Shown here piece after piece: positions 1 through 64,000 of a stretch of 64,000 bases of DNA (position 1 is the first letter of the stretch; each line of letters begins with the position of its first letter). Both the position numbers and the translations under genes were made by a program. The stretch is from Lentzea fradiae (GTDB lineage: Bacteria > Actinomycetota > Actinomycetes > Mycobacteriales > Pseudonocardiaceae): contig NZ_FNCC01000004.1 in NCBI RefSeq assembly GCF_900100955.1, positions 1 through 64,000 on the forward strand, written 5' to 3'. The notes under the pieces were generated by a model, which was not told the origin of the DNA, ran no database searches, and saw only the letters and a program-made list of their open reading frames with translations.

Positions 1-1
1 C

Positions 2-1564
2 TTCGCCCCGCACCCGGAGGACTTCGAGGAGCCGGAACCGGTCGCGCAGACGCGGGAGGAGCCGGTCGCCGAGGACGACCGCCCGGTCGTGGAGGTCCCC
101 GAGGAGCGGGACATCCCCACCGCGGGCCCCGACGAGCCGATCCTCCTCACGCACCAGCGCCAGGAGGAGCGCACGGACCACCTCGCCGCCGACACCGAGG
201 ACCGTCCGCGCGACGCCCTGCAGGACACGATGGCCTGGAGCCCCGTCCTCGACGAGCCGCCGCAGAGCCCCGCCGAGGTCACCGAGGAGCACCCGGTCGT
301 CTCCGTCTCCGACGACGAGCCCGACCTGGCGCCCGAGGACGAGATCGAGTCGACGACGTCGTTCGAGCCGCGGTTCGAGGACGAGCAGGAGGCGGAGCCC
401 GACGCCGAGCAGGAGTCCCGGTTCGACGCGCAGCTCGACTCGCACTTCGCGGACGAGCCCGAGCGGGAGCCCGCCCGCGAGGCGGCGCCGGCCGCCGTGC
501 CCGCGCCCGCCCCCGTCGAGGAGACGACCCAGTTCGACGCCGCGCTCTTCCAGGACGAGCCGGAACCGGAGCCCGAACCCGAGCCGGAGCCGGAACCCGA
601 GCCCGAGCCCGAACCGGTGAAGCCGCCGCGGCAGGTCACGCCGGAGGAGGACCGCGAGCTGGCGGGCACCCGCCGCGCGCTGGACGACCTGAGCGTGCCG
701 CACGGCGTGTACCGCATCGGCGAGCCCGCCGACCGCACCTGGACGCTGCGCCTCGACGGCGACAGCTGGGAGGTGTGCTGGTTCGACCAGACCCCGAAGA
801 ACCCGGTGCGGTTCGACAAGGTCGAGGACGCGTCGGCGTACCTGATCGGCAGGCTCGTGCTGGGCAACTTCCGCACGATTCAGCGCCAGCCGCTGCCGCC
901 CCAGGCCCTGAAGCCGCAGAACCCGCTGCCCGCGCAGCTGCAGGCGCCGGTGCCGCAGGCCCAGCTGCCGCAGACCCCGTTGCCGCAGACGCCGTTGCCG
1001 CAGACCCCGTTGCCCCAGACTCCGCCGCCGCCTCCCGGGCAGCACCCGGTGCCGGCGCGGCCGATGAGCAACGGCTTCCGCGAGGAACCGCGCCGTCCCG
1101 CTCCGCCGCAGCGCCCGCCGCTGCCCCCGCAGGGTCAGCCGGCGGCGGCACCGACTCAGGTGCAGCAGGTCCCGTCGGCCCCCGCGGCCGTGGCGCAGGA
1201 GGAGCCCTCGAAGCGGAAGTTCCCGATCTCGCCGCTGCCGGGTGAGCCGCCGCTGACGTTGTTCCGCCACAAGCAGATGTTCGAGCTGCCGGCGGGCACC
1301 GAGATCGACCGCTACGGCGACCAGAGCGGCAACCTCGTCTACGTGGCGGGCACGCCGTTCCCGGAACGCAGCCTCGTGCCGTCGTGGATCAACCGCCCGT
1401 ACCGCGTGTACCGGTTGCGCCGCCCGCTCGAGGTGCTGACCGGAGTGGCCGTGCCGTGGTTCGAGCAGCCGGGCGGCGGCACCGCCTACCTGCTGCCGAA
1501 GGCGATCGAGGAGATGGTCGCGGACGGCGTGCTCGTGGAGATCACGGGCTCGTCCGACAACTAG
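2..1564 (+). CDS. TNT-related C-terminal domain protein with acidic/proline-rich linker (5' end outside window)
   Basis: The frame is open from base 2, so the true start lies upstream. In order it has a long acidic region rich in Glu/Asp/Pro with a Pro-Glu repeat (about 560-620), a small globular domain (about 655-870, with WTLRLDGDSWEVCWFD), a Pro/Gln spacer with tandem LPQTP units (about 960-1025), and a C-terminal domain matching the tuberculosis necrotizing toxin (TNT) family, whose known members are NAD+ glycohydrolases. Recognisable motifs are RYGDQSGNLVYVAGTPFPER, RPYRVYRLRRPLEV and WFEQPGGGTAYLL. TNT toxins, as I recall them, have GGG-x-Q-Y in the last motif, and the Gln is catalytic. 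Here Ala (codon 1484-1486) takes that place, so toxicity is doubtful. Annotated relatives are called glycohydrolase toxin TNT-related proteins. Confidence 0.7.
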   Translation, partial: FAPHPEDFEEPEPVAQTREEPVAEDDRPVVEVPEERDIPTAGPDEPILLTHQRQEERTDHLAADTEDRPRDALQDTMAWSPVLDEPPQSPAEVTEEHPVVSVSDDEPDLAPEDEIESTTSFEPRFEDEQEAEPDAEQESRFDAQLDSHFADEPEREPAREAAPAAVPAPAPVEETTQFDAALFQDEPEPEPEPEPEPEPEPEPEPVKPPRQVTPEEDRELAGTRRALDDLSVPHGVYRIGEPADRTWTLRLDGDSWEVCWFDQTPKNPVRFDKVEDASAYLIGRLVLGNFRTIQRQPLPPQALKPQNPLPAQLQAPVPQAQLPQTPLPQTPLPQTPLPQTPPPPPGQHPVPARPMSNGFREEPRRPAPPQRPPLPPQGQPAAAPTQVQQVPSAPAAVAQEEPSKRKFPISPLPGEPPLTLFRHKQMFELPAGTEIDRYGDQSGNLVYVAGTPFPERSLVPSWINRPYRVYRLRRPLEVLTGVAVPWFEQPGGGTAYLLPKAIEEMVADGVLVEITGSSDN

Positions 1565-1600
1565 TCGTGCGGCTCCGCCCGTGCGCGGGCGGAGCCGGTC

Positions 1601-3273
<1,673 letters not shown>

Positions 3274-3317
3274 GTTCGCCCGTGGCCCGGTCCGCGAATC
3301 GTGAGAGTGTGGGGAAC

Positions 3318-4133
3318 GTGCTGATTCCTTGGGACGTTCCCCAGCCACAGCTCTCCGACGACGTGCACCCCGCGCTCGCCGACGCCGCCCGTGCGGCGTC
3401 GGCGGCGTACGGGCGGGCTCGCGCTCTGCACACGCGCCTGGAGCTCCGCGAGGAAGTCGCGGACGGCGCGGACGGAACACCGACGATGCGCGTGGACCGC
3501 ATCGTCGAGGACGCGATTCTGGAGTCCATCCACCGCAGTCGCGTGAACCTGTTGTCCGAGGAAGCCGGGTTCGTCGACAACGGCTCCTCGGTCACCCTCG
3601 TCATCGACCCGGTCGACGGGTCAGCGAACGCCGCTTTCGGGGTCCCTCTTTCGTGTTTCGCCGGTGCGCTCGTCGAGGACGGCACGGCGAAGGAAGCCCT
3701 CACGACGTGGTTCGACACGGGCCGCGCGTGGCATGCGCGCGCAGGGGTGCCCACGGCGTTCCGCACCACCGGACGCACGTCGCTCGACGGCGCGGCCGTG
3801 TGCATGATGCGCCCCAAGCGAGGCACTCAGGACGCGTGGCTGCGCATCGCGAACCGCGCCGGCCGCATCCGCGTGCTGTGCACGACCTGCCTGGAGACCA
3901 TGCTGGTCGCGGAGGGCGCGGTGGACGCCTTCATCGATCCGGGCAGCGACACGCACCGGATCATGGACCTGGCGACGGCGCTCGTCACCGTCCCCGCCGC
4001 GGGCGGGGTGTTGGTCGACCTGCACGGGCGGCCGTTCACCTTCGGCCCCGACCTGACCCACCGGTGGTCGGGCGTGGCGGCAGCGACTCCTCAGCTGGCC
4101 GAGGAGCTCATCGCGACCGTGCTGGACGCCTAG
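3318..4133 (+). CDS. Inositol monophosphatase family protein
   Basis: About 271 aa. It has the metal-binding signatures of the Li-sensitive phosphatase superfamily: SEEAG near residue 75, DPVDGSANAAFG (the DPxDGT box, with Ser for Thr), and a C-terminal HRIMDLATA segment in place of the usual WDxAAG. Members hydrolyse inositol-1-phosphate, histidinol phosphate, fructose-1,6-bisphosphate or PAP. The substrate here cannot be read from sequence, and the altered third box suggests a divergent subfamily. The start is uncertain: GTG at 3318 and GTG at 3309 are both in frame, and neither has a well-spaced ribosome site. It lies 44 bases downstream of mdh and overlaps the convergent DUF1918 gene by 4 bases. 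Confidence 0.8.
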   Translation: MLIPWDVPQPQLSDDVHPALADAARAASAAYGRARALHTRLELREEVADGADGTPTMRVDRIVEDAILESIHRSRVNLLSEEAGFVDNGSSVTLVIDPVDGSANAAFGVPLSCFAGALVEDGTAKEALTTWFDTGRAWHARAGVPTAFRTTGRTSLDGAAVCMMRPKRGTQDAWLRIANRAGRIRVLCTTCLETMLVAEGAVDAFIDPGSDTHRIMDLATALVTVPAAGGVLVDLHGRPFTFGPDLTHRWSGVAAATPQLAEELIATVLDA

Positions 4134-4321
4134 ACGGAACCGCGCGGCTCGACGATGCAGTCGGGACCGGGGAACACCAGGCCCTCGTGACCGTCGTTGA
4201 ACCGCACCAGGTACGGCGGGTGCCCGTCGGACCCGCGCACTTCGAGGATTTCGCCCAGCCGCTCCTCGAGCCCGATGGAGCGGCTGTGGACGTGGAGCCT
4301 GTCACCCACTGTTGCTTGCAT
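4130..4321 (-). CDS. DUF1918 domain-containing small protein
   Basis: 63 aa from ATG at 4321, preceded by GGAGGTG on the minus strand. It begins MQATVGDRLHVHSR and ends in the family's typical GHPPYLVRFNDGHEGLVFPGPD segment. DUF1918 proteins are short, soluble, SH3-like actinobacterial proteins of unknown role, often single-gene units. The longer frame up to 4405 lacks family similarity in its first 28 residues. Confidence 0.85.
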   Translation of the reverse strand: MQATVGDRLHVHSRSIGLEERLGEILEVRGSDGHPPYLVRFNDGHEGLVFPGPDCIVEPRGSV

Positions 4322-4419
4322 GGTGCTGCGACACCTCCGGTGTGCGGCGTGAGGCAGGGTGCATCGAGATGCGACAAAGCCTAAGCCTCCACCGGAGGAG
4401 CGCAACAGGGCTCAAGGGC

Positions 4420-4767
4420 TCATCCGCCGCAAGCCGAGGACACCTTCGCGACGAGGTCGGCCTTCTGCGCCACCCAGTCCGCGGCGGAGCCGACGTTCTG
4501 CATGCCGTTGGCCGCTTCCTCGAGTGCCTGCTTCACCTGCTCGTCCGGCGAGGAGTTCGCGAGGTTCTCGAGCTCCTTCGCCTTCGCCTGGGTGTCCTCC
4601 AGGGCCTTCTGCGGGTCGCTGAGGTCCGGCGAGAAGCCCACCAGCTGGATCGCGTCGGCGCACAGCTTGACCTTGTCCGCGGTGTTGCTGACGTCCTGGA
4701 TCGTGTCGCAGGCCGTCAGGCTGCCCAACGCGATGACGGCCGCCGCCAGCGGTCCCAGTAGGCGCAT
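4420..4767 (-). CDS. Small secreted lipoprotein
   Basis: 115 aa from ATG at 4767, with AGGGAGAG upstream. The N-terminus is a lipoprotein signal peptide (MRLLGPLAAAVIALGSLTAC), with the lipobox LTAC placing the modified Cys at residue 20. The mature part is helical and charged (SDPQKALEDTQAKAKELEN) and ends KVSSACGG, so a second Cys is present. No family assignment. It lies just downstream of, and co-oriented with, the ABC exporter operon, so it may be its last gene, though the 41-base gap leaves this open. Confidence 0.75.
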   Translation of the reverse strand: MRLLGPLAAAVIALGSLTACDTIQDVSNTADKVKLCADAIQLVGFSPDLSDPQKALEDTQAKAKELENLANSSPDEQVKQALEEAANGMQNVGSAADWVAQKADLVAKVSSACGG

Positions 4768-4808
4768 TCGCTCTCCCTCTGCCCGAAGTGTCCGGTTGTT
4801 CTCGTTGT

Positions 4809-5789
4809 TCACGACTCTACCGACGCACGAGCCTGTCCGGCCTGGCGTTGGTAGAGCTTCCGGATGACGTCGTCGATCTGGGGCTCCACCACGGCGAGGT
4901 CGTGCACCTCCACCCGGCTCACCACGCGGGTGATCAGCTGCGCCGCCGTCGTCTCCACCCTCCGGAACGTGAGGTGGTGGCGCAGCCCGTTCGCCTCGCT
5001 GCGCACCGCCGTCACTCCTGGGACGTCCGGCGGCGGTCCGGGTTCCCTGAGGTCGATGACCAGCTCCCGCTCCGGCGTGACCTCGGCGCGCAGCTCGTCG
5101 AGCGGGCCGTCCGCGAGCACCCGGCCGTGGTCGATCACCATCAGCCGCGGGCAGAGCCGTTCGATGTCGTCGAGGTCGTGCGTGGTCAGCAGCAACGTCG
5201 TGCCGCGGCGGGCGTTGATGTCCGCGAGGAACTCCCTGAGCCGTTCCTTCGACTCCAGGTCCAGTCCGATCGTCGGCTCGTCGAGGACCAGCAGCTCCGG
5301 AGCGTGCAGCAGGGCCGCCGTGATCTCGCCGCGCATCCGCTGCCCCAGCGACAGCTGCCGCACCGGCGTGGCGAGGAACCCCCGCAGCCCCAGCAGCTCG
5401 ACGCACTCGTCGAGCCGGTCCCGGTGGTCCGCGGCGGGCACCCGGTAGATGGACCGCAGCAGGTCGAAGCTGTCCCGCAGCGGCAGGTCCCACCAGAGCT
5501 GGCTGCGCTGGCCGAACACGACGCCGATGCGCCGCGCCAGGTCGCGCCGCTGCCGTGACGGATCCACGCCGTTCACCCGGACGTGGCCGCTGGTGGGCAC
5601 GAGGATGCCGGTCAGCATCTTGATCGTCGTGGACTTGCCGGCGCCGTTCGGCCCGACGTACCCGACGGCCTCACCCGCCTCGACGCCGAACGTGACGTCG
5701 TCGACCGCGGTGACGGTCTTGTACCTGCGCCGCAGGCCCTTCGACGTGGCGACCTTGAACTCCCTGCGGAGCTCCCTGACCTCGATCAT
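4809..5789 (-). CDS. ABC-2 type exporter, ATP-binding subunit
   Basis: 326 aa. Complete nucleotide-binding domain: Walker A GPNGAGKST (residues 46-54), Q-loop near VVFGQRSQLWWD, signature LSLGQRMRGE (about 146-155), Walker B LLVLDEP (166-172) and the switch His in TTHDLDD. The signature (LSLGQ instead of LSGGQ) and the VFGQ-x-SQLWWDLP segment are typical of ATPases paired with DUF990/ABC-2 permeases. A 100-residue C-terminal extension follows. The ATG overlaps the stop of the upstream permease by 4 bases (translational coupling). Exported substrate unknown. Confidence 0.92.
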   Translation of the reverse strand: MIEVRELRREFKVATSKGLRRRYKTVTAVDDVTFGVEAGEAVGYVGPNGAGKSTTIKMLTGILVPTSGHVRVNGVDPSRQRRDLARRIGVVFGQRSQLWWDLPLRDSFDLLRSIYRVPAADHRDRLDECVELLGLRGFLATPVRQLSLGQRMRGEITAALLHAPELLVLDEPTIGLDLESKERLREFLADINARRGTTLLLTTHDLDDIERLCPRLMVIDHGRVLADGPLDELRAEVTPERELVIDLREPGPPPDVPGVTAVRSEANGLRHHLTFRRVETTAAQLITRVVSRVEVHDLAVVEPQIDDVIRKLYQRQAGQARASVES

Positions 5790-6583
5790 GATCCCGTACC
5801 CCGGTAGTGCCTGACCGCGAACCGCCAGACGAGCCCCGCGACACCCGCCGCGAGGACCGCGACGAGCGGCGACGTCCACCCCGTCCAGCCGGGAAAGCCG
5901 AGCGGGTCCTGCTTCCCGAGCAACGTGAGGCTCGGGTAGTACGCCACGAACGCACCCGGCACGACGAACGCCATCAGCCAGCGCAGCGGCCGTGAGTAGA
6001 CGTTGATCGGGTACGACGTGAAGGAGTTGCCGCCGTAGGTGACGGCGTTGGCGAACTCGCGGCCCTCGACGATCCAGAAGCAGACCGAGCAGGCCACCAC
6101 CCACACCGCGCTGAAGATGACCGCGCCCGCGACCGGTGTCAGCACGGCCAGCACCACCTTCGCCGGAGTCCACTCGACGGTGACGTGCGCCAGCGCGTAC
6201 CCCATCGCGCCCAGCGCCCCCGCGATCCTGCCGATCCGGCGCAACCGGATGTCGGTGCACATGATCTGCGGCAACGTCCCGAGCGGGCGCATCAGCAGCA
6301 CGTCGAAACTCCCGGTGCGGATGTAGGTCGGCAGGTTGTCGAGCTGCCCCGCGAAGAGGTCCGCGACCCCGAACGCCGCACCCGCGAACGCGTACATCAG
6401 CACCACCTCGTCGCGGGTGAAGCCGCCGAGCGCGTCGATCCGGTCGAACAGGACGAGGATGACCACCAGTTCGGTGCACTGGGCGATGATCTGCGTGAGG
6501 AAGTCGATCGTGAACGACGCGCGGTAGACCAGCTGGCTGCGCAGACGTGCGCCGACCAGCCTGGCGTAGACGAGGTCAGCCAC
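5786..6583 (-). CDS. ABC-2 family transporter permease
   Basis: 265 aa with about six hydrophobic segments and the arrangement of DUF990-type permeases (N-terminal RLRSQLVYRASFTIDFLTQI, then GFTRDEVVLMYAF, then the LMRPLGTLPQ loop). It presumably pairs with the neighbouring permease to form a heterodimeric membrane pore driven by the downstream ATPase. It overlaps both neighbours by a few bases, so the three genes form one operon. Substrate unknown. Confidence 0.88.
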   Translation of the reverse strand: MADLVYARLVGARLRSQLVYRASFTIDFLTQIIAQCTELVVILVLFDRIDALGGFTRDEVVLMYAFAGAAFGVADLFAGQLDNLPTYIRTGSFDVLLMRPLGTLPQIMCTDIRLRRIGRIAGALGAMGYALAHVTVEWTPAKVVLAVLTPVAGAVIFSAVWVVACSVCFWIVEGREFANAVTYGGNSFTSYPINVYSRPLRWLMAFVVPGAFVAYYPSLTLLGKQDPLGFPGWTGWTSPLVAVLAAGVAGLVWRFAVRHYRGTGS

Positions 6584-7361
6584 CCTGCACCACCACCCTG
6601 CGCACGGCCCGCTGCAACGCCAGGTGGCCGAGCCCGAGCATGGCCGCGGCCCAGAACACCTGGTACAGCAGGATTCCCGGCGCGCTGCCGTGCCCGAGGA
6701 ACACGTCGATCGGCGCCTGCAGCAACGCCGGGAACGGCGTCAGCCACAGCACGTCCCTCGCCCAGTCCGGGAAGAACGCGACAGGCACCGTGAGGCCGCA
6801 CAGCACCCCGGAGGTGATGTTCCAGAACCCGTACAGGCCCCGGTTGTCGAGCAGCCAGAACGCGCTGACGTCGATGAGGAACCGGAACGCGAAGCTGACG
6901 ACCAGCGCGAGCACCGCACTCAGCAGGAACAACGGCCACTGCAACGCCGTGGCGGGGAACTGGAACGGGAACAGCGCCATGCCGAACACCATCGGCGGCG
7001 CCAGCCTGGTCAAGAACGCGAACCCGGCCCTGCCGGCGTCCTGCGCGAGCAACGCGCTCTGCAGGTGCCACGGCCGGTACAGGTCCACGACGACGTCACC
7101 GGATCGCACGCGCTCGGCGAGCTCGTTGGTCCCCCACAACAGGACGAACCCGAGCAGCCCCTGCCCGATCCAGACGAACGTGTTGGTGGCAGCGATGTCG
7201 TAGTCCGCGATCTCGCCGTTCGCCGCCCGCAGAGCGGCGGCGAGAACGGCGACCCGCAGCAGGCCGAAGACCACGTTCGTGGTCATCCCGGCGAGCATCG
7301 CTTGTCGGTAGGTCGAATATCTCCGGAACCCGGCAATGATCAGATCGGCGTGAACACGCAC
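6576..7361 (-). CDS. ABC-2 family transporter permease
   Basis: 261 aa, first gene of the three-gene exporter operon. Six predicted membrane segments. The cytoplasmic loop SGDVVVDLYRPWHLQ matches the family's conserved loop after the second helix pair. It resembles the next permease in layout, as expected for a heterodimer. It overlaps the next permease by 8 bases. No regulator is adjacent. Confidence 0.88.
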   Translation of the reverse strand: MRVHADLIIAGFRRYSTYRQAMLAGMTTNVVFGLLRVAVLAAALRAANGEIADYDIAATNTFVWIGQGLLGFVLLWGTNELAERVRSGDVVVDLYRPWHLQSALLAQDAGRAGFAFLTRLAPPMVFGMALFPFQFPATALQWPLFLLSAVLALVVSFAFRFLIDVSAFWLLDNRGLYGFWNITSGVLCGLTVPVAFFPDWARDVLWLTPFPALLQAPIDVFLGHGSAPGILLYQVFWAAAMLGLGHLALQRAVRRVVVQGG

Positions 7362-7395
7362 GCCGACCTACGTTAGTGACCGTCGCAAGTGGATT

Positions 7396-8781
7396 TCACG
7401 AGCTGCCGAACGCGCTGGTCACCACTTCACCCACACCGGGCTCCGAGGCCAGGCAGAGGAAGTAGCTGCGGGTGCCGTCCTTGAACCCGACCGCGGTGAT
7501 CTCCCACCCGGTCGTGTCGACCGACGCCCGCGTGTTCGCCTTCATCGCCTCGGTCGTGCAGACGCCCTTCACCTCGGCCGACGCCGCCAGCTCGTCCGAG
7601 TCGACCGCCGGGATCTCCCCCGAGAGCCAGCCCCCTCCGAACGCCTCCCAGTAGTGCTCGTCCGCACAGCTGCCGACCTTCCGCGCCGTGGCTGCCTCGC
7701 CACCGATGCTGTTGATCCCGCGGAAGCACGTCGACTTGTCGATGCAGAACCCGCCGTCGCACTTCTTGAGGAACGGCGGCACGTCCTCCGCGCCACCCGG
7801 CTGCGCGGTCGTGGTCGTGGCGGCCCCCGGCCCCTGCGCGGCCGCCTTCTCGTCACCGAAGGAGTTCCACGCGACCACGCCTGCGGCGAGCGCGACGACC
7901 ACCCCCGCCGCCGCGGCGAGCACCGGCCACCGCGTGCGCTTGACCTGCGCGCCGACCGGCACCGTCGGCTGCCGCATCGGGTCGCTCAGCTCGTCCCGCA
8001 GCTGCGCCGCACTGGCCGTCCGCAGGTTCGCGTCCGGGTGCAGCGCCCTGGCCAGCGCCTCGTGCAGAGCCGGCGGCACCCCGTCGACGGCCGTCACGGG
8101 ACGGCGCAGGATCTCGCCGAGCTGGTCGAAACTGCTGACGGGCCACGGCACCGGCCGCGGCGGCTTGCCGGCGAGCAACGTGTAGAGCGTCGCGGCGAGC
8201 GAGTACACGTCCGCCTGCGGCGTCGGCTCCGCCATCGCGAATGCCTCCGGCGGTGCGTAACTGGGGCTCAGGGCGTCCCGCGTGACCGTGCTGCCACCCT
8301 GAGCGTCCAGCAGCGCCGCGAGCCCGAAGTCGGCGAGCTTGGGCGTGCCGTACCGGTCGACGAGGATGTTGCCGGGCTTGATGTCCCGGTGCAGAACCCC
8401 CTCCGAATGAGCGGTAGCGAGCGCGTCCGCGAGCCGGATCCCCAGCTCCCGCACCCGTTCCGGGTGCAACGGCCCCTGCCGGTCGAGCTGGTCGGCGAGC
8501 GACCCGCCCGTGCACAGCTCCATGACGATGTAGGGCGTGCCCCACGGCGTGATGTTCGCGTCGTGCACCCCGACCACGTGAGGATGCCCCGACAACTTGG
8601 CCGCGGCCCGAGCCTCCCGCAGGAACCGGTGCCGGTCCCGCTCGTCGACGAGCACCCGGTTGTCGATCTTCACCGCGACGTCGCGGTGCAACTGTGCCTG
8701 ATGGGCGCGGTAGACGGTGGCGAACCCACCCGCGCCCAAGGGTCTCAGGTCCGACAGGCCGGGGATGTGAGGTGCGGTCAC
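7396..8781 (-). CDS. Membrane receptor-type serine/threonine protein kinase
   Basis: About 461 aa. Hanks-type kinase domain with glycine loop GAGGFATVY (from residue 16), ATP-anchoring Lys in DVAVKI, catalytic loop HRDIKPGN, DFGLA, and activation-segment end SPSYAPPE. One transmembrane helix follows (about residues 280-300), then an extracellular tail with several Cys (KKCDGGFCIDKSTC, SCADEHYWEAF, GVCTTEA, YFLCLAS). The tail is likely a disulfide-stabilised sensor, and its pattern recalls the septum-formation-type domain. I chose GTG at 8781 because the fold begins right after it. A start at 8811 (MSGCATRLPR) is also in frame. Confidence 0.88.
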   Translation of the reverse strand: MTAPHIPGLSDLRPLGAGGFATVYRAHQAQLHRDVAVKIDNRVLVDERDRHRFLREARAAAKLSGHPHVVGVHDANITPWGTPYIVMELCTGGSLADQLDRQGPLHPERVRELGIRLADALATAHSEGVLHRDIKPGNILVDRYGTPKLADFGLAALLDAQGGSTVTRDALSPSYAPPEAFAMAEPTPQADVYSLAATLYTLLAGKPPRPVPWPVSSFDQLGEILRRPVTAVDGVPPALHEALARALHPDANLRTASAAQLRDELSDPMRQPTVPVGAQVKRTRWPVLAAAAGVVVALAAGVVAWNSFGDEKAAAQGPGAATTTTAQPGGAEDVPPFLKKCDGGFCIDKSTCFRGINSIGGEAATARKVGSCADEHYWEAFGGGWLSGEIPAVDSDELAASAEVKGVCTTEAMKANTRASVDTTGWEITAVGFKDGTRSYFLCLASEPGVGEVVTSAFGSS

Positions 8782-8823
8782 GCGCGGCAGCCTAGTCGCG
8801 CACCCCGACAATCCCGTCTCGCG

Positions 8824-9306
8824 CTACTTCTTCGCCGCTTTGGCGGCCTTCTTGAAGTCGCGCACCTCCAGCAGCGACTTCTGGTCCGTCACGTCCGCGA
8901 CACTGCGCCGGCTGCCTTCGTCGCCGTAGCTCCCGGCGGCCTCCCGCCATCCGTCGGGCTGGATGCCGAACTGCTTGCCGAGCAACGCCAGGAAGATCCT
9001 CGCTTTCTGGTCGCCGAACCCGGGCAGCGCCTTGAGCCGCTTGAGGACCACGGCACTGTCACCGCTGCTCCAGATCTTCGTGACGTCGCCGTCGTAGTGC
9101 TCTGCGACGTACTGGGCGAGCGCTTGGACGCGCTTGGCCATCGAGCCGGGGAAGCGGTGCACCGCCGGTGGGGTGGCCATGATCGCTGCGAAGGCTTCCG
9201 GGTCGGTCTCGGCGATGCGGTGCACGTCGAGGCCGTCCATGCGGTCGGCGATCACCTTCGGGCCGGAGAACGCCTTCTCCATCGGGATTTGTTGATCGCA
9301 ACACAT
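8824..9306 (-). CDS. HhH-GPD-type base-excision DNA repair protein, 5' end displaced by element insertion
   Basis: 160 aa. The body matches the actinobacterial HhH-GPD family (QIPMEKAFSGP, helix-hairpin-helix LPGFGDQKARIFLALLGKQF), a DNA-glycosylase-like fold. The family's normal first ~30 residues (…FALLLGMLLDQ) are missing. The sequence before DQQIPME is AT-rich foreign DNA that supplies a chance ATG-TGT-TGC start at 9306 with no ribosome site. The missing 5' part is found, same strand, at 17621-17728 and again at 18879-18986. So this is the 3' remnant of a gene split by integration. It may be made as a truncated protein or not at all, and precise excision should restore the gene. Confidence 0.8.
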   Translation of the reverse strand: MCCDQQIPMEKAFSGPKVIADRMDGLDVHRIAETDPEAFAAIMATPPAVHRFPGSMAKRVQALAQYVAEHYDGDVTKIWSSGDSAVVLKRLKALPGFGDQKARIFLALLGKQFGIQPDGWREAAGSYGDEGSRRSVADVTDQKSLLEVRDFKKAAKAAKK

Positions 9307-9319
9307 CGTTGAATGTATG
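9293..9319. other. attL (left element/chromosome junction)
   Basis: To the left of TGATC (9293-9297) is HhH-GPD coding sequence. To the right is element DNA, GCAACACATCGTTGAATGTATG. Joined on paper with the right arm (CATACACTAGGCAGTGTGC, 17615-17633), the rebuilt attP is an imperfect inverted repeat around TGATC, with CACA…TGTATG matching CATACA…TGTG. That is the layout expected of a large-serine-integrase attP. The exact crossover dinucleotide is not determinable by eye. Confidence 0.65.
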
Positions 9320-9413
9320 TTTGTAACATTGTCGACAGTCGCGGGGATCAGTATCTGTGTACTTAGCGCAAAGATCTGACTCTCAGGTGATAGTTCATAG
9401 GTGATGGCGGTGA

Positions 9414-9887
9414 GTGTTGCGGGCTGAGTCGACAGGTGGTGGCCCTGTAGCTCGATCTAGAGCGCTGGGTGCTACGGATGAATCTACTTCGGTGTTGCCG
9501 AATGATGTCGCTCGGTTCAGCCTTGACGACGCAACTGATTCTGCCAACGGTCAATTTAGGAAATACATACTGACATATGTGGAAGAGTTGGCTGAGGAGA
9601 CTTATCGCGCCGAGTTTGGTTCCAGGGCGCGAAGTCTCGGCTCGCGAGAGGTAACCACTTCTCATGTAGTGCAAGCCTATGAAGTCCTGCGGTCCAGTAG
9701 GGTATTGCTGGAACAGGCGCCCAGGTCAAAAGGGTCTATTGCGGCGCTGACATTTGCTTTTTCTGCCGCCCTCGGTACTGGCGCTATGGGAAGCTATTTG
9801 AATAGCGGGCTTCAGTGGGTGGCGTTTATCGCACTTTTCGTGGTCGCGCTTGCTAGTAATGCTTTCGTGCTTTGGAGGCGACTGTGA
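9414..9887 (+). CDS. Unknown two-helix membrane protein (cargo gene 1)
   Basis: 157 aa, no family recognised. Residues 47-100 are helical and charged (QFRKYILTYVEELAEE, then REVTTSHVVQAYEVL). Two hydrophobic segments follow (about 107-127 and 132-153), then a short basic tail, WRRL. The REVTTSHVVQAY segment resembles the last strand-helix of a histone fold, only as a visual impression. It overlaps the next gene by 4 bases (GTGA), so the two are translationally coupled. Codon use and G+C are far lower than in chromosomal neighbours, indicating recent transfer. Start uncertain: GTG at 9414 is used, later starts are possible. Confidence 0.6.
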   Translation: MLRAESTGGGPVARSRALGATDESTSVLPNDVARFSLDDATDSANGQFRKYILTYVEELAEETYRAEFGSRARSLGSREVTTSHVVQAYEVLRSSRVLLEQAPRSKGSIAALTFAFSAALGTGAMGSYLNSGLQWVAFIALFVVALASNAFVLWRRL

Positions 9888-10618
9888 AAAAGGCCCGGGC
9901 GAGGCAGGGTAGAGCGACAGAAATCGTGCTCACGGATGCCGCGAAAGGCGAACTGTCTCGATATGTGGAGGATGTTCGTGCCGGTGTTCTTGCGCATGTC
10001 GATTCTCCGCGTGGAGTCACGGAGTATCGTGTGGGTCGCGAAGAAATTGTTCGAGCTATCCGACGCTCTGAGCAGCAGCGAAATAGTTCTAAGTTGACTA
10101 GGTCGCGTCGGGATATTGTGTTCCTGGTTGCCTCCGTGGTTGGAGGATTGGGTCTCGGAGTAATTGTCAATTTCTTGCCGAGTTTGATTACTTCTCCCGA
10201 TGCGCTGGCGGCCTATGCGGCCATTGCTGGGGCAGTTCTCGCTGCTGTTGCCATGCTCTTTAGTGCGCTACTCGCCGCGAGGCAGCGGGGCAAGGCAGAG
10301 GACGATGCTCGTCGAGCTCATTTCGAATCTGCGATGTTGGTCCAGCAGGTAGCGCTCGTGGAGTCGCTGGCTCGTAGGATTGTGCAGCCAGATAAGGAGA
10401 TGTCCGGACGACAGATTCCCCTGCGTCGTCTTTTGGATCATTTGGTGGATGAGGGAGTATGGAGTGATGATGACGTGCGGCGCTTTGCGGAGACGCTTGC
10501 CGTGCGCAACGCTATCGTTCATGATGCCATTCCTAACTTCTCGGTCACCGATCTTCTGGCTGCTCGACTTCGAGCTGCGGACCTGGTTTCGCGGCTAGAG
10601 GATAAGGCAGGTTTGTGA
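9884..10618 (+). CDS. Unknown membrane protein with HEPN-like C-terminal motif (cargo gene 2)
   Basis: 244 aa from GTG at 9884, with GGAGG (9874-9878) five bases upstream. An alternative TTG at 9872 overlaps that ribosome site. Layout: a soluble basic N-terminal region (1-70) ending GREEIVRAIRRSEQQ, two hydrophobic segments (about 77-98 and 108-131), then a roughly 110-residue helical cytoplasmic domain. That domain holds R208-N-A-I-V-H213, the R-x4-H pattern of HEPN ribonucleases. N-terminal region plus helical hairpin mirrors cargo gene 1. Function unknown. A membrane-anchored RNase effector paired with a membrane partner is a reasonable but unproved hypothesis. Confidence 0.65.
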   Translation: MKKARARQGRATEIVLTDAAKGELSRYVEDVRAGVLAHVDSPRGVTEYRVGREEIVRAIRRSEQQRNSSKLTRSRRDIVFLVASVVGGLGLGVIVNFLPSLITSPDALAAYAAIAGAVLAAVAMLFSALLAARQRGKAEDDARRAHFESAMLVQQVALVESLARRIVQPDKEMSGRQIPLRRLLDHLVDEGVWSDDDVRRFAETLAVRNAIVHDAIPNFSVTDLLAARLRAADLVSRLEDKAGL

Positions 10619-11106
10619 TGAGTGTTTCCTTCGTTCGGCCTTGCTGTGATCTGTTGCCACTTTGAAGTCGTAGACTCTCGCGGTTAATCTGACCTAGTTG
10701 CATCTGTGATCCAATTGGAGATTCGTCGGCAGGCATGGGTGCTGCTAGAGCTGCGCGCGTTTGCGGACATAGTGCAATGTTTGGTTTGGGCTTGTGGTGG
10801 GAAATATGTCCCGATATTCGCGGGCTGTCTGACCCGTTGGCGCGACGGCGCGGAGCGGTGGCGTGGCGTCGATCGCCGTGCCCAGCTCGACCGATCAGCC
10901 ACGTCGGCGATCGTCACGGCCTGGTGCACATCGTTGGTCAGCTTCTTCTCAATGTGCTGCCGCCAATGGGCGCCCTCCCTGTCCGCGCCCCGTCCCGAGC
11001 ACGGCCGGAGGCCGCGCGCAGCGGGCGGGGATGTGGACAGAACAGGAGGGCGCCTGCGCTGGCGAAGCCAGCGCCTTGAACAGGGAGAAGAAACTTTGAA
11101 CCACCG
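10619..11106. other. Intergenic stretch without convincing gene
   Basis: Base composition shifts here from the low-GC cargo (up to about 10700) to ordinary high GC (from about 10840). Several open frames cross the area, but none shows codon bias, a ribosome site or a recognisable domain. A hairpin near 11056 probably belongs to the end of rep. The composition step may mark an internal boundary of the element. Confidence 0.5.
11056..11074 (-). terminator. Hairpin downstream of rep
   Basis: GCGCTGGC (11056-11063) and GCCAGCGC (11067-11074) form an 8-bp stem with a 3-base loop, 32 bases beyond the rep stop codon. There is no clear U-tract, so it is either a GC-rich terminator or a replication-associated hairpin. 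Confidence 0.4.
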
Positions 11107-12492
11107 TCAAGCAGCCGAGTCCGGGTCGGCTGGCCGCGCGACAGGCTTGTACCGATGCTGCTCACGAATCAGCTCGGCCCACGACTCCTCGCCCGAGTTG
11201 GTGTAGCCGACACCAGCAACAGCCCAGTCACCGACGCGAACGATCTGCTGATCAGCCGGAAGCGGATCGAGCCCAGCAAGCTCGCGAGCAAGATCAGCGC
11301 GGAATCGCACCCGATCACTCCGCATGGTCCCGAGCGTCGTGGAGTAGCGGCGGCTCTTGGTCGAGAAGTGCCCGCCATACCCGAGCATGTGCGCCCACTC
11401 CCGCAGCTTCAGATACGCATGGTCCTCGTGTCCGCCCAGCTCCCAACACGTCTCGATCATCCGGCGCGCGTGCATCGACAACCCGCGAACGCGGCGCAGG
11501 TGACCAACGCTCCTGATCTGTCGATCAACGGTCCCCGCGGCTTCGGCTCCCTTGGTGGCGTACTTGGCGATGTACCTCGCCACCTTCGCGTCGGTCCAGC
11601 CGTCGCCGTCGTGTTCGATCGGCCTGATGTCGAGTTGCTTGCCCCAACGGATCGTCTGTGCGAACCCCGGCACGCTGACTCGCGCAGATCGGGCGGCACT
11701 GTTGATCGCGTCGCACAACATCTCAGCGTCCACACCGAACGGTGGTGGCTCACCCGGTCCGGACGTACCGTCAAGCCGAATCACGGCATGGAAGTGCACC
11801 AGGCCGCGCGCCTGGTACTCGGCGACCTTGGCGTACTCAACCCGCACGACCTTCGAGAGTTTCGAGCGCGAAACTCCGAGTGCCTCGGCCAAGTGCCGGC
11901 GTAGGTACACGGCGAACGTGTGCCACAGCTCGCCAGCACGGTTGTTCCACAGCACCGCTCCGACATAGTCGTAGCTGTCTGGATCAACGGCCTGTCCGAG
12001 TACGGGATCATCCTCCTGATGCTTACTGCGACACGAGGGGCCTTCACGGCGTGGGTGACATGGACGAACGGCACCGGTCGCGTCCACGACCCGAGCGTGT
12101 ACAGGCCCGAATGACGGCGCGGTGAACGTGGCGAACACCCGTGGGTGCGATGCGACGGAGGCCGGAACGTCTCGACCTCCGGCAAGCCCTGACCTGATCA
12201 GGTGGAACGTGTCATCGGCGTAGACCTGGGAACATGCCTCGCACCGGCTTGCGCGTCGGTTGCCGCACGCGGTCAGCAGGTACTCGTTCGGCTCGTCCCA
12301 CGTCGTGTAGGTGCTGAGTATTTCGCCGGTCGCAGCGTCGACCGTGGTGGACGAGCCGACCAGACGGATCGGCGCGGAGCAACCGCGCGTGCTGGCGACC
12401 ATCTCTTTCCAGCGGTGGAAGTCCTGCTTGTTGGCGGCACCCTTCGCCAGCGACACGAACTCGGGTGGCAGGTTGATCTCGTGGCCGCTCAT
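11107..12492 (-). CDS. Replication initiator protein (RepSA-like)
   Basis: 461 aa from ATG at 12492, preceded by AGGAGG at good spacing. The longer frame to 12693 is not needed. It matches replication initiators of pSAM2-type actinomycete integrative elements, which support rolling-circle replication of the excised form. Visible marks: a Cys cluster (CGNRRASRCEAC, about 76-87), the His motif LVHFHAVIRLDG (HFH at 233-235) and a Tyr/Lys motif ARYIAKYATKGAE (about 306-318) suited to nicking. The stop of the small gene upstream overlaps its start (TGATG). The adjacent palindrome cluster at 12651-12742 is a candidate origin. Confidence 0.85.
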   Translation of the reverse strand: MSGHEINLPPEFVSLAKGAANKQDFHRWKEMVASTRGCSAPIRLVGSSTTVDAATGEILSTYTTWDEPNEYLLTACGNRRASRCEACSQVYADDTFHLIRSGLAGGRDVPASVASHPRVFATFTAPSFGPVHARVVDATGAVRPCHPRREGPSCRSKHQEDDPVLGQAVDPDSYDYVGAVLWNNRAGELWHTFAVYLRRHLAEALGVSRSKLSKVVRVEYAKVAEYQARGLVHFHAVIRLDGTSGPGEPPPFGVDAEMLCDAINSAARSARVSVPGFAQTIRWGKQLDIRPIEHDGDGWTDAKVARYIAKYATKGAEAAGTVDRQIRSVGHLRRVRGLSMHARRMIETCWELGGHEDHAYLKLREWAHMLGYGGHFSTKSRRYSTTLGTMRSDRVRFRADLARELAGLDPLPADQQIVRVGDWAVAGVGYTNSGEESWAELIREQHRYKPVARPADPDSAA

Positions 12493-12647
12493 CACGCGGC
12501 CTCCTGCTGAGGCTGGCTGTGTCGTTCGTCGGCGATCCGGATGCCGAAGATCGCGTTGACTCGCTGCCAGCGTTCGTCGCTCCAGGCGGGCACGGCTGCT
12601 GCTTGCTGCTCGGCCCACTCCCACATCTCGTCGGGCGATGGCCCCAC
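12492..12647 (-). CDS. Small protein translationally coupled to rep
   Basis: About 51 aa, start GTG at 12647 (GGGAG eight bases upstream) or GTG at 12656. The sequence is acidic and Trp-rich (EMWEWAEQQAAAVPAWSDER, then WQRVNAIFGIRIADE). It ends in a TGA that overlaps the rep ATG as TGATG. The good ribosome site, coupling and non-random composition make it real. I do not recognise a family, but short genes of this kind commonly precede rep in actinomycete integrative elements. A role in replication control is a guess from position. Confidence 0.6.
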   Translation of the reverse strand: MGPSPDEMWEWAEQQAAAVPAWSDERWQRVNAIFGIRIADERHSQPQQEAA

Positions 12648-12650
12648 AAG

Positions 12651-12742
12651 AAACACTCCCTTTCACGGTCGTGGAACCACGACGCGTCAACACAGGAAGC
12701 GCGGGGATCTACCCCTACTTGTGTTGGTGAAAGGGAGTGTTT
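12651..12742. repeat. Nested palindromes forming a cloverleaf: candidate replication origin
   Basis: The outer arms AAACACTCCCTTTCAC (12651-12666) and GTGAAAGGGAGTGTTT (12727-12742) are perfect 16-bp inverted repeats. The right arm continues inward as TGTGTTG (12720-12726), whose partner CAACACA (12688-12694) is displaced by a separate palindrome, GTCGTGGAACCACGAC (12668-12683). The apex holds GGGG-ATCTA-CCCC (12703-12715). Together these give a stem with a side hairpin and an apical loop, directly upstream of the small gene and rep. Rolling-circle double-strand origins usually have such structure with the nick site in a loop. It could instead be an operator. Confidence 0.65.
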
Positions 12743-12956
12743 GTGTGGTGGTTGCGGTCTTCTGTGACACCCCAGAGGGCTCGGCCCTCGTGCTGCTCTC
12801 GTCAGGGGATGATGTGCCACTCCGCAGGCCGTAGCCTCAAGTTTTGTTTGTATGTATAGGTTCTGCGCTGTGTTGAGTTGTCGCACGTGCTCGCGAACTG
12901 CGTCGCGGCTCCGCTGAGTTTGATCAGACGGCCGTCAGGCGGCGGCCGGTGTTCGG
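12743..12956. other. Non-coding spacer upstream of rep region
   Basis: No gene is seen. The segment 12838-12870 is unusually AT-rich for this DNA (gttttgtttgtatgtatagg) and could hold a promoter or origin-associated region. Confidence 0.4.
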
Positions 12957-13250
12957 TCAGTCGTCGTACTCGTCCGCAAGGCGGCGTTGAATCGCGGCGA
13001 CTGAGTTGGCGAGCTCGGCCGCGACTCGGCGGGCTCGTTGACGGGCTCCCCGACGTCGCCACGCCGCTGCGAGCCCGCAGGCAATCGCGTACAGAGCGAC
13101 GCAAAACCACACGATGCACACGACGACGACTTGGATTGCTTCAGCGAGGGCACTCGGCGCTGCGCTGATCTGTTCGCGCGCGAACACGCCACCCGAGCCA
13201 GCAGCAAGACCGCCAAGCAACAGAAGAGCGCCACCAGCTCCGACGTCCAT
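12957..13250 (-). CDS. Small two-helix membrane protein of the element
   Basis: 97 aa from ATG at 13250. Two hydrophobic stretches (GALLLLGGLAAGSGGVF, and IQVVVVCIVWFCVALYAIAC) are followed by a long basic helical tail (RRRGARQRARRVAAELAN). It starts 4 bases after the stop of the upstream gene, so the two are an operon. Small membrane proteins near rep in actinomycete elements are sometimes spread/transfer accessories, but I cannot assign this one. Confidence 0.6.
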   Translation of the reverse strand: MDVGAGGALLLLGGLAAGSGGVFAREQISAAPSALAEAIQVVVVCIVWFCVALYAIACGLAAAWRRRGARQRARRVAAELANSVAAIQRRLADEYDD

Positions 13251-13254
13251 CGGT

Positions 13255-13563
13255 TCACTCGGCACGTCCGACGGCAGCACTCCAGCGGGCCATCTCGCCT
13301 TCGCTCACCGGTGCGAATGTTCCGGTCGCCGTGTTGGTGGCCTCCTGGTGCAGTTCCTCGCACCTGGCCGCGAACTCGGTAGCCGCCTTGGCCAGACCCC
13401 AGGCGAACTGGGCGGCGAGCTTCGGGCCATCCGGCCCGTCCGGGGTCTGCACGGCAAGTTGAGAATCGCCAATTGCGGCGATGAGCGACGGCGAACCGGG
13501 CATGTGCTCGACCAGCGCTGAAAATGCCCCCTCCTCGGGGCGAGCCAGTACGTAGAACCCCAT
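13255..13563 (-). CDS. Hypothetical soluble protein of the element
   Basis: 102 aa from ATG at 13563, with AGGAGG seven bases upstream. It begins MGFYVLARPEEGAFSALVEH and continues as a mixed alpha/beta soluble protein without Cys pairs or membrane segments. First gene of a two-gene operon with the membrane protein at 12957-13250. No family recognised. Confidence 0.65.
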   Translation of the reverse strand: MGFYVLARPEEGAFSALVEHMPGSPSLIAAIGDSQLAVQTPDGPDGPKLAAQFAWGLAKAATEFAARCEELHQEATNTATGTFAPVSEGEMARWSAAVGRAE

Positions 13564-13720
13564 CTCGTGCCTCCTGTCGAGTCGTCCTGAGACGACAATC
13601 GGCGCACTGAGGCGACGAACCAACGACACAGGTGACTGAGATATCCAGTTCGCTCATATCCGCACGTCAGCGGGTGCTCGTGTGGTTACACTCGGGTTCA
13701 GTCGCAGGTCAGGGGTGGTG

Positions 13721-15112
13721 ATGAGCGGACGGAACGCGCCTCGGCAGTGCCAGGGATGCGGAGCGCGGTTGGCGAGTGACAACCGCGAGAATCTGTGTGC
13801 GCCCTGCGTCCGTCGGGATGTCCACGCCTTCCGCGCGCCTGCCAAGCCTGCCGAGTTCTGGGATCGTCCGCGATTGCGCAAAGCTCTGCGGTCCAGGCAC
13901 TTCGGCCACGTGATCGAGGCGTATCGGAAAGAGCACGACCCTGTTCTGACCCAGGCGAAGATCGGACGCTGGTTCGGGCTCACGCAGGGGCAGATCAGCC
14001 GCCTGGAACGGTCCGTTGAACCTCTTCAAGACCTGAGCAAGCTTGAGCAGTGGGCGCAGGCACTCCGTATTCCGGAAGCGCTGCTGTGGTTTCGGTTCAC
14101 CGAACACGACGTGCAGCCTGCTTCGGAGATGTCCACTGGAAACGGCTTCGGCTGGTTCAGCGCGCCGTCACCGGAGATCGTTGAGCGGATCGTTTGCACA
14201 GCTGACGTCGAGACTCTGCGAGCGATGACCCGGACGTTCCGGCAGCTCGACAACCGCTTCGGCGGTGGACACGCCCGTGCCACGGTCAGTCACTACCTCG
14301 TCGGCGAAGCCGTGCCGCTGTTGCGGGCGGGCCGGTTCAGAGAGGGTGTACGGCGGGAGCTGTTCGGAGCGGTCGCGGAACTCAACCAGCTCGCCGGTTG
14401 GATGGCGTACGACGTCGGCGACGCCAGCGCCGGACGTAAGCATCTGCGGCAGGCTCTCCAGCTATGCCAAGACGTCGGTGACGATGCCCTCGCCGCTGAG
14501 ATGCTGGCTGGCATGAGCCATCACGCGGCCTTCGTCCGGTCACCTCTTGTGGCCGTCGACCTGGCCCGAGCCGCTCGTGACAACGCCGGCCGGACGGGGA
14601 TCTCCGCGCTCATGGCTGAGTCCGCGGTGATGGAGGCTCACGGCCTCGCGCTTCGCCGTGATGCCAAGGGATGCCTTGCGGCGCTTAGGGATGCGGAGGC
14701 TTCGTTCTCGTCGGCAGGCTCCGACGTTCCGGAATGGCTGCGGTACTTCGACGCCGCGTACATGGCAGCGAAGTTCGCGCACTGCTTCCGGGACCTTGGA
14801 CGGTCCGACGAAGCTGAGCGGTTCGCACGGCGCTCGTTGGAGATGACCGAGGGGTACGACCGAGGACGGCTGTTCAACACGGCCTTGCTCGCTTCGATCC
14901 TGGCTGACCAACGGCGCGTTGAGGAAGCCTGCGCAGCGGGCACCAGCGCTCTGCGCATGGCGGGGAACATGCACTCCGTCCGCACTCTGGCGTACCTGAA
15001 GGACGTGGCTCGGCGGCTCCAGCCATTCCACGCTGAGCCTGCGGTTCAGGCGCTCTACGCGGAGATGGCTGCCGTTGGGATCGAGCTATCCGAACGCCAG
15101 GACGTGCAGTAG
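13721..15112 (+). CDS. Zinc-ribbon/XRE-type regulator with TPR-like C-terminus
   Basis: 463 aa from ATG at 13721, with AGGGG just upstream. N-terminal four-Cys ribbon (C10-x2-C13 … C26-x2-C29), a helix-turn-helix at about 76-98 (LTQAKIGRWFGLTQGQISRL), then about 300 residues of helical repeats rich in Ala/Leu/Arg, as in XRE proteins with TPR-type ligand domains. Such regulators are common in actinomycetes and their elements and may control excision or replication (inference). Its 3' end overlaps the convergent NUDIX gene by 27 bases. Confidence 0.85.
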   Translation: MSGRNAPRQCQGCGARLASDNRENLCAPCVRRDVHAFRAPAKPAEFWDRPRLRKALRSRHFGHVIEAYRKEHDPVLTQAKIGRWFGLTQGQISRLERSVEPLQDLSKLEQWAQALRIPEALLWFRFTEHDVQPASEMSTGNGFGWFSAPSPEIVERIVCTADVETLRAMTRTFRQLDNRFGGGHARATVSHYLVGEAVPLLRAGRFREGVRRELFGAVAELNQLAGWMAYDVGDASAGRKHLRQALQLCQDVGDDALAAEMLAGMSHHAAFVRSPLVAVDLARAARDNAGRTGISALMAESAVMEAHGLALRRDAKGCLAALRDAEASFSSAGSDVPEWLRYFDAAYMAAKFAHCFRDLGRSDEAERFARRSLEMTEGYDRGRLFNTALLASILADQRRVEEACAAGTSALRMAGNMHSVRTLAYLKDVARRLQPFHAEPAVQALYAEMAAVGIELSERQDVQ

Positions 15113-15667
15113 TCCGACCTGGGCGGCTGCCCCGATGATCTCACCGTTGGCGATCATGTCTTTGATCGAGGACAGCGGAATCCAGGCCACGCGCTCGGCT
15201 TCGTTGATGTCAGCCTGTTGGCCGGTGTCTTCTGCGCCTTCGGCGACGTAGATCAGGTTCTCGAAGTCCGCAGTGCCGGTGAGAGGCTGGAACTTGGTCA
15301 GCAGACGGACGCTGCGTGGCTTCCAGCCTGTCTCCTCGATCGCTTCGCGCTCGGCGCAGGCGGCTGGGTCCTCGTCGGGGTCCAGGTAGCCGCCAGGAAG
15401 TTCCCAGGTCCAGCGGTCCATGATCCACCGGTGCCGGTAGATCATCAGCACGTTCTCGCGGGCGTCGTCCAAGACCAGAGTCATGACGGCCTTGGGCATC
15501 CGGAGGACCCACTGCTCGAACTGCACGCCGTCCGGCAGTTCCACGTGCGCGATGCTGACGTTGAGCTTGCGGGTGTCGTCCACAAGCCGTTCTTCGTGGA
15601 TCGTCCAACGCGTCGACTCGACTGAACCTTCTCCCGCTGCCACGCCATCGAACGCTACCCCACTCAA
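15086..15667 (-). CDS. NUDIX hydrolase
   Basis: 193 aa. Complete Nudix box from residue 92 (GGYLDPDED-x3-CAEREAIEETGW), with the REUxEExG core intact, so it should bind Mg2+ and hydrolyse a nucleoside-diphosphate-linked substrate. The N-terminal beta-strand layout and LVLDDARENVLMIYRHRW resemble ADP-ribose pyrophosphatases. NUDIX proteins recur in pSAM2-like elements, where they are thought to act as accessory regulators. Start uncertain: 15667 is used, shorter starts in the first 20 residues are possible. Confidence 0.88.
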   Translation of the reverse strand: MSGVAFDGVAAGEGSVESTRWTIHEERLVDDTRKLNVSIAHVELPDGVQFEQWVLRMPKAVMTLVLDDARENVLMIYRHRWIMDRWTWELPGGYLDPDEDPAACAEREAIEETGWKPRSVRLLTKFQPLTGTADFENLIYVAEGAEDTGQQADINEAERVAWIPLSSIKDMIANGEIIGAAAQVGLLHVLAFG

Positions 15668-15751
15668 TGCAAGAGGGTGCGCACTCGGTCTTCCGCACTG
15701 GAAGCTAGGAGCGCTAAAATCGCCTGATCAACTCCATAGTCGGCTCATCTC

Positions 15752-16069
15752 GTGTGGTCTGGGTCCAGCGCTTGGTTCGACTCCGATTTTGGCGGCTGCG
15801 TCACCAGTCTTCCGTCTCTGACGGCGTTTCTTGGACTCTCGCTGTTCTTTCACTTTTTCGGATTCAGGAACCTGAAGAAGCAAGTGAAGAGTATCAAGAA
15901 AGGTGTGAAGCGTATGCGCAAGAAGATCAAGCGCGGCATCAAGGCGATGCGCAGTATCAAGTGGTTGATCTGGACCAGGCGAGATGAGCTTCCAGCTATG
16001 CCTCGCGCCAGACAAGTTCGATGCGTTCGGGGTGAAATCCTCTCCGGCCGTTTGATGGGTGCACTATGA
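15752..16069 (+). CDS. Possible small basic membrane-associated protein
   Basis: 105 aa at most, GTG start, no strong ribosome site. It has one hydrophobic stretch (LTAFLGLSLFFHFFGF) followed by a strongly Lys/Arg-rich amphipathic stretch (KKQVKSIKKGVKRMRKKIKR). The 3' 74 bases overlap the convergent recombinase gene. The Lys codons are unlike random high-GC sequence, which argues for a real gene, but the reading frame has no recognised relative. Confidence 0.35.
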   Translation: MWSGSSAWFDSDFGGCVTSLPSLTAFLGLSLFFHFFGFRNLKKQVKSIKKGVKRMRKKIKRGIKAMRSIKWLIWTRRDELPAMPRARQVRCVRGEILSGRLMGAL

Positions 16070-17606
16070 CGGCCGCCAGTGCCTCTTCGATGTATGCACG
16101 CTTTTGCGCCAGGGGATAGCCGTCCCAGTCGTCGCGAATCGTCGCCAAGCTCGTGCCCGCCGTGGCGGTCTTGGCCAGCCAGCGTTCGCGGTCGGCGAGT
16201 AGTTCCCGTTCCTGCTGCTCAAGCTCGGGCAGCATCGCGAAGTAGCGGTTGGCTGAGATCCGCCGCTCCTTACGAGCCGCGCTCAGCTCCCGTAGGTCCT
16301 CGCGAACCTCGGCAAGCTCGCCTTCCTGCGGCCAAGGCTCCGGCGTCGTCTGGGCCTCGCGCCGCTGAGCTTCCATCTCGTACTTACGGATCACGGCGGC
16401 CGTCACCCACGCGTCGGTCTCCTGGCCAGGGATGCTGACGCCTCCGCCGCAACCGCCTTTGTTCTTGGCCTCGCAGGTGTAATAGAACCGGTTGGGGTCC
16501 TTCACGCGGGACGCGTGAGCCTTCAAGGCGCGAAGTTTGCAGCCACAGTCGTCCTTGCCGCATCGAAGGGTGCCGGTGAGCAGATAGGTGCGGGTGTTCT
16601 TGCCACGTCCTGCGATCGCGTGGTTGCCGATGACGGCCGTGACCGCATCCCACTCGTCGACGCTGAGGATCGCCTCGAACTGGCCGATGACAGGCTCTCC
16701 GGCGTCGTCACGAACGATCTCGACGCGGAACGACTCCGTGCCGGTCTGTGGGTTGATCTCGCGAACATTGCGTGACCGGTATCCGCAGATCCGAGGGTTC
16801 CGGAAGACCGTCTTGACCGTCTGGTTCGTCCACTTGTTGCCCAACGGGGTCAGAATGCCCCGGTCGTTCCAGTCGTTGACGATCGCGGACAGGGGAGCGC
16901 CTTGAAGGATTCGCTGCGCGGTCTCCCTGATCACTTCGGCCTCTGCCGGGTTCAGGGTCCGCTTGTCCGCGTGCCAGCCGAACGGGCGTCGACCTCCGGT
17001 GGGAATGCCGGCCAGTTCCAACGCCCGGTGCTTGCGACGCACGCGACGTGCGGTGTCGGCGGACTGCTTGTTGTTGGTGGCGACGACGATCCGTGCCACT
17101 GTCCGGCCGTTGTCCGTGAGGAGATCGAGGGTGCCGGTGATGTCCATGATCGGACGGCCGAAGTGCTCGACGACTTCGATGGCGTCTTCGAGGTGCCGGT
17201 TGTCGCGGGTGAGTCGGTCGATGTCGTAGACGATCAGTCCGTCAAGGCGGTCGCCGTTCGGGGTCGTGCCGCGCTTCAGGTCCTCCAGAGCGCCTTCGAA
17301 GATCGGACGCACGACTCGATAGGCGTAGGAGCCGTCCGGAAGCTGCACGCGCTTGCGTTTCCAGGCGGAGGTGTCCGGCTCCATGTAGGTGTGGATGTAC
17401 GTTCCGCGGCGGGACTCCACGTACGCGCGGCAGTCCTTCTCCTGCTCCTCGCGACCCTTGATGTCCTTGCCGGTCAAGGGAAGGCGGCGGACGTTGGCGG
17501 AAGGATCGTCCCGCCCCAGCTCGAACGACAGGCGGACGAGACCCGCCAGGTTCAGCCCTTCGAAGTCGCCCCAATGGGCGCGTCGCACTCGGTCAGATGG
17601 ACCCAT
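15996..17606 (-). CDS. Large serine recombinase (integrase) of the element
   Basis: 536 aa, ATG at 17606. N-terminal resolvase catalytic domain with the nucleophile Ser27 in VRLSFELGRD and the conserved VYDIDRLTRD. Then a recombinase domain (GRRPFGWHADKRTLNPAEAE), a zinc ribbon with four Cys (LRCGKDDCGCKL … YYTCEAKNKGGCGG) and a C-terminal coiled coil (EVREDLRELSAARKERR). This is the standard order for phage-type integrases. Its start codon is 3 bases from the attachment arm, the usual int-attP arrangement. It should integrate the element into the HhH-GPD gene. Excision would need a directionality factor, not identified here. Confidence 0.93.
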   Translation of the reverse strand: MGPSDRVRRAHWGDFEGLNLAGLVRLSFELGRDDPSANVRRLPLTGKDIKGREEQEKDCRAYVESRRGTYIHTYMEPDTSAWKRKRVQLPDGSYAYRVVRPIFEGALEDLKRGTTPNGDRLDGLIVYDIDRLTRDNRHLEDAIEVVEHFGRPIMDITGTLDLLTDNGRTVARIVVATNNKQSADTARRVRRKHRALELAGIPTGGRRPFGWHADKRTLNPAEAEVIRETAQRILQGAPLSAIVNDWNDRGILTPLGNKWTNQTVKTVFRNPRICGYRSRNVREINPQTGTESFRVEIVRDDAGEPVIGQFEAILSVDEWDAVTAVIGNHAIAGRGKNTRTYLLTGTLRCGKDDCGCKLRALKAHASRVKDPNRFYYTCEAKNKGGCGGGVSIPGQETDAWVTAAVIRKYEMEAQRREAQTTPEPWPQEGELAEVREDLRELSAARKERRISANRYFAMLPELEQQERELLADRERWLAKTATAGTSLATIRDDWDGYPLAQKRAYIEEALAAVIVHPSNGRRGFHPERIELVWREA

Positions 17607-17608
17607 AT

Positions 17609-17728
17609 GCTAGTCATACACTAGGCAGTGTGCTGATCCAGCAACATTCCCAGGAGCAGGGCAAACCGGTCTTCTGTCAGGAGCGCGTCGGCTTCGGGGT
17701 TCTGCGCGAGGCACACCGTGCGGGTCAT
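17609..17728. repeat. Direct repeat copy 1: attR arm plus 5' end of HhH-GPD gene
   Basis: 120 bases matching 18867-18986 at 112 of 120 positions (8 mismatches counted by eye). It contains the element-side arm (CATACACTAGGCAGTGTGC), the TGATC core (17634-17638) and, on the minus strand, the first 31 codons of the HhH-GPD gene. Similarity ends exactly at the gene's ATG (17726-17728). Recombination with the other copy would remove the 17850-18871 gene pair. Confidence 0.85.
17621..17728 (-). pseudogene. 5' fragment of HhH-GPD repair gene (copy 1)
   Basis: A 35-codon frame from ATG at 17728 ending in TAG at 17621. It encodes MTRTVCLAQNPEADALL, then FALLLGMLLDQ, the normal N-terminus of HhH-GPD repair proteins, and then runs into element DNA (HTA, stop). 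It joins in register with DQQIPME at 9293 when the element is removed. Confidence 0.8.
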
Positions 17729-17802
17729 GGCGAGAGCATCGCATGGCGAGATGGTCGATGCCGCTTCCGTGGGACCGCCGCCGTTCGCCTCATGAGTGCG
17801 GT

Positions 17803-17838
17803 TTGACTTGCTTTGGTACCGGAGTAGCCTTGGGTACC
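17803..17838 (+). promoter_or_regulatory. Promoter with paired GGTACC operator sites
   Basis: A -35-like TTGACT (17803-17808) and -10-like TAGCCT (17825-17830) are 16 bases apart. TTGGTACCGGAG occurs in the spacer and TTGGGTACCGGAG just after the -10, placing two GGTACC palindromes (17815-17820, 17833-17838) 18 bases apart on the same DNA face. This fits autoregulation by the small regulator that follows. Confidence 0.55.
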
Positions 17839-17849
17839 GGAGGTGTGTC

Positions 17850-18113
17850 GTGACCGTTCAGTCTTCCCCTGTCAAGGTTGATCAAGAAACACACGCTTTG
17901 ATCGCGCATGGCGCTACCGCGCTGCACATGTCCCAGAAAGACCTGTTGGCCGCGGCTGTTCGCGAGTACCTGAGCGCGAGGCGCGAAGAGATCAGTGCCG
18001 CACTGCAGCGCACAATGGCGGCGCTCGATGGAACGCAGGCCGGTCAGGTGGCCGCGTTGACCGGCATGTCGAAGGAACGCCTCGACGAACTGGGCGGGGT
18101 CCGAGAGTCCTGA
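17850..18113 (+). CDS. Small antitoxin-like/ribbon-helix-helix-type regulator candidate
   Basis: 87 aa from GTG at 17850, with GGAGG six bases upstream. The order of a short N-terminal strand (SSPVKVDQETHALIAH), two helices (ATALHMSQKDLLAAAVREYL) and an extended helical tail (SARREEISAALQRTMAALDG) resembles ribbon-helix-helix antitoxins. The stop overlaps the next start (TGATG), indicating coupling. The upstream paired GGTACC sites support autoregulation. The assignment rests on layout, not on a sure family match. Confidence 0.55.
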   Translation: MTVQSSPVKVDQETHALIAHGATALHMSQKDLLAAAVREYLSARREEISAALQRTMAALDGTQAGQVAALTGMSKERLDELGGVRES

Positions 18114-18871
18114 TGGCCGTTCGTCCCACCATTCGCTGCCTTCGAGAAGACCTGGGCCTTGACCTGCCGTCGCTCGACGTGCCGCTCGACGAGATCGATC
18201 ATCCGTTGGTCAGGAAGGCGAACGAGCAGTTCGCCCAGCCAACGGGTCCGCGGGAACGAATCCGTTCGATCGATGACGTGGTCGCGTTCAAGGTCAAGGT
18301 CCAGCGGTGGCGAGGGGCGGTTGTCGAGGGGGGGGGCGATCCCAGTTGGATGGTGATGGCCGGAGTCAGGGAAGCGGGGAGTCGAGACGACTTCTACGAA
18401 GCTCTTGCGACTGCCGCCGTCGCCGCTCGTGCGAGGTACAACGCGGAGAACAGTCCGCCTCTGAAATCGTCGACGTACTGCGGCCAATGGTTGGTGTGCG
18501 AGGACGACCAGGACCGGTATCGCGCCGAGGCGGCTGTTCGGCTGTTGCGGGCCATGCGGGAAACGGTGCGACGCCTGGTGTGTGCGTCGCTGCTCGACGG
18601 ACACGAGCACTCCGACGAGATCGCCGGTGCGGAAATCGGGGTGCTCGTGCGAGGCGTCGAGGACACGGGCACCTATGTGGCTGTCTGGATCACTGGCTCG
18701 GTGCCTGACAACTTCGTGGCCATCGCCCTGGACCTGGTTCCTGGCTGTGACAGGGACGGCTGGTATCCGGAGTTCGCGATGCCGGACCGGGCGCTTCGTC
18801 CCGGTGAGCAGATCTACTCGAACATGATGGACCCACAGGCTGCCGCTCAGTTGCTTGGAGAGAACAGCTAG
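18113..18871 (+). CDS. Unknown 252-aa protein, candidate toxin partner
   Basis: 252 aa, ATG overlapping the stop of the upstream regulator. Soluble, mixed alpha/beta, no signal peptide. Conserved-looking segments include PSWMVMAGVREAGSRDDFYE, YCGQWLVCEDDQDRYRAEA and DRALRPGEQIYSNMM. I recognise no family or catalytic motif. A run of nine G (18328-18336) in the coding sequence could slip and shift the frame. Its TAG stop lies in the direct-repeat arm. A toxin role is inferred only from operon structure. Confidence 0.55.
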   Translation: MAVRPTIRCLREDLGLDLPSLDVPLDEIDHPLVRKANEQFAQPTGPRERIRSIDDVVAFKVKVQRWRGAVVEGGGDPSWMVMAGVREAGSRDDFYEALATAAVAARARYNAENSPPLKSSTYCGQWLVCEDDQDRYRAEAAVRLLRAMRETVRRLVCASLLDGHEHSDEIAGAEIGVLVRGVEDTGTYVAVWITGSVPDNFVAIALDLVPGCDRDGWYPEFAMPDRALRPGEQIYSNMMDPQAAAQLLGENS

Positions 18872-18986
18872 TCATACATCAAGCAGTGTGCTGATCCAGC
18901 AACATTCCCAAGAGCAGGGCGAACCGGTCTTCTGCCAGGAGCGCGTCGGCTTCGGGGTTCTGTGCGAGGCACACCGTGCGGGCCAT
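18867..18986. repeat. Direct repeat copy 2: attR-like arm plus 5' end of HhH-GPD gene
   Basis: Second copy of the 17609-17728 repeat, with core TGATC at 18892-18896 and arm CATACATCAAGCAGTGTGC. Where copy 1 adjoins the integrase start, copy 2 adjoins the end of the 252-aa gene. Where copy 1 is followed by the small-regulator promoter, copy 2 is followed by abiEii. This looks like the surviving right end of a second, related element. Confidence 0.85.
18879..18986 (-). pseudogene. 5' fragment of HhH-GPD repair gene (copy 2)
   Basis: A 35-codon frame from ATG at 18986, stop TGA at 18879, starting MARTVCLAQNPEADALL and differing from copy 1 by two amino-acid changes and three silent changes within the gene part. 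It begins 12 bases after the abiEii stop codon on the same strand, so it is probably cotranscribed with abiE. Confidence 0.78.
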
Positions 18987-18998
18987 GTGGGAATGGTG

Positions 18999-19943
18999 TC
19001 ACGGACCAGCCGGGTGTCGTCCGGCGAGCCCTCCTGGGGCAGGGTTCCATCGCAGCTCGGAGGCATTCCACCGACCTGGGTCCGATACCGACAGGACCGG
19101 GCTGAGGAACAGCGTCATGAGTTCGGAGGCGTGCGCCAGCGTCCGATACGCCGTCAATGCGTCGAGCGTGACGGCTTCACGTTCGTAGCCGACGCTCCAG
19201 GACGCCGGTTCCGGAACGACGAACACATCGGGCAGTTCGAGATCAGTGCCTGCATCACGTCGTCTCTGGCACTCGTGCCTGATCGCGACCTGTAGTTCTC
19301 GGCCAGGAACGGACTCGCGCAGAGCGATGAGCACGAGGTCCACGAGATCGCGATACCTCGTGGAGCACCTTCCGTTGTGCTTCTCATACAGTGCGCACAC
19401 CTTGTCCGCCACGTGGGCGATCAGCGGGTAGAGCCTGACCAGTGGCCAGTCGTCAGGCCAGTCGACGGGGACCGATGGCTGAAGCCTTCGCAGTTCAGGC
19501 GTCCCGTGCAGGAGCGAGTGAACAACCAGGTCCATGCTGACGGTGCCCTCCGTCCGCGGTCCTACCAGGATGTTGAACGAGACGCGTACGGTGGGACGGT
19601 TCTCCGTCATCTCGGTGCGTCCTCGGTAGTCGTACCTGACGAAGTCGCCCAGGTCGACGGCTGCGGCAGCGCGGATCGCCGCCACCGCTTCCTTCAGATC
19701 GGTCGCGTGCGAGCGGCACAGATCGATGTCCCGGCTGTGGCGGACATCGCGGTAGCGCACCAGCATCGCCTGGCCGCCCTTGAGGAGCCAGCCGTCGGGA
19801 TCGTGGCGGAAGACCCTGGTCAGGAGTCGCTCGAAGTAGAACCTGCTGAGCAGATCACCGGGACGTGCGCCTGCGTTCGCGGCCTCGCGTTTGGCGCGAT
19901 CCCGGAGCGCGCGGCTCAGTGCCTGAGGCGACGCGTAGCTCAT
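18999..19943 (-). CDS. abiEii: AbiEii-type nucleotidyltransferase toxin (type IV toxin-antitoxin)
   Basis: 314 aa. Nucleotidyltransferase core with LLKGGQAMLVRY (residues 53-64, the KGGT-type motif) and HSRDIDL (69-75, the metal-binding DxD), then a helical domain with HVADKVCALYEKH and SRYRDLVDLV-like RYRDLVDLVLIAL, as in AbiEii/MenA proteins. Characterised relatives cause abortive infection or reversible growth arrest, with MenA-type toxins acting on tRNA acceptor ends. Its start overlaps the stop of abiEi by 4 bases. A HhH-GPD gene fragment follows directly downstream. Confidence 0.9.
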   Translation of the reverse strand: MSYASPQALSRALRDRAKREAANAGARPGDLLSRFYFERLLTRVFRHDPDGWLLKGGQAMLVRYRDVRHSRDIDLCRSHATDLKEAVAAIRAAAAVDLGDFVRYDYRGRTEMTENRPTVRVSFNILVGPRTEGTVSMDLVVHSLLHGTPELRRLQPSVPVDWPDDWPLVRLYPLIAHVADKVCALYEKHNGRCSTRYRDLVDLVLIALRESVPGRELQVAIRHECQRRRDAGTDLELPDVFVVPEPASWSVGYEREAVTLDALTAYRTLAHASELMTLFLSPVLSVSDPGRWNASELRWNPAPGGLAGRHPAGP

Positions 19944-20782
19944 CGTTCGGTCTCCGGCGTCGGGTTGTTCTCGTCCGGTTCGCCGATCGCCGCGTTCACG
20001 GCCGCTCGTACCTTCCGGAGTTGTGCCGTGTCCAAGCCGGCCAGTTGGGTAGCGATCGCTTGGACTGTCGCTGTTGCCTCAAGGCCGGGTTCACCGGTCA
20101 TCGCCACCGCTGAACGGCCGTCGAACGCGGAGTCCGCTCCCGCTTGGTGCAGCAGGTGCTGGAGCAGGCGGAGCCCGTCGTTCCTGTCGATGCCGTATGC
20201 GGGAGCGCAGTCGGCCAGGACTGCCAGAAGACGTCGTACGTCCACCAGTCGGCGAAGCAGTGCGTCGTTGAGGACTCCGCCCAGGTGACCCCCGTCCACT
20301 CGAGCGACGAGAAGGTCTTTGATGGTGCGTTCGACCGTGGTCACCGGCAGACCGTCGTGGGTCGTTGTGATCTCGTGACGTGCCAGATCGCCGCGATGCA
20401 GCCGAATCCCGGGGACCCGGGTGGTTCGTCTCCGTGGCACGGTCATCTCGACCTGGGGTGCGGGTATGTCGCCGAGCTCGTGCAGAACGCAAGCGGTGCG
20501 ATGGGAGAGGACCCCGTTGTCCTGGTCGGCGGCGTCTCGCTCCCAGGCGCGGCGTGATGGGGCAAGGCGAAGCCAGGCCGACTTCTCTTCGAGGTGGTTC
20601 GGCGTTCCCGCCGCGACCACGAGATGGACGCCGCGTGCCACGTGGTCGACGATGCCTGCCGAAACGAGTCTGGTCAGAGTTGTGCGGTTCACCCCTGCCG
20701 CGTCCGCCTGCTGGGTGGTGAACAGGCCCCACTGGTCGGCGGCGATCTCGCCCACGACTTGAAGAGCCTCGACCCGTTTCAT
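19940..20782 (-). CDS. abiEi: AbiEi-type antitoxin and transcriptional autoregulator
   Basis: 280 aa. N-terminal winged-helix with the AbiEi_4 pattern (DQWGLFTTQQADAAGVNRTT, then LVSAGIVDHVARGVH), then a C-terminal domain with LSHRTACVLHELGDIPAP and VTTVERTIKDLLV. In characterised AbiE systems this protein binds inverted repeats in its own promoter and neutralises AbiEii without forming a complex. The matching inverted repeats are at 20792-20838. Confidence 0.9.
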   Translation of the reverse strand: MKRVEALQVVGEIAADQWGLFTTQQADAAGVNRTTLTRLVSAGIVDHVARGVHLVVAAGTPNHLEEKSAWLRLAPSRRAWERDAADQDNGVLSHRTACVLHELGDIPAPQVEMTVPRRRTTRVPGIRLHRGDLARHEITTTHDGLPVTTVERTIKDLLVARVDGGHLGGVLNDALLRRLVDVRRLLAVLADCAPAYGIDRNDGLRLLQHLLHQAGADSAFDGRSAVAMTGEPGLEATATVQAIATQLAGLDTAQLRKVRAAVNAAIGEPDENNPTPETER

Positions 20783-20791
20783 GTCACGAAC

Positions 20792-20838
20792 GCTACACCT
20801 GAATCAGCGTTTGTTACATCATAGGTGTAGCAAACGCT
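20792..20838 (-). promoter_or_regulatory. AbiE promoter/operator with two interleaved inverted repeats
   Basis: GCTACACCT (20792-20800) pairs with AGGTGTAGC (20823-20831), and AGCGTTTG (20806-20813) pairs with CAAACGCT (20831-20838). A minus-strand -10-like TATGAT lies between the halves (20818-20823). Binding of AbiEi to these repeats would cover the promoter, as in known AbiE autoregulation. Confidence 0.7.
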
Positions 20839-21146
20839 GCATAGGATCATCCTGTGGTGTGGCCCAAGCCCGCCGTGTCGTTCTGCTCGACCAATGCAGG
20901 ACGATGCTGTACCCGCTCGCGCTTTCAAGCAGAGATGTCTGGTTCCACGTGGGTGCGGCTGAGCTGGAACACGGCGCGTGAGAACGGTGGAGGTTGACCG
21001 GTGGAAGGGCTGACCCGGCCAGAGCACGCGTCAACCCGTGAACCGGCTCAGCATCGCGCGAAGCTCGCTTCTCCGCGGATGTGAAGGACCGAAATCGGCG
21101 AGGAGCGCGTGAACCCGTGCTGCGGCGCCCTGCGCGTCTCCCGCTG
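20839..21146. other. Spacer without recognisable gene
   Basis: Short frames exist on both strands, but none has a ribosome site or recognisable protein. It lies between the AbiE operator and a broken sigma-factor gene and is probably degraded sequence. Confidence 0.45.
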
Positions 21147-21483
21147 ATGCCTGCAATCTACGACTTCATGCTCGACGCCCTTGCCGCGGACGCCGTGCGC
21201 GGGAACCGCCAGGCGACCGAAGAGCTGCTGACGAGGCCGCGACGAAGGAGGAGGACCCGAGCAGAGTGCGCTACGGGCGGAGTCGCTGCGGAACCTGCAC
21301 GAGCTGTTGGGAAACCTCGGTGAGACTCAGCGCGAGATCCTGGTGTGCAGACTGGTGGTCGGCCTGTCCGCCGTCGAGACGGCGGAACTGCTGTCGATGA
21401 CGCCGGGAGCGGTTCGCGTCGCCCAGCATCGTGCCCTGCAGAAGCTTCGCGACCTGCTGAAGGTCTCGGGACGGCCGGTGTAG
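21147..21483 (+). pseudogene. Sigma-70 family RNA polymerase sigma factor remnant
   Basis: An N-terminal piece (DALAADAVRGNRQATEELL, from ATG at 21147) looks like the start of a sigma factor. It is followed, in another frame after the stop at 21229, by an intact region 4: LRNLHELLGNLGETQREIL, then LSAVETAELLSMTPGAVRVA and QHRALQKLRDLL, ending at 21483. Region 2, which binds the -10 element, is missing, so an internal deletion and frameshift have destroyed the gene. Confidence 0.7.
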
Positions 21484-21598
21484 CGGTAGTGCCTGGGAAC
21501 GATGCGTTTCAGTCTGCTCCGGCTTGGGCGGGGAAGGTCGCCGAGCGGGTACGCGGCTGTCGTGACACGACGCGCGTCAAGGTGACTGGGGTGGCTGG

Positions 21599-22705
21599 TC
21601 AGGCGCCTGCCACCCGGACCTCCGACACGACCTGCCGCACCAGCACCCGCAGCGCCTCCCGGTCCACCGTCGCCGGGTCCTCCGCCAGCCAGTCGCCGAT
21701 CTCCCGCACGAACTGCTCGGGCGTCATCGGCGGCACGTCGAAGTCGAGGTCGTCGTCGCAGGTGATCTCGCCGGCTCGGGACGGGTAGACGATCAGGGCG
21801 CCGCGGACTTCGAGCCACGGGAGGATCTCGGCGAAGCGTTCGACGCCGTCGAGGAGTTGGGTGCCGCCGCCGCGGAACGGGTGGCCGTTGCGCCAGAGTT
21901 CGCCGTCCTCGTCGCAGTAGTAGTGGCCTGGCAGCCAGGACTTGGACTCGATGAGGACCAGGCGGCGGCCGCAGAGGACGGCGTGGTCGATGTCGGTGAA
22001 GACGGAGCCCGGCCAGGCGAGGCCGTGGAAGACGCGCACTCCGGGTAACTGCGTGAGGTACTCGGTGAGGAGACCGGCGGTCAGCCGTTCGCGTCTGTTT
22101 TCACCCGGACGGCCGAAGATGGTGTTCCCGTCGTACTCGCCCGCGAACGCCCGTTCGGCTCGGGCCAGGGTGGTGTAGCGGCGGACGAGTCGGAACGCTC
22201 CGTAACCGGCGGCCGCCACCAGTGGTAGCCAGACGGCCAGCAGGAGGGGGGACAGGGGCATCGTGAGGGGCAGCAGGAGGACGAACCAGCCGCCGATCGC
22301 GGCTGCCGCGGGGGCGTGGCCCAGGCCAGTGACGGGGACGTAGCGGACGCGGGCGCCCAGGTCGATGCGGTTCCACCACTCCATCGAGCCGAGGTCGACG
22401 CGGGGGCGTGGCGCTCGGTAGTTGGGGTCGTCGCCGAAGTCGCGCAGGCGACCCGTCTGGCCCGTTCGGCGAGGTCGGGGGCGGGTCGCGGGGCGGACGA
22501 CGGTCGGTGCCGGGCGGTCGTAGTCGGCTCGGCGGACCGGGTCCTTCAGCGTCTCGTACGCCTCCTGGAGCAGGCGGAAGCCGCCGGACGTCCCACCCGC
22601 GTCGGGGTGCATGACCTTGACGAGGGAGCGGTAGGCCGACTTGATCTCCGCGGCGCTGGCGCCCCGGCTGACGCCGAGCAACTCGTAGTAGTCGATCCCT
22701 GGCAC
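21599..22705 (-). CDS. J-domain protein with membrane hairpin and NERD nuclease-related domain
   Basis: 368 aa. Residues 4-65 are a J domain with the HPD triad (33-35) in KVMHPDAGGTSGGF, predicted to stimulate a DnaK ATPase. After an Arg/Pro linker come two membrane segments (about 135-175), then a NERD-type domain (about 215-330) with GVRVFHGLAW, DIDHAVLCGRRLVLIESKSW and YCDEDGELWRNGHPF. The DIDH … ESKSW acidic/Lys pattern matches the restriction-endonuclease-like core. The combination suggests a membrane-tethered co-chaperone/nuclease-fold protein. Its task is unknown. Confidence 0.8.
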   Translation of the reverse strand: MPGIDYYELLGVSRGASAAEIKSAYRSLVKVMHPDAGGTSGGFRLLQEAYETLKDPVRRADYDRPAPTVVRPATRPRPRRTGQTGRLRDFGDDPNYRAPRPRVDLGSMEWWNRIDLGARVRYVPVTGLGHAPAAAAIGGWFVLLLPLTMPLSPLLLAVWLPLVAAAGYGAFRLVRRYTTLARAERAFAGEYDGNTIFGRPGENRRERLTAGLLTEYLTQLPGVRVFHGLAWPGSVFTDIDHAVLCGRRLVLIESKSWLPGHYYCDEDGELWRNGHPFRGGGTQLLDGVERFAEILPWLEVRGALIVYPSRAGEITCDDDLDFDVPPMTPEQFVREIGDWLAEDPATVDREALRVLVRQVVSEVRVAGA

Positions 22706-22811
22706 GACACCGTCCAGTCCGAGGTTGATGCACGAACCTTATTGGGTCCAACACTTTCGCCGGGCATACGGCCCGCGTTTCGCCGACTAGTGTGGAGCAC
22801 GCGGTCACGAA

Positions 22812-22885
22812 GGGGCCTGTAGCGCAGTGGTCGACGCGCCCTCCTGCGTGGAGGGAGAACGCCGGTTCGAATCCGGCCGGTCCCG
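22812..22885 (+). tRNA. tRNA-like sequence, possible anticodon GCG; unusual or decayed
   Basis: Acceptor halves GGGGCC (22812-22817) and GGTCCC (22879-22884) pair with one G-T wobble. The T-arm GCCGG-TTCGAAT-CCGGC (22861-22877) is perfect. An anticodon arm CCCTC-CTGCGTG-GAGGG (22839-22855) gives U33 and anticodon GCG. Oddities: the seventh acceptor pair is T-C, the D-stem is at best three or four pairs sharing a base with the anticodon stem, position 37 is T, and bacteria normally read CGN Arg codons with ACG. CCA is not encoded. It may be a divergent tRNA or a pseudogene. Confidence 0.45.
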
Positions 22886-23002
22886 CTCTGCTTCCCGGGT
22901 TCCTCCTTCCCTCGTGCGGACGGGGCGTGCGCGGTTCGACCTGGTCCACTGTGGACGGAAGTTCGAGTTGCCGACCCGGCTGGTCTGCCGCACTGTCGGC
23001 GC

Positions 23003-23263
23003 ATGGCGACCTGTGACGTTTGCGGAAACGAGTACTGGATGGCCTTCGAGGTGCGCACGGTCAGCGGTGACGTGCACACCTTCGACAGCTTCGAGTGCGC
23101 GATCCAGCGGCTCGCGCCGCGTTGCGAGCATTGCGACTGCCGGGTGATCGGGCACGGGGTGGAGGTGGAGGGGCAGTTCTACTGCTGCGCCCACTGCGCG
23201 CGGATGGGCTCGTCCGGCCTGGGCGCCCAGATCCGCGACACGGTCGGCGCGCATCCGAGCTGA
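23003..23263 (+). CDS. Small Cys-rich (zinc-ribbon-like) protein
   Basis: 86 aa, ATG at 23003. It starts MATCDVCGNEYWMAFEV with further Cys in RCEHCDCRVIGHG and FYCCAHCAR, giving three CxxC-type pairs suited to binding one or two zinc ions. Similar short proteins are widespread in actinomycetes as uncharacterised genes. It stands alone between the tRNA-like sequence and a nitroreductase-family gene. Confidence 0.8.
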   Translation: MATCDVCGNEYWMAFEVRTVSGDVHTFDSFECAIQRLAPRCEHCDCRVIGHGVEVEGQFYCCAHCARMGSSGLGAQIRDTVGAHPS

Positions 23264-23328
23264 CGTGAGGTGGAGTTCCTCTCCCGCTTCGGATCGCGGA
23301 GCGGGCCCGTCGAGCTACGGTCGAAGCC

Positions 23329-23664
23329 ATGAACTTCCAGAGTCCGCTCGTCCACCGCGTCAACAGGCTGGTCGTCGGACTGCGCGACGCCCCGCTCGTC
23401 GGACAGTTGGTGCGCCGGGGGATCACCGTCGTGTCCTACACCGGGCGCAAGTCGGGCCGGACGTTCTCGACGCCCGTCGGCTACCGCCGCAAGGGGGACG
23501 TCGTCGTCATCAAGGTGGTGGCGCCGGAGTCCAAGAACTGGTGGCGCAACTTCCGTGGTGACGGCGCCCCTCTGACGCTGGAGCTCGACGGCGCCGAACG
23601 CACCGGTCACGCGACCTCGCACCGTGATGAGAAAGGCCGCGTCACGGTGCGGGTGAAGTTGTAG
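23329..23664 (+). CDS. Deazaflavin (F420)-dependent nitroreductase family protein
   Basis: 111 aa, ATG at 23329. It has the DDN/DUF385 split-barrel marks: TVVSYTGRKSGRTFSTPVGY near residue 40 and KNWWRNFRGDGAPLTLELDG. Characterised members use F420H2 to reduce quinones, nitroimidazoles or other substrates. It is somewhat shorter than DDN. fbiC (34964) in the same window means the host can make F420. It is convergent with the alcohol dehydrogenase gene one base away. Confidence 0.85.
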   Translation: MNFQSPLVHRVNRLVVGLRDAPLVGQLVRRGITVVSYTGRKSGRTFSTPVGYRRKGDVVVIKVVAPESKNWWRNFRGDGAPLTLELDGAERTGHATSHRDEKGRVTVRVKL

Positions 23665-23665
23665 T

Positions 23666-24697
23666 TCACGGCTGCGGGACGATCACGACCTTGCCGACGA
23701 CGGTGCGAGACTCGGCCAGTTCGAGGGCGGTGGCCGCCTCCGGCAGTGCGATGCGCGCGGCGATCTGCGGCTTCAGCGCGCCGCTGCCGACCAGGCGGAA
23801 CACCTGCGTGAGGTCGTCGCGCAGCCGGGCACGGAACGTCGTGGCGCGGAAGCGCTTGCCCGTCCAGACGTTGTAGAACTTGGCGCTGCGGCCGTTGGGC
23901 AGGACGTTCAGCAGCATCAGGCGGCTGAACAGCTTCAGCACGGGCAGCATCCCGTTGCCGGGTTCGTCCTTCGTCGCCGCCGAGCCGTAGCTGACCAGCG
24001 TGCCGCCGCGGCGCAGGAGCTTCCACGACTCGCGGTAGCCGGGCCCGCCGACGTGGTCGAACACCGCGTCGACGCCGCCGGGCGCGAGCTCGCGGATCTT
24101 GGCGTGCATGTGCGGGTCGCGGTAGTCGACCGGGGTCGCGCCGAGTGCCCGCACGGCGTCGTGGTTGCGGGCCGAGGCCGTGCCGATCACCTCGATCCCG
24201 GCGTGCCGGGCCAGCTGCACCAGGAGCGAGCCGACGCCGCTGTTCGCGCCCAGCACCACGATCGTGCCGCCGCGCTTCACGGCTGCCATGCGGTGCAGCA
24301 TCTGCCACGCCGTGACGCCGTTGAGCAGGACCGTCTCGGCGGCGGCCGGCTCGATGCCGTCGGGCACGGGCACCAGGTCCGCGGCGTCGACGATCAGGTG
24401 GCTCGCCCACGCGCCGGTCTTGGTGACGGCGGCGAACCGGTGCGACCTCAGCGCGGGGTCCGTGCCGGGGCCGACGGCGACGACCGTGCCGACCAGGTCG
24501 TAGCCGGGCACGAACGGGAACGGCGGTTGGTCGTAGTACTTGCCGCGGCGCATCTGCTGCTCGGCGAACGAGACCCCGGTGGCCTCCATGCGCAGGACGA
24601 CCTGGCCTTCGCCCGGTGCGGGCAGGTCGCGGGTCCGCACCTGCAGGCCGGCGGGTTCGACCAGGCCCGGCAGGACGATCTCGGTGGTGGCGTTCAT
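23666..24697 (-). CDS. Medium-chain dehydrogenase/quinone oxidoreductase-type enzyme
   Basis: 343 aa. GroES-like N-terminal half (PGYDLVGTVVAVGPGTD) and a Rossmann half with VLGANSGVGSLLVQLARHAG, binding NADPH. The catalytic-zinc Cys/His ligands are absent, so it belongs to the zinc-independent quinone-reductase branch. Transcribed divergently from a TetR regulator across a short region with an inverted repeat at 24726-24753, so it is the probable regulated target. Substrate unknown. Confidence 0.9.
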   Translation of the reverse strand: MNATTEIVLPGLVEPAGLQVRTRDLPAPGEGQVVLRMEATGVSFAEQQMRRGKYYDQPPFPFVPGYDLVGTVVAVGPGTDPALRSHRFAAVTKTGAWASHLIVDAADLVPVPDGIEPAAAETVLLNGVTAWQMLHRMAAVKRGGTIVVLGANSGVGSLLVQLARHAGIEVIGTASARNHDAVRALGATPVDYRDPHMHAKIRELAPGGVDAVFDHVGGPGYRESWKLLRRGGTLVSYGSAATKDEPGNGMLPVLKLFSRLMLLNVLPNGRSAKFYNVWTGKRFRATTFRARLRDDLTQVFRLVGSGALKPQIAARIALPEAATALELAESRTVVGKVVIVPQP

Positions 24698-24725
24698 CGC
24701 CGTTCTCCTCGCGGTGAAATGTGTG

Positions 24726-24753
24726 CTTACGTCCTTAAGTTAACGCGCGTAAG
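24726..24753. promoter_or_regulatory. Inverted repeat in divergent promoter region
   Basis: CTTACG (24726-24731) and CGTAAG (24748-24753) flank TTAAGTTAACGCG. It lies 30 bases from the oxidoreductase start and 42 from the tetR start, in an AT-rich pocket, the usual position for a TetR-family operator controlling both genes. Confidence 0.5.
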
Positions 24754-24794
24754 TTTAGGGATGCAAGAGCTAACAGCCATAAGCTTTCAGATGT

Positions 24795-25433
24795 ATGGTT
24801 ACGGCCGTGACGAACTCGGAGCCGCGCAGGCGCAACCGCAGGGGTGAAGGCGGCAAGCTGCGGGAGGAGATCATCGCCGCGGCGGTGGCCCTGCTGGACG
24901 AAGGTGGTGACGCCAGTTCGGTGACGTTGCGCGCCGTGGCTCGCAAGGCGGGGATCGCGGCGCCGTCGATCTACGCGCACTTCGCGGACCAGCCGTCGAT
25001 CATGCTGGCCGTCGTGCGGCGGGAGCTGGACGCCCTCGCGGTCGTTCTGCGCGAGGCCGACGAGGCTGCCGGATCGGACGCGCGCGAACGGCTTTTCGCG
25101 GTGTGCAACGCCTATCTGGACTTCGCGCGGGCTCATCCGCAGCGCTACCGGATCATGTTCGGCGGCGTGTGGACCGCGACCGCCGAGGACACCTCCATCA
25201 CCGACGCCGACCTGCTCTCGCTGGGGGACAGCGCGTTCACGCTGCTGGCCGACGTGCTCGGCGCGTGTGTGGAGCAGGGGACCGCGTATCCGAGCGACGA
25301 CCTCTACGGCGACGCTGTGGCGTTGTGGCTGGGTCTGCATGGTCTCGCTCACCAACGTGCCGTGGTGCGCACAATGCCCGGACCTGCTGATGTCGGAGAT
25401 CGGTTGATCAGGGCACTCGCACATCTGAAGTGA
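24795..25433 (+). CDS. TetR/AcrR family transcriptional regulator
   Basis: 212 aa. N-terminal helix-turn-helix (LREEIIAAAVALLDEGG, then VTLRAVARKAGIAAPSIYAH), then a ligand-binding all-helical domain of the WHG/TetR_C type (FARAHPQRYRIMFGGVW). Starts at ATG 24795 or the in-frame GTG at 24807. No good ribosome site is seen, so a leaderless start is possible. Most likely represses the divergent oxidoreductase and itself. Confidence 0.9.
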   Translation: MVTAVTNSEPRRRNRRGEGGKLREEIIAAAVALLDEGGDASSVTLRAVARKAGIAAPSIYAHFADQPSIMLAVVRRELDALAVVLREADEAAGSDARERLFAVCNAYLDFARAHPQRYRIMFGGVWTATAEDTSITDADLLSLGDSAFTLLADVLGACVEQGTAYPSDDLYGDAVALWLGLHGLAHQRAVVRTMPGPADVGDRLIRALAHLK

Positions 25434-25440
25434 CCCCGGC

Positions 25441-26031
25441 TCACGCGGCGACGCGGCGGCCTTCCAGCGCGGAGGCGACGAGGTATGCGCCACCGCCGAG
25501 CAGGGCGAGCGCGCCGAAGAAGGTCGTCTGCGGGAGGAGCAGCGTCGCCGCGCCGACGAGTGCGAGCCAGGTGCCCAGGTTGTAGTGCAGTGAGATGCCG
25601 CGGACGGCGCCCTCGGCGATGTAGATCATGCCGACGACGATGGCCGACCCCGCCGGCCACAGCACGGTCTGCAGGTCCGGTGCGTCGAACGCGTTGCTCA
25701 GACCGGTGATCGCGAGCCCGAGCGCGACGAAGCCGGTGACCCAGGCCGTGCCGACGAGCTTCTCGGCACGGCGGCGCGCCGGTGAGGCGGTCTTCTGGGC
25801 GCGCAGCGACGCCGTCATGGCGAAGCCGGTGCCGACGAGGATGCCGGTGGCGAGCAACGTGATCGGCAGCCACGAGGGCAGCGCGGCGATGCCCGCCTTG
25901 GACAGCCACGCGGCACCGTGGCCGAAGACGTAGCCGAAGCCGAAGCCCAGGTAGGCGACGCGGTTGTCGACCTCGGTGGGGACGACGGCGGTGGTGCGCA
26001 CGGTCGCGGTGTTCATCGCGGTGGCGTTCAT
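25441..26031 (-). CDS. Hypothetical integral membrane protein
   Basis: 196 aa from ATG at 26031, with GGAAGGG upstream. Six or so hydrophobic segments (GFGFGYVFGHGAAWL, LPITLLATGILVGTGFAM, VGTAWVTGFVALGLAI, LWPAGSAIVVGMIYIAEG, and others). No known family. Two strong palindromic operators sit directly upstream, so expression is probably controlled by a TetR-type repressor, and the neighbouring regulator at 24795 need not be the one. Confidence 0.8.
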   Translation of the reverse strand: MNATAMNTATVRTTAVVPTEVDNRVAYLGFGFGYVFGHGAAWLSKAGIAALPSWLPITLLATGILVGTGFAMTASLRAQKTASPARRRAEKLVGTAWVTGFVALGLAITGLSNAFDAPDLQTVLWPAGSAIVVGMIYIAEGAVRGISLHYNLGTWLALVGAATLLLPQTTFFGALALLGGGAYLVASALEGRRVAA

Positions 26032-26065
26032 GGTGGGACCCTTCCGGAGCTGCGGTCGTCGCGTT

Positions 26066-26098
26066 TCTAACGCTGTTAGATTTTCTAACGGTGTTAGA
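26066..26098 (-). promoter_or_regulatory. Two tandem 15-bp palindromic operators
   Basis: TCTAACGCTGTTAGA (26066-26080) and TCTAACGGTGTTAGA (26084-26098) share TCTAAC-N3-GTTAGA and are 18 bases apart centre to centre. This is a classic arrangement for two TetR-family dimers upstream of the membrane protein gene ending at 25441. Confidence 0.75.
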
Positions 26099-26168
26099 CT
26101 ATGGACGCGCGGCAGCACCCGTCAAGGAAGCGCTGAGAGAACGCTGAGGGTGCTGGTGGCAGGGGTGG

Positions 26169-27113
26169 CTAGGGGGCCTCGAAGAGCGCTGACACCGACT
26201 CGCCCACGTTGATGCGCCGCATGGCCTCCGCCATCGCGGGCGCGATCGACAGGACCTTCAGCTTCGGCACGGACTTCTCGGCCGGGATCGGCACGGTGTT
26301 CGTCGCGACGATCTCCAGCACGTCGTCGAACGCCTGCAGCCGGTCCAGCGCACCGGACGAGAACAGCCCGTGCGTGCAGGCCACCCTGATCGACGCGACA
26401 CCGCGTTCGCGCAGCTTGTCCAGCAGCTCGACCACCGTTGAGCCCTTGGCGATCTCGTCGTCGAGCACGATCACGTCCCGCCCGGCCACGTCACCGATGA
26501 CGGTCGAGATCTTGACCTTGTCGTCGGCGAACCGCTGCTTGGCGCCCGCCGCGACCGGCACACCGAGGATGCGCGCGAAGTGCGCGGCCTCCTTGGCGTT
26601 GCCGAGGTCCGGCGACACCACGACGGCGTTCGACAGGTCGTACCGCGAGAAGTGCGCGGCCAGCTCGCGCAACGCGTGCAGGTGGTCGACGGGCACCGAG
26701 AAGAACCCGTGCACCTGCGGCGAGTGCAACGTCATCGCCAGCACGCGGGACGCGCCGGCGGCCACCATCAGGTCCGCGACCAGCCGTCCGCCGATCGAGA
26801 TCCGCGGCGCGTCCTTCTTGTCCGACCGGGCGTAGGCGTAGTGCGGCAGCACGACCGTCGTGCGCGCCGCCGAGGCGCCGCGGGCGGCGTCGAGCATCAG
26901 CAGCAGTTCGACCAGGTGCTCCTGCACCGGTGGCACGAGCGGCTGGATCAGGAAGACGTCCCGTTCCCGGCAGTTCGCCTCCAGCTGCACCTCGAGGCAG
27001 TCGTTGGCGAACCGGGTCACCCGGCTGGGGGAGAGTTCGACGCCGAGGTGCCCGCAGATCTCGGCGGCGAGGTCGCGATGGGCAGAACCACTGAAGACAG
27101 CGATGTCACGCAC
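26169..27113 (-). CDS. prs: Ribose-phosphate pyrophosphokinase (PRPP synthetase)
   Basis: 314 aa, usual length. Makes PRPP from ribose-5-phosphate and ATP for nucleotide, His and Trp synthesis. Visible: ATP-site YARSDKKDAPRISIGGRLVA, the MTLHSPQVHGFFSVPVDHL segment and the PRPP loop VIVLDDEIAKGST. The second segment reads TLHSPQ where the canonical enzyme has DLHAGQ, so this is a divergent paralogue and might not be the only prs of the genome. Next to a small unknown gene on the same strand. Confidence 0.9.
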   Translation of the reverse strand: MRDIAVFSGSAHRDLAAEICGHLGVELSPSRVTRFANDCLEVQLEANCRERDVFLIQPLVPPVQEHLVELLLMLDAARGASAARTTVVLPHYAYARSDKKDAPRISIGGRLVADLMVAAGASRVLAMTLHSPQVHGFFSVPVDHLHALRELAAHFSRYDLSNAVVVSPDLGNAKEAAHFARILGVPVAAGAKQRFADDKVKISTVIGDVAGRDVIVLDDEIAKGSTVVELLDKLRERGVASIRVACTHGLFSSGALDRLQAFDDVLEIVATNTVPIPAEKSVPKLKVLSIAPAMAEAMRRINVGESVSALFEAP

Positions 27114-27123
27114 AACGACGAAC

Positions 27124-27606
27124 TTAGTCGACCACCAGCACGAGCTTGCCGTCCTGGAAGAGCGGAGTCAGGTTGCCACGCGTGTCGACCGAGTGCGTGC
27201 CACGCGGCAGAACGGCCTCGATGGCCGTGAACGCGAGGATGTCCGAAACGCCGTGACGGCCGCGCAACGACCGTTGGCCCTGGAAACGCAGAGCGCGCCC
27301 CTCGCGCCGGTACTGATGGGCCTCGGCGGCAGTGGAGGCGCCTACTCGAAGCGCCTCCGGTCCTGCCAAGCGTCCTGAGGACGCACCTCGTACTGAGACT
27401 CCGAACCCTTGCTCGACCAACGAGGTCACCACCGCGTCGGACGGTGCCACGGGCACGAGGAACGACATGGCGTAGTGGCCGTCGACCTCGTGCACCGCGA
27501 CCGTTCGGGCCGTGGTCAGCACGGTGTCGTGCAGCTCCAACGCGATTTTCTCCGCTTCCCAGCGGTTTTCGTGGCCGGCGTCGATGCCGACGTAGGTGCT
27601 GGTCAC
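27124..27606 (-). CDS. Hypothetical protein
   Basis: 160 aa from GTG at 27606, with GGAGG five bases upstream. The longer frame to 28059 crosses non-coding DNA and another gene. Soluble, with VTSTYVGIDAGHENRWEAEK at the N-terminus and VLPRGTHSVDTRGNLTPLFQ near the end. No family recognised. It precedes prs by 10 bases on the same strand and may be cotranscribed. Confidence 0.6.
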   Translation of the reverse strand: MTSTYVGIDAGHENRWEAEKIALELHDTVLTTARTVAVHEVDGHYAMSFLVPVAPSDAVVTSLVEQGFGVSVRGASSGRLAGPEALRVGASTAAEAHQYRREGRALRFQGQRSLRGRHGVSDILAFTAIEAVLPRGTHSVDTRGNLTPLFQDGKLVLVVD

Positions 27607-27860
27607 CTGGCCTCCACTTGCACGGCTCCTGGTAGGTCCGCCTGCGGTTCGAACCCCGCATGGTGCCAGCGCGGCTCGCAGAATCGCTCGACCTCCGCAT
27701 GTGGTGTATGCAACGTTCGGGCCGAAACAGGACAGGTCGCGTCGGCGACGATGTCCACTTCGGGCACGTTCGACCCTCCACACGGGCAGTCCGGGTTCGT
27801 GGAGACTAGACCGATCGGGTGAGAGGTAGATAGCCGCTGAATGGCTGGAAGTGGAACGGT

Positions 27861-28667
27861 TCAGATCGGCAGCAGGTCGATCCAGTCCAGGAACGGCAGC
27901 GCGCCGGTGCCCTGCAGCGCCGCGAGCCCCAGCCAGATCGACAGCCCCGTCACGATCGGCCCGACGATCGCCATCTCGACGACGCCGCCTGTCTTCATCC
28001 GCATGATCTTCGGCGGGGCCACCGGGAACCAGGTCTTGCCCATGATCGGGATCGGCCACAGGATCGGGCAGCCCTGTTCCGTGATCGCGTCACCGACGTA
28101 GTGCGCGACGCACCCGACACCGACCGCGATCCCGCACGCGGCGGCGGAGGCGCTGGTCTGCGACGTCCACGCGATCATCGCCCAGGTGATGCCCGCCGAC
28201 ACCGCGGTGATCAGCAACGCGTCCTGCTTGGGGCACCAGTCGTTCATGATGCCGCGCACCGCGAGACCGGCGAACACGAACATCAGCACGGGCAGCGCCC
28301 ACTTCTGGCTGTTCTGCACGACCGCGGTGGTGAACACGGCCGCGAACGCCGCGAAGACGAGCGTGTGGGTGAGCCCGCGGTGCCCGCCGTCGCGCTTGGA
28401 GTCCCGTTTCAGCCGTGTCGACTTGTAGACGAAGCTGCTCAGCGCGTTGATGCCCGCCGACAGGCCACCGCTGATCGACCCGAACGTGCGCGAGATGGTC
28501 GAGCCGGGGTGGTCCAGGTCGGGCAGCAGTGCCGCCCCGGTCGCGAGCACGGCGCCGACGGCCCAGCTCTGCGGCGTGAGTTGCCCGATCGGGTGATTCG
28601 ACGCGAGGGCGGTGACGGCGCTCCAGGCGAGCAGCCCGCTCATCGCATGTGTTGGCCCAGTCGACAC
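27861..28667 (-). CDS. YdjM-like membrane-bound metal-dependent hydrolase family protein
   Basis: 268 aa, GTG start. About seven hydrophobic segments. The family's metal-ligand pattern is present: THAMSGLLAW near the N-terminus, LPDLDHPGS, and GGHRGLTHTL. YdjM in E. coli belongs to the LexA regulon, but biochemical function is unproved. Transcribed away from the adjacent short-chain dehydrogenase. Confidence 0.85.
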   Translation of the reverse strand: MSTGPTHAMSGLLAWSAVTALASNHPIGQLTPQSWAVGAVLATGAALLPDLDHPGSTISRTFGSISGGLSAGINALSSFVYKSTRLKRDSKRDGGHRGLTHTLVFAAFAAVFTTAVVQNSQKWALPVLMFVFAGLAVRGIMNDWCPKQDALLITAVSAGITWAMIAWTSQTSASAAACGIAVGVGCVAHYVGDAITEQGCPILWPIPIMGKTWFPVAPPKIMRMKTGGVVEMAIVGPIVTGLSIWLGLAALQGTGALPFLDWIDLLPI

Positions 28668-28783
28668 TGACGTCCTCTCCGGTGATCACCCGATAGGTGG
28701 GAAGAGTAGTCGTTTCGTATCAAGCGTCACGGCGGCAACTCCATATCCGCGGACAACGGATTCGCGATGGATGGAGTGGCGGC

Positions 28784-29626
28784 ATGACTCAGGTCTGGCT
28801 CATCACCGGCAGTTCCCGCGGCCTCGGGCGGGCGATCGCGGAGGCGGTGCTCGACGCGGGGCACCGGCTCGTCGCGACCGCCCGCAACCCCCGCGATCTC
28901 GACGACCTCGTCTCCCGGTACGGCGACCGGGTCAGATCCGTCGCGCTCGACGTGCGCGACTCGGAGCACGCGAAGGCGGCCGTGGCGACCGCGGTGCGCG
29001 AGTTCGGGAGGCTCGACGTCGTCGTGAACAACGCGGGCGCGGGCCGCGTCACGTCAATCGAGGAGTGCTCGGAGGCCGACTTCCGCGACCAGCTGGAGAT
29101 CAACCTCATGGGCCCCGTGACCGTCACGAAGGCCGCGCTGCCGGTCCTGCACAAGCAGCGGTCAGGGCACTTCATCCAGATCGGGTCGAGCGCGGGGCAC
29201 ATGGCGTTCGGCGGCGGGCTCGCGCCGTACGTGATGGCGAAGTTCGCGCTGCGCGGCTTCACCGAGTCGCTGGCCGCGGAGTGCGCGCCGTTCGGCGTGA
29301 AGGCCACGATCGTCGAGCTCGGCGGCTTCCAGACGGACTGGACGGGACCCTCCCTGGTGGTGACGGAGCCGGGGCCGGACTACGTTGCCTCTGTCGGGGC
29401 ACTGCTCGGCGTGATGCGCGGATCGCACGGCAACATGCCCGGTGACCCGGCCCTGGCCGCCCGCGTCCTGCTGGACGTGGCGGCGATGGACGAACCGCCG
29501 CTGTCGTTGCTGCTCGGCAGCGACGCGGTGGACATGGTGCGCCTGGCCGACCAGGCGCGGAACGCGGAAATCGACAAGTGGGAGCACGTGAGCCGGTCGA
29601 CCGACCGCGAGCCTGAATCGGTGTAA
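28784..29626 (+). CDS. Short-chain dehydrogenase/reductase family oxidoreductase
   Basis: 280 aa from ATG at 28784. Cofactor motif [18 protein letters not shown] motif VVVNNAGAG, catalytic Ser in IQIGSSAGH, and YxxxK in [10 protein letters not shown]. Classical SDR, NADP-preferring by the Arg/Asn after strand 2 ([11 protein letters not shown]). Substrate unknown. Single gene upstream of icd. Confidence 0.93.
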
Positions 29627-29705
29627 CCAGGGTCGCAGGCACGGGAGGACGGTTTACCAGTACGCTTGTCTTGCTTGCATCGTCGCGAGAGGAGCGCCCG
29701 GAGTT

Positions 29706-30929
29706 ATGGGCAAGATCAAGGTTCAGGGCACCGTCGTCGAGCTCGACGGCGACGAGATGACCCGGATCATCTGGCAGTTCATCAAGGACAAGCTGATCCA
29801 CCCGTACCTGGACGTCACTCTGGAGTACTACGACCTGGGCATCGAGCACCGGGACGCCACGGACGACCAGGTCACGATCGACGCCGCCAACGCCATCAAG
29901 AAGCACGGCGTCGGCGTCAAGTGCGCCACGATCACGCCGGACGAGGCGCGCGTCGAGGAGTTCGGCCTCAAGAAGATGTGGGTCTCGCCGAACGGCACGA
30001 TCCGCAACATCCTCGGCGGTGTCGTCTTCCGCGAGCCGATCATCATCTCGAACGTGCCGCGCCTGGTCCCGGGCTGGACGAAGCCGATCATCATCGGCCG
30101 TCACGCCCACGGCGACCAGTACAAGGCCACCAACTTCAAGGTGCCCGGCGCCGGCAAGCTCACGATCACGTTCCAGCCGGAGGACGGCTCGGACCCGATC
30201 GAGCACGTCGTCACCGACTTCCCGGCGGAGGGCGGTGTGGCGATGGGCATGTACAACTACAACAAGTCCATCGAGGACTTCGCCCGTGCCTCGTTCTCCT
30301 ACGGCCTGCAGCGGGGCTACCCCGTCTACATGTCGACGAAGAACACGATCCTCAAGGCGTACGACGGCCAGTTCAAGGACATCTTCCAGCGGGTGTTCGA
30401 CGAGGAGTTCAAGGCGGACTTCGACGCCGCCGGCCTCACCTACGAGCACCGCCTGATCGACGACATGGTCGCCGCCGCGATGAAGTGGGAGGGCGGCTAC
30501 GTCTGGGCGTGCAAGAACTACGACGGTGACGTCCAGTCCGACACGGTCGCGCAGGGCTTCGGCTCGCTGGGCCTCATGACGTCGGTCCTGATGACGCCGG
30601 ACGGCAAGACGGTCGAGGCGGAGGCCGCGCACGGCACCGTCACGCGCCACTACCGCCAGCACCAGGCCGGCAAGCCCACCTCCACGAACCCGATCGCGTC
30701 GATCTTCGCGTGGACCCGCGGCCTGATGCACCGCGGCAAGCTGGACAACACCCCCGAGGTGATCCGCTTCGCCGAGGCGCTCGAGTCCGTCGTCATCGAG
30801 ACGGTCGAGGCCGGTCAGATGACCAAGGACCTGGCCCTGCTGATCAGCAAGGACCAGGAGTGGCTGACCACCGAGGACTTCCTCGCCGCGCTCGACGAGA
30901 ACCTCAAGAAGAAGATGGCGTCGTTCTGA
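29706..30929 (+). CDS. icd: NADP-dependent isocitrate dehydrogenase
   Basis: 407 aa, ATG with GGAG upstream. Dimeric, eukaryotic-like type [26 protein letters not shown], substrate-site [16 protein letters not shown]/metal regions [15 protein letters not shown] and [17 protein letters not shown]. Converts isocitrate to 2-oxoglutarate with mdh and sdh nearby in the window. A strong stem-loop terminator follows. Confidence 0.96.
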
Positions 30930-30948
30930 CGTCCGTCTGACTCGCTCG

Positions 30949-30982
30949 AAAGGCCATCCCGGTCACACCGGGGTGGCCTTTT
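30949..30982 (+). terminator. Intrinsic terminator after icd
   Basis: A 15-bp stem, AAAGGCCATCCCGGT pairing with ACCGGGGTGGCCTTTT across a CAC loop, ending in a T run. Twenty bases after the icd stop. Confidence 0.85.
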
Positions 30983-31100
30983 CGCGTACCCGGTCACCCG
31001 GTCGGTTCCTCTTGCGGGTGGTTGCCGCGCCGAGCCCCGTCACGGCGCGGGGGAGCCGCTATATCTGCTGGCAAGCGGTTCGCGGGTTCGGGGAGGCGTC

Positions 31101-31412
31101 ATGTTCGGTGTTCCGGTCAGGGGATTGATCGTGCTCGGGGTGCTGGGCGTGGCCGGCGTGCTGTACGCCGCCAACGGCGGCAACCCGATGAGCGGCGACA
31201 AGGCGGAGGAGATCTGCAAGGTCACCGTGACAGCGGACATCCTCAACGTCCGCTCCGGCCCCGGCGACATGCAGCCGATCGTCTCGACGATGCCGCGCGA
31301 CGCCGTCACCGCGGCCCAGCCCCGCGTCGAGAACGGCTACCGCATGCTGAGCGACCGCCGGTGGGTCAGCCAGCAGTTCGTGGCGCTGACCAGCGACTCG
31401 ACCTGCACGTAG
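31101..31412 (+). CDS. Secreted or membrane-anchored SH3-like domain protein
   Basis: 103 aa, ATG. N-terminal hydrophobic segment (VRGLIVLGVLGVAGVLYAAN) acts as a signal or anchor. The rest is a bacterial SH3-like domain with the family mark TADILNVRSGPGDMQPIV and a C-terminal WVSQQFV. Two Cys probably form a disulfide. Such domains bind peptidoglycan or cell-wall polymers. Confidence 0.8.
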   Translation: MFGVPVRGLIVLGVLGVAGVLYAANGGNPMSGDKAEEICKVTVTADILNVRSGPGDMQPIVSTMPRDAVTAAQPRVENGYRMLSDRRWVSQQFVALTSDSTCT

Positions 31413-31421
31413 ACTCGGGGC

Positions 31422-31640
31422 ATGTTGCGGAACATGTTCCGGTGGGGCAGGAACAAGGGCATCACCCAGTGCACCTGCGAGCCGGAGTGGCAGGGTCTCT
31501 ACACGGAGATCGACGGTCAGCGGCAGCTCGCCCTGCCCCGTGACGAGATGGCCACCATCGTCGGCTACCTGGACCTGACCGCGCACTGCGCGGGCTGCGG
31601 CGCCGAGTACCCGAAGCCCTGGGGTCTGGCCTCCAAGTAG
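31422..31640 (+). CDS. Small CxC/CxxC-containing hypothetical protein
   Basis: 72 aa, 9 bases after the SH3 gene, ATG. Contains TQCTCEPEWQGLYTEI and LTAHCAGCGAEYPKPWG, suggesting a structural zinc site. No known function. Confidence 0.7.
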   Translation: MLRNMFRWGRNKGITQCTCEPEWQGLYTEIDGQRQLALPRDEMATIVGYLDLTAHCAGCGAEYPKPWGLASK

Positions 31641-31651
31641 GCTCCCCGTTC

Positions 31652-32446
31652 GTGCTCACGGTCTCCACGGTCAACGTCAACGGCCTCCGCGCCGCCGCGA
31701 AGAAGGGCTACCTGTCGTGGCTCGCCTCGTCCTCCGCGGACGTGGTGTGCCTGCAGGAAGTCCGAGCCGAACCCGCTGAGCTGGCCCCGGAACTGCACTC
31801 GCCGCCCGGCTGGCACGGCGTGTACGCGCCTTCGTCCTTGAAGGGCCGCGCGGGCGTCGGCATCCTCTCGCGCGTCGAGCCGACGTCGGTCCGCGTGGGC
31901 TTCGGCGTCGCCGAGTTCGAGGCCAGCGGCCGGTACGTGGAGATCGAGCTGCCCGGAGTGGTGGTGGCGTCGCTGTACCTGCCGTCCGGGGACGTCGGCA
32001 CCCCGCGGCAGGACGAGAAGGACCGGTTCATGGCCTCGTTCCTGCCGTACCTGGTGTCGTTGCGGGAGAAGGCGGCGGTGTCCGGCCGCGAGGTGCTGGT
32101 CTGCGGGGACTGGAACATCGCGCATCAGCAGGCTGACTTGAAGAACTGGAAGACCAACCAGAAGGAAGCCGGGTTCCTGCCTTACGAGCGGGAGTGGATG
32201 AGCTCGGTGTTCTCTTCGGGCTACAACGATGTTGTGCGGTCGCTGCATCCTGACGTGGCCGGGCCCTACTCGTGGTGGTCGTATCGCGGGAAGGCGTTCG
32301 ACAACGACTCCGGGTGGAGGATCGACTACCAGGTCGCCACCGACGGGCTGGCCGGGCGGGCTCGGTCTGCCGTGGTGGAGCGGGCGGCCACTTATGCGGA
32401 GCGGTGGTCGGATCACGCTCCCGTGACGGTCGTGTACGCGGACTGA
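31652..32446 (+). CDS. xth: Exodeoxyribonuclease III / AP endonuclease
   Basis: 264 aa, GTG start. ExoIII family of the endonuclease-exonuclease-phosphatase fold: TVNVNGLRAAAKKGYLSWL, metal-binding Glu in VVCLQEVRA, VCGDWNIAH, WWSYRGKAFDNDSGWRIDY and the catalytic His in WSDHAPVTV. Cleaves DNA at abasic sites and trims 3' ends in base-excision repair. Confidence 0.93.
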   Translation: MLTVSTVNVNGLRAAAKKGYLSWLASSSADVVCLQEVRAEPAELAPELHSPPGWHGVYAPSSLKGRAGVGILSRVEPTSVRVGFGVAEFEASGRYVEIELPGVVVASLYLPSGDVGTPRQDEKDRFMASFLPYLVSLREKAAVSGREVLVCGDWNIAHQQADLKNWKTNQKEAGFLPYEREWMSSVFSSGYNDVVRSLHPDVAGPYSWWSYRGKAFDNDSGWRIDYQVATDGLAGRARSAVVERAATYAERWSDHAPVTVVYAD

Positions 32447-32484
32447 CCTGCTCCGGATCGGGCACAATCGTGCCTGCGGAGGTG

Positions 32485-32799
32485 ATGAGGGTGCACGAGG
32501 CCGTGGCTTCGAAGCTGGCCGAGATCGAGGAGCTCTGCCGGACGCTGAGCGTCCGGCGGCTCGACGTGTTCGGCTCCGCGACCGGTGACTCCTTCGACGT
32601 CGTGACGAGCGACGTGGACATCCTCGTCGATTTCGCGGCAGGGGACGGGTTCGACCACTTCGGCACCTACTTCGCCCTGAAGGAAGGACTGGAGCGGATT
32701 CTGGGGCGGCCGGTCGACCTCGTGGTCGACGACAGCATCCGCAACCCGTACTTCCGGCAGCAGGTCATGGAGAGCAAGGAAGTTCTGTATGCGGCGTGA
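32485..32799 (+). CDS. mntA: MntA-like nucleotidyltransferase antitoxin (type VII toxin-antitoxin)
   Basis: 104 aa. Minimal nucleotidyltransferase: VFGSATGDSFD … SDVDILVDF (GSx10DxD pattern). In characterised pairs MntA AMPylates the partner HepT on a Tyr and so neutralises it. Starts in frame are GTG 32482, ATG 32485 and GTG 32491. The last is best spaced from GGAGG (32478-32482). It overlaps hepT by 11 bases, the usual order. Confidence 0.88.
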   Translation: MRVHEAVASKLAEIEELCRTLSVRRLDVFGSATGDSFDVVTSDVDILVDFAAGDGFDHFGTYFALKEGLERILGRPVDLVVDDSIRNPYFRQQVMESKEVLYAA

Positions 32800-33133
32800 T
32801 CCCCGAACCTACCTGTGGGACGCGGTGCGCGCGGCGGAGTTGCTCGCCGAGTTCAGCGATGGGAAGACCTTCGAGGACTACCAGGGCGACGCGATGCTGC
32901 GTTCGGCGGTCGAGCGGCAGTTCGAAATCGTTGGTGAGGCGCTGAACAACCTCTCGAAGGTGTCCCCGGAACTCGCAGCAGCTGTTCCGGATCTGCGCCG
33001 CATCGTGGCCTTCCGCAACATCCTCGTCCACGGCTACGCCAGCGTGGACGACGCACTGGTCTGGCAGGTCCTCACCGAGAAGCGCCCGCAGTTGGAGGAG
33101 CAGCTGCGCCAACTGCTCGCCGCGCTCGGCTGA
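32789..33133 (+). CDS. hepT: HepT-like HEPN ribonuclease toxin (DUF86)
   Basis: 114 aa. HEPN fold with the catalytic/regulatory R-x4-H-x-Y motif RNILVHGY (FRNILVHGYAS), the Tyr being the AMPylation target in known pairs. Cleaves RNA when not modified. Coupled to the upstream nucleotidyltransferase gene. Confidence 0.9.
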   Translation: MRRDPRTYLWDAVRAAELLAEFSDGKTFEDYQGDAMLRSAVERQFEIVGEALNNLSKVSPELAAAVPDLRRIVAFRNILVHGYASVDDALVWQVLTEKRPQLEEQLRQLLAALG

Positions 33134-33243
33134 CCTGACCGGTCCAGTCCGAGAGGTCTTGATCGATTCCGTTCCCTCGACCCCCAAGACCCGCGCCTCT
33201 AAACATGATCTCGATTCACCACCCAGGAATCGAGGGCGCACAC

Positions 33244-34902
33244 ATGACGGGCTTCAGCAGGCGGTCGTTCCTCCTGGCGATGGGCGCGGGCGCGGCAGGC
33301 GTTCCGCTCCTCGACCGCCAAGCGGTCGCGTCGACAGCGGGCACGACCCTGGAGACCACGGCCACGCCCATCGGGACAGCGGGCTACCGCAGGTTGACGG
33401 CGGGGCCGGGCTGGCCCACGGTCGTCCGCGACGACCTGATCGCCGCCATGCCGAACCGGGAGGCCCGCCGCCGGGCCCTCGCCAGCTTCGTGCAGTTCAG
33501 CGACATGCACATCTGCGACGCGCAGAGCCCGCTCCGGTTCGAGTACCTGCACCCGATCCTCGGTTCCAGCGCGCACCGGCCGCAGGAGACCCTCACCGCT
33601 CAGGGTTCCACGGCGCTGGTCAAGCGCGTCAACGCCGTGCGGAACGGTCCGATCACCGGCAGGCCGTTCGACTGCCTCGTGACGACCGGCGACAACACCG
33701 ACAACCACGAGATGATCGAGCTCGACTGGTTCTTCTCGGTCCTCAACGGCGGCCGGATCACCCCGAACACGGGCGACAGCCGGTACGAGGGCGTGCAGAA
33801 CGCGGGCATCAGTTCCTACTGGCAGCCGGAGCTCAGCGGCGCCGACGACTACAAGGCGAAAGGCTTCCCGCACCTCGAAGGGCTGTTCGACGCCGCCCTC
33901 CGGCCCTTCACGAGTCCCGGTCTGGACATCCCGTGGTTCTCGACGATGGGCAACCACGACGACAACGTGGGCGGGGCGTGGGCGGACGGGCTGCTCGACG
34001 GGTGGTACACCGGGAGCAAGAAGATCATGGGCTTCGGTGACCCCGTGCGCGACGCCAAGGTGGCGCGGGCGTTCACCGACCCGACGGCCGCTCCTGAGGC
34101 GCTTTCGATCATCGCCAGCCAAGGCGTCGTGAGGACCGTTACGCCTGACGACCGGCGCAGGCTGTTCACGACCGGTGAGTTCGTGCGCAAGCACCTGGAG
34201 ACGGGCGGGCACGGGTACACGGACGCCAACGCGGACGGGGTGGACGTCTTCTACACGTTCCGGATAGCCCCTGGCGTCACGGGCATCAGCATGGACACGA
34301 CGAACGTCACCGGGTTCTCCGAGGGGTCCATCGGGCTGCACCAGCTGAACTGGGTCGAGCGGACGCTCAAGCGCAACAGCTCCCTCTACTACGACTGGCT
34401 CGGCCTTCCGCAGCGGCAGAACGTCACGGACGAGCTGTTCGTGCTGTTCAGCCACCACACGTCCAAGACGATGATCAACATCGTGCCCGACAAGCGCCGC
34501 CCCCTCGACCCGCGGATGACCGGGGACGCGCTGGTGAACCTGCTGCACCGGTTCCCGAACGTGGTGGCGTGGGTCAACGGGCACACGCACCGCAACGTCA
34601 TCACGCCGCATCGGCACAGCACGCCGTCGCGGGGTTTCTGGGAGATCAACACCGCCGCGCACGTCGACTACCCGCAGCACGCCCGTGTGATCGAGGTTGC
34701 TGACAACGGGGATGGCACGTTGTCGCTGTTCACGACGTTGCTCGAAGCCGATTCGCCGTACCAGGTCGACTACGACGACCGCGATGACGCGGCATTGGCG
34801 AGCCTGTGCCGCGAGTTCACCTACAACGACATCCACTCGCGGACCAACCCGTTGGGCACGCCGCTCGACCGGAACACGGAGCTGCTGGTCACGGTTCGCT
34901 GA
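33244..34902 (+). CDS. Tat-exported metallophosphoesterase (TIGR03767-type)
   Basis: 552 aa from ATG at 33244 (GAGGG seven bases upstream). Twin-arginine signal SRRSFLLAMGAGAAG. Calcineurin-like metal ligands in QFSDMHICDAQ, TTGDNTDN, STMGNHDD, LFSHH and NGHTHRN. The family is found mainly in actinomycetes and has no assigned substrate. Export via Tat fits cofactor loading before secretion. Single gene before fbiC. Confidence 0.88.
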   Translation: MTGFSRRSFLLAMGAGAAGVPLLDRQAVASTAGTTLETTATPIGTAGYRRLTAGPGWPTVVRDDLIAAMPNREARRRALASFVQFSDMHICDAQSPLRFEYLHPILGSSAHRPQETLTAQGSTALVKRVNAVRNGPITGRPFDCLVTTGDNTDNHEMIELDWFFSVLNGGRITPNTGDSRYEGVQNAGISSYWQPELSGADDYKAKGFPHLEGLFDAALRPFTSPGLDIPWFSTMGNHDDNVGGAWADGLLDGWYTGSKKIMGFGDPVRDAKVARAFTDPTAAPEALSIIASQGVVRTVTPDDRRRLFTTGEFVRKHLETGGHGYTDANADGVDVFYTFRIAPGVTGISMDTTNVTGFSEGSIGLHQLNWVERTLKRNSSLYYDWLGLPQRQNVTDELFVLFSHHTSKTMINIVPDKRRPLDPRMTGDALVNLLHRFPNVVAWVNGHTHRNVITPHRHSTPSRGFWEINTAAHVDYPQHARVIEVADNGDGTLSLFTTLLEADSPYQVDYDDRDDAALASLCREFTYNDIHSRTNPLGTPLDRNTELLVTVR

Positions 34903-34963
34903 GTGGGATGTCCCACAACTGGTCGAACCTGATCAGGAATAGCGGCGGCCTAAGGTCGTTGAC

Positions 34964-37498
34964 GTGGCAGTGGACATCTCTCTGAACCCACCGCAGCCCC
35001 GGCCGAGCGCGGCGGCGATGCGGCGCGCGTTGCGCCGGGCTGCCGACGGGGCCGTGCTCGACGCGACCGAGGCCGCCGTGCTGCTGCACGCGCGCGGGGA
35101 GGACCTGGACGCCCTGCTGGGCGCGGCGGGGCGGGTGCGGGACGCGCACCTGCTCGCCGAGGGGCGTCCCGGGGTCGTCACGTACAGCCGGTCGGTGTTC
35201 ATCCCGCTGACGAGGTTGTGCCGGGACCGTTGCCACTACTGCACGTTCGCGACGGTGCCGCACAAGCTGCCGGCGGCGTTCCTCGAACGCGACGAGGTGC
35301 TGGAGATCGCCCGGCAGGGCGCGGCGGCGGGGTGCAAGGAGGCGCTCTTCACGCTCGGCGACCGGCCGGAGGAGCGCTGGCCCGCCGCGAAGGAGTGGCT
35401 GGAGGCGCGCGGGTACGAGTCCACTTTGGACTACGTGAGGGCCAGTGCCATCGCGGTGCTGGAGGAGACGGGGCTGCTGCCCCACCTCAACCCCGGCGTG
35501 CTGAGCTGGGAGGAGCTGACGCGGCTGCGGCCGGTGGCGTCCAGCATGGGCATGATGCTGGAGACCACGGCGGAGCGGCTGTGGAGCGAGAAGGGCGGCC
35601 CGCACTACGGCAGCCCCGACAAGGAGCCGGCCGTCCGGCTGCGGGTGCTGACCGACGCCGGACGGGTGAACGTCCCGTTCACCAGCGGGATCCTGATCGG
35701 CATCGGCGAGAACCTGACCGAGCGCGCCGAGTCGCTGCTCGCGCTGCGCCAGGTCGCCAAGCAGTACGGGCACATCCAGGAAGTGATCATCCAGAACTTC
35801 CGCGCGAAGCCGGACACGGCGATGCGCGGCATGCCCGACGCGGACCTGACCGAGCTCGCGGCGACGATCGCCGTGGCACGCCTGGTGATGCCGTCGACCG
35901 TGAGCGTGCAGGCACCGCCGAACCTGGTCGGCGAGGAGTTCGGCCTCATGCTGCGCGCGGGTGTCGACGACTGGGGCGGCGTCTCGCCGATCACGCCCGA
36001 CCACGTGAACCCGGAGAAGCCGTGGCCCCAGGTCGACGCGCTCGCGGACGTCACCCGTGAGGCCGGTTTCTCCTTGCGGGAGAGGCTGAACGTCTACCCG
36101 CGCTACGTCCGCGCGGCGGCGGGGCAGTGGATCGACACGCGGCTCACCGCGCACGTTTCCGCGCTGGCGCTGGAGAACGGGCTCGCGAACCCGGACGCGA
36201 AGGTCGTCGGCCGCGAGTGGCAGGAGCCCGATGGCGGGCTCGACACCTTCGGCAGGGCTGACCTCAACACCGCGATCGACACCGAGGGCCGCACGAGCGA
36301 CCGGCGCGGCGACTTCGACGAGGTCTACGGCGACTGGGACGAGCTGAAGATTCCCGTTGCGCCGCAACGGCTTTCGCCGGACGTCCAACGTGGACTGAAG
36401 ATCGCGGCGAACGACCCGGCCGCGTTGCTCGGCGACACCGAGGCCGCGATGGCGCTGCTCACCGCGGACGGCGACGCGCTGGAGGAGATGACGCGCCTCG
36501 CCGACGACCTGCGCCGCGAGGTGGTCGGCGACGACGTCACGTACGTGGTCAACCGGAACATCAACTTCTCGAACGTCTGCTACGTCGGCTGCCGCTTCTG
36601 CGCCTTCGCCCAGCGCGAGCGGGACGCGGACGCGTTCCGGCTCTCCGCGGAGGAGGTCGCCGACCGCGCGCAGGAGGCGTGGGACTCCGGCGCCACCGAG
36701 GTCTGCATGCAGGGCGGCATCGACCCCAAGCTGCCGGTGACGTACTACGCCGACATCGTGCGCGCGATCAAGAAGCGCGTGCCGGGGATGCACGTCCACG
36801 CGTTCAGCCCGATGGAGATCGTCTCCGCCGCCGCCAAGGCGGGCGTGAGCGTGCGCGAATGGCTGACCGAGCTCAAGGAGGCCGGGCTCGACACGATCCC
36901 CGGCACGGCGGCCGAGATCCTCGACGACGACGTGCGGTGGGTCCTCACCAAGGGCAAGCTGCCCACCGCGACCTGGCTCGACGTCGTCGGCACCGCCCAC
37001 GAGCTGGGCATCCGCTCGTCCAGCACGATGATGTACGGCCACGTCGACCACCCCGGCCACTGGCTCACCCACCTGCGGGTCCTCGCGGAGCTGCAGGACC
37101 GCACGGGCGGGCTCACCGAGTTCGTCGCGCTGCCGTTCGTGCACCGCAACGCCCCGATCTACCTGGCGGGCGTCGCCCGTCCCGGCCCCACCCGCCGCGA
37201 CAACCGCGCCGTGCACGCGTTCGCCCGGCTGGCGCTGCACGGGCGCATCGACAACATCCAGTGCTCGTGGGTCAAGCTCGGCGACGAGGGCACCGCGGAG
37301 ATCCTCAACGGGGGTGCGAACGACATCGGCGGCACGCTGATGGAGGAGACCATCAGCCGCATGGCTGGCTCCGAGCACGGCTCGGCGCGCACGGAGAGTG
37401 AGCTCCAGACCCTGGCTTCGCTCGCAGGGCGTAACGCCCGTCAGCGGACTACGACATATGGGCGAGTGCGAACCGATGATCAGTGGCCGATAGTCTGA
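34964..37498 (+). CDS. fbiC: Bifunctional FO synthase (CofG/CofH fusion)
   Basis: 844 aa, GTG start. Two radical-SAM halves: [10 protein letters not shown] in the CofG half and [10 protein letters not shown] in the CofH half, each with the CxxxCxxC iron-sulfur motif. Makes the deazaflavin chromophore FO from 5-amino-6-ribitylamino-uracil and tyrosine, the first dedicated step to F420. The fused form is typical of actinomycetes. Supports the F420-dependent enzyme at 23329. A small hairpin (GCTACCG/CGGTAGC, 37513-37531) follows. Confidence 0.96.
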
Positions 37499-37512
37499 TT
37501 CGGCGCAAAGAC

Positions 37513-37531
37513 GCTACCGGCCATCGGTAGC
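37513..37531 (+). terminator. Hairpin after fbiC
   Basis: GCTACCG-GCCAT-CGGTAGC, 15 bases after the fbiC stop. 7-bp stem without a T run, so it may be a weak terminator. Confidence 0.45.
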
Positions 37532-37599
37532 TTGGCGGCCAATCAGTCAGCAAGGTTCACCCTTCCGGGGTGGGTCTGTGCCTTGGGGAGGCTCGGCAA

Positions 37600-37800
37600 G
37601 TGCACGGCATGAGTCTGGTACTGAGCGCTGCGGTCGAGAGCAGCATGACCGGTACCGCAGCTGGTCCCGTGGGCGTGATCGCGGTCACGGCGGGCGTGGG
37701 CGGTCTGGTGTACGGCCTGGTGAGGCGGCGCAAGCCGGCTCCCGTCGTGGCGGCGAACCAGCGCATCGACCTGGTCCAGCAGGACGTCTCGCAGAGCTGA
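37600..37800 (+). CDS. Small single-helix membrane protein
   Basis: 66 aa from GTG at 37600 (GGGGAGG nine bases upstream). ATG at 37609 is an alternative. One hydrophobic segment (AAGPVGVIAVTAGVGGLVYGLV) followed by a basic RRRKP and a soluble tail. Lies 26 bases before trpS. Unknown role. Confidence 0.55.
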   Translation: MHGMSLVLSAAVESSMTGTAAGPVGVIAVTAGVGGLVYGLVRRRKPAPVVAANQRIDLVQQDVSQS

Positions 37801-37814
37801 TCCCGGCGGTCTGA

Positions 37815-38888
<1,074 letters not shown>

Positions 38889-38912
38889 TGCCGTTGCACT
38901 AGCGTTCCAGGC

Positions 38913-39899
38913 GTGGACAAGTGGCGTCGGAAGTACGCGTGGTTCGACCACATCATGCGTGCGTATGAGCGCTTCACCGAGAGGTACGGCACGCACTACG
39001 CCGCCGCGGTGACGTACTTCAGCGTGCTCTCGCTCGTGCCGATCCTGATGATCGGGTTCGCCGTCGCCGGTTTCGTGCTGCAGTCGCAGCCGGACCTGCT
39101 CGCCTCGCTGCGCCAGAGCATCGCGGAGGCCGTGCCGGACGCGCAGCTGCGCGACCAGGTCAACGAGGCCGTGAACACCGCCCTCGAGTCCAAGGGCACC
39201 GTCGGCGTCATCGGCCTGCTCGGCGCCGCCTACTCCGGCCTCGGCTGGATGGGCAACCTCCGCGACGCCCTCACGGCGCAGTGGGGGCACGCCAAGGAGA
39301 ACCTGCCGTTCCTCGGCACGCTGTGGCGTGACCTGCTGTCACTGGTCGGGCTGGGGCTCGCGATCGTGCTGTCGTTCGCCATCACGGCGGCCGGGTCGGG
39401 GCTCGCCGAGACCGTCCTCGAGTGGATGGGCCTCGCCGACCAGGGCTGGGCGCTGGTGCTGCTGCGGATCGGCTCGATCCTGCTGTCGCTGCTCGCGAAC
39501 TGGCTCGTGTTCCTGTGGGTGCTCTCCCGGCTGCCGCGCAAGCCCGTTGGCTGGCGCAGCGCCGTGCGAGGGGCGTTCGCGGGCGCGATCGGGTTCGAGG
39601 TCCTCAAGCAGGCCGCCACGGTCTTCCTGTCGTTCACCACGAAGTCGCCCACCTCGGCCGCGTTCGGCTCGGTGATCGGTGTGCTCGTGTTCGCGAACCT
39701 GGTGGCCCAGTTCCTGCTGTTCATCACGGCCTGGACGGCGACGGCGCGGGAGAACCTGGAGCCGGAGGTCGTGCGGGCGCCGCCGCCCGCGGTGATCCAG
39801 CCCGTCGTGACCGTGCGGCCGGGACCGGCGCCGTCGCTCATGGTCGGTGCGGGCGCACTGGCCGGGGCGCTGCTCGCCCTCCGCTGGCGCAAGCGCTAA
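38913..39899 (+). CDS. YihY/BrkB (YhjD-like) family membrane protein
   Basis: 328 aa, GTG start, 24 bases after trpS. About six membrane segments, conserved HYAAAVTYFSVLSLVPILM and GSVIGVLVFANLVAQFLL. Family function is not settled (formerly called RNase BN in error). Proposed links include export and lipopolysaccharide-related roles. C-terminal Pro-rich tail then a final hydrophobic stretch. Confidence 0.88.
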   Translation: MDKWRRKYAWFDHIMRAYERFTERYGTHYAAAVTYFSVLSLVPILMIGFAVAGFVLQSQPDLLASLRQSIAEAVPDAQLRDQVNEAVNTALESKGTVGVIGLLGAAYSGLGWMGNLRDALTAQWGHAKENLPFLGTLWRDLLSLVGLGLAIVLSFAITAAGSGLAETVLEWMGLADQGWALVLLRIGSILLSLLANWLVFLWVLSRLPRKPVGWRSAVRGAFAGAIGFEVLKQAATVFLSFTTKSPTSAAFGSVIGVLVFANLVAQFLLFITAWTATARENLEPEVVRAPPPAVIQPVVTVRPGPAPSLMVGAGALAGALLALRWRKR

Positions 39900-39941
39900 G
39901 CCCGCTTCCAGACGCACTGTCCGCAACCCCCGCCCCGTTCG

Positions 39942-40016
39942 CGACTCTCTTTCGTGTTTCCCGCCGGGTACGCGGGGTCCCCACGTTCCCTCCAACCGAA
40001 CGCGGGGACCCCGCGT
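39942..40016. repeat. Intergenic palindromic repeat, copy A
   Basis: Includes TTCGTGTTTCCCGCCGGGTA, then ACGCGGGGTCCCCACGTT and the perfect palindrome ACGCGGGGACCCCGCGT (40000-40016). Same family as 54408-54480 (reverse orientation) and related to 59568-59620. Lies between two convergent genes. Confidence 0.7.
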
Positions 40017-40119
40017 CCTATAGCGACGTCACGCGGAGGCATCGGTGGACACCGATGGATGACTCACGGACGGGTGTGTGGCGGGAGAAGGGGAGCCGTT
40101 GGTGCGGCGCTCGGAAGAC

Positions 40120-40154
40120 GAACGGCCCGGCACGACGAGGTGCCGGGCCGTTCC
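40120..40154 (-). terminator. Terminator downstream of the D,D-carboxypeptidase gene
   Basis: 14-bp stem GAACGGCCCGGCAC / GTGCCGGGCCGTTC with a 6-base loop, just past the stop codon at 40168. Confidence 0.7.
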
Positions 40155-40167
40155 GTTTCCAGAGCTC

Positions 40168-41457
40168 TCAGAAGCCCTGAGCCGCCTGTGCGGCCTGGCG
40201 GCGTGCCCGTGCCGCCTTGGCCCGCTTGTTGCGGATGAAGAGCAGCAGGGCGGCCACCAGGCCCACGCCCGCCGCGGCCGTGATGGGGAGGCCGACGGTG
40301 CCGAACGCGGTCGGTTCCTGACGGCCGCGCTCGTCCACGGCCACCGCGTCCGAGTCGTTGTCGTCCGCGCTCTGCGTGGGGACGACGTTCGGCTTCGGCT
40401 GCGGTGCGCCGTCCACGAGCTTGCCGACGCCGCCGGGGCCCATCGCGAAGCCGTAGTCGAGCAGCTTCGCGGCCTGGGCGTCCAGGCGCGTGGGCGTCTG
40501 CTGGCCGCGCAGCAGGACCACGACGAGGCGGCGGCCGTTGCGCTCGGCGGCGCCCACGTAGGTGTGCAGCGAGTCGTCGGTGAAGCCGGTCTTGCCGCCG
40601 ATCGCGCCCTCGTAGCTGTTGAGCAGGCGGTTGTCGTTCGTCAGCATGATCGTGCCGCCGTTGCGGCCGGGGAACTGCGCCTGCTTGAGCTTGATGGCGT
40701 TCGCGAACTCCTCGTACTTCATCGCGCCGCGGAAGATCAGGGCGACGTCGTAGGCGGAGGTGCTGGTGCCGGGGCCGTCCAGGCCGGACGGGGTGACGGC
40801 GCGGGTGTCAAGGGCGCCGAGCTCCCTCGCCATCGCGTTCATCTTGCGCAACGCGTTCGGCACGCCGCCGAGCTGACGGGCGAGGGTGTGCGCCACGTCG
40901 TTGCCGGAGGTGAGCAGCAGGCCGTGCAGCAGCTCGCGGACCGTGTACTGGCCGCCGTCGCGCAGACCGACGCAGGTGCACTCCTGCTGGGTGTCCTCGG
41001 CCGAGGCCGTGACGACGAGGTCGCCGCGCAGCTCCTTGGCCACGACCATCGCGAGCAGCACCTTCATGATGCTCGCCGGGCGCTGCCGCCCGTGCGGGTC
41101 GTAGGCGGCCAGCACGGCGCCGCTGTCCATGTCCGCGATCATCCAGGTGGCCGCGGTGATGCCGCTCGGCGGCTGCGCCGAGTTCGGCGGCAGGATCAGC
41201 CCGCACTCGCCGAGCCGGTCACCGCCGATCGGCTTCTCCGGCACCTCGAGCGGCGTCGGCGCCTTCTGGCCGGGAGCCGGCTGCTCCGACGTGTCCACCG
41301 GCGGGGGCGGGGTCTCGCGGTTGGCGCACTGCGCCGAGCCGACGGCCTGTCGTGCCGAGCCGGCGTCGGCTTGCTGTGCGGTGCCGGTCGGTGCGGCGAA
41401 CGCGGCGGTGGCCGTAGCTAGGACCAGGGCGACGATGAGCCGATGGGTGAAGGGCAC
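40168..41457 (-). CDS. dacC: D-alanyl-D-alanine carboxypeptidase (penicillin-binding protein 5 type)
   Basis: 429 aa. Signal peptide (MPFTHRLIVALVLATATAAF). Serine-peptidase S11 triad motifs: S-x-x-K in RPASIMKVLL, SGN in LLTSGNDVAH, KTG in IGGKTGFTDDS. C-terminal hydrophobic anchor (VGLPITAAAGVGLVAALLLF) with basic tail. Trims the terminal D-Ala of peptidoglycan stem peptides outside the membrane. Divergent from a SCO4848-like gene, an arrangement I recall from Streptomyces. Confidence 0.93.
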   Translation of the reverse strand: MPFTHRLIVALVLATATAAFAAPTGTAQQADAGSARQAVGSAQCANRETPPPPVDTSEQPAPGQKAPTPLEVPEKPIGGDRLGECGLILPPNSAQPPSGITAATWMIADMDSGAVLAAYDPHGRQRPASIMKVLLAMVVAKELRGDLVVTASAEDTQQECTCVGLRDGGQYTVRELLHGLLLTSGNDVAHTLARQLGGVPNALRKMNAMARELGALDTRAVTPSGLDGPGTSTSAYDVALIFRGAMKYEEFANAIKLKQAQFPGRNGGTIMLTNDNRLLNSYEGAIGGKTGFTDDSLHTYVGAAERNGRRLVVVLLRGQQTPTRLDAQAAKLLDYGFAMGPGGVGKLVDGAPQPKPNVVPTQSADDNDSDAVAVDERGRQEPTAFGTVGLPITAAAGVGLVAALLLFIRNKRAKAARARRQAAQAAQGF

Positions 41458-41518
41458 CCCTTCAGGCTATCCACCCCCGTTTGGTGCCTTGCACGCACCA
41501 CGTCTGATACTGGTCGCC

Positions 41519-41746
41519 GTGAAGCTCTCGCGCCCGATGTCACTCTTCCTGGTGGCTTTCGGCGTGTGGTCGTGGGTGATCTGGCCCACGTTCCTGCGGA
41601 ACATCTGGAGCGACGCCCGTTCGTTCGACGACGGACCGACGCCGTTCTTCACCGTGCACCTGCTGCTCGTGATCGCCCCGCTCGTGTTCGGCACCGTCAT
41701 CGGCGTGCTGGGCGTGCGGGGCTTCCTCGCCACTCGACGTCGATAG
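41519..41746 (+). CDS. SCO4848-family small membrane protein
   Basis: 75 aa, GTG. Two membrane segments; MSLFLVAFGVWSWVIWPTFL and RNIWSDARSF are the family's marks. In Streptomyces this family sits beside the DacC-type carboxypeptidase, as here. Function unknown. Confidence 0.8.
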   Translation: MKLSRPMSLFLVAFGVWSWVIWPTFLRNIWSDARSFDDGPTPFFTVHLLLVIAPLVFGTVIGVLGVRGFLATRRR

Positions 41747-41754
41747 GAAACGCC

Positions 41755-42105
41755 GTGGACTTCGTACGCCTCTTGCTGGTCTTCCTGCACCTGCTGGGCA
41801 TGGGCATGCTCGTCGCGATGATCATGCTGCAGGCCAAGGCGGGGAAGGACGCGCCGGTCAACAAGGGCTGGCTGCACGGCGCCGCCCTGCAGCTGCTGAC
41901 GGGCCTCGCGCTCGTCGGCATCGACCCGCTGGTCGACACGGTGAAGTACGACCACATCAAGATCAGCGTGAAGCTGCTGGTCGTCGTGGCCATCGCGGTC
42001 GTCGTGGCGATCAACGTCAACAAGCCCAAGGCCCCGTCGTGGCTGGTGCCCACGGCCGCGTCGCTCGTCGTGCTGAACATCGGTGTCGCGGTCTTCTGGA
42101 CCTGA
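41755..42105 (+). CDS. Four-helix membrane protein
   Basis: 116 aa, GTG at 41755, 8 bases after the SCO4848-like gene and so its operon partner. Four hydrophobic segments with a Lys/Asp-rich loop (DTVKYDHIKISVKLL). No function known. Confidence 0.78.
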   Translation: MDFVRLLLVFLHLLGMGMLVAMIMLQAKAGKDAPVNKGWLHGAALQLLTGLALVGIDPLVDTVKYDHIKISVKLLVVVAIAVVVAINVNKPKAPSWLVPTAASLVVLNIGVAVFWT

Positions 42106-42187
42106 TCGGGCGATCTCTTGATCACTCGCGGGTGACGTCCACCCGGAGCGCGGGCGACGTGTCTTATGTGGGCCAACGATCGTGGGC

Positions 42188-42796
42188 ATGTCACGTATCG
42201 CCTACATCGGTGTGCTCACCGCCGGCGCGGTGTTGATGCTCGTCTCGCTGCACGGTGCCGCCCCCGAGGCCGAGGCTTCGGGGGACGGCCGGGTGTGCAC
42301 AGCCGCGTGGTGCCTCGACGGTCGTCCCGGATGGCTCTTCCTCCCTCCCGAGGGAAGAGGCGAACACCCGACCACCACCACGACCCCGTGCACGGAAACG
42401 ACCACCACGACCCACACGACCACCCCGCACACGACCACCACCACGTGGACGTCCACGACCGACACCACCACGTCCACGACCGACACGACGACGTCCACCA
42501 CCGACACGACGTCCACGACTGACACCACGACGTCGTCCACCACGTCGACCACGCCGTCGACTTCGACGACGACCACGACGCTGCCGGTCACCACGACGAC
42601 CACGCCCGTCGTGACCACCACCACTCCCGTGCTGACGACGACCAAGCCCGTCGCCGCACCGCCCCACTACGACGACAACCACCTCGCGAGCACGGGCGCG
42701 ACGACCGGCTGGATGCTGCTGCTCGGTGCGCTGTCCGTCGCCGGCGGCACCCTGATGCTGCTGATCGAGCGGGGCAGGCGCCGCATCCGGGGCTGA
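42188..42796 (+). CDS. Thr-rich LAxTG-anchored cell-surface protein
   Basis: 202 aa from ATG at 42188 (GTG at 42182 also in frame). Signal peptide, a short Cys-containing head (RVCTAAWCLDGRPGW), about 100 residues of low-complexity Thr with Thr-Asp/Ser-Thr repeats, then LASTG followed by a hydrophobic segment and a basic tail (ERGRRRIRG). This is the class-E (LAxTG) sortase sorting signal. The Thr region is probably an O-glycosylated stalk through the wall. No sortase gene is in the window. Confidence 0.85.
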   Translation: MSRIAYIGVLTAGAVLMLVSLHGAAPEAEASGDGRVCTAAWCLDGRPGWLFLPPEGRGEHPTTTTTPCTETTTTTHTTTPHTTTTTWTSTTDTTTSTTDTTTSTTDTTSTTDTTTSSTTSTTPSTSTTTTTLPVTTTTTPVVTTTTPVLTTTKPVAAPPHYDDNHLASTGATTGWMLLLGALSVAGGTLMLLIERGRRRIRG

Positions 42797-42835
42797 CCGC
42801 CGAAAACTGTCGGTGGTGCTCGTCACACTGGTGAC

Positions 42836-43192
42836 ATGCGAATCGACCAGCTGCGCGAACGCAGCGAGCCAGGTGTCATCAGCGCCACCACCCTCCGCGC
42901 GCTCGGGGTGCCGGACCCCTGGCGGAAGTGTTGTCCGGGCGGGCCGTGGCAGCGCATGCACGCAGGTGTCGTGCTGCTGCACAACGGCCCGCCCGCGCAT
43001 GACCAGCACCTCACGGCGGCCCTGCTGCGCGCGGGACCGGGCGCCGCGGTCACCGGTGCCGAGGCGTGCCGCTACGGCACCAAGCTGGTCCGCGATGTCC
43101 CGAAGGAGCTGGGCCGCGCGGAGCCCGTGGCGGAACGCGGCGCGCGCCGGCTCTCCCGCCGCATCCGGCCGCCGGTGCGGATCGTGGGGTGA
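42836..43192 (+). CDS. N-terminal fragment resembling AbiEi/DUF559-type regulator proteins
   Basis: 118 aa. RSEPGVISATTLRALGVPDP, then GGPWQRMHAGVVLLHNGPP and LTAALLRAGPGAAVTGAEAC match the N-terminal winged-helix part of the long actinomycete proteins that continue for another ~180 residues (often ending in a DUF559 nuclease-like domain). Here the frame stops at 43192 with a basic tail, so it is probably truncated or decayed. Confidence 0.5.
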   Translation: MRIDQLRERSEPGVISATTLRALGVPDPWRKCCPGGPWQRMHAGVVLLHNGPPAHDQHLTAALLRAGPGAAVTGAEACRYGTKLVRDVPKELGRAEPVAERGARRLSRRIRPPVRIVG

Positions 43193-43346
43193 CGGGCGCT
43201 CAACGGCCTTCTGCGGCGGTGAGGACCGCGGCCGGGGTGCTGGTGGGCTGAGGTACCGGCGGGAGCCGTCTGGTGGTGCTCAGCCTGGTCGGGGGCGTCC
43301 ACACCGGAGTGTCGGTGAACCGCTGTCCCCGCCCGGGAACGGCGAA

Positions 43347-43375
43347 GCGCCGCGCCCCCGGAGGGAACGCGGCGC
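43347..43375 (-). terminator. Terminator downstream of sdhB
   Basis: GCGCCGCG (43347-43354) pairs with CGCGGCGC (43368-43375) around a 13-base loop, 19 bases past the sdhB stop. Confidence 0.6.
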
Positions 43376-43393
43376 CTCGGCCGTGCGGAAACC

Positions 43394-44175
43394 TCAGACG
43401 CGCTTGAACAGCAGCGCGCGCTTCACTTCCTGGATCGCCTTGGTGACCTGGATGCCACGCGGGCAGGCGTCCGTGCAGTTGAACGTCGTGCGGCAGCGCC
43501 ACACGCCGTCGATGTCGTTGAGGATGTCGAGCCGCTCCTCGGCGCCCTCGTCGCGCGAGTCGAAGATGAACCGGTGCGCGTTCACGATCGCCGCCGGGCC
43601 GAAGTACGAGCCCTCGGTCCAGTAGACCGGGCAGGAGGTGGTGCAGCAGGCGCACAGGATGCACTTCGTCGTGTCGTCGAACCGCTCGCGGTCGGCGACG
43701 GACTGGATGCGCTCGCGCGTCGGCTCGTTGCCGTAGGTCACGAGGTACGGCTTGACGGCGCGGAACGCCTCGAAGAAGGGCTCCATGTCGACGAGCAGGT
43801 CCTTGTTCACCGGCAGGCCCTTGATGGGCTCGATGGTGATCGTGGTCTGCTTGTCGCCCTTCTGCAGCAGGTCCTTCAGCAGGACCTTGCAGGCGAGGCG
43901 GTTGACGCCGTTGATGCGCATGGCGTCGGACCCGCAGATGCCGTGGGCGCAGGAGCGGCGGAACGTCAGCGTGCCGTCCACGTACCACTTGATGTAGTGG
44001 AGGAGGTTCAGCACGCGGTCGGACGGCAGGGCCGGGATGTCGAACGAGTCCCAGCGCGGCTCGTCGTCGAACTCCGGGTTGAACCGGCGGATCTTGACGG
44101 TGACCGTGACAGCGCCGTCCGGAACCGGCGGCTGGGAGCCGCGCGAGCCAGCAGTGGTTTCAGCGGTGGCGGTCA

Positions 44176-44176
<1 letters not shown>
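43394..44176 (-). CDS. sdhB: Succinate dehydrogenase iron-sulfur subunit
   Basis: 260 aa from ATG at 44176, overlapping the sdhA stop (TGATG). [2Fe-2S] ligands in SCAHGICGSDAM, [4Fe-4S] ligands CILCACCTTSCP and the [3Fe-4S] set CRTTFNCTDACPRGI. Carries electrons from SdhA to the membrane quinone site. Last gene of sdhCDAB, with a hairpin after it. Confidence 0.97.
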
Positions 44177-45930
<1,754 letters not shown>

Positions 45931-45952
45931 TGTGGTGGGCTCCCCGCGCGGG

Positions 45953-46360
45953 TCAGTTCGAGATGTTCGGGTCGAAGGTGAAGATCACGAACGTGCCGAG
46001 CGACACGATCAGCACGATCGACACGTAGAGCAGCATCTTCAACCAGAACCGGGTGGAGTCCTTGCGGGCGTAGTCGTTGATGACCGTCCGCACGCCGTTG
46101 CCGCCGTGCAGCTGCGCGAGCCACAGCATCGCGAGGTCCCAGAACTGCCAGAACGGAGACGACCAGCGACCGGCGACGAAGGCGAAGTTGATCTTGTGGA
46201 CGCCGCCGTCGAGGATGTTCATGATGAACAGGTGGCCCAGGACGAGGACCACGAGCAGCAGGCCGGACAGGCGCATGAAGAGCCAGCTGTACAGCTCGCC
46301 GTTGCCGCGCCGGGCCGCGGGGCGGCGGGGCGAGCGGGGCTTGTCGAGTGCGAGAGACAT
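45953..46360 (-). CDS. sdhD: Succinate dehydrogenase membrane anchor subunit D
   Basis: 135 aa from ATG at 46360. Three membrane helices. Heme/quinone-region residues in YSWLFMRLSGLLLVVLVLGH and NGVRTVINDYARK. Starts 2 bases after sdhC ends. The long open frame upstream to 47356 is not part of the gene. Confidence 0.93.
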   Translation of the reverse strand: MSLALDKPRSPRRPAARRGNGELYSWLFMRLSGLLLVVLVLGHLFIMNILDGGVHKINFAFVAGRWSSPFWQFWDLAMLWLAQLHGGNGVRTVINDYARKDSTRFWLKMLLYVSIVLIVSLGTFVIFTFDPNISN

Positions 46361-46362
46361 GG

Positions 46363-46788
46363 TCACTGACCCCCAACCAGGTCGGAGATCGTCCGCTCCA
46401 TCATGAAGTAGAAGCCGGGGATCATCACGAGGACCCACACCGCGAGCACGGTCCAGAGCATGGGCCGCTGGTACTTCGCGCCCTTCTCCCAGAAGTCGAC
46501 GAGCATGACCCGGATGCCGTTCAGCGCGTGGTAGAGCACCGCGCCGACCAGGCCGACCTCGAAGAGGTTCACGATCGGGTTCTTGTAGGTCTCGATCACC
46601 GCGTCGTACGCGTTCGGGGACACCCGCACGAGCGCGGTGTCGAGCACGTGGGTGAAGAGGAAGAAGAACGTGAGGACACCGGTGATCCGGTGGGCGACCC
46701 AGGACCACATGCCCAGATCTCCGCGGTAGAGCGTCCCACCCCCTCGGGTGGTGGTGCCCGACCGCTCGGGTGCGCCTGCGCTGGTCAT
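46363..46788 (-). CDS. sdhC: Succinate dehydrogenase cytochrome b556 subunit
   Basis: 141 aa. Three helices with heme-ligand region SWVAHRITGVLTFFFLFTHV and YHALNGIRVML. First gene of the operon. Together with SdhD it forms the quinone-reducing anchor. The promoter must lie in the 700-base region upstream shared with the divergent BMP gene. Confidence 0.94.
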   Translation of the reverse strand: MTSAGAPERSGTTTRGGGTLYRGDLGMWSWVAHRITGVLTFFFLFTHVLDTALVRVSPNAYDAVIETYKNPIVNLFEVGLVGAVLYHALNGIRVMLVDFWEKGAKYQRPMLWTVLAVWVLVMIPGFYFMMERTISDLVGGQ

Positions 46789-47511
46789 GCGCCGCGGCCT
46801 CCAACGTCAGTGGTGGTGGTCGGTGGACGTGTCGTTCCGACCATGACCGGGAAATGCTAGTCCCGCACGTCGGACGCGACCCAGCAGGCGCACCCGCTCT
46901 GTGATCGATGAGACACGGTGTCGATCCACCAACTGGCCTTGATCGATTCGGAAATGCGTCGTGGGACACAATTCCGAATCGTCCGATATCGCGGCGAAAT
47001 ACGGATCTGTGAAGTATCGGAAAAGGACGGCGGCCCGGAACCTCCGCCAGGGTCCGGGCCGCCGTCTTCGGCAAGGGCACTTGCCGCCCCTCACACGACT
47101 CCGGCTCCGCCGCCGGTTCAGCCGTTCCGAGAAAATCTTCCGTGCCGGTTTCGGTGATGTTTCGCCGATGTGCGAACCGCAGGCGGGACAACGACATTCC
47201 GGTGGTGGTGCCGGTCGTGATCGCGGGCCCGGAGGGAAGGGGGCTGCTGTCGTCGTCGGCGCCGGAGCGGCAGTTTGGCGCGCGGAACTGGGCCGAATGG
47301 ACGACGATCGGCCCGGAGAAGCGGCCACCGGGGACGTTTCGCCACGCGCCGAACACGAGTGATCACCTCAGGTGAGGACTATGCGTCGAATGCGTAACCG
47401 ATAGGGGTCTATGTAGGTGCTGGCCGCAACGAGGTTGGTTACCAAGAGGTACGGTGCGCCGTCTAGAACCCAACTTGACCGTTGGGGAGGAACTCAGGGA
47501 GGAGACGAGCC
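46789..47511. other. Long intergenic region between sdhC and the BMP operon
   Basis: 723 bases between divergent operons. Open frames exist on both strands but none has a convincing ribosome site or domain. It holds a strong stem-loop (47026-47066) and an AT-richer stretch (46940-47025). The presence of a terminator-like hairpin in the middle suggests a short transcript, possibly a small RNA, ends there. Confidence 0.5.
47026..47066. terminator. Strong stem-loop in the sdh-bmp intergenic region
   Basis: GACGGCGGCCCGGA (47026-47039) and TCCGGGCCGCCGTC (47053-47066) form a perfect 14-bp stem with a 13-base loop, followed by TTCGG on the plus strand and preceded by TTTTCC as read on the minus strand. 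No annotated gene ends next to it. Confidence 0.65.
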
Positions 47512-48657
47512 GTGCGTCGTCGTATGCGTGGTGTCGCGGTCGCCGCGATCGCGTTGACCAGCGTGATGACTATGGCCGCCTGCGCGAAGGACACGGGTGG
47601 CAGTGGCAACAACTCGAACACCGGCTCAGGTGCCGCGTGCGAGTACGCCACGCCTCCCACCGCGTCCGCCACCTCGAGCACCAGCGCCGCCAACGGCGAC
47701 AAGGTCGACGCGAGCGCGCTGAAGATCGGTCTGGCCTACGACATCGGTGGCCGTGGCGACGCGTCGTTCAACGACTCCGCCGCCGCCGGTCTGGACAAGG
47801 CCATCGCGGACATGGGCGTGAAGAAGGAGAACACGCGCGAGCTCTCCGCCGCCCCGAACGAGGACGAGTCGGCCAAGCAGACCCGTCTGCGCCAGCTGGC
47901 CGGTGAGGGCTTCAACCCGATCATCGGTGTCGGCTTCGCCTACGCCGAGTCGCTGAAGGTCGTCGCGCCGGAGTTCCCGGACGTGAAGTTCGCCCTGGTC
48001 GACGGCACCGTCGAGGGCGCGACCAACGTCACGCCGCTGCTCTTCGCCGAGCACGAGGGTTCCTTCCTGGCGGGCGTCATCGCCGCGTACCAGAGCAAGA
48101 AGTGCCACGTGGGCTTCGTCGGCGGCGTCGAGATCCCGCTGATCCAGAAGTTCGAGGCGGGCTACGCGCAGGGCGCCAAGGCCGCCGCGCCGAACATCAA
48201 GGTCGAGTCGAAGTACATCACGCCCGCGGGTGACTTCTCCGGCTTCCAGGACGCCCCGAAGGGCCAGGAGGCCGCGAAGGGCCAGATCGACGCCGGTGCC
48301 GACGTGATCTACCAGGCCGCCGGCGCGTCCGGCAAGGGCGTCTTCTCCGCCGCGAAGCAGGGCAACGTGCTCGCCATCGGCGTCGACGCCGACCAGTACA
48401 ACCAGGCGACCGTCGCCGACACCAAGGACGTCATCGTGTCGTCCATGCTCAAGCGCGTCGACGTCGCGGTCTACGACTTCGTGGCCGCGGTCGCGAAGAA
48501 CGACCTCTCGTCGCTGCCGAAGGTCTTCGACCTGAAGTCGGACGGCGTCGGCTACGCCACGTCGGGTGGCAAGATCGACGCCAAGCTGCAGGAGATCCTC
48601 GAGGGCTACAAGGCCCAGATCATCGAGGGCAAGATCTCGGTCAAGGACACCCCGTAG
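47512..48657 (+). CDS. BMP family nucleoside-binding lipoprotein
   Basis: 381 aa from GTG at 47512 with GGAGGAG upstream. Lipobox MTMAAC in the signal peptide, a Ser/Thr/Ala linker, then a basic membrane protein (PnrA-like) periplasmic-binding fold: IGLAYDIGGRGDASFNDSAA, GVGFAYAESL, FVGGVEIPLIQKFEAGYAQG. BMP proteins of this group bind purine or pyrimidine nucleosides. First gene of the transporter and salvage operon. Confidence 0.93.
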   Translation: MRRRMRGVAVAAIALTSVMTMAACAKDTGGSGNNSNTGSGAACEYATPPTASATSSTSAANGDKVDASALKIGLAYDIGGRGDASFNDSAAAGLDKAIADMGVKKENTRELSAAPNEDESAKQTRLRQLAGEGFNPIIGVGFAYAESLKVVAPEFPDVKFALVDGTVEGATNVTPLLFAEHEGSFLAGVIAAYQSKKCHVGFVGGVEIPLIQKFEAGYAQGAKAAAPNIKVESKYITPAGDFSGFQDAPKGQEAAKGQIDAGADVIYQAAGASGKGVFSAAKQGNVLAIGVDADQYNQATVADTKDVIVSSMLKRVDVAVYDFVAAVAKNDLSSLPKVFDLKSDGVGYATSGGKIDAKLQEILEGYKAQIIEGKISVKDTP

Positions 48658-48678
48658 TCCGGAGCCACAACCCCACCG

Positions 48679-48709
48679 GGCCCTGTGAGGTTTTCGCCCT
48701 CACAGGGCC
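48679..48709 (+). promoter_or_regulatory. Intercistronic stem-loop between binding protein and ATPase
   Basis: GGCCCTGTGAGG and CCTCACAGGGCC form a 12-bp perfect stem with a 7-base loop (TTTTCGC), 21 bases past the BMP stop and 29 before the ATPase start. With no T run after it, it is more likely a partial terminator or mRNA-stabilising hairpin that raises binding protein over transporter. Confidence 0.65.
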
Positions 48710-48738
48710 TGGTGCGTGGTAGGAGGAGCAACTCGACG

Positions 48739-50318
<1,580 letters not shown>

Positions 50319-50319
<1 letters not shown>

Positions 50320-51392
50320 TGGGACACCTGCGCGGCAAACTCCTGCCGCCCGCGTTGGCGATCGTCTTCTCGATGCTGTTGTGCGGCGTGGCGCTCGTCA
50401 TCTCCGGTGCGAACCCGTTCAGCGCGTTCGCCGCGATGGTCACGCACGTCGGCAAGGGCTCGACGTTCGTCGACATCATCAACTCGACGGGCATCTACTA
50501 CATCGCGGCGCTCGCGGTGGCGATCGGGTTCCAGATGAACCTGTTCAACATCGGTGTCGAGGGCCAGTACCGGGTCGCGGCCGTCATCGCCGCGGTCGTC
50601 GGCGGCTCGATCGCGCTGCCCACCGGCATCCACACGCTGGTGATCATCATCGTGGCGGCGCTCGCCGGTGCCGCCTGGGCCGCGATCCCCGCCATCCTCA
50701 AGGTGACGCGCGGCGTCAACGAGGTCATCTCGACGATCATGATGAACGGCCTGGCCATCGGCCTGTCCGCCTACCTGATCCGCCGCGACGTCTTCGGTGA
50801 GCTGCGGGGCAACAACATCCGCACGCCGGAGATCCCGGAGAGCGGCTGGATGCCCGGCATCTCCTTCGGTGGCGGCGGCACGATGTTCGGCTTCATCTTC
50901 GTGGCGGTCGCCCTCGGCGTCGGCTACTGGGTCATGATGAACCGCACCCGGTTCGGCTTCGAGCTGCGCGCGTCCGGCGAGTCGTCCACCGCGGCCTCCG
51001 CCGGTGGCGTCAACGCCAAGAAGATGGTGCTGTTCTCGATGCTGATCTCGGGCGCCATCGCGGGTCTCATCTCGCTGCCGGAGCTGCTCGGCCGCGACCA
51101 CACGTTCAGCCTGAACTTCACCGCGGGCATCGGCTTCTCGGGCATCGCCATCGCGCTGCTCGGCCGCAACCACCCCGGCGGCATCGCGTTCGGCGCGCTG
51201 CTGTGGGCGTTCCTCGACAAGTCGGGCCTCGCGCTCGACAACGTCGGTGTGCCCAGGGAGATCGTCACCATCATGCAGGGCTCGATCGTCCTGTCGGTCG
51301 TCGTCGCGTACGAGGTGGTGCGCCGCTTCGAGCTCGCCGCCGAACAGCGCCGCGTCGGCCGTGAGCTCGGAACCGTCGGAGGTGCCGCGTGA
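50319..51392 (+). CDS. Nucleoside ABC transporter permease 1
   Basis: 357 aa, ATG overlapping the ATPase stop. About nine membrane segments, BPD_transp_2 family: FNIGVEGQYRVAAVIAAV and GINARKMVLFSM-like GVNAKKMVLFSMLISGAI. Partner of the next permease. Confidence 0.93.
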
Positions 51393-52642
51393 TCTCGACG
51401 TTGGAGGAGAAGCCCCACGTCCCGGCGGCGCCCCGCAAGCGCAGGGTGCCGGGCTGGGCCGTCGGCATGATCAGCGTCGCCGGCGCGGTCCTGCTGCTGT
51501 CGACGACCTCGTACCTCACCGGCTTCCCGCAGATGACGTCGTCGGGCACGACGCAGACGGCGGTGCGGCTCGCGCTGCCGATCCTGCTCGCCGGTCTCGG
51601 CGGTCTGTGGGCGGAACGCGCGGGCGTGGTCAACATCGGCCTCGAAGGCATGATGATCATGGGCACCTGGGGCGCGGCGTGGGCCGGGTACCAGTGGGGC
51701 CCGTGGGCGGCGCTCGTCGCCGCCGTCGTGTTCGGCTCGCTCGGCGGTCTGCTGCACGCCATCGCCACCGTCACGTTCGGCGTCAACCACATCGTCTCCG
51801 GTGTGGCGATCAACCTGCTCGGCGCCGGTCTCACGAAGTACCTGTCGACGCTGCTCTTCCAGCCGCTGTCGAACAACCCGCGGCAGTCGCCGCCGGTGCA
51901 GCCGTTCGACACGTTCTCGGCGGCGGGTCTCAGCGACTGGCTGCGCGAGCTGGAGAACGAGCAGCGCGTCATCATCTCCGACGTCGCGGGCATCCTGGGC
52001 GGTCTCGTCACGGGCGTCTCGCCGCTGACGATGATCGCGATCCTGCTGCTGCCGCTGTCGTACTTCCTGTTGTGGCGCACGCGGTTCGGCCTGCGCCTGC
52101 GGTCGGTCGGCGAGAACCCGCACGCGGCGGACTCGCTGGGCGTCAAGGTGTACCTCCACAAGTACGTCGCCGTGATCGTCTCCGGTGGCCTCGCCGGTCT
52201 GGGTGGCGCCGCGCTGGTGCTGAACCCCGGCCAGCTGTCCTACCTGGAGGGTCAGACCGGTGGCCGCGGCTACATCGGCCTCGCGGCGATGATCTTCGGC
52301 AACTGGCGGCCCGGTGGCCTGCTCGGTGGCGCGGCGCTGTTCGGCTACGCAGACGGCCTGCAGCTGCGGTCGGGCGGCGAGGTCGTGCTGGGTCTCGTCT
52401 ACGGCGTGGTGATCCTGCTCGGCGTGATCGTGGTGTGGCAGCTGTACCGCCGCAAGTGGTTCTCCGCCGCGGCCGCGATCGTCGTCGCCGTGCTGATGTA
52501 CCTGCTGTACATCACCCTCGACGAGATCCCCGGCGAGTTCGTCTCGTACGCGCCGCACATGGTGACGCTGGCCGTGCTGGCCGTCGCATCGCAACGGTTG
52601 CGGATGCCCGCCGCCGACGGTGTGGTGTACCGCCGTGGCTGA
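51389..52642 (+). CDS. Nucleoside ABC transporter permease 2
   Basis: 417 aa, GTG start overlapping permease 1 by 4 bases. BPD_transp_2 family: GVVNIGLEGMMIMGTWGAAW and GENPHAADSLGVKVYLHKYV. About ten membrane segments, with a C-terminal pair beyond the family core. Confidence 0.93.
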   Translation: MISTLEEKPHVPAAPRKRRVPGWAVGMISVAGAVLLLSTTSYLTGFPQMTSSGTTQTAVRLALPILLAGLGGLWAERAGVVNIGLEGMMIMGTWGAAWAGYQWGPWAALVAAVVFGSLGGLLHAIATVTFGVNHIVSGVAINLLGAGLTKYLSTLLFQPLSNNPRQSPPVQPFDTFSAAGLSDWLRELENEQRVIISDVAGILGGLVTGVSPLTMIAILLLPLSYFLLWRTRFGLRLRSVGENPHAADSLGVKVYLHKYVAVIVSGGLAGLGGAALVLNPGQLSYLEGQTGGRGYIGLAAMIFGNWRPGGLLGGAALFGYADGLQLRSGGEVVLGLVYGVVILLGVIVVWQLYRRKWFSAAAAIVVAVLMYLLYITLDEIPGEFVSYAPHMVTLAVLAVASQRLRMPAADGVVYRRG

Positions 52643-53020
52643 GGTCGACTGGGACCTGCTCCGGGCGCGGGCGGTGGAGGCGGCGTCGTTCGCCTACTGC
52701 CCGTACTCGGGGTTGCAGGTCGGAGCAGCGGCGTTGTGCGACGACGGCCGCATCGTGACCGGGTGCAACATCGAGAACGCCTCGTACGGCGTCGGCCTGT
52801 GCGCGGAGTGCGCGATGGCGGGCCAGTTGCAGCTCACGGGTGGCGGCCGGTTCGTCGCGGTGGCGTGCCGGTCCGGTGCCGGTGAGCTGCTGATGCCGTG
52901 CGGGCGGTGCCGCCAGGTCCTCTACGAGCTGGGCGGGCGGGACTGCCTGGTGGACACGCCGTCCGGCGTGCTGCCGATGACGGCGGTGCTGCCGGACGCG
53001 TTCGGACCGGAGGACCTGCC

Positions 53021-53024
<4 letters not shown>
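52635..53024 (+). CDS. cdd: Cytidine deaminase
   Basis: 129 aa, GTG overlapping the permease by 8 bases. FAYCPYSGLQVGAA, IVTGCNIENASYG, catalytic/zinc motif CAECAM and PCGRCRQ. Converts cytidine and deoxycytidine to uridines after uptake. ATGA overlap with deoA. Confidence 0.95.
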
Positions 53025-54307
<1,283 letters not shown>

Positions 54308-54407
54308 ACACCGCGCCGTAGGTCCTGCCCCGCCTTCTCCCGCCACACACCCACCCGTGTGTCACCCCTCCAGCGCTCCCCGCCTCCCCAGCGTCACGTG
54401 GCTTTAG

Positions 54408-54480
54408 TACGCGGGGGCCCCGCGTACTCGTGGAGGGAACGTAGGGCCCCCGCGTACCCGACGGGAAACACGGACGAGAG
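54408..54480. repeat. Intergenic palindromic repeat, copy B
   Basis: TACGCGGGGGCCCCGCGTAC, then TGGAGGGAACGTAGGGCCCC and CGCGTACCCGACGGGAAACA. Its reverse complement lines up with copy A. Lies between the convergent deoA and kinase genes and could end transcription from both. Confidence 0.72.
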
Positions 54481-54566
54481 TGGTGGGTGGGGTGGGAGGT
54501 TGCGGGCAGTAGTTGGGGAGGCGTGCTGGGGGACGGCGGCTCGGCCGTGAAGGCCGCGCCGCGGGC

Positions 54567-56054
54567 TCAGCCGACCAGCGAACCCGCGAGCGGGGAGCGG
54601 TCCGCCTTCCACAGCACGCACAGGATCTCCTGGCGACCGGGTGCGGCGGCGTCGTTCCACGCGTCCCACTCCTGCTGGGTGGGGATGAGGCCGGTGAAGC
54701 CGAGGGCGTCCTTCGCGTTCGGCTCGATGACCTTGAACTGCTCCGTGCAGTAGCTCTTGGTGAAGTCGGCGAGCCACACCAGGCCGGGGTACGGGGTCTC
54801 CTTCGGCTTGTCCCACAACGGGGTCGCCGCGGAGAACAGCTGGATGCCGTGCGGTCCCTCGCACGGCACGTTGGCCCGCACCCCGGAGCCCTGGATCAGG
54901 AAGTCCTTGGCGCACTGCGTTCCGGACAGGTTCCACTCCGGCACGTCACCGCCGCGGCCGAACGTCGCGATCCGCCGGGACGGCAGCGGTGCGCCGATCG
55001 GCAACGCCGCGGGCTCGCTCCACTCACCCGAGCTGCCCTGGGCCTGGTCGCCCTGCTTCGTGCCGTCACCCGTGGGCGCGGCGCTGGTGTTCTCGGGGTT
55101 GAGAGCCAGGTAGCCGCCGAACGCCGCACCGGCGAGCAGCACGGCACCCAGCGCGACGGCGGCGACCTTGAGGGCCGGGCTCTTCTTCTTGGGCTGCTGC
55201 GGCACGAACTGCTGCGGCATGGGCGGCAGCTGCGCGGTGCTGCCCTGCACGATCGGCACGAGCAGGCTGCGCGCCTGGGCGGCCGTCATGCGCCGGGAGG
55301 GGTCGACGGTCAGCAGGCCGTGGATCACCTGCGCCAGCGCGGGCGAGGCCAGGCGCAGCTGCGGCGGCTCGTTCATGATCGCGTGCAGCGTCGAGGCGGT
55401 CGACGTGCGCTCGAACGGGCTGATGCCCTCGACGGCGTGCGCGATCGTGACGCCGAGCGCCCACAAATCCGACGCGGGCGACGCCTCGAAGCCGTGCAGC
55501 CGGTCCGGCGACATGTACGCGGGCGAGCCGACGATGCCGCCGTTCGTGGTCAGCCGGGGGTCGTCCATCGCCTGCGCGATGCCGAAGTCGGTGAGCTTCA
55601 CGGCGCCGTCCGGGCGCACCATGATGTTGCTGGGCTTGACGTCCCGGTGCACGATCCCGGCGGAGTGCGCCGCGTCCAGCGCGCCGAGCACCTGCAGCGC
55701 CACGCCCGCCATCCACACCGAGTCGCGTGGTCCGTGCCGTTGCACGACGGTGGCGAGGTCGGCCGCGTCGACCAGCTCCATCGCCAGGTAGGTGCGCCCG
55801 TTCTCGCGGATGACGTCGTGCACGGTCACGACGGCGGGGTGGTTCAGCCTGCCCGCCGTGCGCGCCTCGCGGAGCATCCGCTCCTCCATCACGGCGACCT
55901 CGCCGGGCGCGACGCCCTGGGGCGGGTGCAGCTCCTTCAGCGCCACCGCGCGGCCGAGCAGCTGGTCCTGGGCACGCCACACGACGCCCATCGCACCGCG
56001 GCCGAGCTCGGCGAGCAGTGTGTAGCGGTTGGCGACGACTCGCTGTTGCTGCAC
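54567..56054 (-). CDS. Membrane receptor-type serine/threonine protein kinase
   Basis: 495 aa. Kinase: YTLLAELGRGAMGVVWRAQD, RAVALKEL, HRDVKPSNIMV, TDFGIAQ, GSPAYMSPDR. Pro/Gln-rich linker, a transmembrane helix (VAAVALGAVLLAGAAFGGYL), then an extracellular domain with four Cys (TQCAKDF, VPCEGPH, SYCTEQF, EILCVLW). The spacing resembles the tail of the kinase at 7396-8781, hinting at related sensor domains. Confidence 0.93.
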   Translation of the reverse strand: MQQQRVVANRYTLLAELGRGAMGVVWRAQDQLLGRAVALKELHPPQGVAPGEVAVMEERMLREARTAGRLNHPAVVTVHDVIRENGRTYLAMELVDAADLATVVQRHGPRDSVWMAGVALQVLGALDAAHSAGIVHRDVKPSNIMVRPDGAVKLTDFGIAQAMDDPRLTTNGGIVGSPAYMSPDRLHGFEASPASDLWALGVTIAHAVEGISPFERTSTASTLHAIMNEPPQLRLASPALAQVIHGLLTVDPSRRMTAAQARSLLVPIVQGSTAQLPPMPQQFVPQQPKKKSPALKVAAVALGAVLLAGAAFGGYLALNPENTSAAPTGDGTKQGDQAQGSSGEWSEPAALPIGAPLPSRRIATFGRGGDVPEWNLSGTQCAKDFLIQGSGVRANVPCEGPHGIQLFSAATPLWDKPKETPYPGLVWLADFTKSYCTEQFKVIEPNAKDALGFTGLIPTQQEWDAWNDAAAPGRQEILCVLWKADRSPLAGSLVG

Positions 56055-56254
56055 GGACCATCCCTTCCGGACACCCCAGGGTGACCGAGCCTACCCACGG
56101 ACCTGTGAGCGCTCTCCTTTTGGTCACGTGCGGAGAGCGCCGCGGGTTCAACGAGGAAGCGGTGATCCGCGCGTCGGCCGAGGTGACAGGGGCGGTGGGG
56201 GAACGCCCTGACGGGGCACGAGGTCCGTCTCATTTGGAGTGCCCGGTACGACGA

Positions 56255-56283
56255 CGGCCCCGGAGCGGTGAGCTCCGGGGCCG
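56255..56283 (-). terminator. Terminator downstream of the coiled-coil gene
   Basis: CGGCCCCGGAGC-GGTGA-GCTCCGGGGCCG, a perfect 12-bp stem, 24 bases past the stop at 56307 on the minus strand. Confidence 0.75.
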
Positions 56284-56306
56284 TGCGAACCGTCGGACGA
56301 GGGCGA

Positions 56307-57710
56307 TCAGGCGCCCTCGGCCGCCAGGTCGTCGTCGTCCATGTCCTTGCCGCCGTTGGCCGGCTTCGGGCCACCGTTCTTGCGGGTGCGGCGCTGCGGG
56401 CGCGGCAGCGCGGTGGGCGGCGGGGGAGGCGTGGGCGAGCCGCCGCCGAGGATCAGCTCCGCGAACGTGGCCATCGCCTCGTCCAGCTGACCGCCGATGC
56501 GCAGCTCCGACTCCTGGTTCGACTTGCGCACCAACGACTGCAGCGCGTCGGCGTCCGGGCGGGCGCCGACCGTCTCCGCGACCTTGGAGATGCTCGCGTC
56601 GACGGTGCCGCCCAGCTCGGAGATGCGGGCCGCGAAGTCGTCCTCGACCTTGTCGAGGCGGTCGGTCATCGTGTCGAGCTTCGAGGTGACGTGCTCCAGG
56701 CGGCCCGCCAGGGCCTCCAGGCGGTCGGCGGCGTCGACCTGGTCGCGGGTCTGCTCGATCGCCGCGTACAGGGCGGTGCGGGCCTCGTCCAGCTTGCCGT
56801 TGACCGTCTCGCGGCTGTCCGCGACGGCCGCCGCCAGCTCGGCGCGGGTCTCGGCCAGCGACGACGTGAGCGCCTCGCGGGTCTCGGTGACCGAACCGGA
56901 CAGGACGCCGCGGGTCTCCGCCACGGCGCCGGACAGCTCGGTGCGGGTCTCGGCGAGCGAGGACGCCAGCTCGTTGTGCCGGTCGGTGACCGCGGAGACC
57001 AGCTCGGCGCGGCTGTCGGCGACGGCGGCGGCCAGCTCGGCACGGGCGGCGGCGAGGGCGTCGCGCTGCTCGTCGGCACGGCCGTGGACGCCGGAGAACG
57101 AGTCGGCGAGGATCTTCTGCAGCGCCTCGCGGGTGCCGTCGAGGTGCTCGTGCACGCCCTCGTCGACCTCGTCGAGACGGCCGCGCAGCGCGGCCTCCAG
57201 CGCCTCGATGCGCTCGCGCAGCGGGGAGGTCACCGCGCCCGGGATCGCGTCGACCTTGCCGTCCTGCTTGTCCAGGTGGCCGTCGAGGTCGTCGATGCGC
57301 TTGTGGATGCTCGCGAGCTTGTCCTCGAGACCGTCCATGCGGCCCGCGACACCCTCGAAGCGGCCGGCGACGCCGTCGAGACGGCCGTCGAGCTGCGCGA
57401 ACGGCTTGGCGAGCTTGTCGACCAGCGCGTCGACCGCGCGGCCGATGCCGGCGACGGCGTTGTCCTGGGCCTCCAGCTTGGCGAGGGCCTCGTCCAGGCG
57501 CTCCGCGAGGACGCTGACCTCAGTGCGGTCCGGCAGCTCCGACAGGCGCTTGCGGACCGAACCCAGCGACTCCAGAGGCGACATCCGGGCGTGGATCTCG
57601 TCCAGCGCGTCGAAGATCTGCTGCTGCTCGCTCTCACGGATCTCCGCGGCGCGCGTGAGCATGTTGCGCATCCGATCGAAGGACATCGTGGAGTTGTTGT
57701 TCTCTGTCAC
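56307..57710 (-). CDS. Long coiled-coil protein
   Basis: 467 aa. From about residue 40 to 400 an almost unbroken helical heptad pattern with tandem near-repeats of 11-15 residues (SRAELVSAVTDRHNELASSL, ETRTELSGAVAETRGVLSGS, ETREALTSSLAETRAELAAA). C-terminal Pro-rich and Lys-rich stretch ending in acidic DMDDDDLAAEGA. Apolipoprotein A/E-like repetition but no family function. Cytosolic, probably a scaffold or DNA/membrane-associated filament. Confidence 0.8.
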   Translation of the reverse strand: MTENNNSTMSFDRMRNMLTRAAEIRESEQQQIFDALDEIHARMSPLESLGSVRKRLSELPDRTEVSVLAERLDEALAKLEAQDNAVAGIGRAVDALVDKLAKPFAQLDGRLDGVAGRFEGVAGRMDGLEDKLASIHKRIDDLDGHLDKQDGKVDAIPGAVTSPLRERIEALEAALRGRLDEVDEGVHEHLDGTREALQKILADSFSGVHGRADEQRDALAAARAELAAAVADSRAELVSAVTDRHNELASSLAETRTELSGAVAETRGVLSGSVTETREALTSSLAETRAELAAAVADSRETVNGKLDEARTALYAAIEQTRDQVDAADRLEALAGRLEHVTSKLDTMTDRLDKVEDDFAARISELGGTVDASISKVAETVGARPDADALQSLVRKSNQESELRIGGQLDEAMATFAELILGGGSPTPPPPPTALPRPQRRTRKNGGPKPANGGKDMDDDDLAAEGA

Positions 57711-58045
57711 GGCTGAGCGCCTTCGTCCAGGGGAGGGGGAGACCCCGGGAGCCTATCCGCGTCGCGGGGCGGCTCTGTAACGCCCCCGAGAGATTTCAGG
57801 CGTGCGTGGACGGCGGACTGACCCGTTCAGGCTAGATCGCTGGGCTGAACGCCGAGCTGTCGGCCGGGAGTGTCCCGCGGCGACTGATGATGTTCCTACC
57901 TTGGGGTGACTCAAGCCGCCTCGCGGTTGCAGAAAGTTGCCCATCACGGATCGGCAACGACGGTGCGACCGCTCCTGATCATAGCGTTGACAAGATCGTT
58001 TCGTCGTGGCAAGGGGCGGCGTGTCGGCTGGAGTAACGTGTAGCA
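57711..58045. other. Divergent promoter region
   Basis: 335 bases between the coiled-coil gene and add, without a gene. A -35-like TTGACA (57987-57992) lies upstream of add, but no well-spaced -10 element is evident. Confidence 0.4.
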
Positions 58046-59137
58046 ATGTCCACGCCGCTTACCTTGGAGACCATCCGCAGCGCGCCGAAGGTGCTGCTGC
58101 ACGACCACCTCGACGGTGGCCTCCGCCCGCAGACGGTGATCGAACTCGCCGATGCCTCCGGCTACCAGGGCCTGCCCACCACCGACGCGGGCGTCCTCGG
58201 CGGCTGGTTCCGCGACAACGCCAACTCCGGCTCGCTCGTGCGCTACCTGGAGGGTTTCGCGCACACCTGCGGGGTCATGCAGGACGAGGCCGCGCTGGTG
58301 CGCGTCGCCGCGGAGGCCGTCGAGGACCTCGCCGCGGACGGCGTCGTCTACGCCGAGATCCGCTACGCGCCCGAGCTGAACACCGCCAAGGGCCTCGCGC
58401 TGGAGCAGGTCGTCGAGGCCGTCCAGGAGGGCTTCCGGCTCGGCGAGCGGCGGGCCGCCGCGGCCGGGCACCGGATCCGCGTCGGCACCCTGCTGTGCGC
58501 CATGCGCCAGAACGAGGGCTGGCTGCGCATCGCGGAGCTCGCCGTCCGCTACCGCGACCTCGGTGTCGCCGGGTTCGACATCGCCGGTCCGGAAGCGGGC
58601 TTCCCGCCCAGCAAGGGCCGTGACACGTTCGAGTACCTGCGGCAGCAGAACGCGCACTTCACCATCCACGCCGGTGAGGCGTTCGGCCTGCCGTCGATCT
58701 GGGAGGCCATCCAGCACTGCGGCGCCGAGCGCCTCGGCCACGGCGTGCGGATCGCCGACGACATCAAGGTGTCCGAGGCCGACGGCACGGCCGAGCTGGG
58801 CCGCCTGGCCGCGTACGTCCGCGACCGCCGCATCCCGCTGGAGATGTGCCCGACGTCGAACCTGCAGACGGGTGCCGCGCCGACCCTCGCCGACCACCCG
58901 ATCGGGCTGCTCGCGAAGCTGCGGTTCCGCGTCACGGTCAACACGGACAACCGGCTGATGAGCGACTGCTCGCTGTCGAGCGAGTTCGCCGCGCTGGCGG
59001 AGACGTTCGGCTACGGCTGGGCGGACCTGCGGTGGTTCACGATCAACGCGATGAAGTCGGCGTTCCTCGGGTTCGACGAGCGGCTGGCGATCATCGACGA
59101 GGTGATCAAGCCGGGGTACGCGGCGCTCTCCGCGTGA
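58046..59137 (+). CDS. add: Adenosine deaminase
   Basis: 363 aa. Zinc and catalytic residues in [30 protein letters not shown], and [13 protein letters not shown]. Converts adenosine to inosine. Completes the salvage set with cdd and deoA. Same relative order as in M. tuberculosis, though a kinase and a coiled-coil gene are inserted here between deoA and add. Confidence 0.95.
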
Positions 59138-59230
59138 CCGGTTCTCGTTCCGGTCCTGCGCGACAGCTCGCCGACAGCTTCCCCTGGAAGGGTGGGCGGT
59201 GCCGTCGCCACGGCCTGAAAGAGGGATCAC

Positions 59231-59563
59231 ATGCGTTCTGAGCTGACCGCGGGTGGGCTCGCCGTCCTCGCCGCGCTGGCGTTCGCCCTGCCCGCGAACG
59301 CCGCGGGTGAGGGCATCGCGCTCTACAGCGGTGCGAACCTGTCCGGCGAGAAGGTCCTGGTCGACCTCGCGCACGGCGAGTGCGTGAACCTGGAGGCACC
59401 CGCGCTGTCGGGGGTCAACATCGCGGCCGCCGACCTGGAGGTCTTCTTCAACGCCGACTGCGTGAAGGGGCTGCCCGGCCGTCCGAGCGACATCCACTAC
59501 GTGCTCGGCAGCCTGCACCAGGCCGACTTCCCGTTCCCCGCGGTGAGCTACCGGTTGCGTTAG
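59231..59563 (+). CDS. Small secreted beta-gamma-crystallin-like protein
   Basis: 110 aa. Signal peptide ending PANAAG. The mature part, IALYSGANLSGEKVLVDL and HYVLGSLHQADFPFPAVSYRL, resembles the Greek-key repeat of beta/gamma-crystallin or I36 inhibitor-type secreted proteins of actinomycetes. Two Cys probably form a disulfide. Function unknown. Confidence 0.7.
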   Translation: MRSELTAGGLAVLAALAFALPANAAGEGIALYSGANLSGEKVLVDLAHGECVNLEAPALSGVNIAAADLEVFFNADCVKGLPGRPSDIHYVLGSLHQADFPFPAVSYRLR

Positions 59564-59567
59564 CCGC

Positions 59568-59620
59568 GTAACGCGGGGGCCCTACGTTTCCCTGGAGGAA
59601 ACGTGGGGCCCCCGCGTTAC
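59568..59620. repeat. Intergenic palindromic repeat, copy C
   Basis: A 24-base arm (59568-59591) pairs with 59597-59620 with a single mismatch around loop CTGGA. Starts GTAACGCGGGGGCCC. Shares CGCGGGGGCCCTACGTT with copy B. Lies between convergent genes and should be a bidirectional terminator. Confidence 0.78.
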
Positions 59621-59641
59621 TTCCCGCAAGCGGGCGGGCGG

Positions 59642-60865
59642 TCAGTTGCTGTGGAGCCGGTCCTCGAACGCCGCCTGCAGCGTGCGGAACGCGGCCACCT
59701 CGGCGTCGTACGGCGCGGACGGCGCGAGACGCGTCGGGTCCGGCGCGACGACGAACGACACGAGCCAGCCCAGCGACTCGGAGGTGGCGAGCGCCTCCTT
59801 CACCGACTCGTCGCCCGCCCACTCGGCCGCGTCCTCGAACAGCTCGACGGCGAGGTCGAGCTGCTGCGGGTCGAGGGCGTCGGGGCCGTCCGCCATGTCC
59901 TCGGCGATGCCGGTCAGCACGTAGACGTTCTCGTCGTCCACGTCGACGTCCAGCTCACCCGCGGTGGCCTTGACCTTGACGTCGTTCCACGTCTCGACCT
60001 CGGCCAGGTCGTGCTCGTCGTTCTCGGCGACGAAGCGGCTGAGCGCGCGCGGCGAGGAGAACGCCTCGATCTTGCCGCGGCGGCCCAGGAACACCGGGTC
60101 GTCGCCGAGGTAGCAGCGCAGCGTGTAGAACTCGCCGGCCGACGTGATGATCTTGATGGGGTCGATGCCCGCCTCGGCCCAGAAGCCGGTGGGCGCGGCC
60201 TTCTCCTCATCGGTCTCGTCGTCGGAGCCGGCGTCGTCGACCGTGGCCGCGGCGGCGGTCTCCGCCTCCAGCGCGGCCAGCTCCTCCTGCGCGACGGCGA
60301 GCTGCTTCTCCGGCACCTCCGGGGTGTTCACGACGCTGTCGATCGCGTCGAGCACCTCGTCCCACTTCTCGGAGACGACCTCGGACATCGCGTCCCACAG
60401 CTTGGCGCCGTCACGGCCGCTGAACGGCAGCGTGCCCTGCGGCAGCAGCGAGAAGCCCTCCGCCGCGTCGAGCACCTCGTGGACCTTCTCCAGGTCGCAG
60501 ACGTCCGCGAGGGCGCGCACGATCGCGATGACGTCGGCGAGCTCGCCGATCGTCCAGGTGTCCGGGTCCTCGGCGATCAGCTCGGGCACGCCGACGAGGT
60601 CGAACTGGTGGTTGTCGTCGGGGGAGAGGTCCGCGACGCCCAGCGTCGGCACGAGCGGCCACGCGGGGTGGTCGGTCAGGTCGTGCTCTTCGGCGGTGCG
60701 CACGAACGCGGCGAGATGCGCGGCATCGGGGAAGACGAACAGGTCCTCCTCGTCCCCGAGGAACGCCTCCCACTCCTCGCCCTTCTCGCGCCAGCGGGGT
60801 GCCCACAGCGTGACCACGTCACCCTGCGTCAGCCCCAGCTCGATGGGGACGATGTCCTGTGCCAT
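59642..60865 (-). CDS. Conserved acidic actinobacterial protein
   Basis: 407 aa, very acidic. N-terminal PIELGLTQGDVVTLWAPRWR and repeated FVFPDAAHLAAFVR / AFSSPRALSRFVAE segments suggest two copies of one domain separated by a Glu/Ala linker (about residues 200-225). Orthologues lie near add in other actinobacteria (from memory, Rv3311 in M. tuberculosis). Some entries call it primosomal without evidence. No membrane segment. Confidence 0.75.
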   Translation of the reverse strand: MAQDIVPIELGLTQGDVVTLWAPRWREKGEEWEAFLGDEEDLFVFPDAAHLAAFVRTAEEHDLTDHPAWPLVPTLGVADLSPDDNHQFDLVGVPELIAEDPDTWTIGELADVIAIVRALADVCDLEKVHEVLDAAEGFSLLPQGTLPFSGRDGAKLWDAMSEVVSEKWDEVLDAIDSVVNTPEVPEKQLAVAQEELAALEAETAAAATVDDAGSDDETDEEKAAPTGFWAEAGIDPIKIITSAGEFYTLRCYLGDDPVFLGRRGKIEAFSSPRALSRFVAENDEHDLAEVETWNDVKVKATAGELDVDVDDENVYVLTGIAEDMADGPDALDPQQLDLAVELFEDAAEWAGDESVKEALATSESLGWLVSFVVAPDPTRLAPSAPYDAEVAAFRTLQAAFEDRLHSN

Positions 60866-60919
60866 CCCGACCTCCCGGTCACGCCTGCCTGATGCCGTGG
60901 GCGAGCCTAACGGTGCTGA

Positions 60920-61366
60920 TCACCGCAGCCACAGGCGGTTCTCGAAGAAGGCGTCCTCGTCGAGGTCGTCCGGCAGCGGCGCCCGCCGCTCGCGCCCCGG
61001 CGGTGCCTGCTCAGCAGGGGGTTCCCCGGTCACGACGGGGTTCCACGTCGCGCGGAACGGCGAGTCGCCCGCGATCGATTCGACATCGATCGCCAAGCCG
61101 TCGCCGAGAGCCAGCGCCATCCGGTTGAAGCTCCTCTGCACGGCCGCGTCCGTCGCGAGCCGCACGGTCTCGGTGACGACCTGCCCCACGGCTTGCGCAC
61201 CCTGGGTGAGCAGGGCGGGGTGCAGGTGCAGTGCCCTGATCTCGCCCCGCGGCGACGCCGTGACGGTGCACAGCCCGTTCGGGTGCTCGACGGTCTCGGC
61301 GATGGTCTTCAGCTCGCGCCGCAGCTGCTCGGTGGCCCGCAGGCGGTCCTCGTTCACGGCCGCCAC
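60920..61366 (-). CDS. YbaB/EbfC-like protein
   Basis: 148 aa. Central LCTVTASPRGEIRALHLHPA matches the YbaB strand-turn-strand core, with a helical N-terminus (RLRATEQLRRELKTIAETV). Longer C-terminal tail than YbaB. In Pseudonocardiaceae such proteins accompany type VII-related substrates, as here. Overlaps the next gene by 13 bases. Confidence 0.7.
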   Translation of the reverse strand: MAAVNEDRLRATEQLRRELKTIAETVEHPNGLCTVTASPRGEIRALHLHPALLTQGAQAVGQVVTETVRLATDAAVQRSFNRMALALGDGLAIDVESIAGDSPFRATWNPVVTGEPPAEQAPPGRERRAPLPDDLDEDAFFENRLWLR

Positions 61367-61707
61367 CCCTGCTCGTCGTCGTCGCGGCTGAGCTCGAAGC
61401 CCAGCGCCGTCAGCTCCCGCGCGTCGACCACGCGGGACAGCGTCTGGTGCAGCCTGCTGTTCGCGTCGCGCCGGGCCTTCTCCGCGACGCGCATGATCTC
61501 GGCGGCCAGCCCGTGCGGGCCCATCCGCAACGAGGAAGGGCTCACGGTGATCTGACTGGGCGCGCCGCCGGGCGTGGCGACGACCGTCACGGCTCCGTCC
61601 GGCGAGGACGCCCGTCCCGTCACGGGACCGCTGCGCGTCACGTGCTCCGACACGGCCTGCTCGACTTCGCGCACCTTCCGAGCGGCGCGCTCGACCTCGT
61701 CGTCCAC
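61354..61707 (-). CDS. YbaB/EbfC family protein
   Basis: 117 aa. Helical start (VERAARKVREVEQAVSEHV), core DGAVTVVATPGGAPSQITVS and a closing helix (IMRVAEKARRDANSRLHQTL). YbaB-type nucleoid-associated fold. Operon partner of the preceding gene. Confidence 0.75.
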   Translation of the reverse strand: MDDEVERAARKVREVEQAVSEHVTRSGPVTGRASSPDGAVTVVATPGGAPSQITVSPSSLRMGPHGLAAEIMRVAEKARRDANSRLHQTLSRVVDARELTALGFELSRDDDEQGWRP

Positions 61708-61778
61708 CCGATCACCCCCTGGTCCGAACAGTGTGCCGCAAGTTCCCGGCGGGGACCGGGTTGGTGGAAGCTGGCCGG

Positions 61779-62210
61779 GTGACGAACCCGAGCGATGTCG
61801 TGCTGGCGCTGCTGCGCGCCACCGAGACCCTGGACGCGACCGAGACCGCCCGGCACCTGGCGAACGACGTGGTGTGGCAGAACGTGCCCTTCCCCGCCGC
61901 GCGCGGGCGCAAGACCGCGACCCGGCACCTGGCGCTGATGAACAGGGCGGTCACCGGGGTCGAGGTCCGCGTCCACCACATCGCGGCGAACGGGAACGTC
62001 GTGCTGACCCAGCGCACGGACACCGTCCGGCGCGGCGGGTTCGAGGCGTCGTTCTGGGTGTGCGGCACGTTCGTCGTCCGCGACGGCGAGGTCGTGCTGT
62101 GGCGGGACCACTACGACCACGCGTACGTCGCCTTCGCCTTCCTGAAGGGGTTGGTCAAGGTCGGGTTCCGGGCGCTGCGCGCCAAGCTCGCTCAGCCCGT
62201 CGGCCGGTAG
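61779..62210 (+). CDS. Limonene-epoxide-hydrolase/SnoaL-like protein
   Basis: 143 aa from GTG at 61779 (GGAAG upstream). Alpha+beta-barrel with VLTQRTDTVRRGG and LWRDHYDHAYV, fitting the Arg-Asp/Asp network of limonene-1,2-epoxide hydrolases. Substrate uncertain. Its 3' end overlaps the convergent NlpC gene by 19 bases. Confidence 0.78.
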   Translation: MTNPSDVVLALLRATETLDATETARHLANDVVWQNVPFPAARGRKTATRHLALMNRAVTGVEVRVHHIAANGNVVLTQRTDTVRRGGFEASFWVCGTFVVRDGEVVLWRDHYDHAYVAFAFLKGLVKVGFRALRAKLAQPVGR

Positions 62211-63376
62211 AAGCCGTAGAAGGACATCCCGGAGTTGCTGGTGCGGATCGGCTGCACCTGCACCGGGTCGCCCGCCTCGACCATCTGCCCGTTGCCGATG
62301 ACCATCGCCACGTGCCCGTCCCACACCACCAGGTCGCCGGGCAGCAGCTGGTCCGCCGGCACCGACGCGCCCATCGCCTGCGAGGAGGCGGGGCGCGGGA
62401 TGTCGAAGCCCGCGCCCGCGTACGCCCACTGCGTGAGGCCGGAGCAGTCGGTGCCCTGGGGCGGGTTCGCGCCACCCCAGACGTACGGGGTGCCCAGCGC
62501 GGACAACGCGTTGCGCACGGCCATCGCCGCGATCTCGTTCGGTGCCTCGGCGCTGCTGCCGTCGGGCAGGTTCACGCCGACGCCGTCGCCGGGCTGGGGT
62601 GGAATCGCGACGGGCAGCCGGGGGCCTGAACCGCCGCCGCCTCCACCGCCGCCGCCCCCACCTCCACCGCCGCCTCCGCCACCACCGGAGCCGCCGCCTC
62701 CACCGCCCGAACCGCCGCCACTGCCGGTGCTGGGGCCGGGGTCCTGCTTGGTGGCCGGGGTGTCGACGGCGCTCGACGTCATGGTGGTGCCCTCGTCACC
62801 GCCGAGCGGCTCGCCGAGCTTCTCCAGCGCGCCGGTGTCCGGCGTGCGCATCCCGGAGAGCTGCCCGGCGAGCTGGGTCAGCTGGTCGCGCACCTTCTGC
62901 AGCTCCGCGGACGTCCTGCTCTGGTAGCCGGAGGCCATCCCGGCGAGCTCGGCCATCGCGTCCAGCACCGCGCCGGGACCGGCGAACTTCGACGCGGCGA
63001 CCGCGGCCTGCAGCTTCGGCGTGGCCTTCGCGACGAACTCGTCGATCAGCCCCTGGATCGCGGTGCGCCCGCCCGTCACGGCGGACACGCCGGACGCCGC
63101 CACGGACTTGAGGGTGGAGGCGTTGGCGGACAACAGGTTCGCGGCCGAGGCGAACGCGGAGACGCGGCCGGTGAAGGCGTTGGCCTTGTCGCCGGACCAC
63201 GTGTTCAGCACGGCGGTCGACGCCGAACCGTGCCGGGAGGCGAGGTCCGTCAGCGCGGTCTGGGCCCGCCCGAACGCGTCACCTGCCCGCGTGGCGCTGC
63301 CGGTGTCGCCGTCGAGCTTGGCGAGGTTCTCCTTCATGGGAGCCAGGAACTGGCCGAGCATGCCCTCCACGCTCAT
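62192..63376 (-). CDS. NlpC/P60 peptidoglycan hydrolase with WXG-like N-terminal domain
   Basis: 394 aa. N-terminal ~200 residues are helical with WSGDKANAF, similar to WXG100/type VII substrates. Then a Ser/Gly run with more than 20 consecutive Gly-rich residues (about 62630-62715) and an NlpC/P60 domain with catalytic Cys in GTDCSGLTQWAY and His in WDGHVAMVIG. Probably exported by a type VII system to cut cell-wall peptides. No signal peptide. Overlaps the next gene by 4 bases. Confidence 0.88.
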   Translation of the reverse strand: MSVEGMLGQFLAPMKENLAKLDGDTGSATRAGDAFGRAQTALTDLASRHGSASTAVLNTWSGDKANAFTGRVSAFASAANLLSANASTLKSVAASGVSAVTGGRTAIQGLIDEFVAKATPKLQAAVAASKFAGPGAVLDAMAELAGMASGYQSRTSAELQKVRDQLTQLAGQLSGMRTPDTGALEKLGEPLGGDEGTTMTSSAVDTPATKQDPGPSTGSGGGSGGGGGGSGGGGGGGGGGGGGGGGGGGSGPRLPVAIPPQPGDGVGVNLPDGSSAEAPNEIAAMAVRNALSALGTPYVWGGANPPQGTDCSGLTQWAYAGAGFDIPRPASSQAMGASVPADQLLPGDLVVWDGHVAMVIGNGQMVEAGDPVQVQPIRTSNSGMSFYGFYRPTG

Positions 63377-63699
63377 GCGTCGGCCGCCTTCCGCAGCGAG
63401 GCCCGGTGCGCGTCCTCCTGGGCGGTGTACGCCTCCCGCGCCTTCACCACGGCCGTGCCGAGCCCGGAGAGCCCGGTGGCCGCGGCCTTCAGCGCGTCGA
63501 GCTGAGCCTGTGCGGCGGCCTGGAACGCGGCGCCGAGACCGGCCTCCTCACCGATCTTGCCGAAGCAGTCGGCGGGAAGGGAGGTGGTGCCGTTCAACGC
63601 GCCGGTGCCGACCGCGCCCACCTCGCCCGCCAGGCCGCTCGCCGCGGACGCGTACCCGGTCAGTGCGTCGAGGTCGACTCTGAGACCTTGTTCCGCCAT
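63373..63699 (-). CDS. EspC/ESX-1-associated-type secretion protein
   Basis: 108 aa, two long helices (LDALTGYASAASGLAGEV; LKAAATGLSGLGTAVVKARE), the size and layout of EspC-like type VII partners. Translationally coupled to the NlpC/P60 gene, so the two are likely co-exported. Confidence 0.75.
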   Translation of the reverse strand: MAEQGLRVDLDALTGYASAASGLAGEVGAVGTGALNGTTSLPADCFGKIGEEAGLGAAFQAAAQAQLDALKAAATGLSGLGTAVVKAREAYTAQEDAHRASLRKAADA

Positions 63700-63790
63700 T
63701 CGAAGCTCTTCCCCCAGTTGTGACGTCTTCTCCCCGATCCTGCCCCGATGAGCGGTACCTCGCCCGCCGTTCGGCCAAGATCATGGGACC

Positions 63791-64000
63791 GTGGGTGTGA
63801 TCGAGCACTGGAACCGGATCCTGGCCTGGCTGGCGGAGCACGCTCCCGCCACCCGTGCCGTGCTGCGTCCGAGGTTCGACGCGCTGCCGGAGCTCAGGGT
63901 TCCGGCCGAGCTGCAGGCGTGGTGGAGCGTCTACGGCGGCACGGAGGAGGGGCTGTACGCCGAGATCCTGCCGCCGTTCTACACGCCGCTGGGCGCCGAC
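63791..64000 (+). CDS. SMI1/KNR4 family protein (3' end outside window)
   Basis: 70 aa visible from GTG at 63791 (GTG 63797 also possible). FDALPELRVPAELQAWWSVY matches the SMI1/KNR4 start (PPELRAFY-like). Such proteins are common immunity proteins of contact-dependent toxins, which fits the TNT/type VII context of the window. Confidence 0.7.
   Translation, partial: MGVIEHWNRILAWLAEHAPATRAVLRPRFDALPELRVPAELQAWWSVYGGTEEGLYAEILPPFYTPLGAD

Follow-up and report, generated by a model that had tools for sequence, protein, structure and literature searches.

An HhH-GPD gene conserved in actinobacteria probably contains, at codons 31-32, the attB site of a family of serine integrases, at which newcomers re-supply the gene and defence cassettes accumulate; all our inference is from assemblies. 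The window analyzed here, 64,000 nucleotides of a Lentzea fradiae contig (NZ_FNCC01000004.1, positions 1 to 64,000), contains a case in which this gene (family TIGR03252) is split at codons 31-32 by an 8,341-bp serine-integrase element (Table 1). More generally, mobile elements and anti-virus cassettes in Lentzea and its soil-dwelling relatives would land repeatedly at a single fixed position close to where a DNA-repair gene starts.

Table 1. Features of the split HhH-GPD locus in the window.
Feature	Position	Strand	Remarks
Protein kinase gene (label by our reading), downstream anchor	7396..8811	-	ORF
HhH-GPD 3' part	8824..9306	-	TIGR03252 positions 25-186, E 8.9e-77
attR core TGATC	9293..9297	strandless	same TGATC at 17634-17638
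attR element arm (P half-site)	9298..9320	strandless	similar in relatives
Two ORFs (9414-9887, 9872-10618)	9414..10618	+	ORF list
RepSA-type replication initiator	11107..12693	-	PF20199 E 2.4e-156; NCBIfam RepSA 492 bits, under its 700 cut-off
NsdA-family TPR regulator	13682..15112	+	NF053720 E 4.1e-87
Nudix hydrolase	15086..15667	-	PF00293 E 3.9e-18
Large serine integrase	15996..17606	-	Resolvase, Recombinase and zinc-ribbon domains; aligned with two relatives
attL element arm of integrase element	17611..17633	strandless	
HhH-GPD 5' part, copy A (codons 1-31), ends ...FALLLGMLLDQ	17634..17728	-	core 17634-17638
Small cassette gene, RHH/VapB-like by our reading	17796..18113	+	sub-threshold Pfam matches only
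252-aa protein, unknown family, partner of RHH-like gene	18113..18871	+	stop codon inside arm
Second attL-type element arm	18869..18891	strandless	
HhH-GPD 5' part, copy B (codons 1-31)	18892..18986	-	core 18892-18896; 93.4% to copy A
AbiEii toxin (nucleotidyltransferase)	18999..19943	-	PF08843; PADLOC AbiEii E 1.1e-91
AbiEi antitoxin	19940..20782	-	PF13338; PADLOC AbiEi E 6e-86
DnaJ-like gene (label by our reading), upstream anchor	21599..22705	-	ORF

The sequence-only reading had proposed that a serine-integrase element with its attB inside a repair gene splits that gene in frame, and this is borne out: the integrase domains are present, the site is precise and in frame, and deleting 8,341 bp (9295-17635) from the sequence restores an open frame of 187 codons (187 aa). 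The removal of 9295-17636 that it had drawn is correct in the shared core TGATC, but at 8,342 bp the cut is one base too long and breaks the frame. The element thus defined has the hallmark of integrase elements, i.e. a short core common to attL and attR within a target gene that is restored upon removal. The 3' part alone scores 257 bits against the family cut-off of 136.5, and the first codons of its ORF (ATG TGT TGC) derive from the element arm. The two arms can be aligned as an inverted repeat with 13 matches in 23 overlapping bases at the best offset, a weak signal by itself, as 393 of 20,000 shuffles do as well when the window alone is considered. The half-sites CATACAY...GTGTGYTG are largely retained in eight aligned elements, the left arm of G079 and the right arm of G013 diverging most. 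A search by sequence for a solved structure of a relative of the HhH-GPD protein gave one chance match (E 0.97).

The first 31 HhH-GPD codons are present twice, each time fused to an element arm of the same type, and the two regions (18867-18987 and 17609-17729) are 93.4% identical over 121 bp. Copy B, like copy A, joins the 3' part exactly in frame. This duplicated 5' copy with its arm had gone unmentioned in the sequence-only reading. Between the two copies lies a 1,258-bp cassette of two genes, of which the RHH/VapB-like gene adjoins the 252-aa gene in all 17 of the 17 genomes that have it; the 252-aa protein and the relatives' copies that were likewise examined have no match in Pfam, NCBIfam or PADLOC. 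The AbiE pair lies outside this cassette, AbiEi adjoining AbiEii as in type IV AbiE systems. As for the anchors, the kinase gene follows HhH-GPD in relatives either directly or about 1 kb on, and the DnaJ-like gene immediately precedes HhH-GPD in G001 and the array in G136. G001 has a clean locus consisting of the DnaJ-like gene, approximately 78 bp and the HhH-GPD gene, and in many Lentzea ordinary genes lie upstream of HhH-GPD.

The integrase element combines an integrase with a RepSA-type initiator, as AICEs do, and its Nudix hydrolase presumably resembles the Pif protein of AICEs. No FtsK/SpoIIIE translocator, the third component that defines an AICE, was found; the only ORFs longer than 300 aa inside 9298-17633 are those for the integrase, RepSA and the NsdA-like protein, and shorter ORFs were partly scanned. 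The two ORFs at 9414..10618, for which profile searches gave nothing above curated cut-offs, occupy the part of the element that in relatives holds a full HhH-GPD gene. Apart from a 52-base chance match, region 9050-19100 has no second copy in the genome.

The nine closest integrases (>900 bits, that of the window included) are all located at the same HhH-GPD codon next to a TIGR03252 5' fragment, which in G076 is about 0.6 kb from the integrase; the other elements that had been anticipated at this codon are thus found in relatives. A complete HhH-GPD gene is carried by seven of the eight assessable elements (those of G012, G013, G076, G079, G121, G132 and G281), and the window's element is without one. 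Allowing up to three mismatches, the arm pattern occurs at 13 sites in 9 of 390 family genomes and the reversed pattern at none. Among more distant integrases (L077-L093, E 8e-74 to 8e-61), an HhH-GPD piece was found in the fetched flanks of 0 of 17 loci, and among class-level matches 10 of 12 lack such a piece in the fetched flanks, the two that have one both being in G499. A Phytohabitans homologue (59%) sits in a different gene, comEC-like by our reading. The element-borne HhH-GPD genes were also considered as a single inherited lineage; this found no support, the tree requiring five label changes against a shuffled mean of 5.6, with 206 of 500 shuffles as low. In this tree a supported clade unites the G012 and G013 copies with another genus, and the G079 copy groups with its own remnant.

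Small cassettes lacking an integrase (the RHH pair, AbiE, TIR, Fic and GmrSD) occupy the same site in varied order in several genera. They usually precede an intact HhH-GPD gene with a new 5' end, and in many cases they are preceded by an old 5' fragment that is joined to an element arm: G011 has such a fused fragment, the RHH pair and the gene; G022 has a decayed fused fragment, a shortened AbiE and the gene; and G020 has a 12-nt start scar, AbiE and the gene. Cassettes also lie ahead of a full gene in G015, G008, G006, G067, G069 and G136. Cassette order differs between genomes, AbiE then RHH in G000 versus RHH then AbiE in G008, and a Fic remnant then RHH in G067 versus RHH then Fic in G075. 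In G499, which belongs to another family, a similar array has six extra gene pieces upstream of the full gene, five of approximately 31 codons and one reaching residue 76; two of these pieces enclose a YefM-YoeB pair. With up to seven mismatches allowed, the arm pattern was not found in G006, G008, G020 and G022, and the arms of G008 and G022 were recognized by eye only. G005 and G016 contain the payload with neither scar nor arm found, and G072 contains the RHH pair with no HhH-GPD piece within the 8 kb read. G075 has an array and no HhH-GPD match above the family cut-off; therefore, the gene is not always kept.

The sequence-only reading had also suggested that integration toggles a base-excision-repair function. 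As a general rule this fails: given that seven of eight related elements carry the full gene and that small cassettes mostly precede an intact gene, the usual outcome appears to be repeated use of a re-supplied gene rather than a repair toggle. Intact genes in relatives, which it had expected, are present: in 19 of 24 genus genomes the search gave a single full-length match, with no further piece reaching its threshold. Contig C31, considered as a second locus, carries at its end 9,044 bases identical to the window start, which we read as an assembly overlap; besides this contig-end duplicate, no further TIGR03252 gene was found in this genome. Because the copy found is broken, the repair function may be lost here or may be kept by a 160-aa product starting in the element arm. 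Decay of the 3' remnant was considered and not upheld, its median dN/dS being 0.146 compared to 0.149-0.211 in six intact genes; this value is compatible with recent insertion and residual function alike and does not separate them.

Combining these data, we suggest the following scenario: (i) insertion at the core would displace the old 5' end, (ii) the newcomer would bring either the whole HhH-GPD gene or a promoter and the first codons, (iii) the target would thereby be regenerated so that the next element could land, and (iv) defence genes would pile up in the space that separates HhH-GPD from the DnaJ-like gene. Provided that newcomers always target the intact gene, the order of arrival in the window would be AbiE, then the RHH pair and then the integrase element, which as the last to arrive and without a replacement gene would leave HhH-GPD broken. 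The exchange of small cassettes could be the work of the integrase, recombining attL-type sites in trans, or of homologous recombination within the repeated 5' ends.

The edges of the cassettes bear on how they move. Comparing G067 with G069, the left edge is at the core, with 97% identity inside and 75% and 51% outside. On the other side the block in common stops close to the start codon, the new 5' ends being identical at only 76/92 positions; such a right edge is not what a simple exchange at the core would give. Recent duplication of the host 5' end at the target site was rejected as a general rule, because the G067 payload is 97% identical to that of G069 and yet old and new 5' copies have diverged (71/92 in G067, 83/92 in G069; 80.4% in G079). 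The old and new copies of G136, identical at 91/92 positions, would fit duplication.

Three ways of moving cassettes are each possible but less likely than not. Homologous recombination alone could possibly spread and reshuffle payloads with the repeated 5' ends, the arms and the genes on either side as substrates, and only the first insertions would be due to the integrase. The G067/G069 mosaic is consistent with this, as are the two 5' copies of G000, 94.6% identical to each other and at most 88.6% to other genomes compared, and those of G281 (96.7% versus at most 72.5%, in a comparison set without a near relative); however, it leaves unexplained why the left edge is sharp at the core and the sequence beyond it unrelated, and the new 5' end of G015 matches G021 better (94.6%) than it does the old copy of the same genome (92.4%). 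It is also conceivable that each cassette began as an element consisting of left arm, payload, full HhH-GPD gene and right arm, and that homologous recombination with the host 3' remnant deleted the right arm, so that the payload was locked in and a single working gene, with a new 5' end, remained. A full copy together with an arm-fused 3' remnant, as expected before such a collapse, is found in seven integrase elements, G076 having two arm-fused 3' pieces; G182 and G267 also have a full copy plus a 3' remnant, and copy and remnant align over 413-446 bp (82% in G076, 88% in G182). Against this, in G012, G013, G079 and G132 they align in short pieces only, mostly at 71-80%, no integrase-less cassette with its own right arm was found, and in G067/G069 it is the host, not the payload, that the new 5' end follows.

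Alternatively, in an equally tentative model, the integrase would act in trans on small circles of 5' fragment, left arm and payload that recombine at the core with attB or another attL, giving an integron-style array. Cassettes in G000, G076, G079, G136 and G281 lie between direct repeats of attL type, seven of eight measured cassettes are 1,231-1,279 bp despite differing payloads, and the varying cassette order points the same way; the right edge of G067/G069 near the start codon speaks against it, and other site pairings are reportedly not recombined by serine integrases in the part of the literature consulted (PMC3783163). Taken further, and no less speculatively, a serine integrase might use the HhH-GPD start for capture in the manner of an integron: small defence cassettes, each with its own promoter and a spare copy of the first 31 codons at its end, would be inserted, excised and reshuffled via attL-type sites, the regenerated start providing both the next landing site and the selection that keeps the array. 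That this is an ordinary gene-disrupting element, as the sequence-only reading pictured it, and the second 5' fragment a chance duplication, is very improbable: the gene is broken here and no intact second copy was found in the genome, but it is contradicted by other genera, in which such tandem 5' fragments with arms occur as well.

Should the integrase indeed move cassettes in trans, it would capture genes by a system distinct from the tyrosine-recombinase integrons, and it would break the usual rule on site pairing by serine integrases. The 31-codon TIGR03252 fragments also offer a simple marker for defence islands in actinobacteria. Word searches of the literature found no published description of this cassette-accumulating repair-gene site.

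The SCC and ECC cassette chromosomes likewise use serine recombinases, land repeatedly in one chromosomal gene, stack cassettes and leave that gene functional. The differences are that insertion here occurs close to the 5' end, at codons 31-32, that one protein makes up the integrase, that a complete replacement gene is present in most elements, and that the payloads are defence or toxin-antitoxin genes. SCC is defined by ccr genes and the orfX/rlmH site; the integrase here scores 28.8 bits against CcrB, for which the cut-off is 900, and the target is TIGR03252. The dusA-specific islands and prophages also replace the 5' end of their target with their own sequence and may keep the gene working, in a different target gene (PMC4482086); the word 'tandem' is absent from the available text of that paper. 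AICE Faln2929 of Frankia alni shares with the window's element a serine recombinase, RepSA and a disrupted gene, in its case a putative endonuclease gene, and its excision was seen by PCR; it differs in having a tra gene, and the available text describes no replacement gene or stacking (PMC3218068). Finally, ICE/IME-CIME accretion involves the same tandem stacking at one site with remnants retaining att sites, and whereas the site-specific serine-recombinase IMEs with internal gene sites are described in the accessible part of that source as disrupting dispensable genes (PMC5704250), the family described here mostly re-supplies the gene that it disrupts.

The TIGR03252 gene of the Lentzea fradiae window, an HhH-GPD repair gene on the minus strand, is interrupted between codons 31 and 32, and in silico excision of 8,341 bp between the two copies of the core TGATC (see table) restores an open 187-aa frame. 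The sequence-only reading had correctly recognized the split repair gene, but its cut, 9295-17636, removes one base too many and disrupts the frame. It had also overlooked a duplicate of the 5' part that is 93.4% identical over 121 bp, including the arm, i.e. the element half-site beside the core; computed rejoining places either 5' copy in frame with the 3' part. Two genes lie between the 5' copies, a small one that is RHH-like and one for a 252-aa protein (together the RHH pair), and AbiEii and AbiEi lie on the outer side of the outer copy. The 252-aa protein has no match in Pfam, NCBIfam or PADLOC, and from their gene context the two genes are a candidate new toxin-antitoxin or defence pair.

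Features of the window at the split HhH-GPD gene
Feature	Position	Strand
3' part of TIGR03252 gene	8824-9306	minus
5' part of TIGR03252 gene, inner copy	17634-17728	minus
Common core TGATC	9293-9297 and 17634-17638	
attR core and arm	9293-9320	
Duplicated 5' regions	17609-17729 and 18867-18987	
252-aa gene	18113-18871	
Small cassette	17634-18896	
Segment copied in contig C31 (locus L003)	1-9044	

A profile search of this genome found no second TIGR03252 gene apart from a match on contig C31, and that match lies in a perfect copy, at the end of C31, of the first 9,044 bases of the window's contig. The copy terminates 249 bases short of the attR core and may be a plain assembly overlap or a sign of reads differing at the integration site. 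At the attR arm, an in-frame ATG or GTG precedes the 3' remnant in eight of the ten remnants aligned (codons read by eye), and a CATACAT upstream of this arm-borne start codon in the window and its relatives resembles a -10 box. By eye, a -10-like box also lies about 7 bases 5' of the ATG in several HhH-GPD 5' ends. These latter boxes, upstream of the 5' ends, are suggestive of leaderless transcription and of a promoter that varies with payload type.

Counted from attR, the first genes are two ORFs with no match above a curated cut-off; RepSA and small ORFs come next, then genes for an NsdA-family regulator and a Nudix hydrolase, and towards attL that for the large serine integrase. Neither an FtsK-type transfer gene nor a full HhH-GPD gene was seen within the element. 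Judged by gene content, it looks like a reduced AICE. Among 390 family genomes, 26 have an integrase match at 1e-60, and all nine integrases above 900 bits lie beside a TIGR03252 5' fragment (the first 31 codons) ending at the same codon, about 0.6 kb off in G076; other elements thus do occupy this codon, as the sequence-only reading had envisaged. A complete HhH-GPD gene lies inside seven of the eight assessable elements among these nine, all but the window's; the ninth, in G274, is cut off by a contig end. A tenth, weaker integrase (388 bits, G267) has a 3' piece of HhH-GPD alongside, and the fetched flanks of the remaining 17 weaker loci contain none. At the class level, two of 12 integrase matches (from 8 genomes of 394, the window's own excluded) have an HhH-GPD piece in the fetched flanks, both in G499. 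The arm pattern occurs at 13 sites in 9 of the 390 genomes and the reversed pattern at no site. The evidence that the integrase element inserted site-specifically is strong. The integrase group has switched target, because a Phytohabitans suffuscus homologue (59%) occupies a different gene, comEC-like by eye (L066, about 9900-10001). In the G012 integrase element, the integrase and Nudix genes have between them a gene with a TIR domain (L037, 6450-7049), which PADLOC classes as ThsB-like.

Uninterrupted HhH-GPD genes exist in related genomes, as had also been proposed: at the threshold of our search of 24 genus genomes, 19 have a single full-length match and no second piece, and in G001 the locus is clean, with a DnaJ-like gene, about 78 bp and the HhH-GPD gene. 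G012, G013 and G015 have a full gene plus pieces, G023 one gene as two overlapping matches, and the window's genome (G000) pieces only. The 19 include G006, G008, G011, G020 and G022, in which old 5' remains were detected only on closer search. A payload or scar is found at the site in 11/24 genomes (G000, G005, G006, G008, G011, G012, G013, G015, G016, G020 and G022), with payload but no scar in G005 and G016. AbiE is at the site in 6/24, shortened in G015 and G022, and a TIR gene in G016 (by domain scan) and G006 (by eye only). The clearest cassette is that of G011: the 5' fragment there has a native-type promoter, lacks a short internal stretch and carries the arm, and after it come the RHH pair and an intact gene. 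The RHH pair precedes AbiE in G008, the opposite order to that in the window.

Beyond the genus, G067 and G069 have the order 5' fragment with arm, RHH pair, full gene, with a Fic remnant outside the old 5' fragment that is clear in G067 (55 residues, E 6.6e-25) and weak in G069 (38 residues, 53%, E 2.1e-5). In G075 the order is RHH, 5' piece, Fic, 5' piece, and no HhH-GPD match exceeds the family cut-off. In G079 and G281 a Fic cassette adjoins the integrase element (Fic gene domain-scanned in G079). In G136, of another genus, two nearly identical 5' copies with arm flank an RHH cassette, and insertion sequences (by eye), a GmrSD gene and the full HhH-GPD gene follow farther on. In G499, of another family, six extra HhH-GPD pieces lie upstream of the full gene; three follow closely on an integrase-like gene, and two are separated by a YefM-YoeB pair. 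The 252-aa gene is present in 17/327 family genomes, each time with an RHH-like gene alongside. Eleven of the 12 matches at E 1e-50 or better, G008 included, are at the HhH-GPD locus; the twelfth, in G072, has no HhH-GPD piece within the 8 kb read, nor do the fetched flanks of the five more distant matches. Cassette length is 1,231-1,279 bp in seven of eight cassettes measured (the window, L052, L096, L098, L114, L131 and L132; reference points vary by a few bases between genomes) despite differing payloads (RHH pair or Fic); the eighth, in G015, is decayed (798 bp).

Larger elements of other kinds also occur. In G182 (~9.9 kb) and G267 (~69 kb) the full gene is near the 5' fragment and the 3' remnant at the far end; in G278 the full gene and an arm-bearing 3' remnant are ~83 kb apart, with no old 5' fragment detected. 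G196 (L137) has two full-length HhH-GPD genes at a distance of ~0.9 kb on either side of another gene; judged from coordinates, G200 looks similar. TIGR03252 is found in 360/390 family genomes, with more than one match in 27 (counted from the listing), which include genes broken by contig ends and probable paralogues. Among 16 genomes examined closely, codon-31 fragments are present in G067, G069, G182, G267, G274, G278, G281 and G499.

For the small cassettes, three candidate routes remain: (i) insertion plus collapse, (ii) integrase acting in trans on attL-type sites, and (iii) homologous recombination alone. The payloads of G067 and G069 are 97% identical. At the left edge identity ends at the core (old 5' end 69/92, sequence beyond 51%); at the right edge it drops near the start codon (new 5' end 76/92, with 29/32 over its first and 47/60 over its last bases), and the remainder of the gene is 83-89% identical. 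As aligned, these edges argue against a recent target duplication and against a simple exchange from core to core. Where elements are uncollapsed, the gene copy and the remnant are 88% (G182), 82% (G076) and 78% (G121) identical over 413-446 bp, whereas in G012, G013, G079 and G132 they align in short pieces only; collapse by recombination is therefore possible in some elements and unlikely in others.

Word searches of an open-access library returned no paper with both HhH-GPD and serine integrase, none with TIGR03252 and none on element-borne copies of interrupted genes. The closest systems in print are AICE Faln2929, dusA islands, IME/CIME accretion and SCC-type stacking. Faln2929 of Frankia alni is described as a serine-recombinase AICE that disrupts a putative endonuclease (PMC3218068), dusA islands replace the 5' end of their target gene (PMC4482086), and accretion of IMEs and CIMEs is described (PMC5704250).
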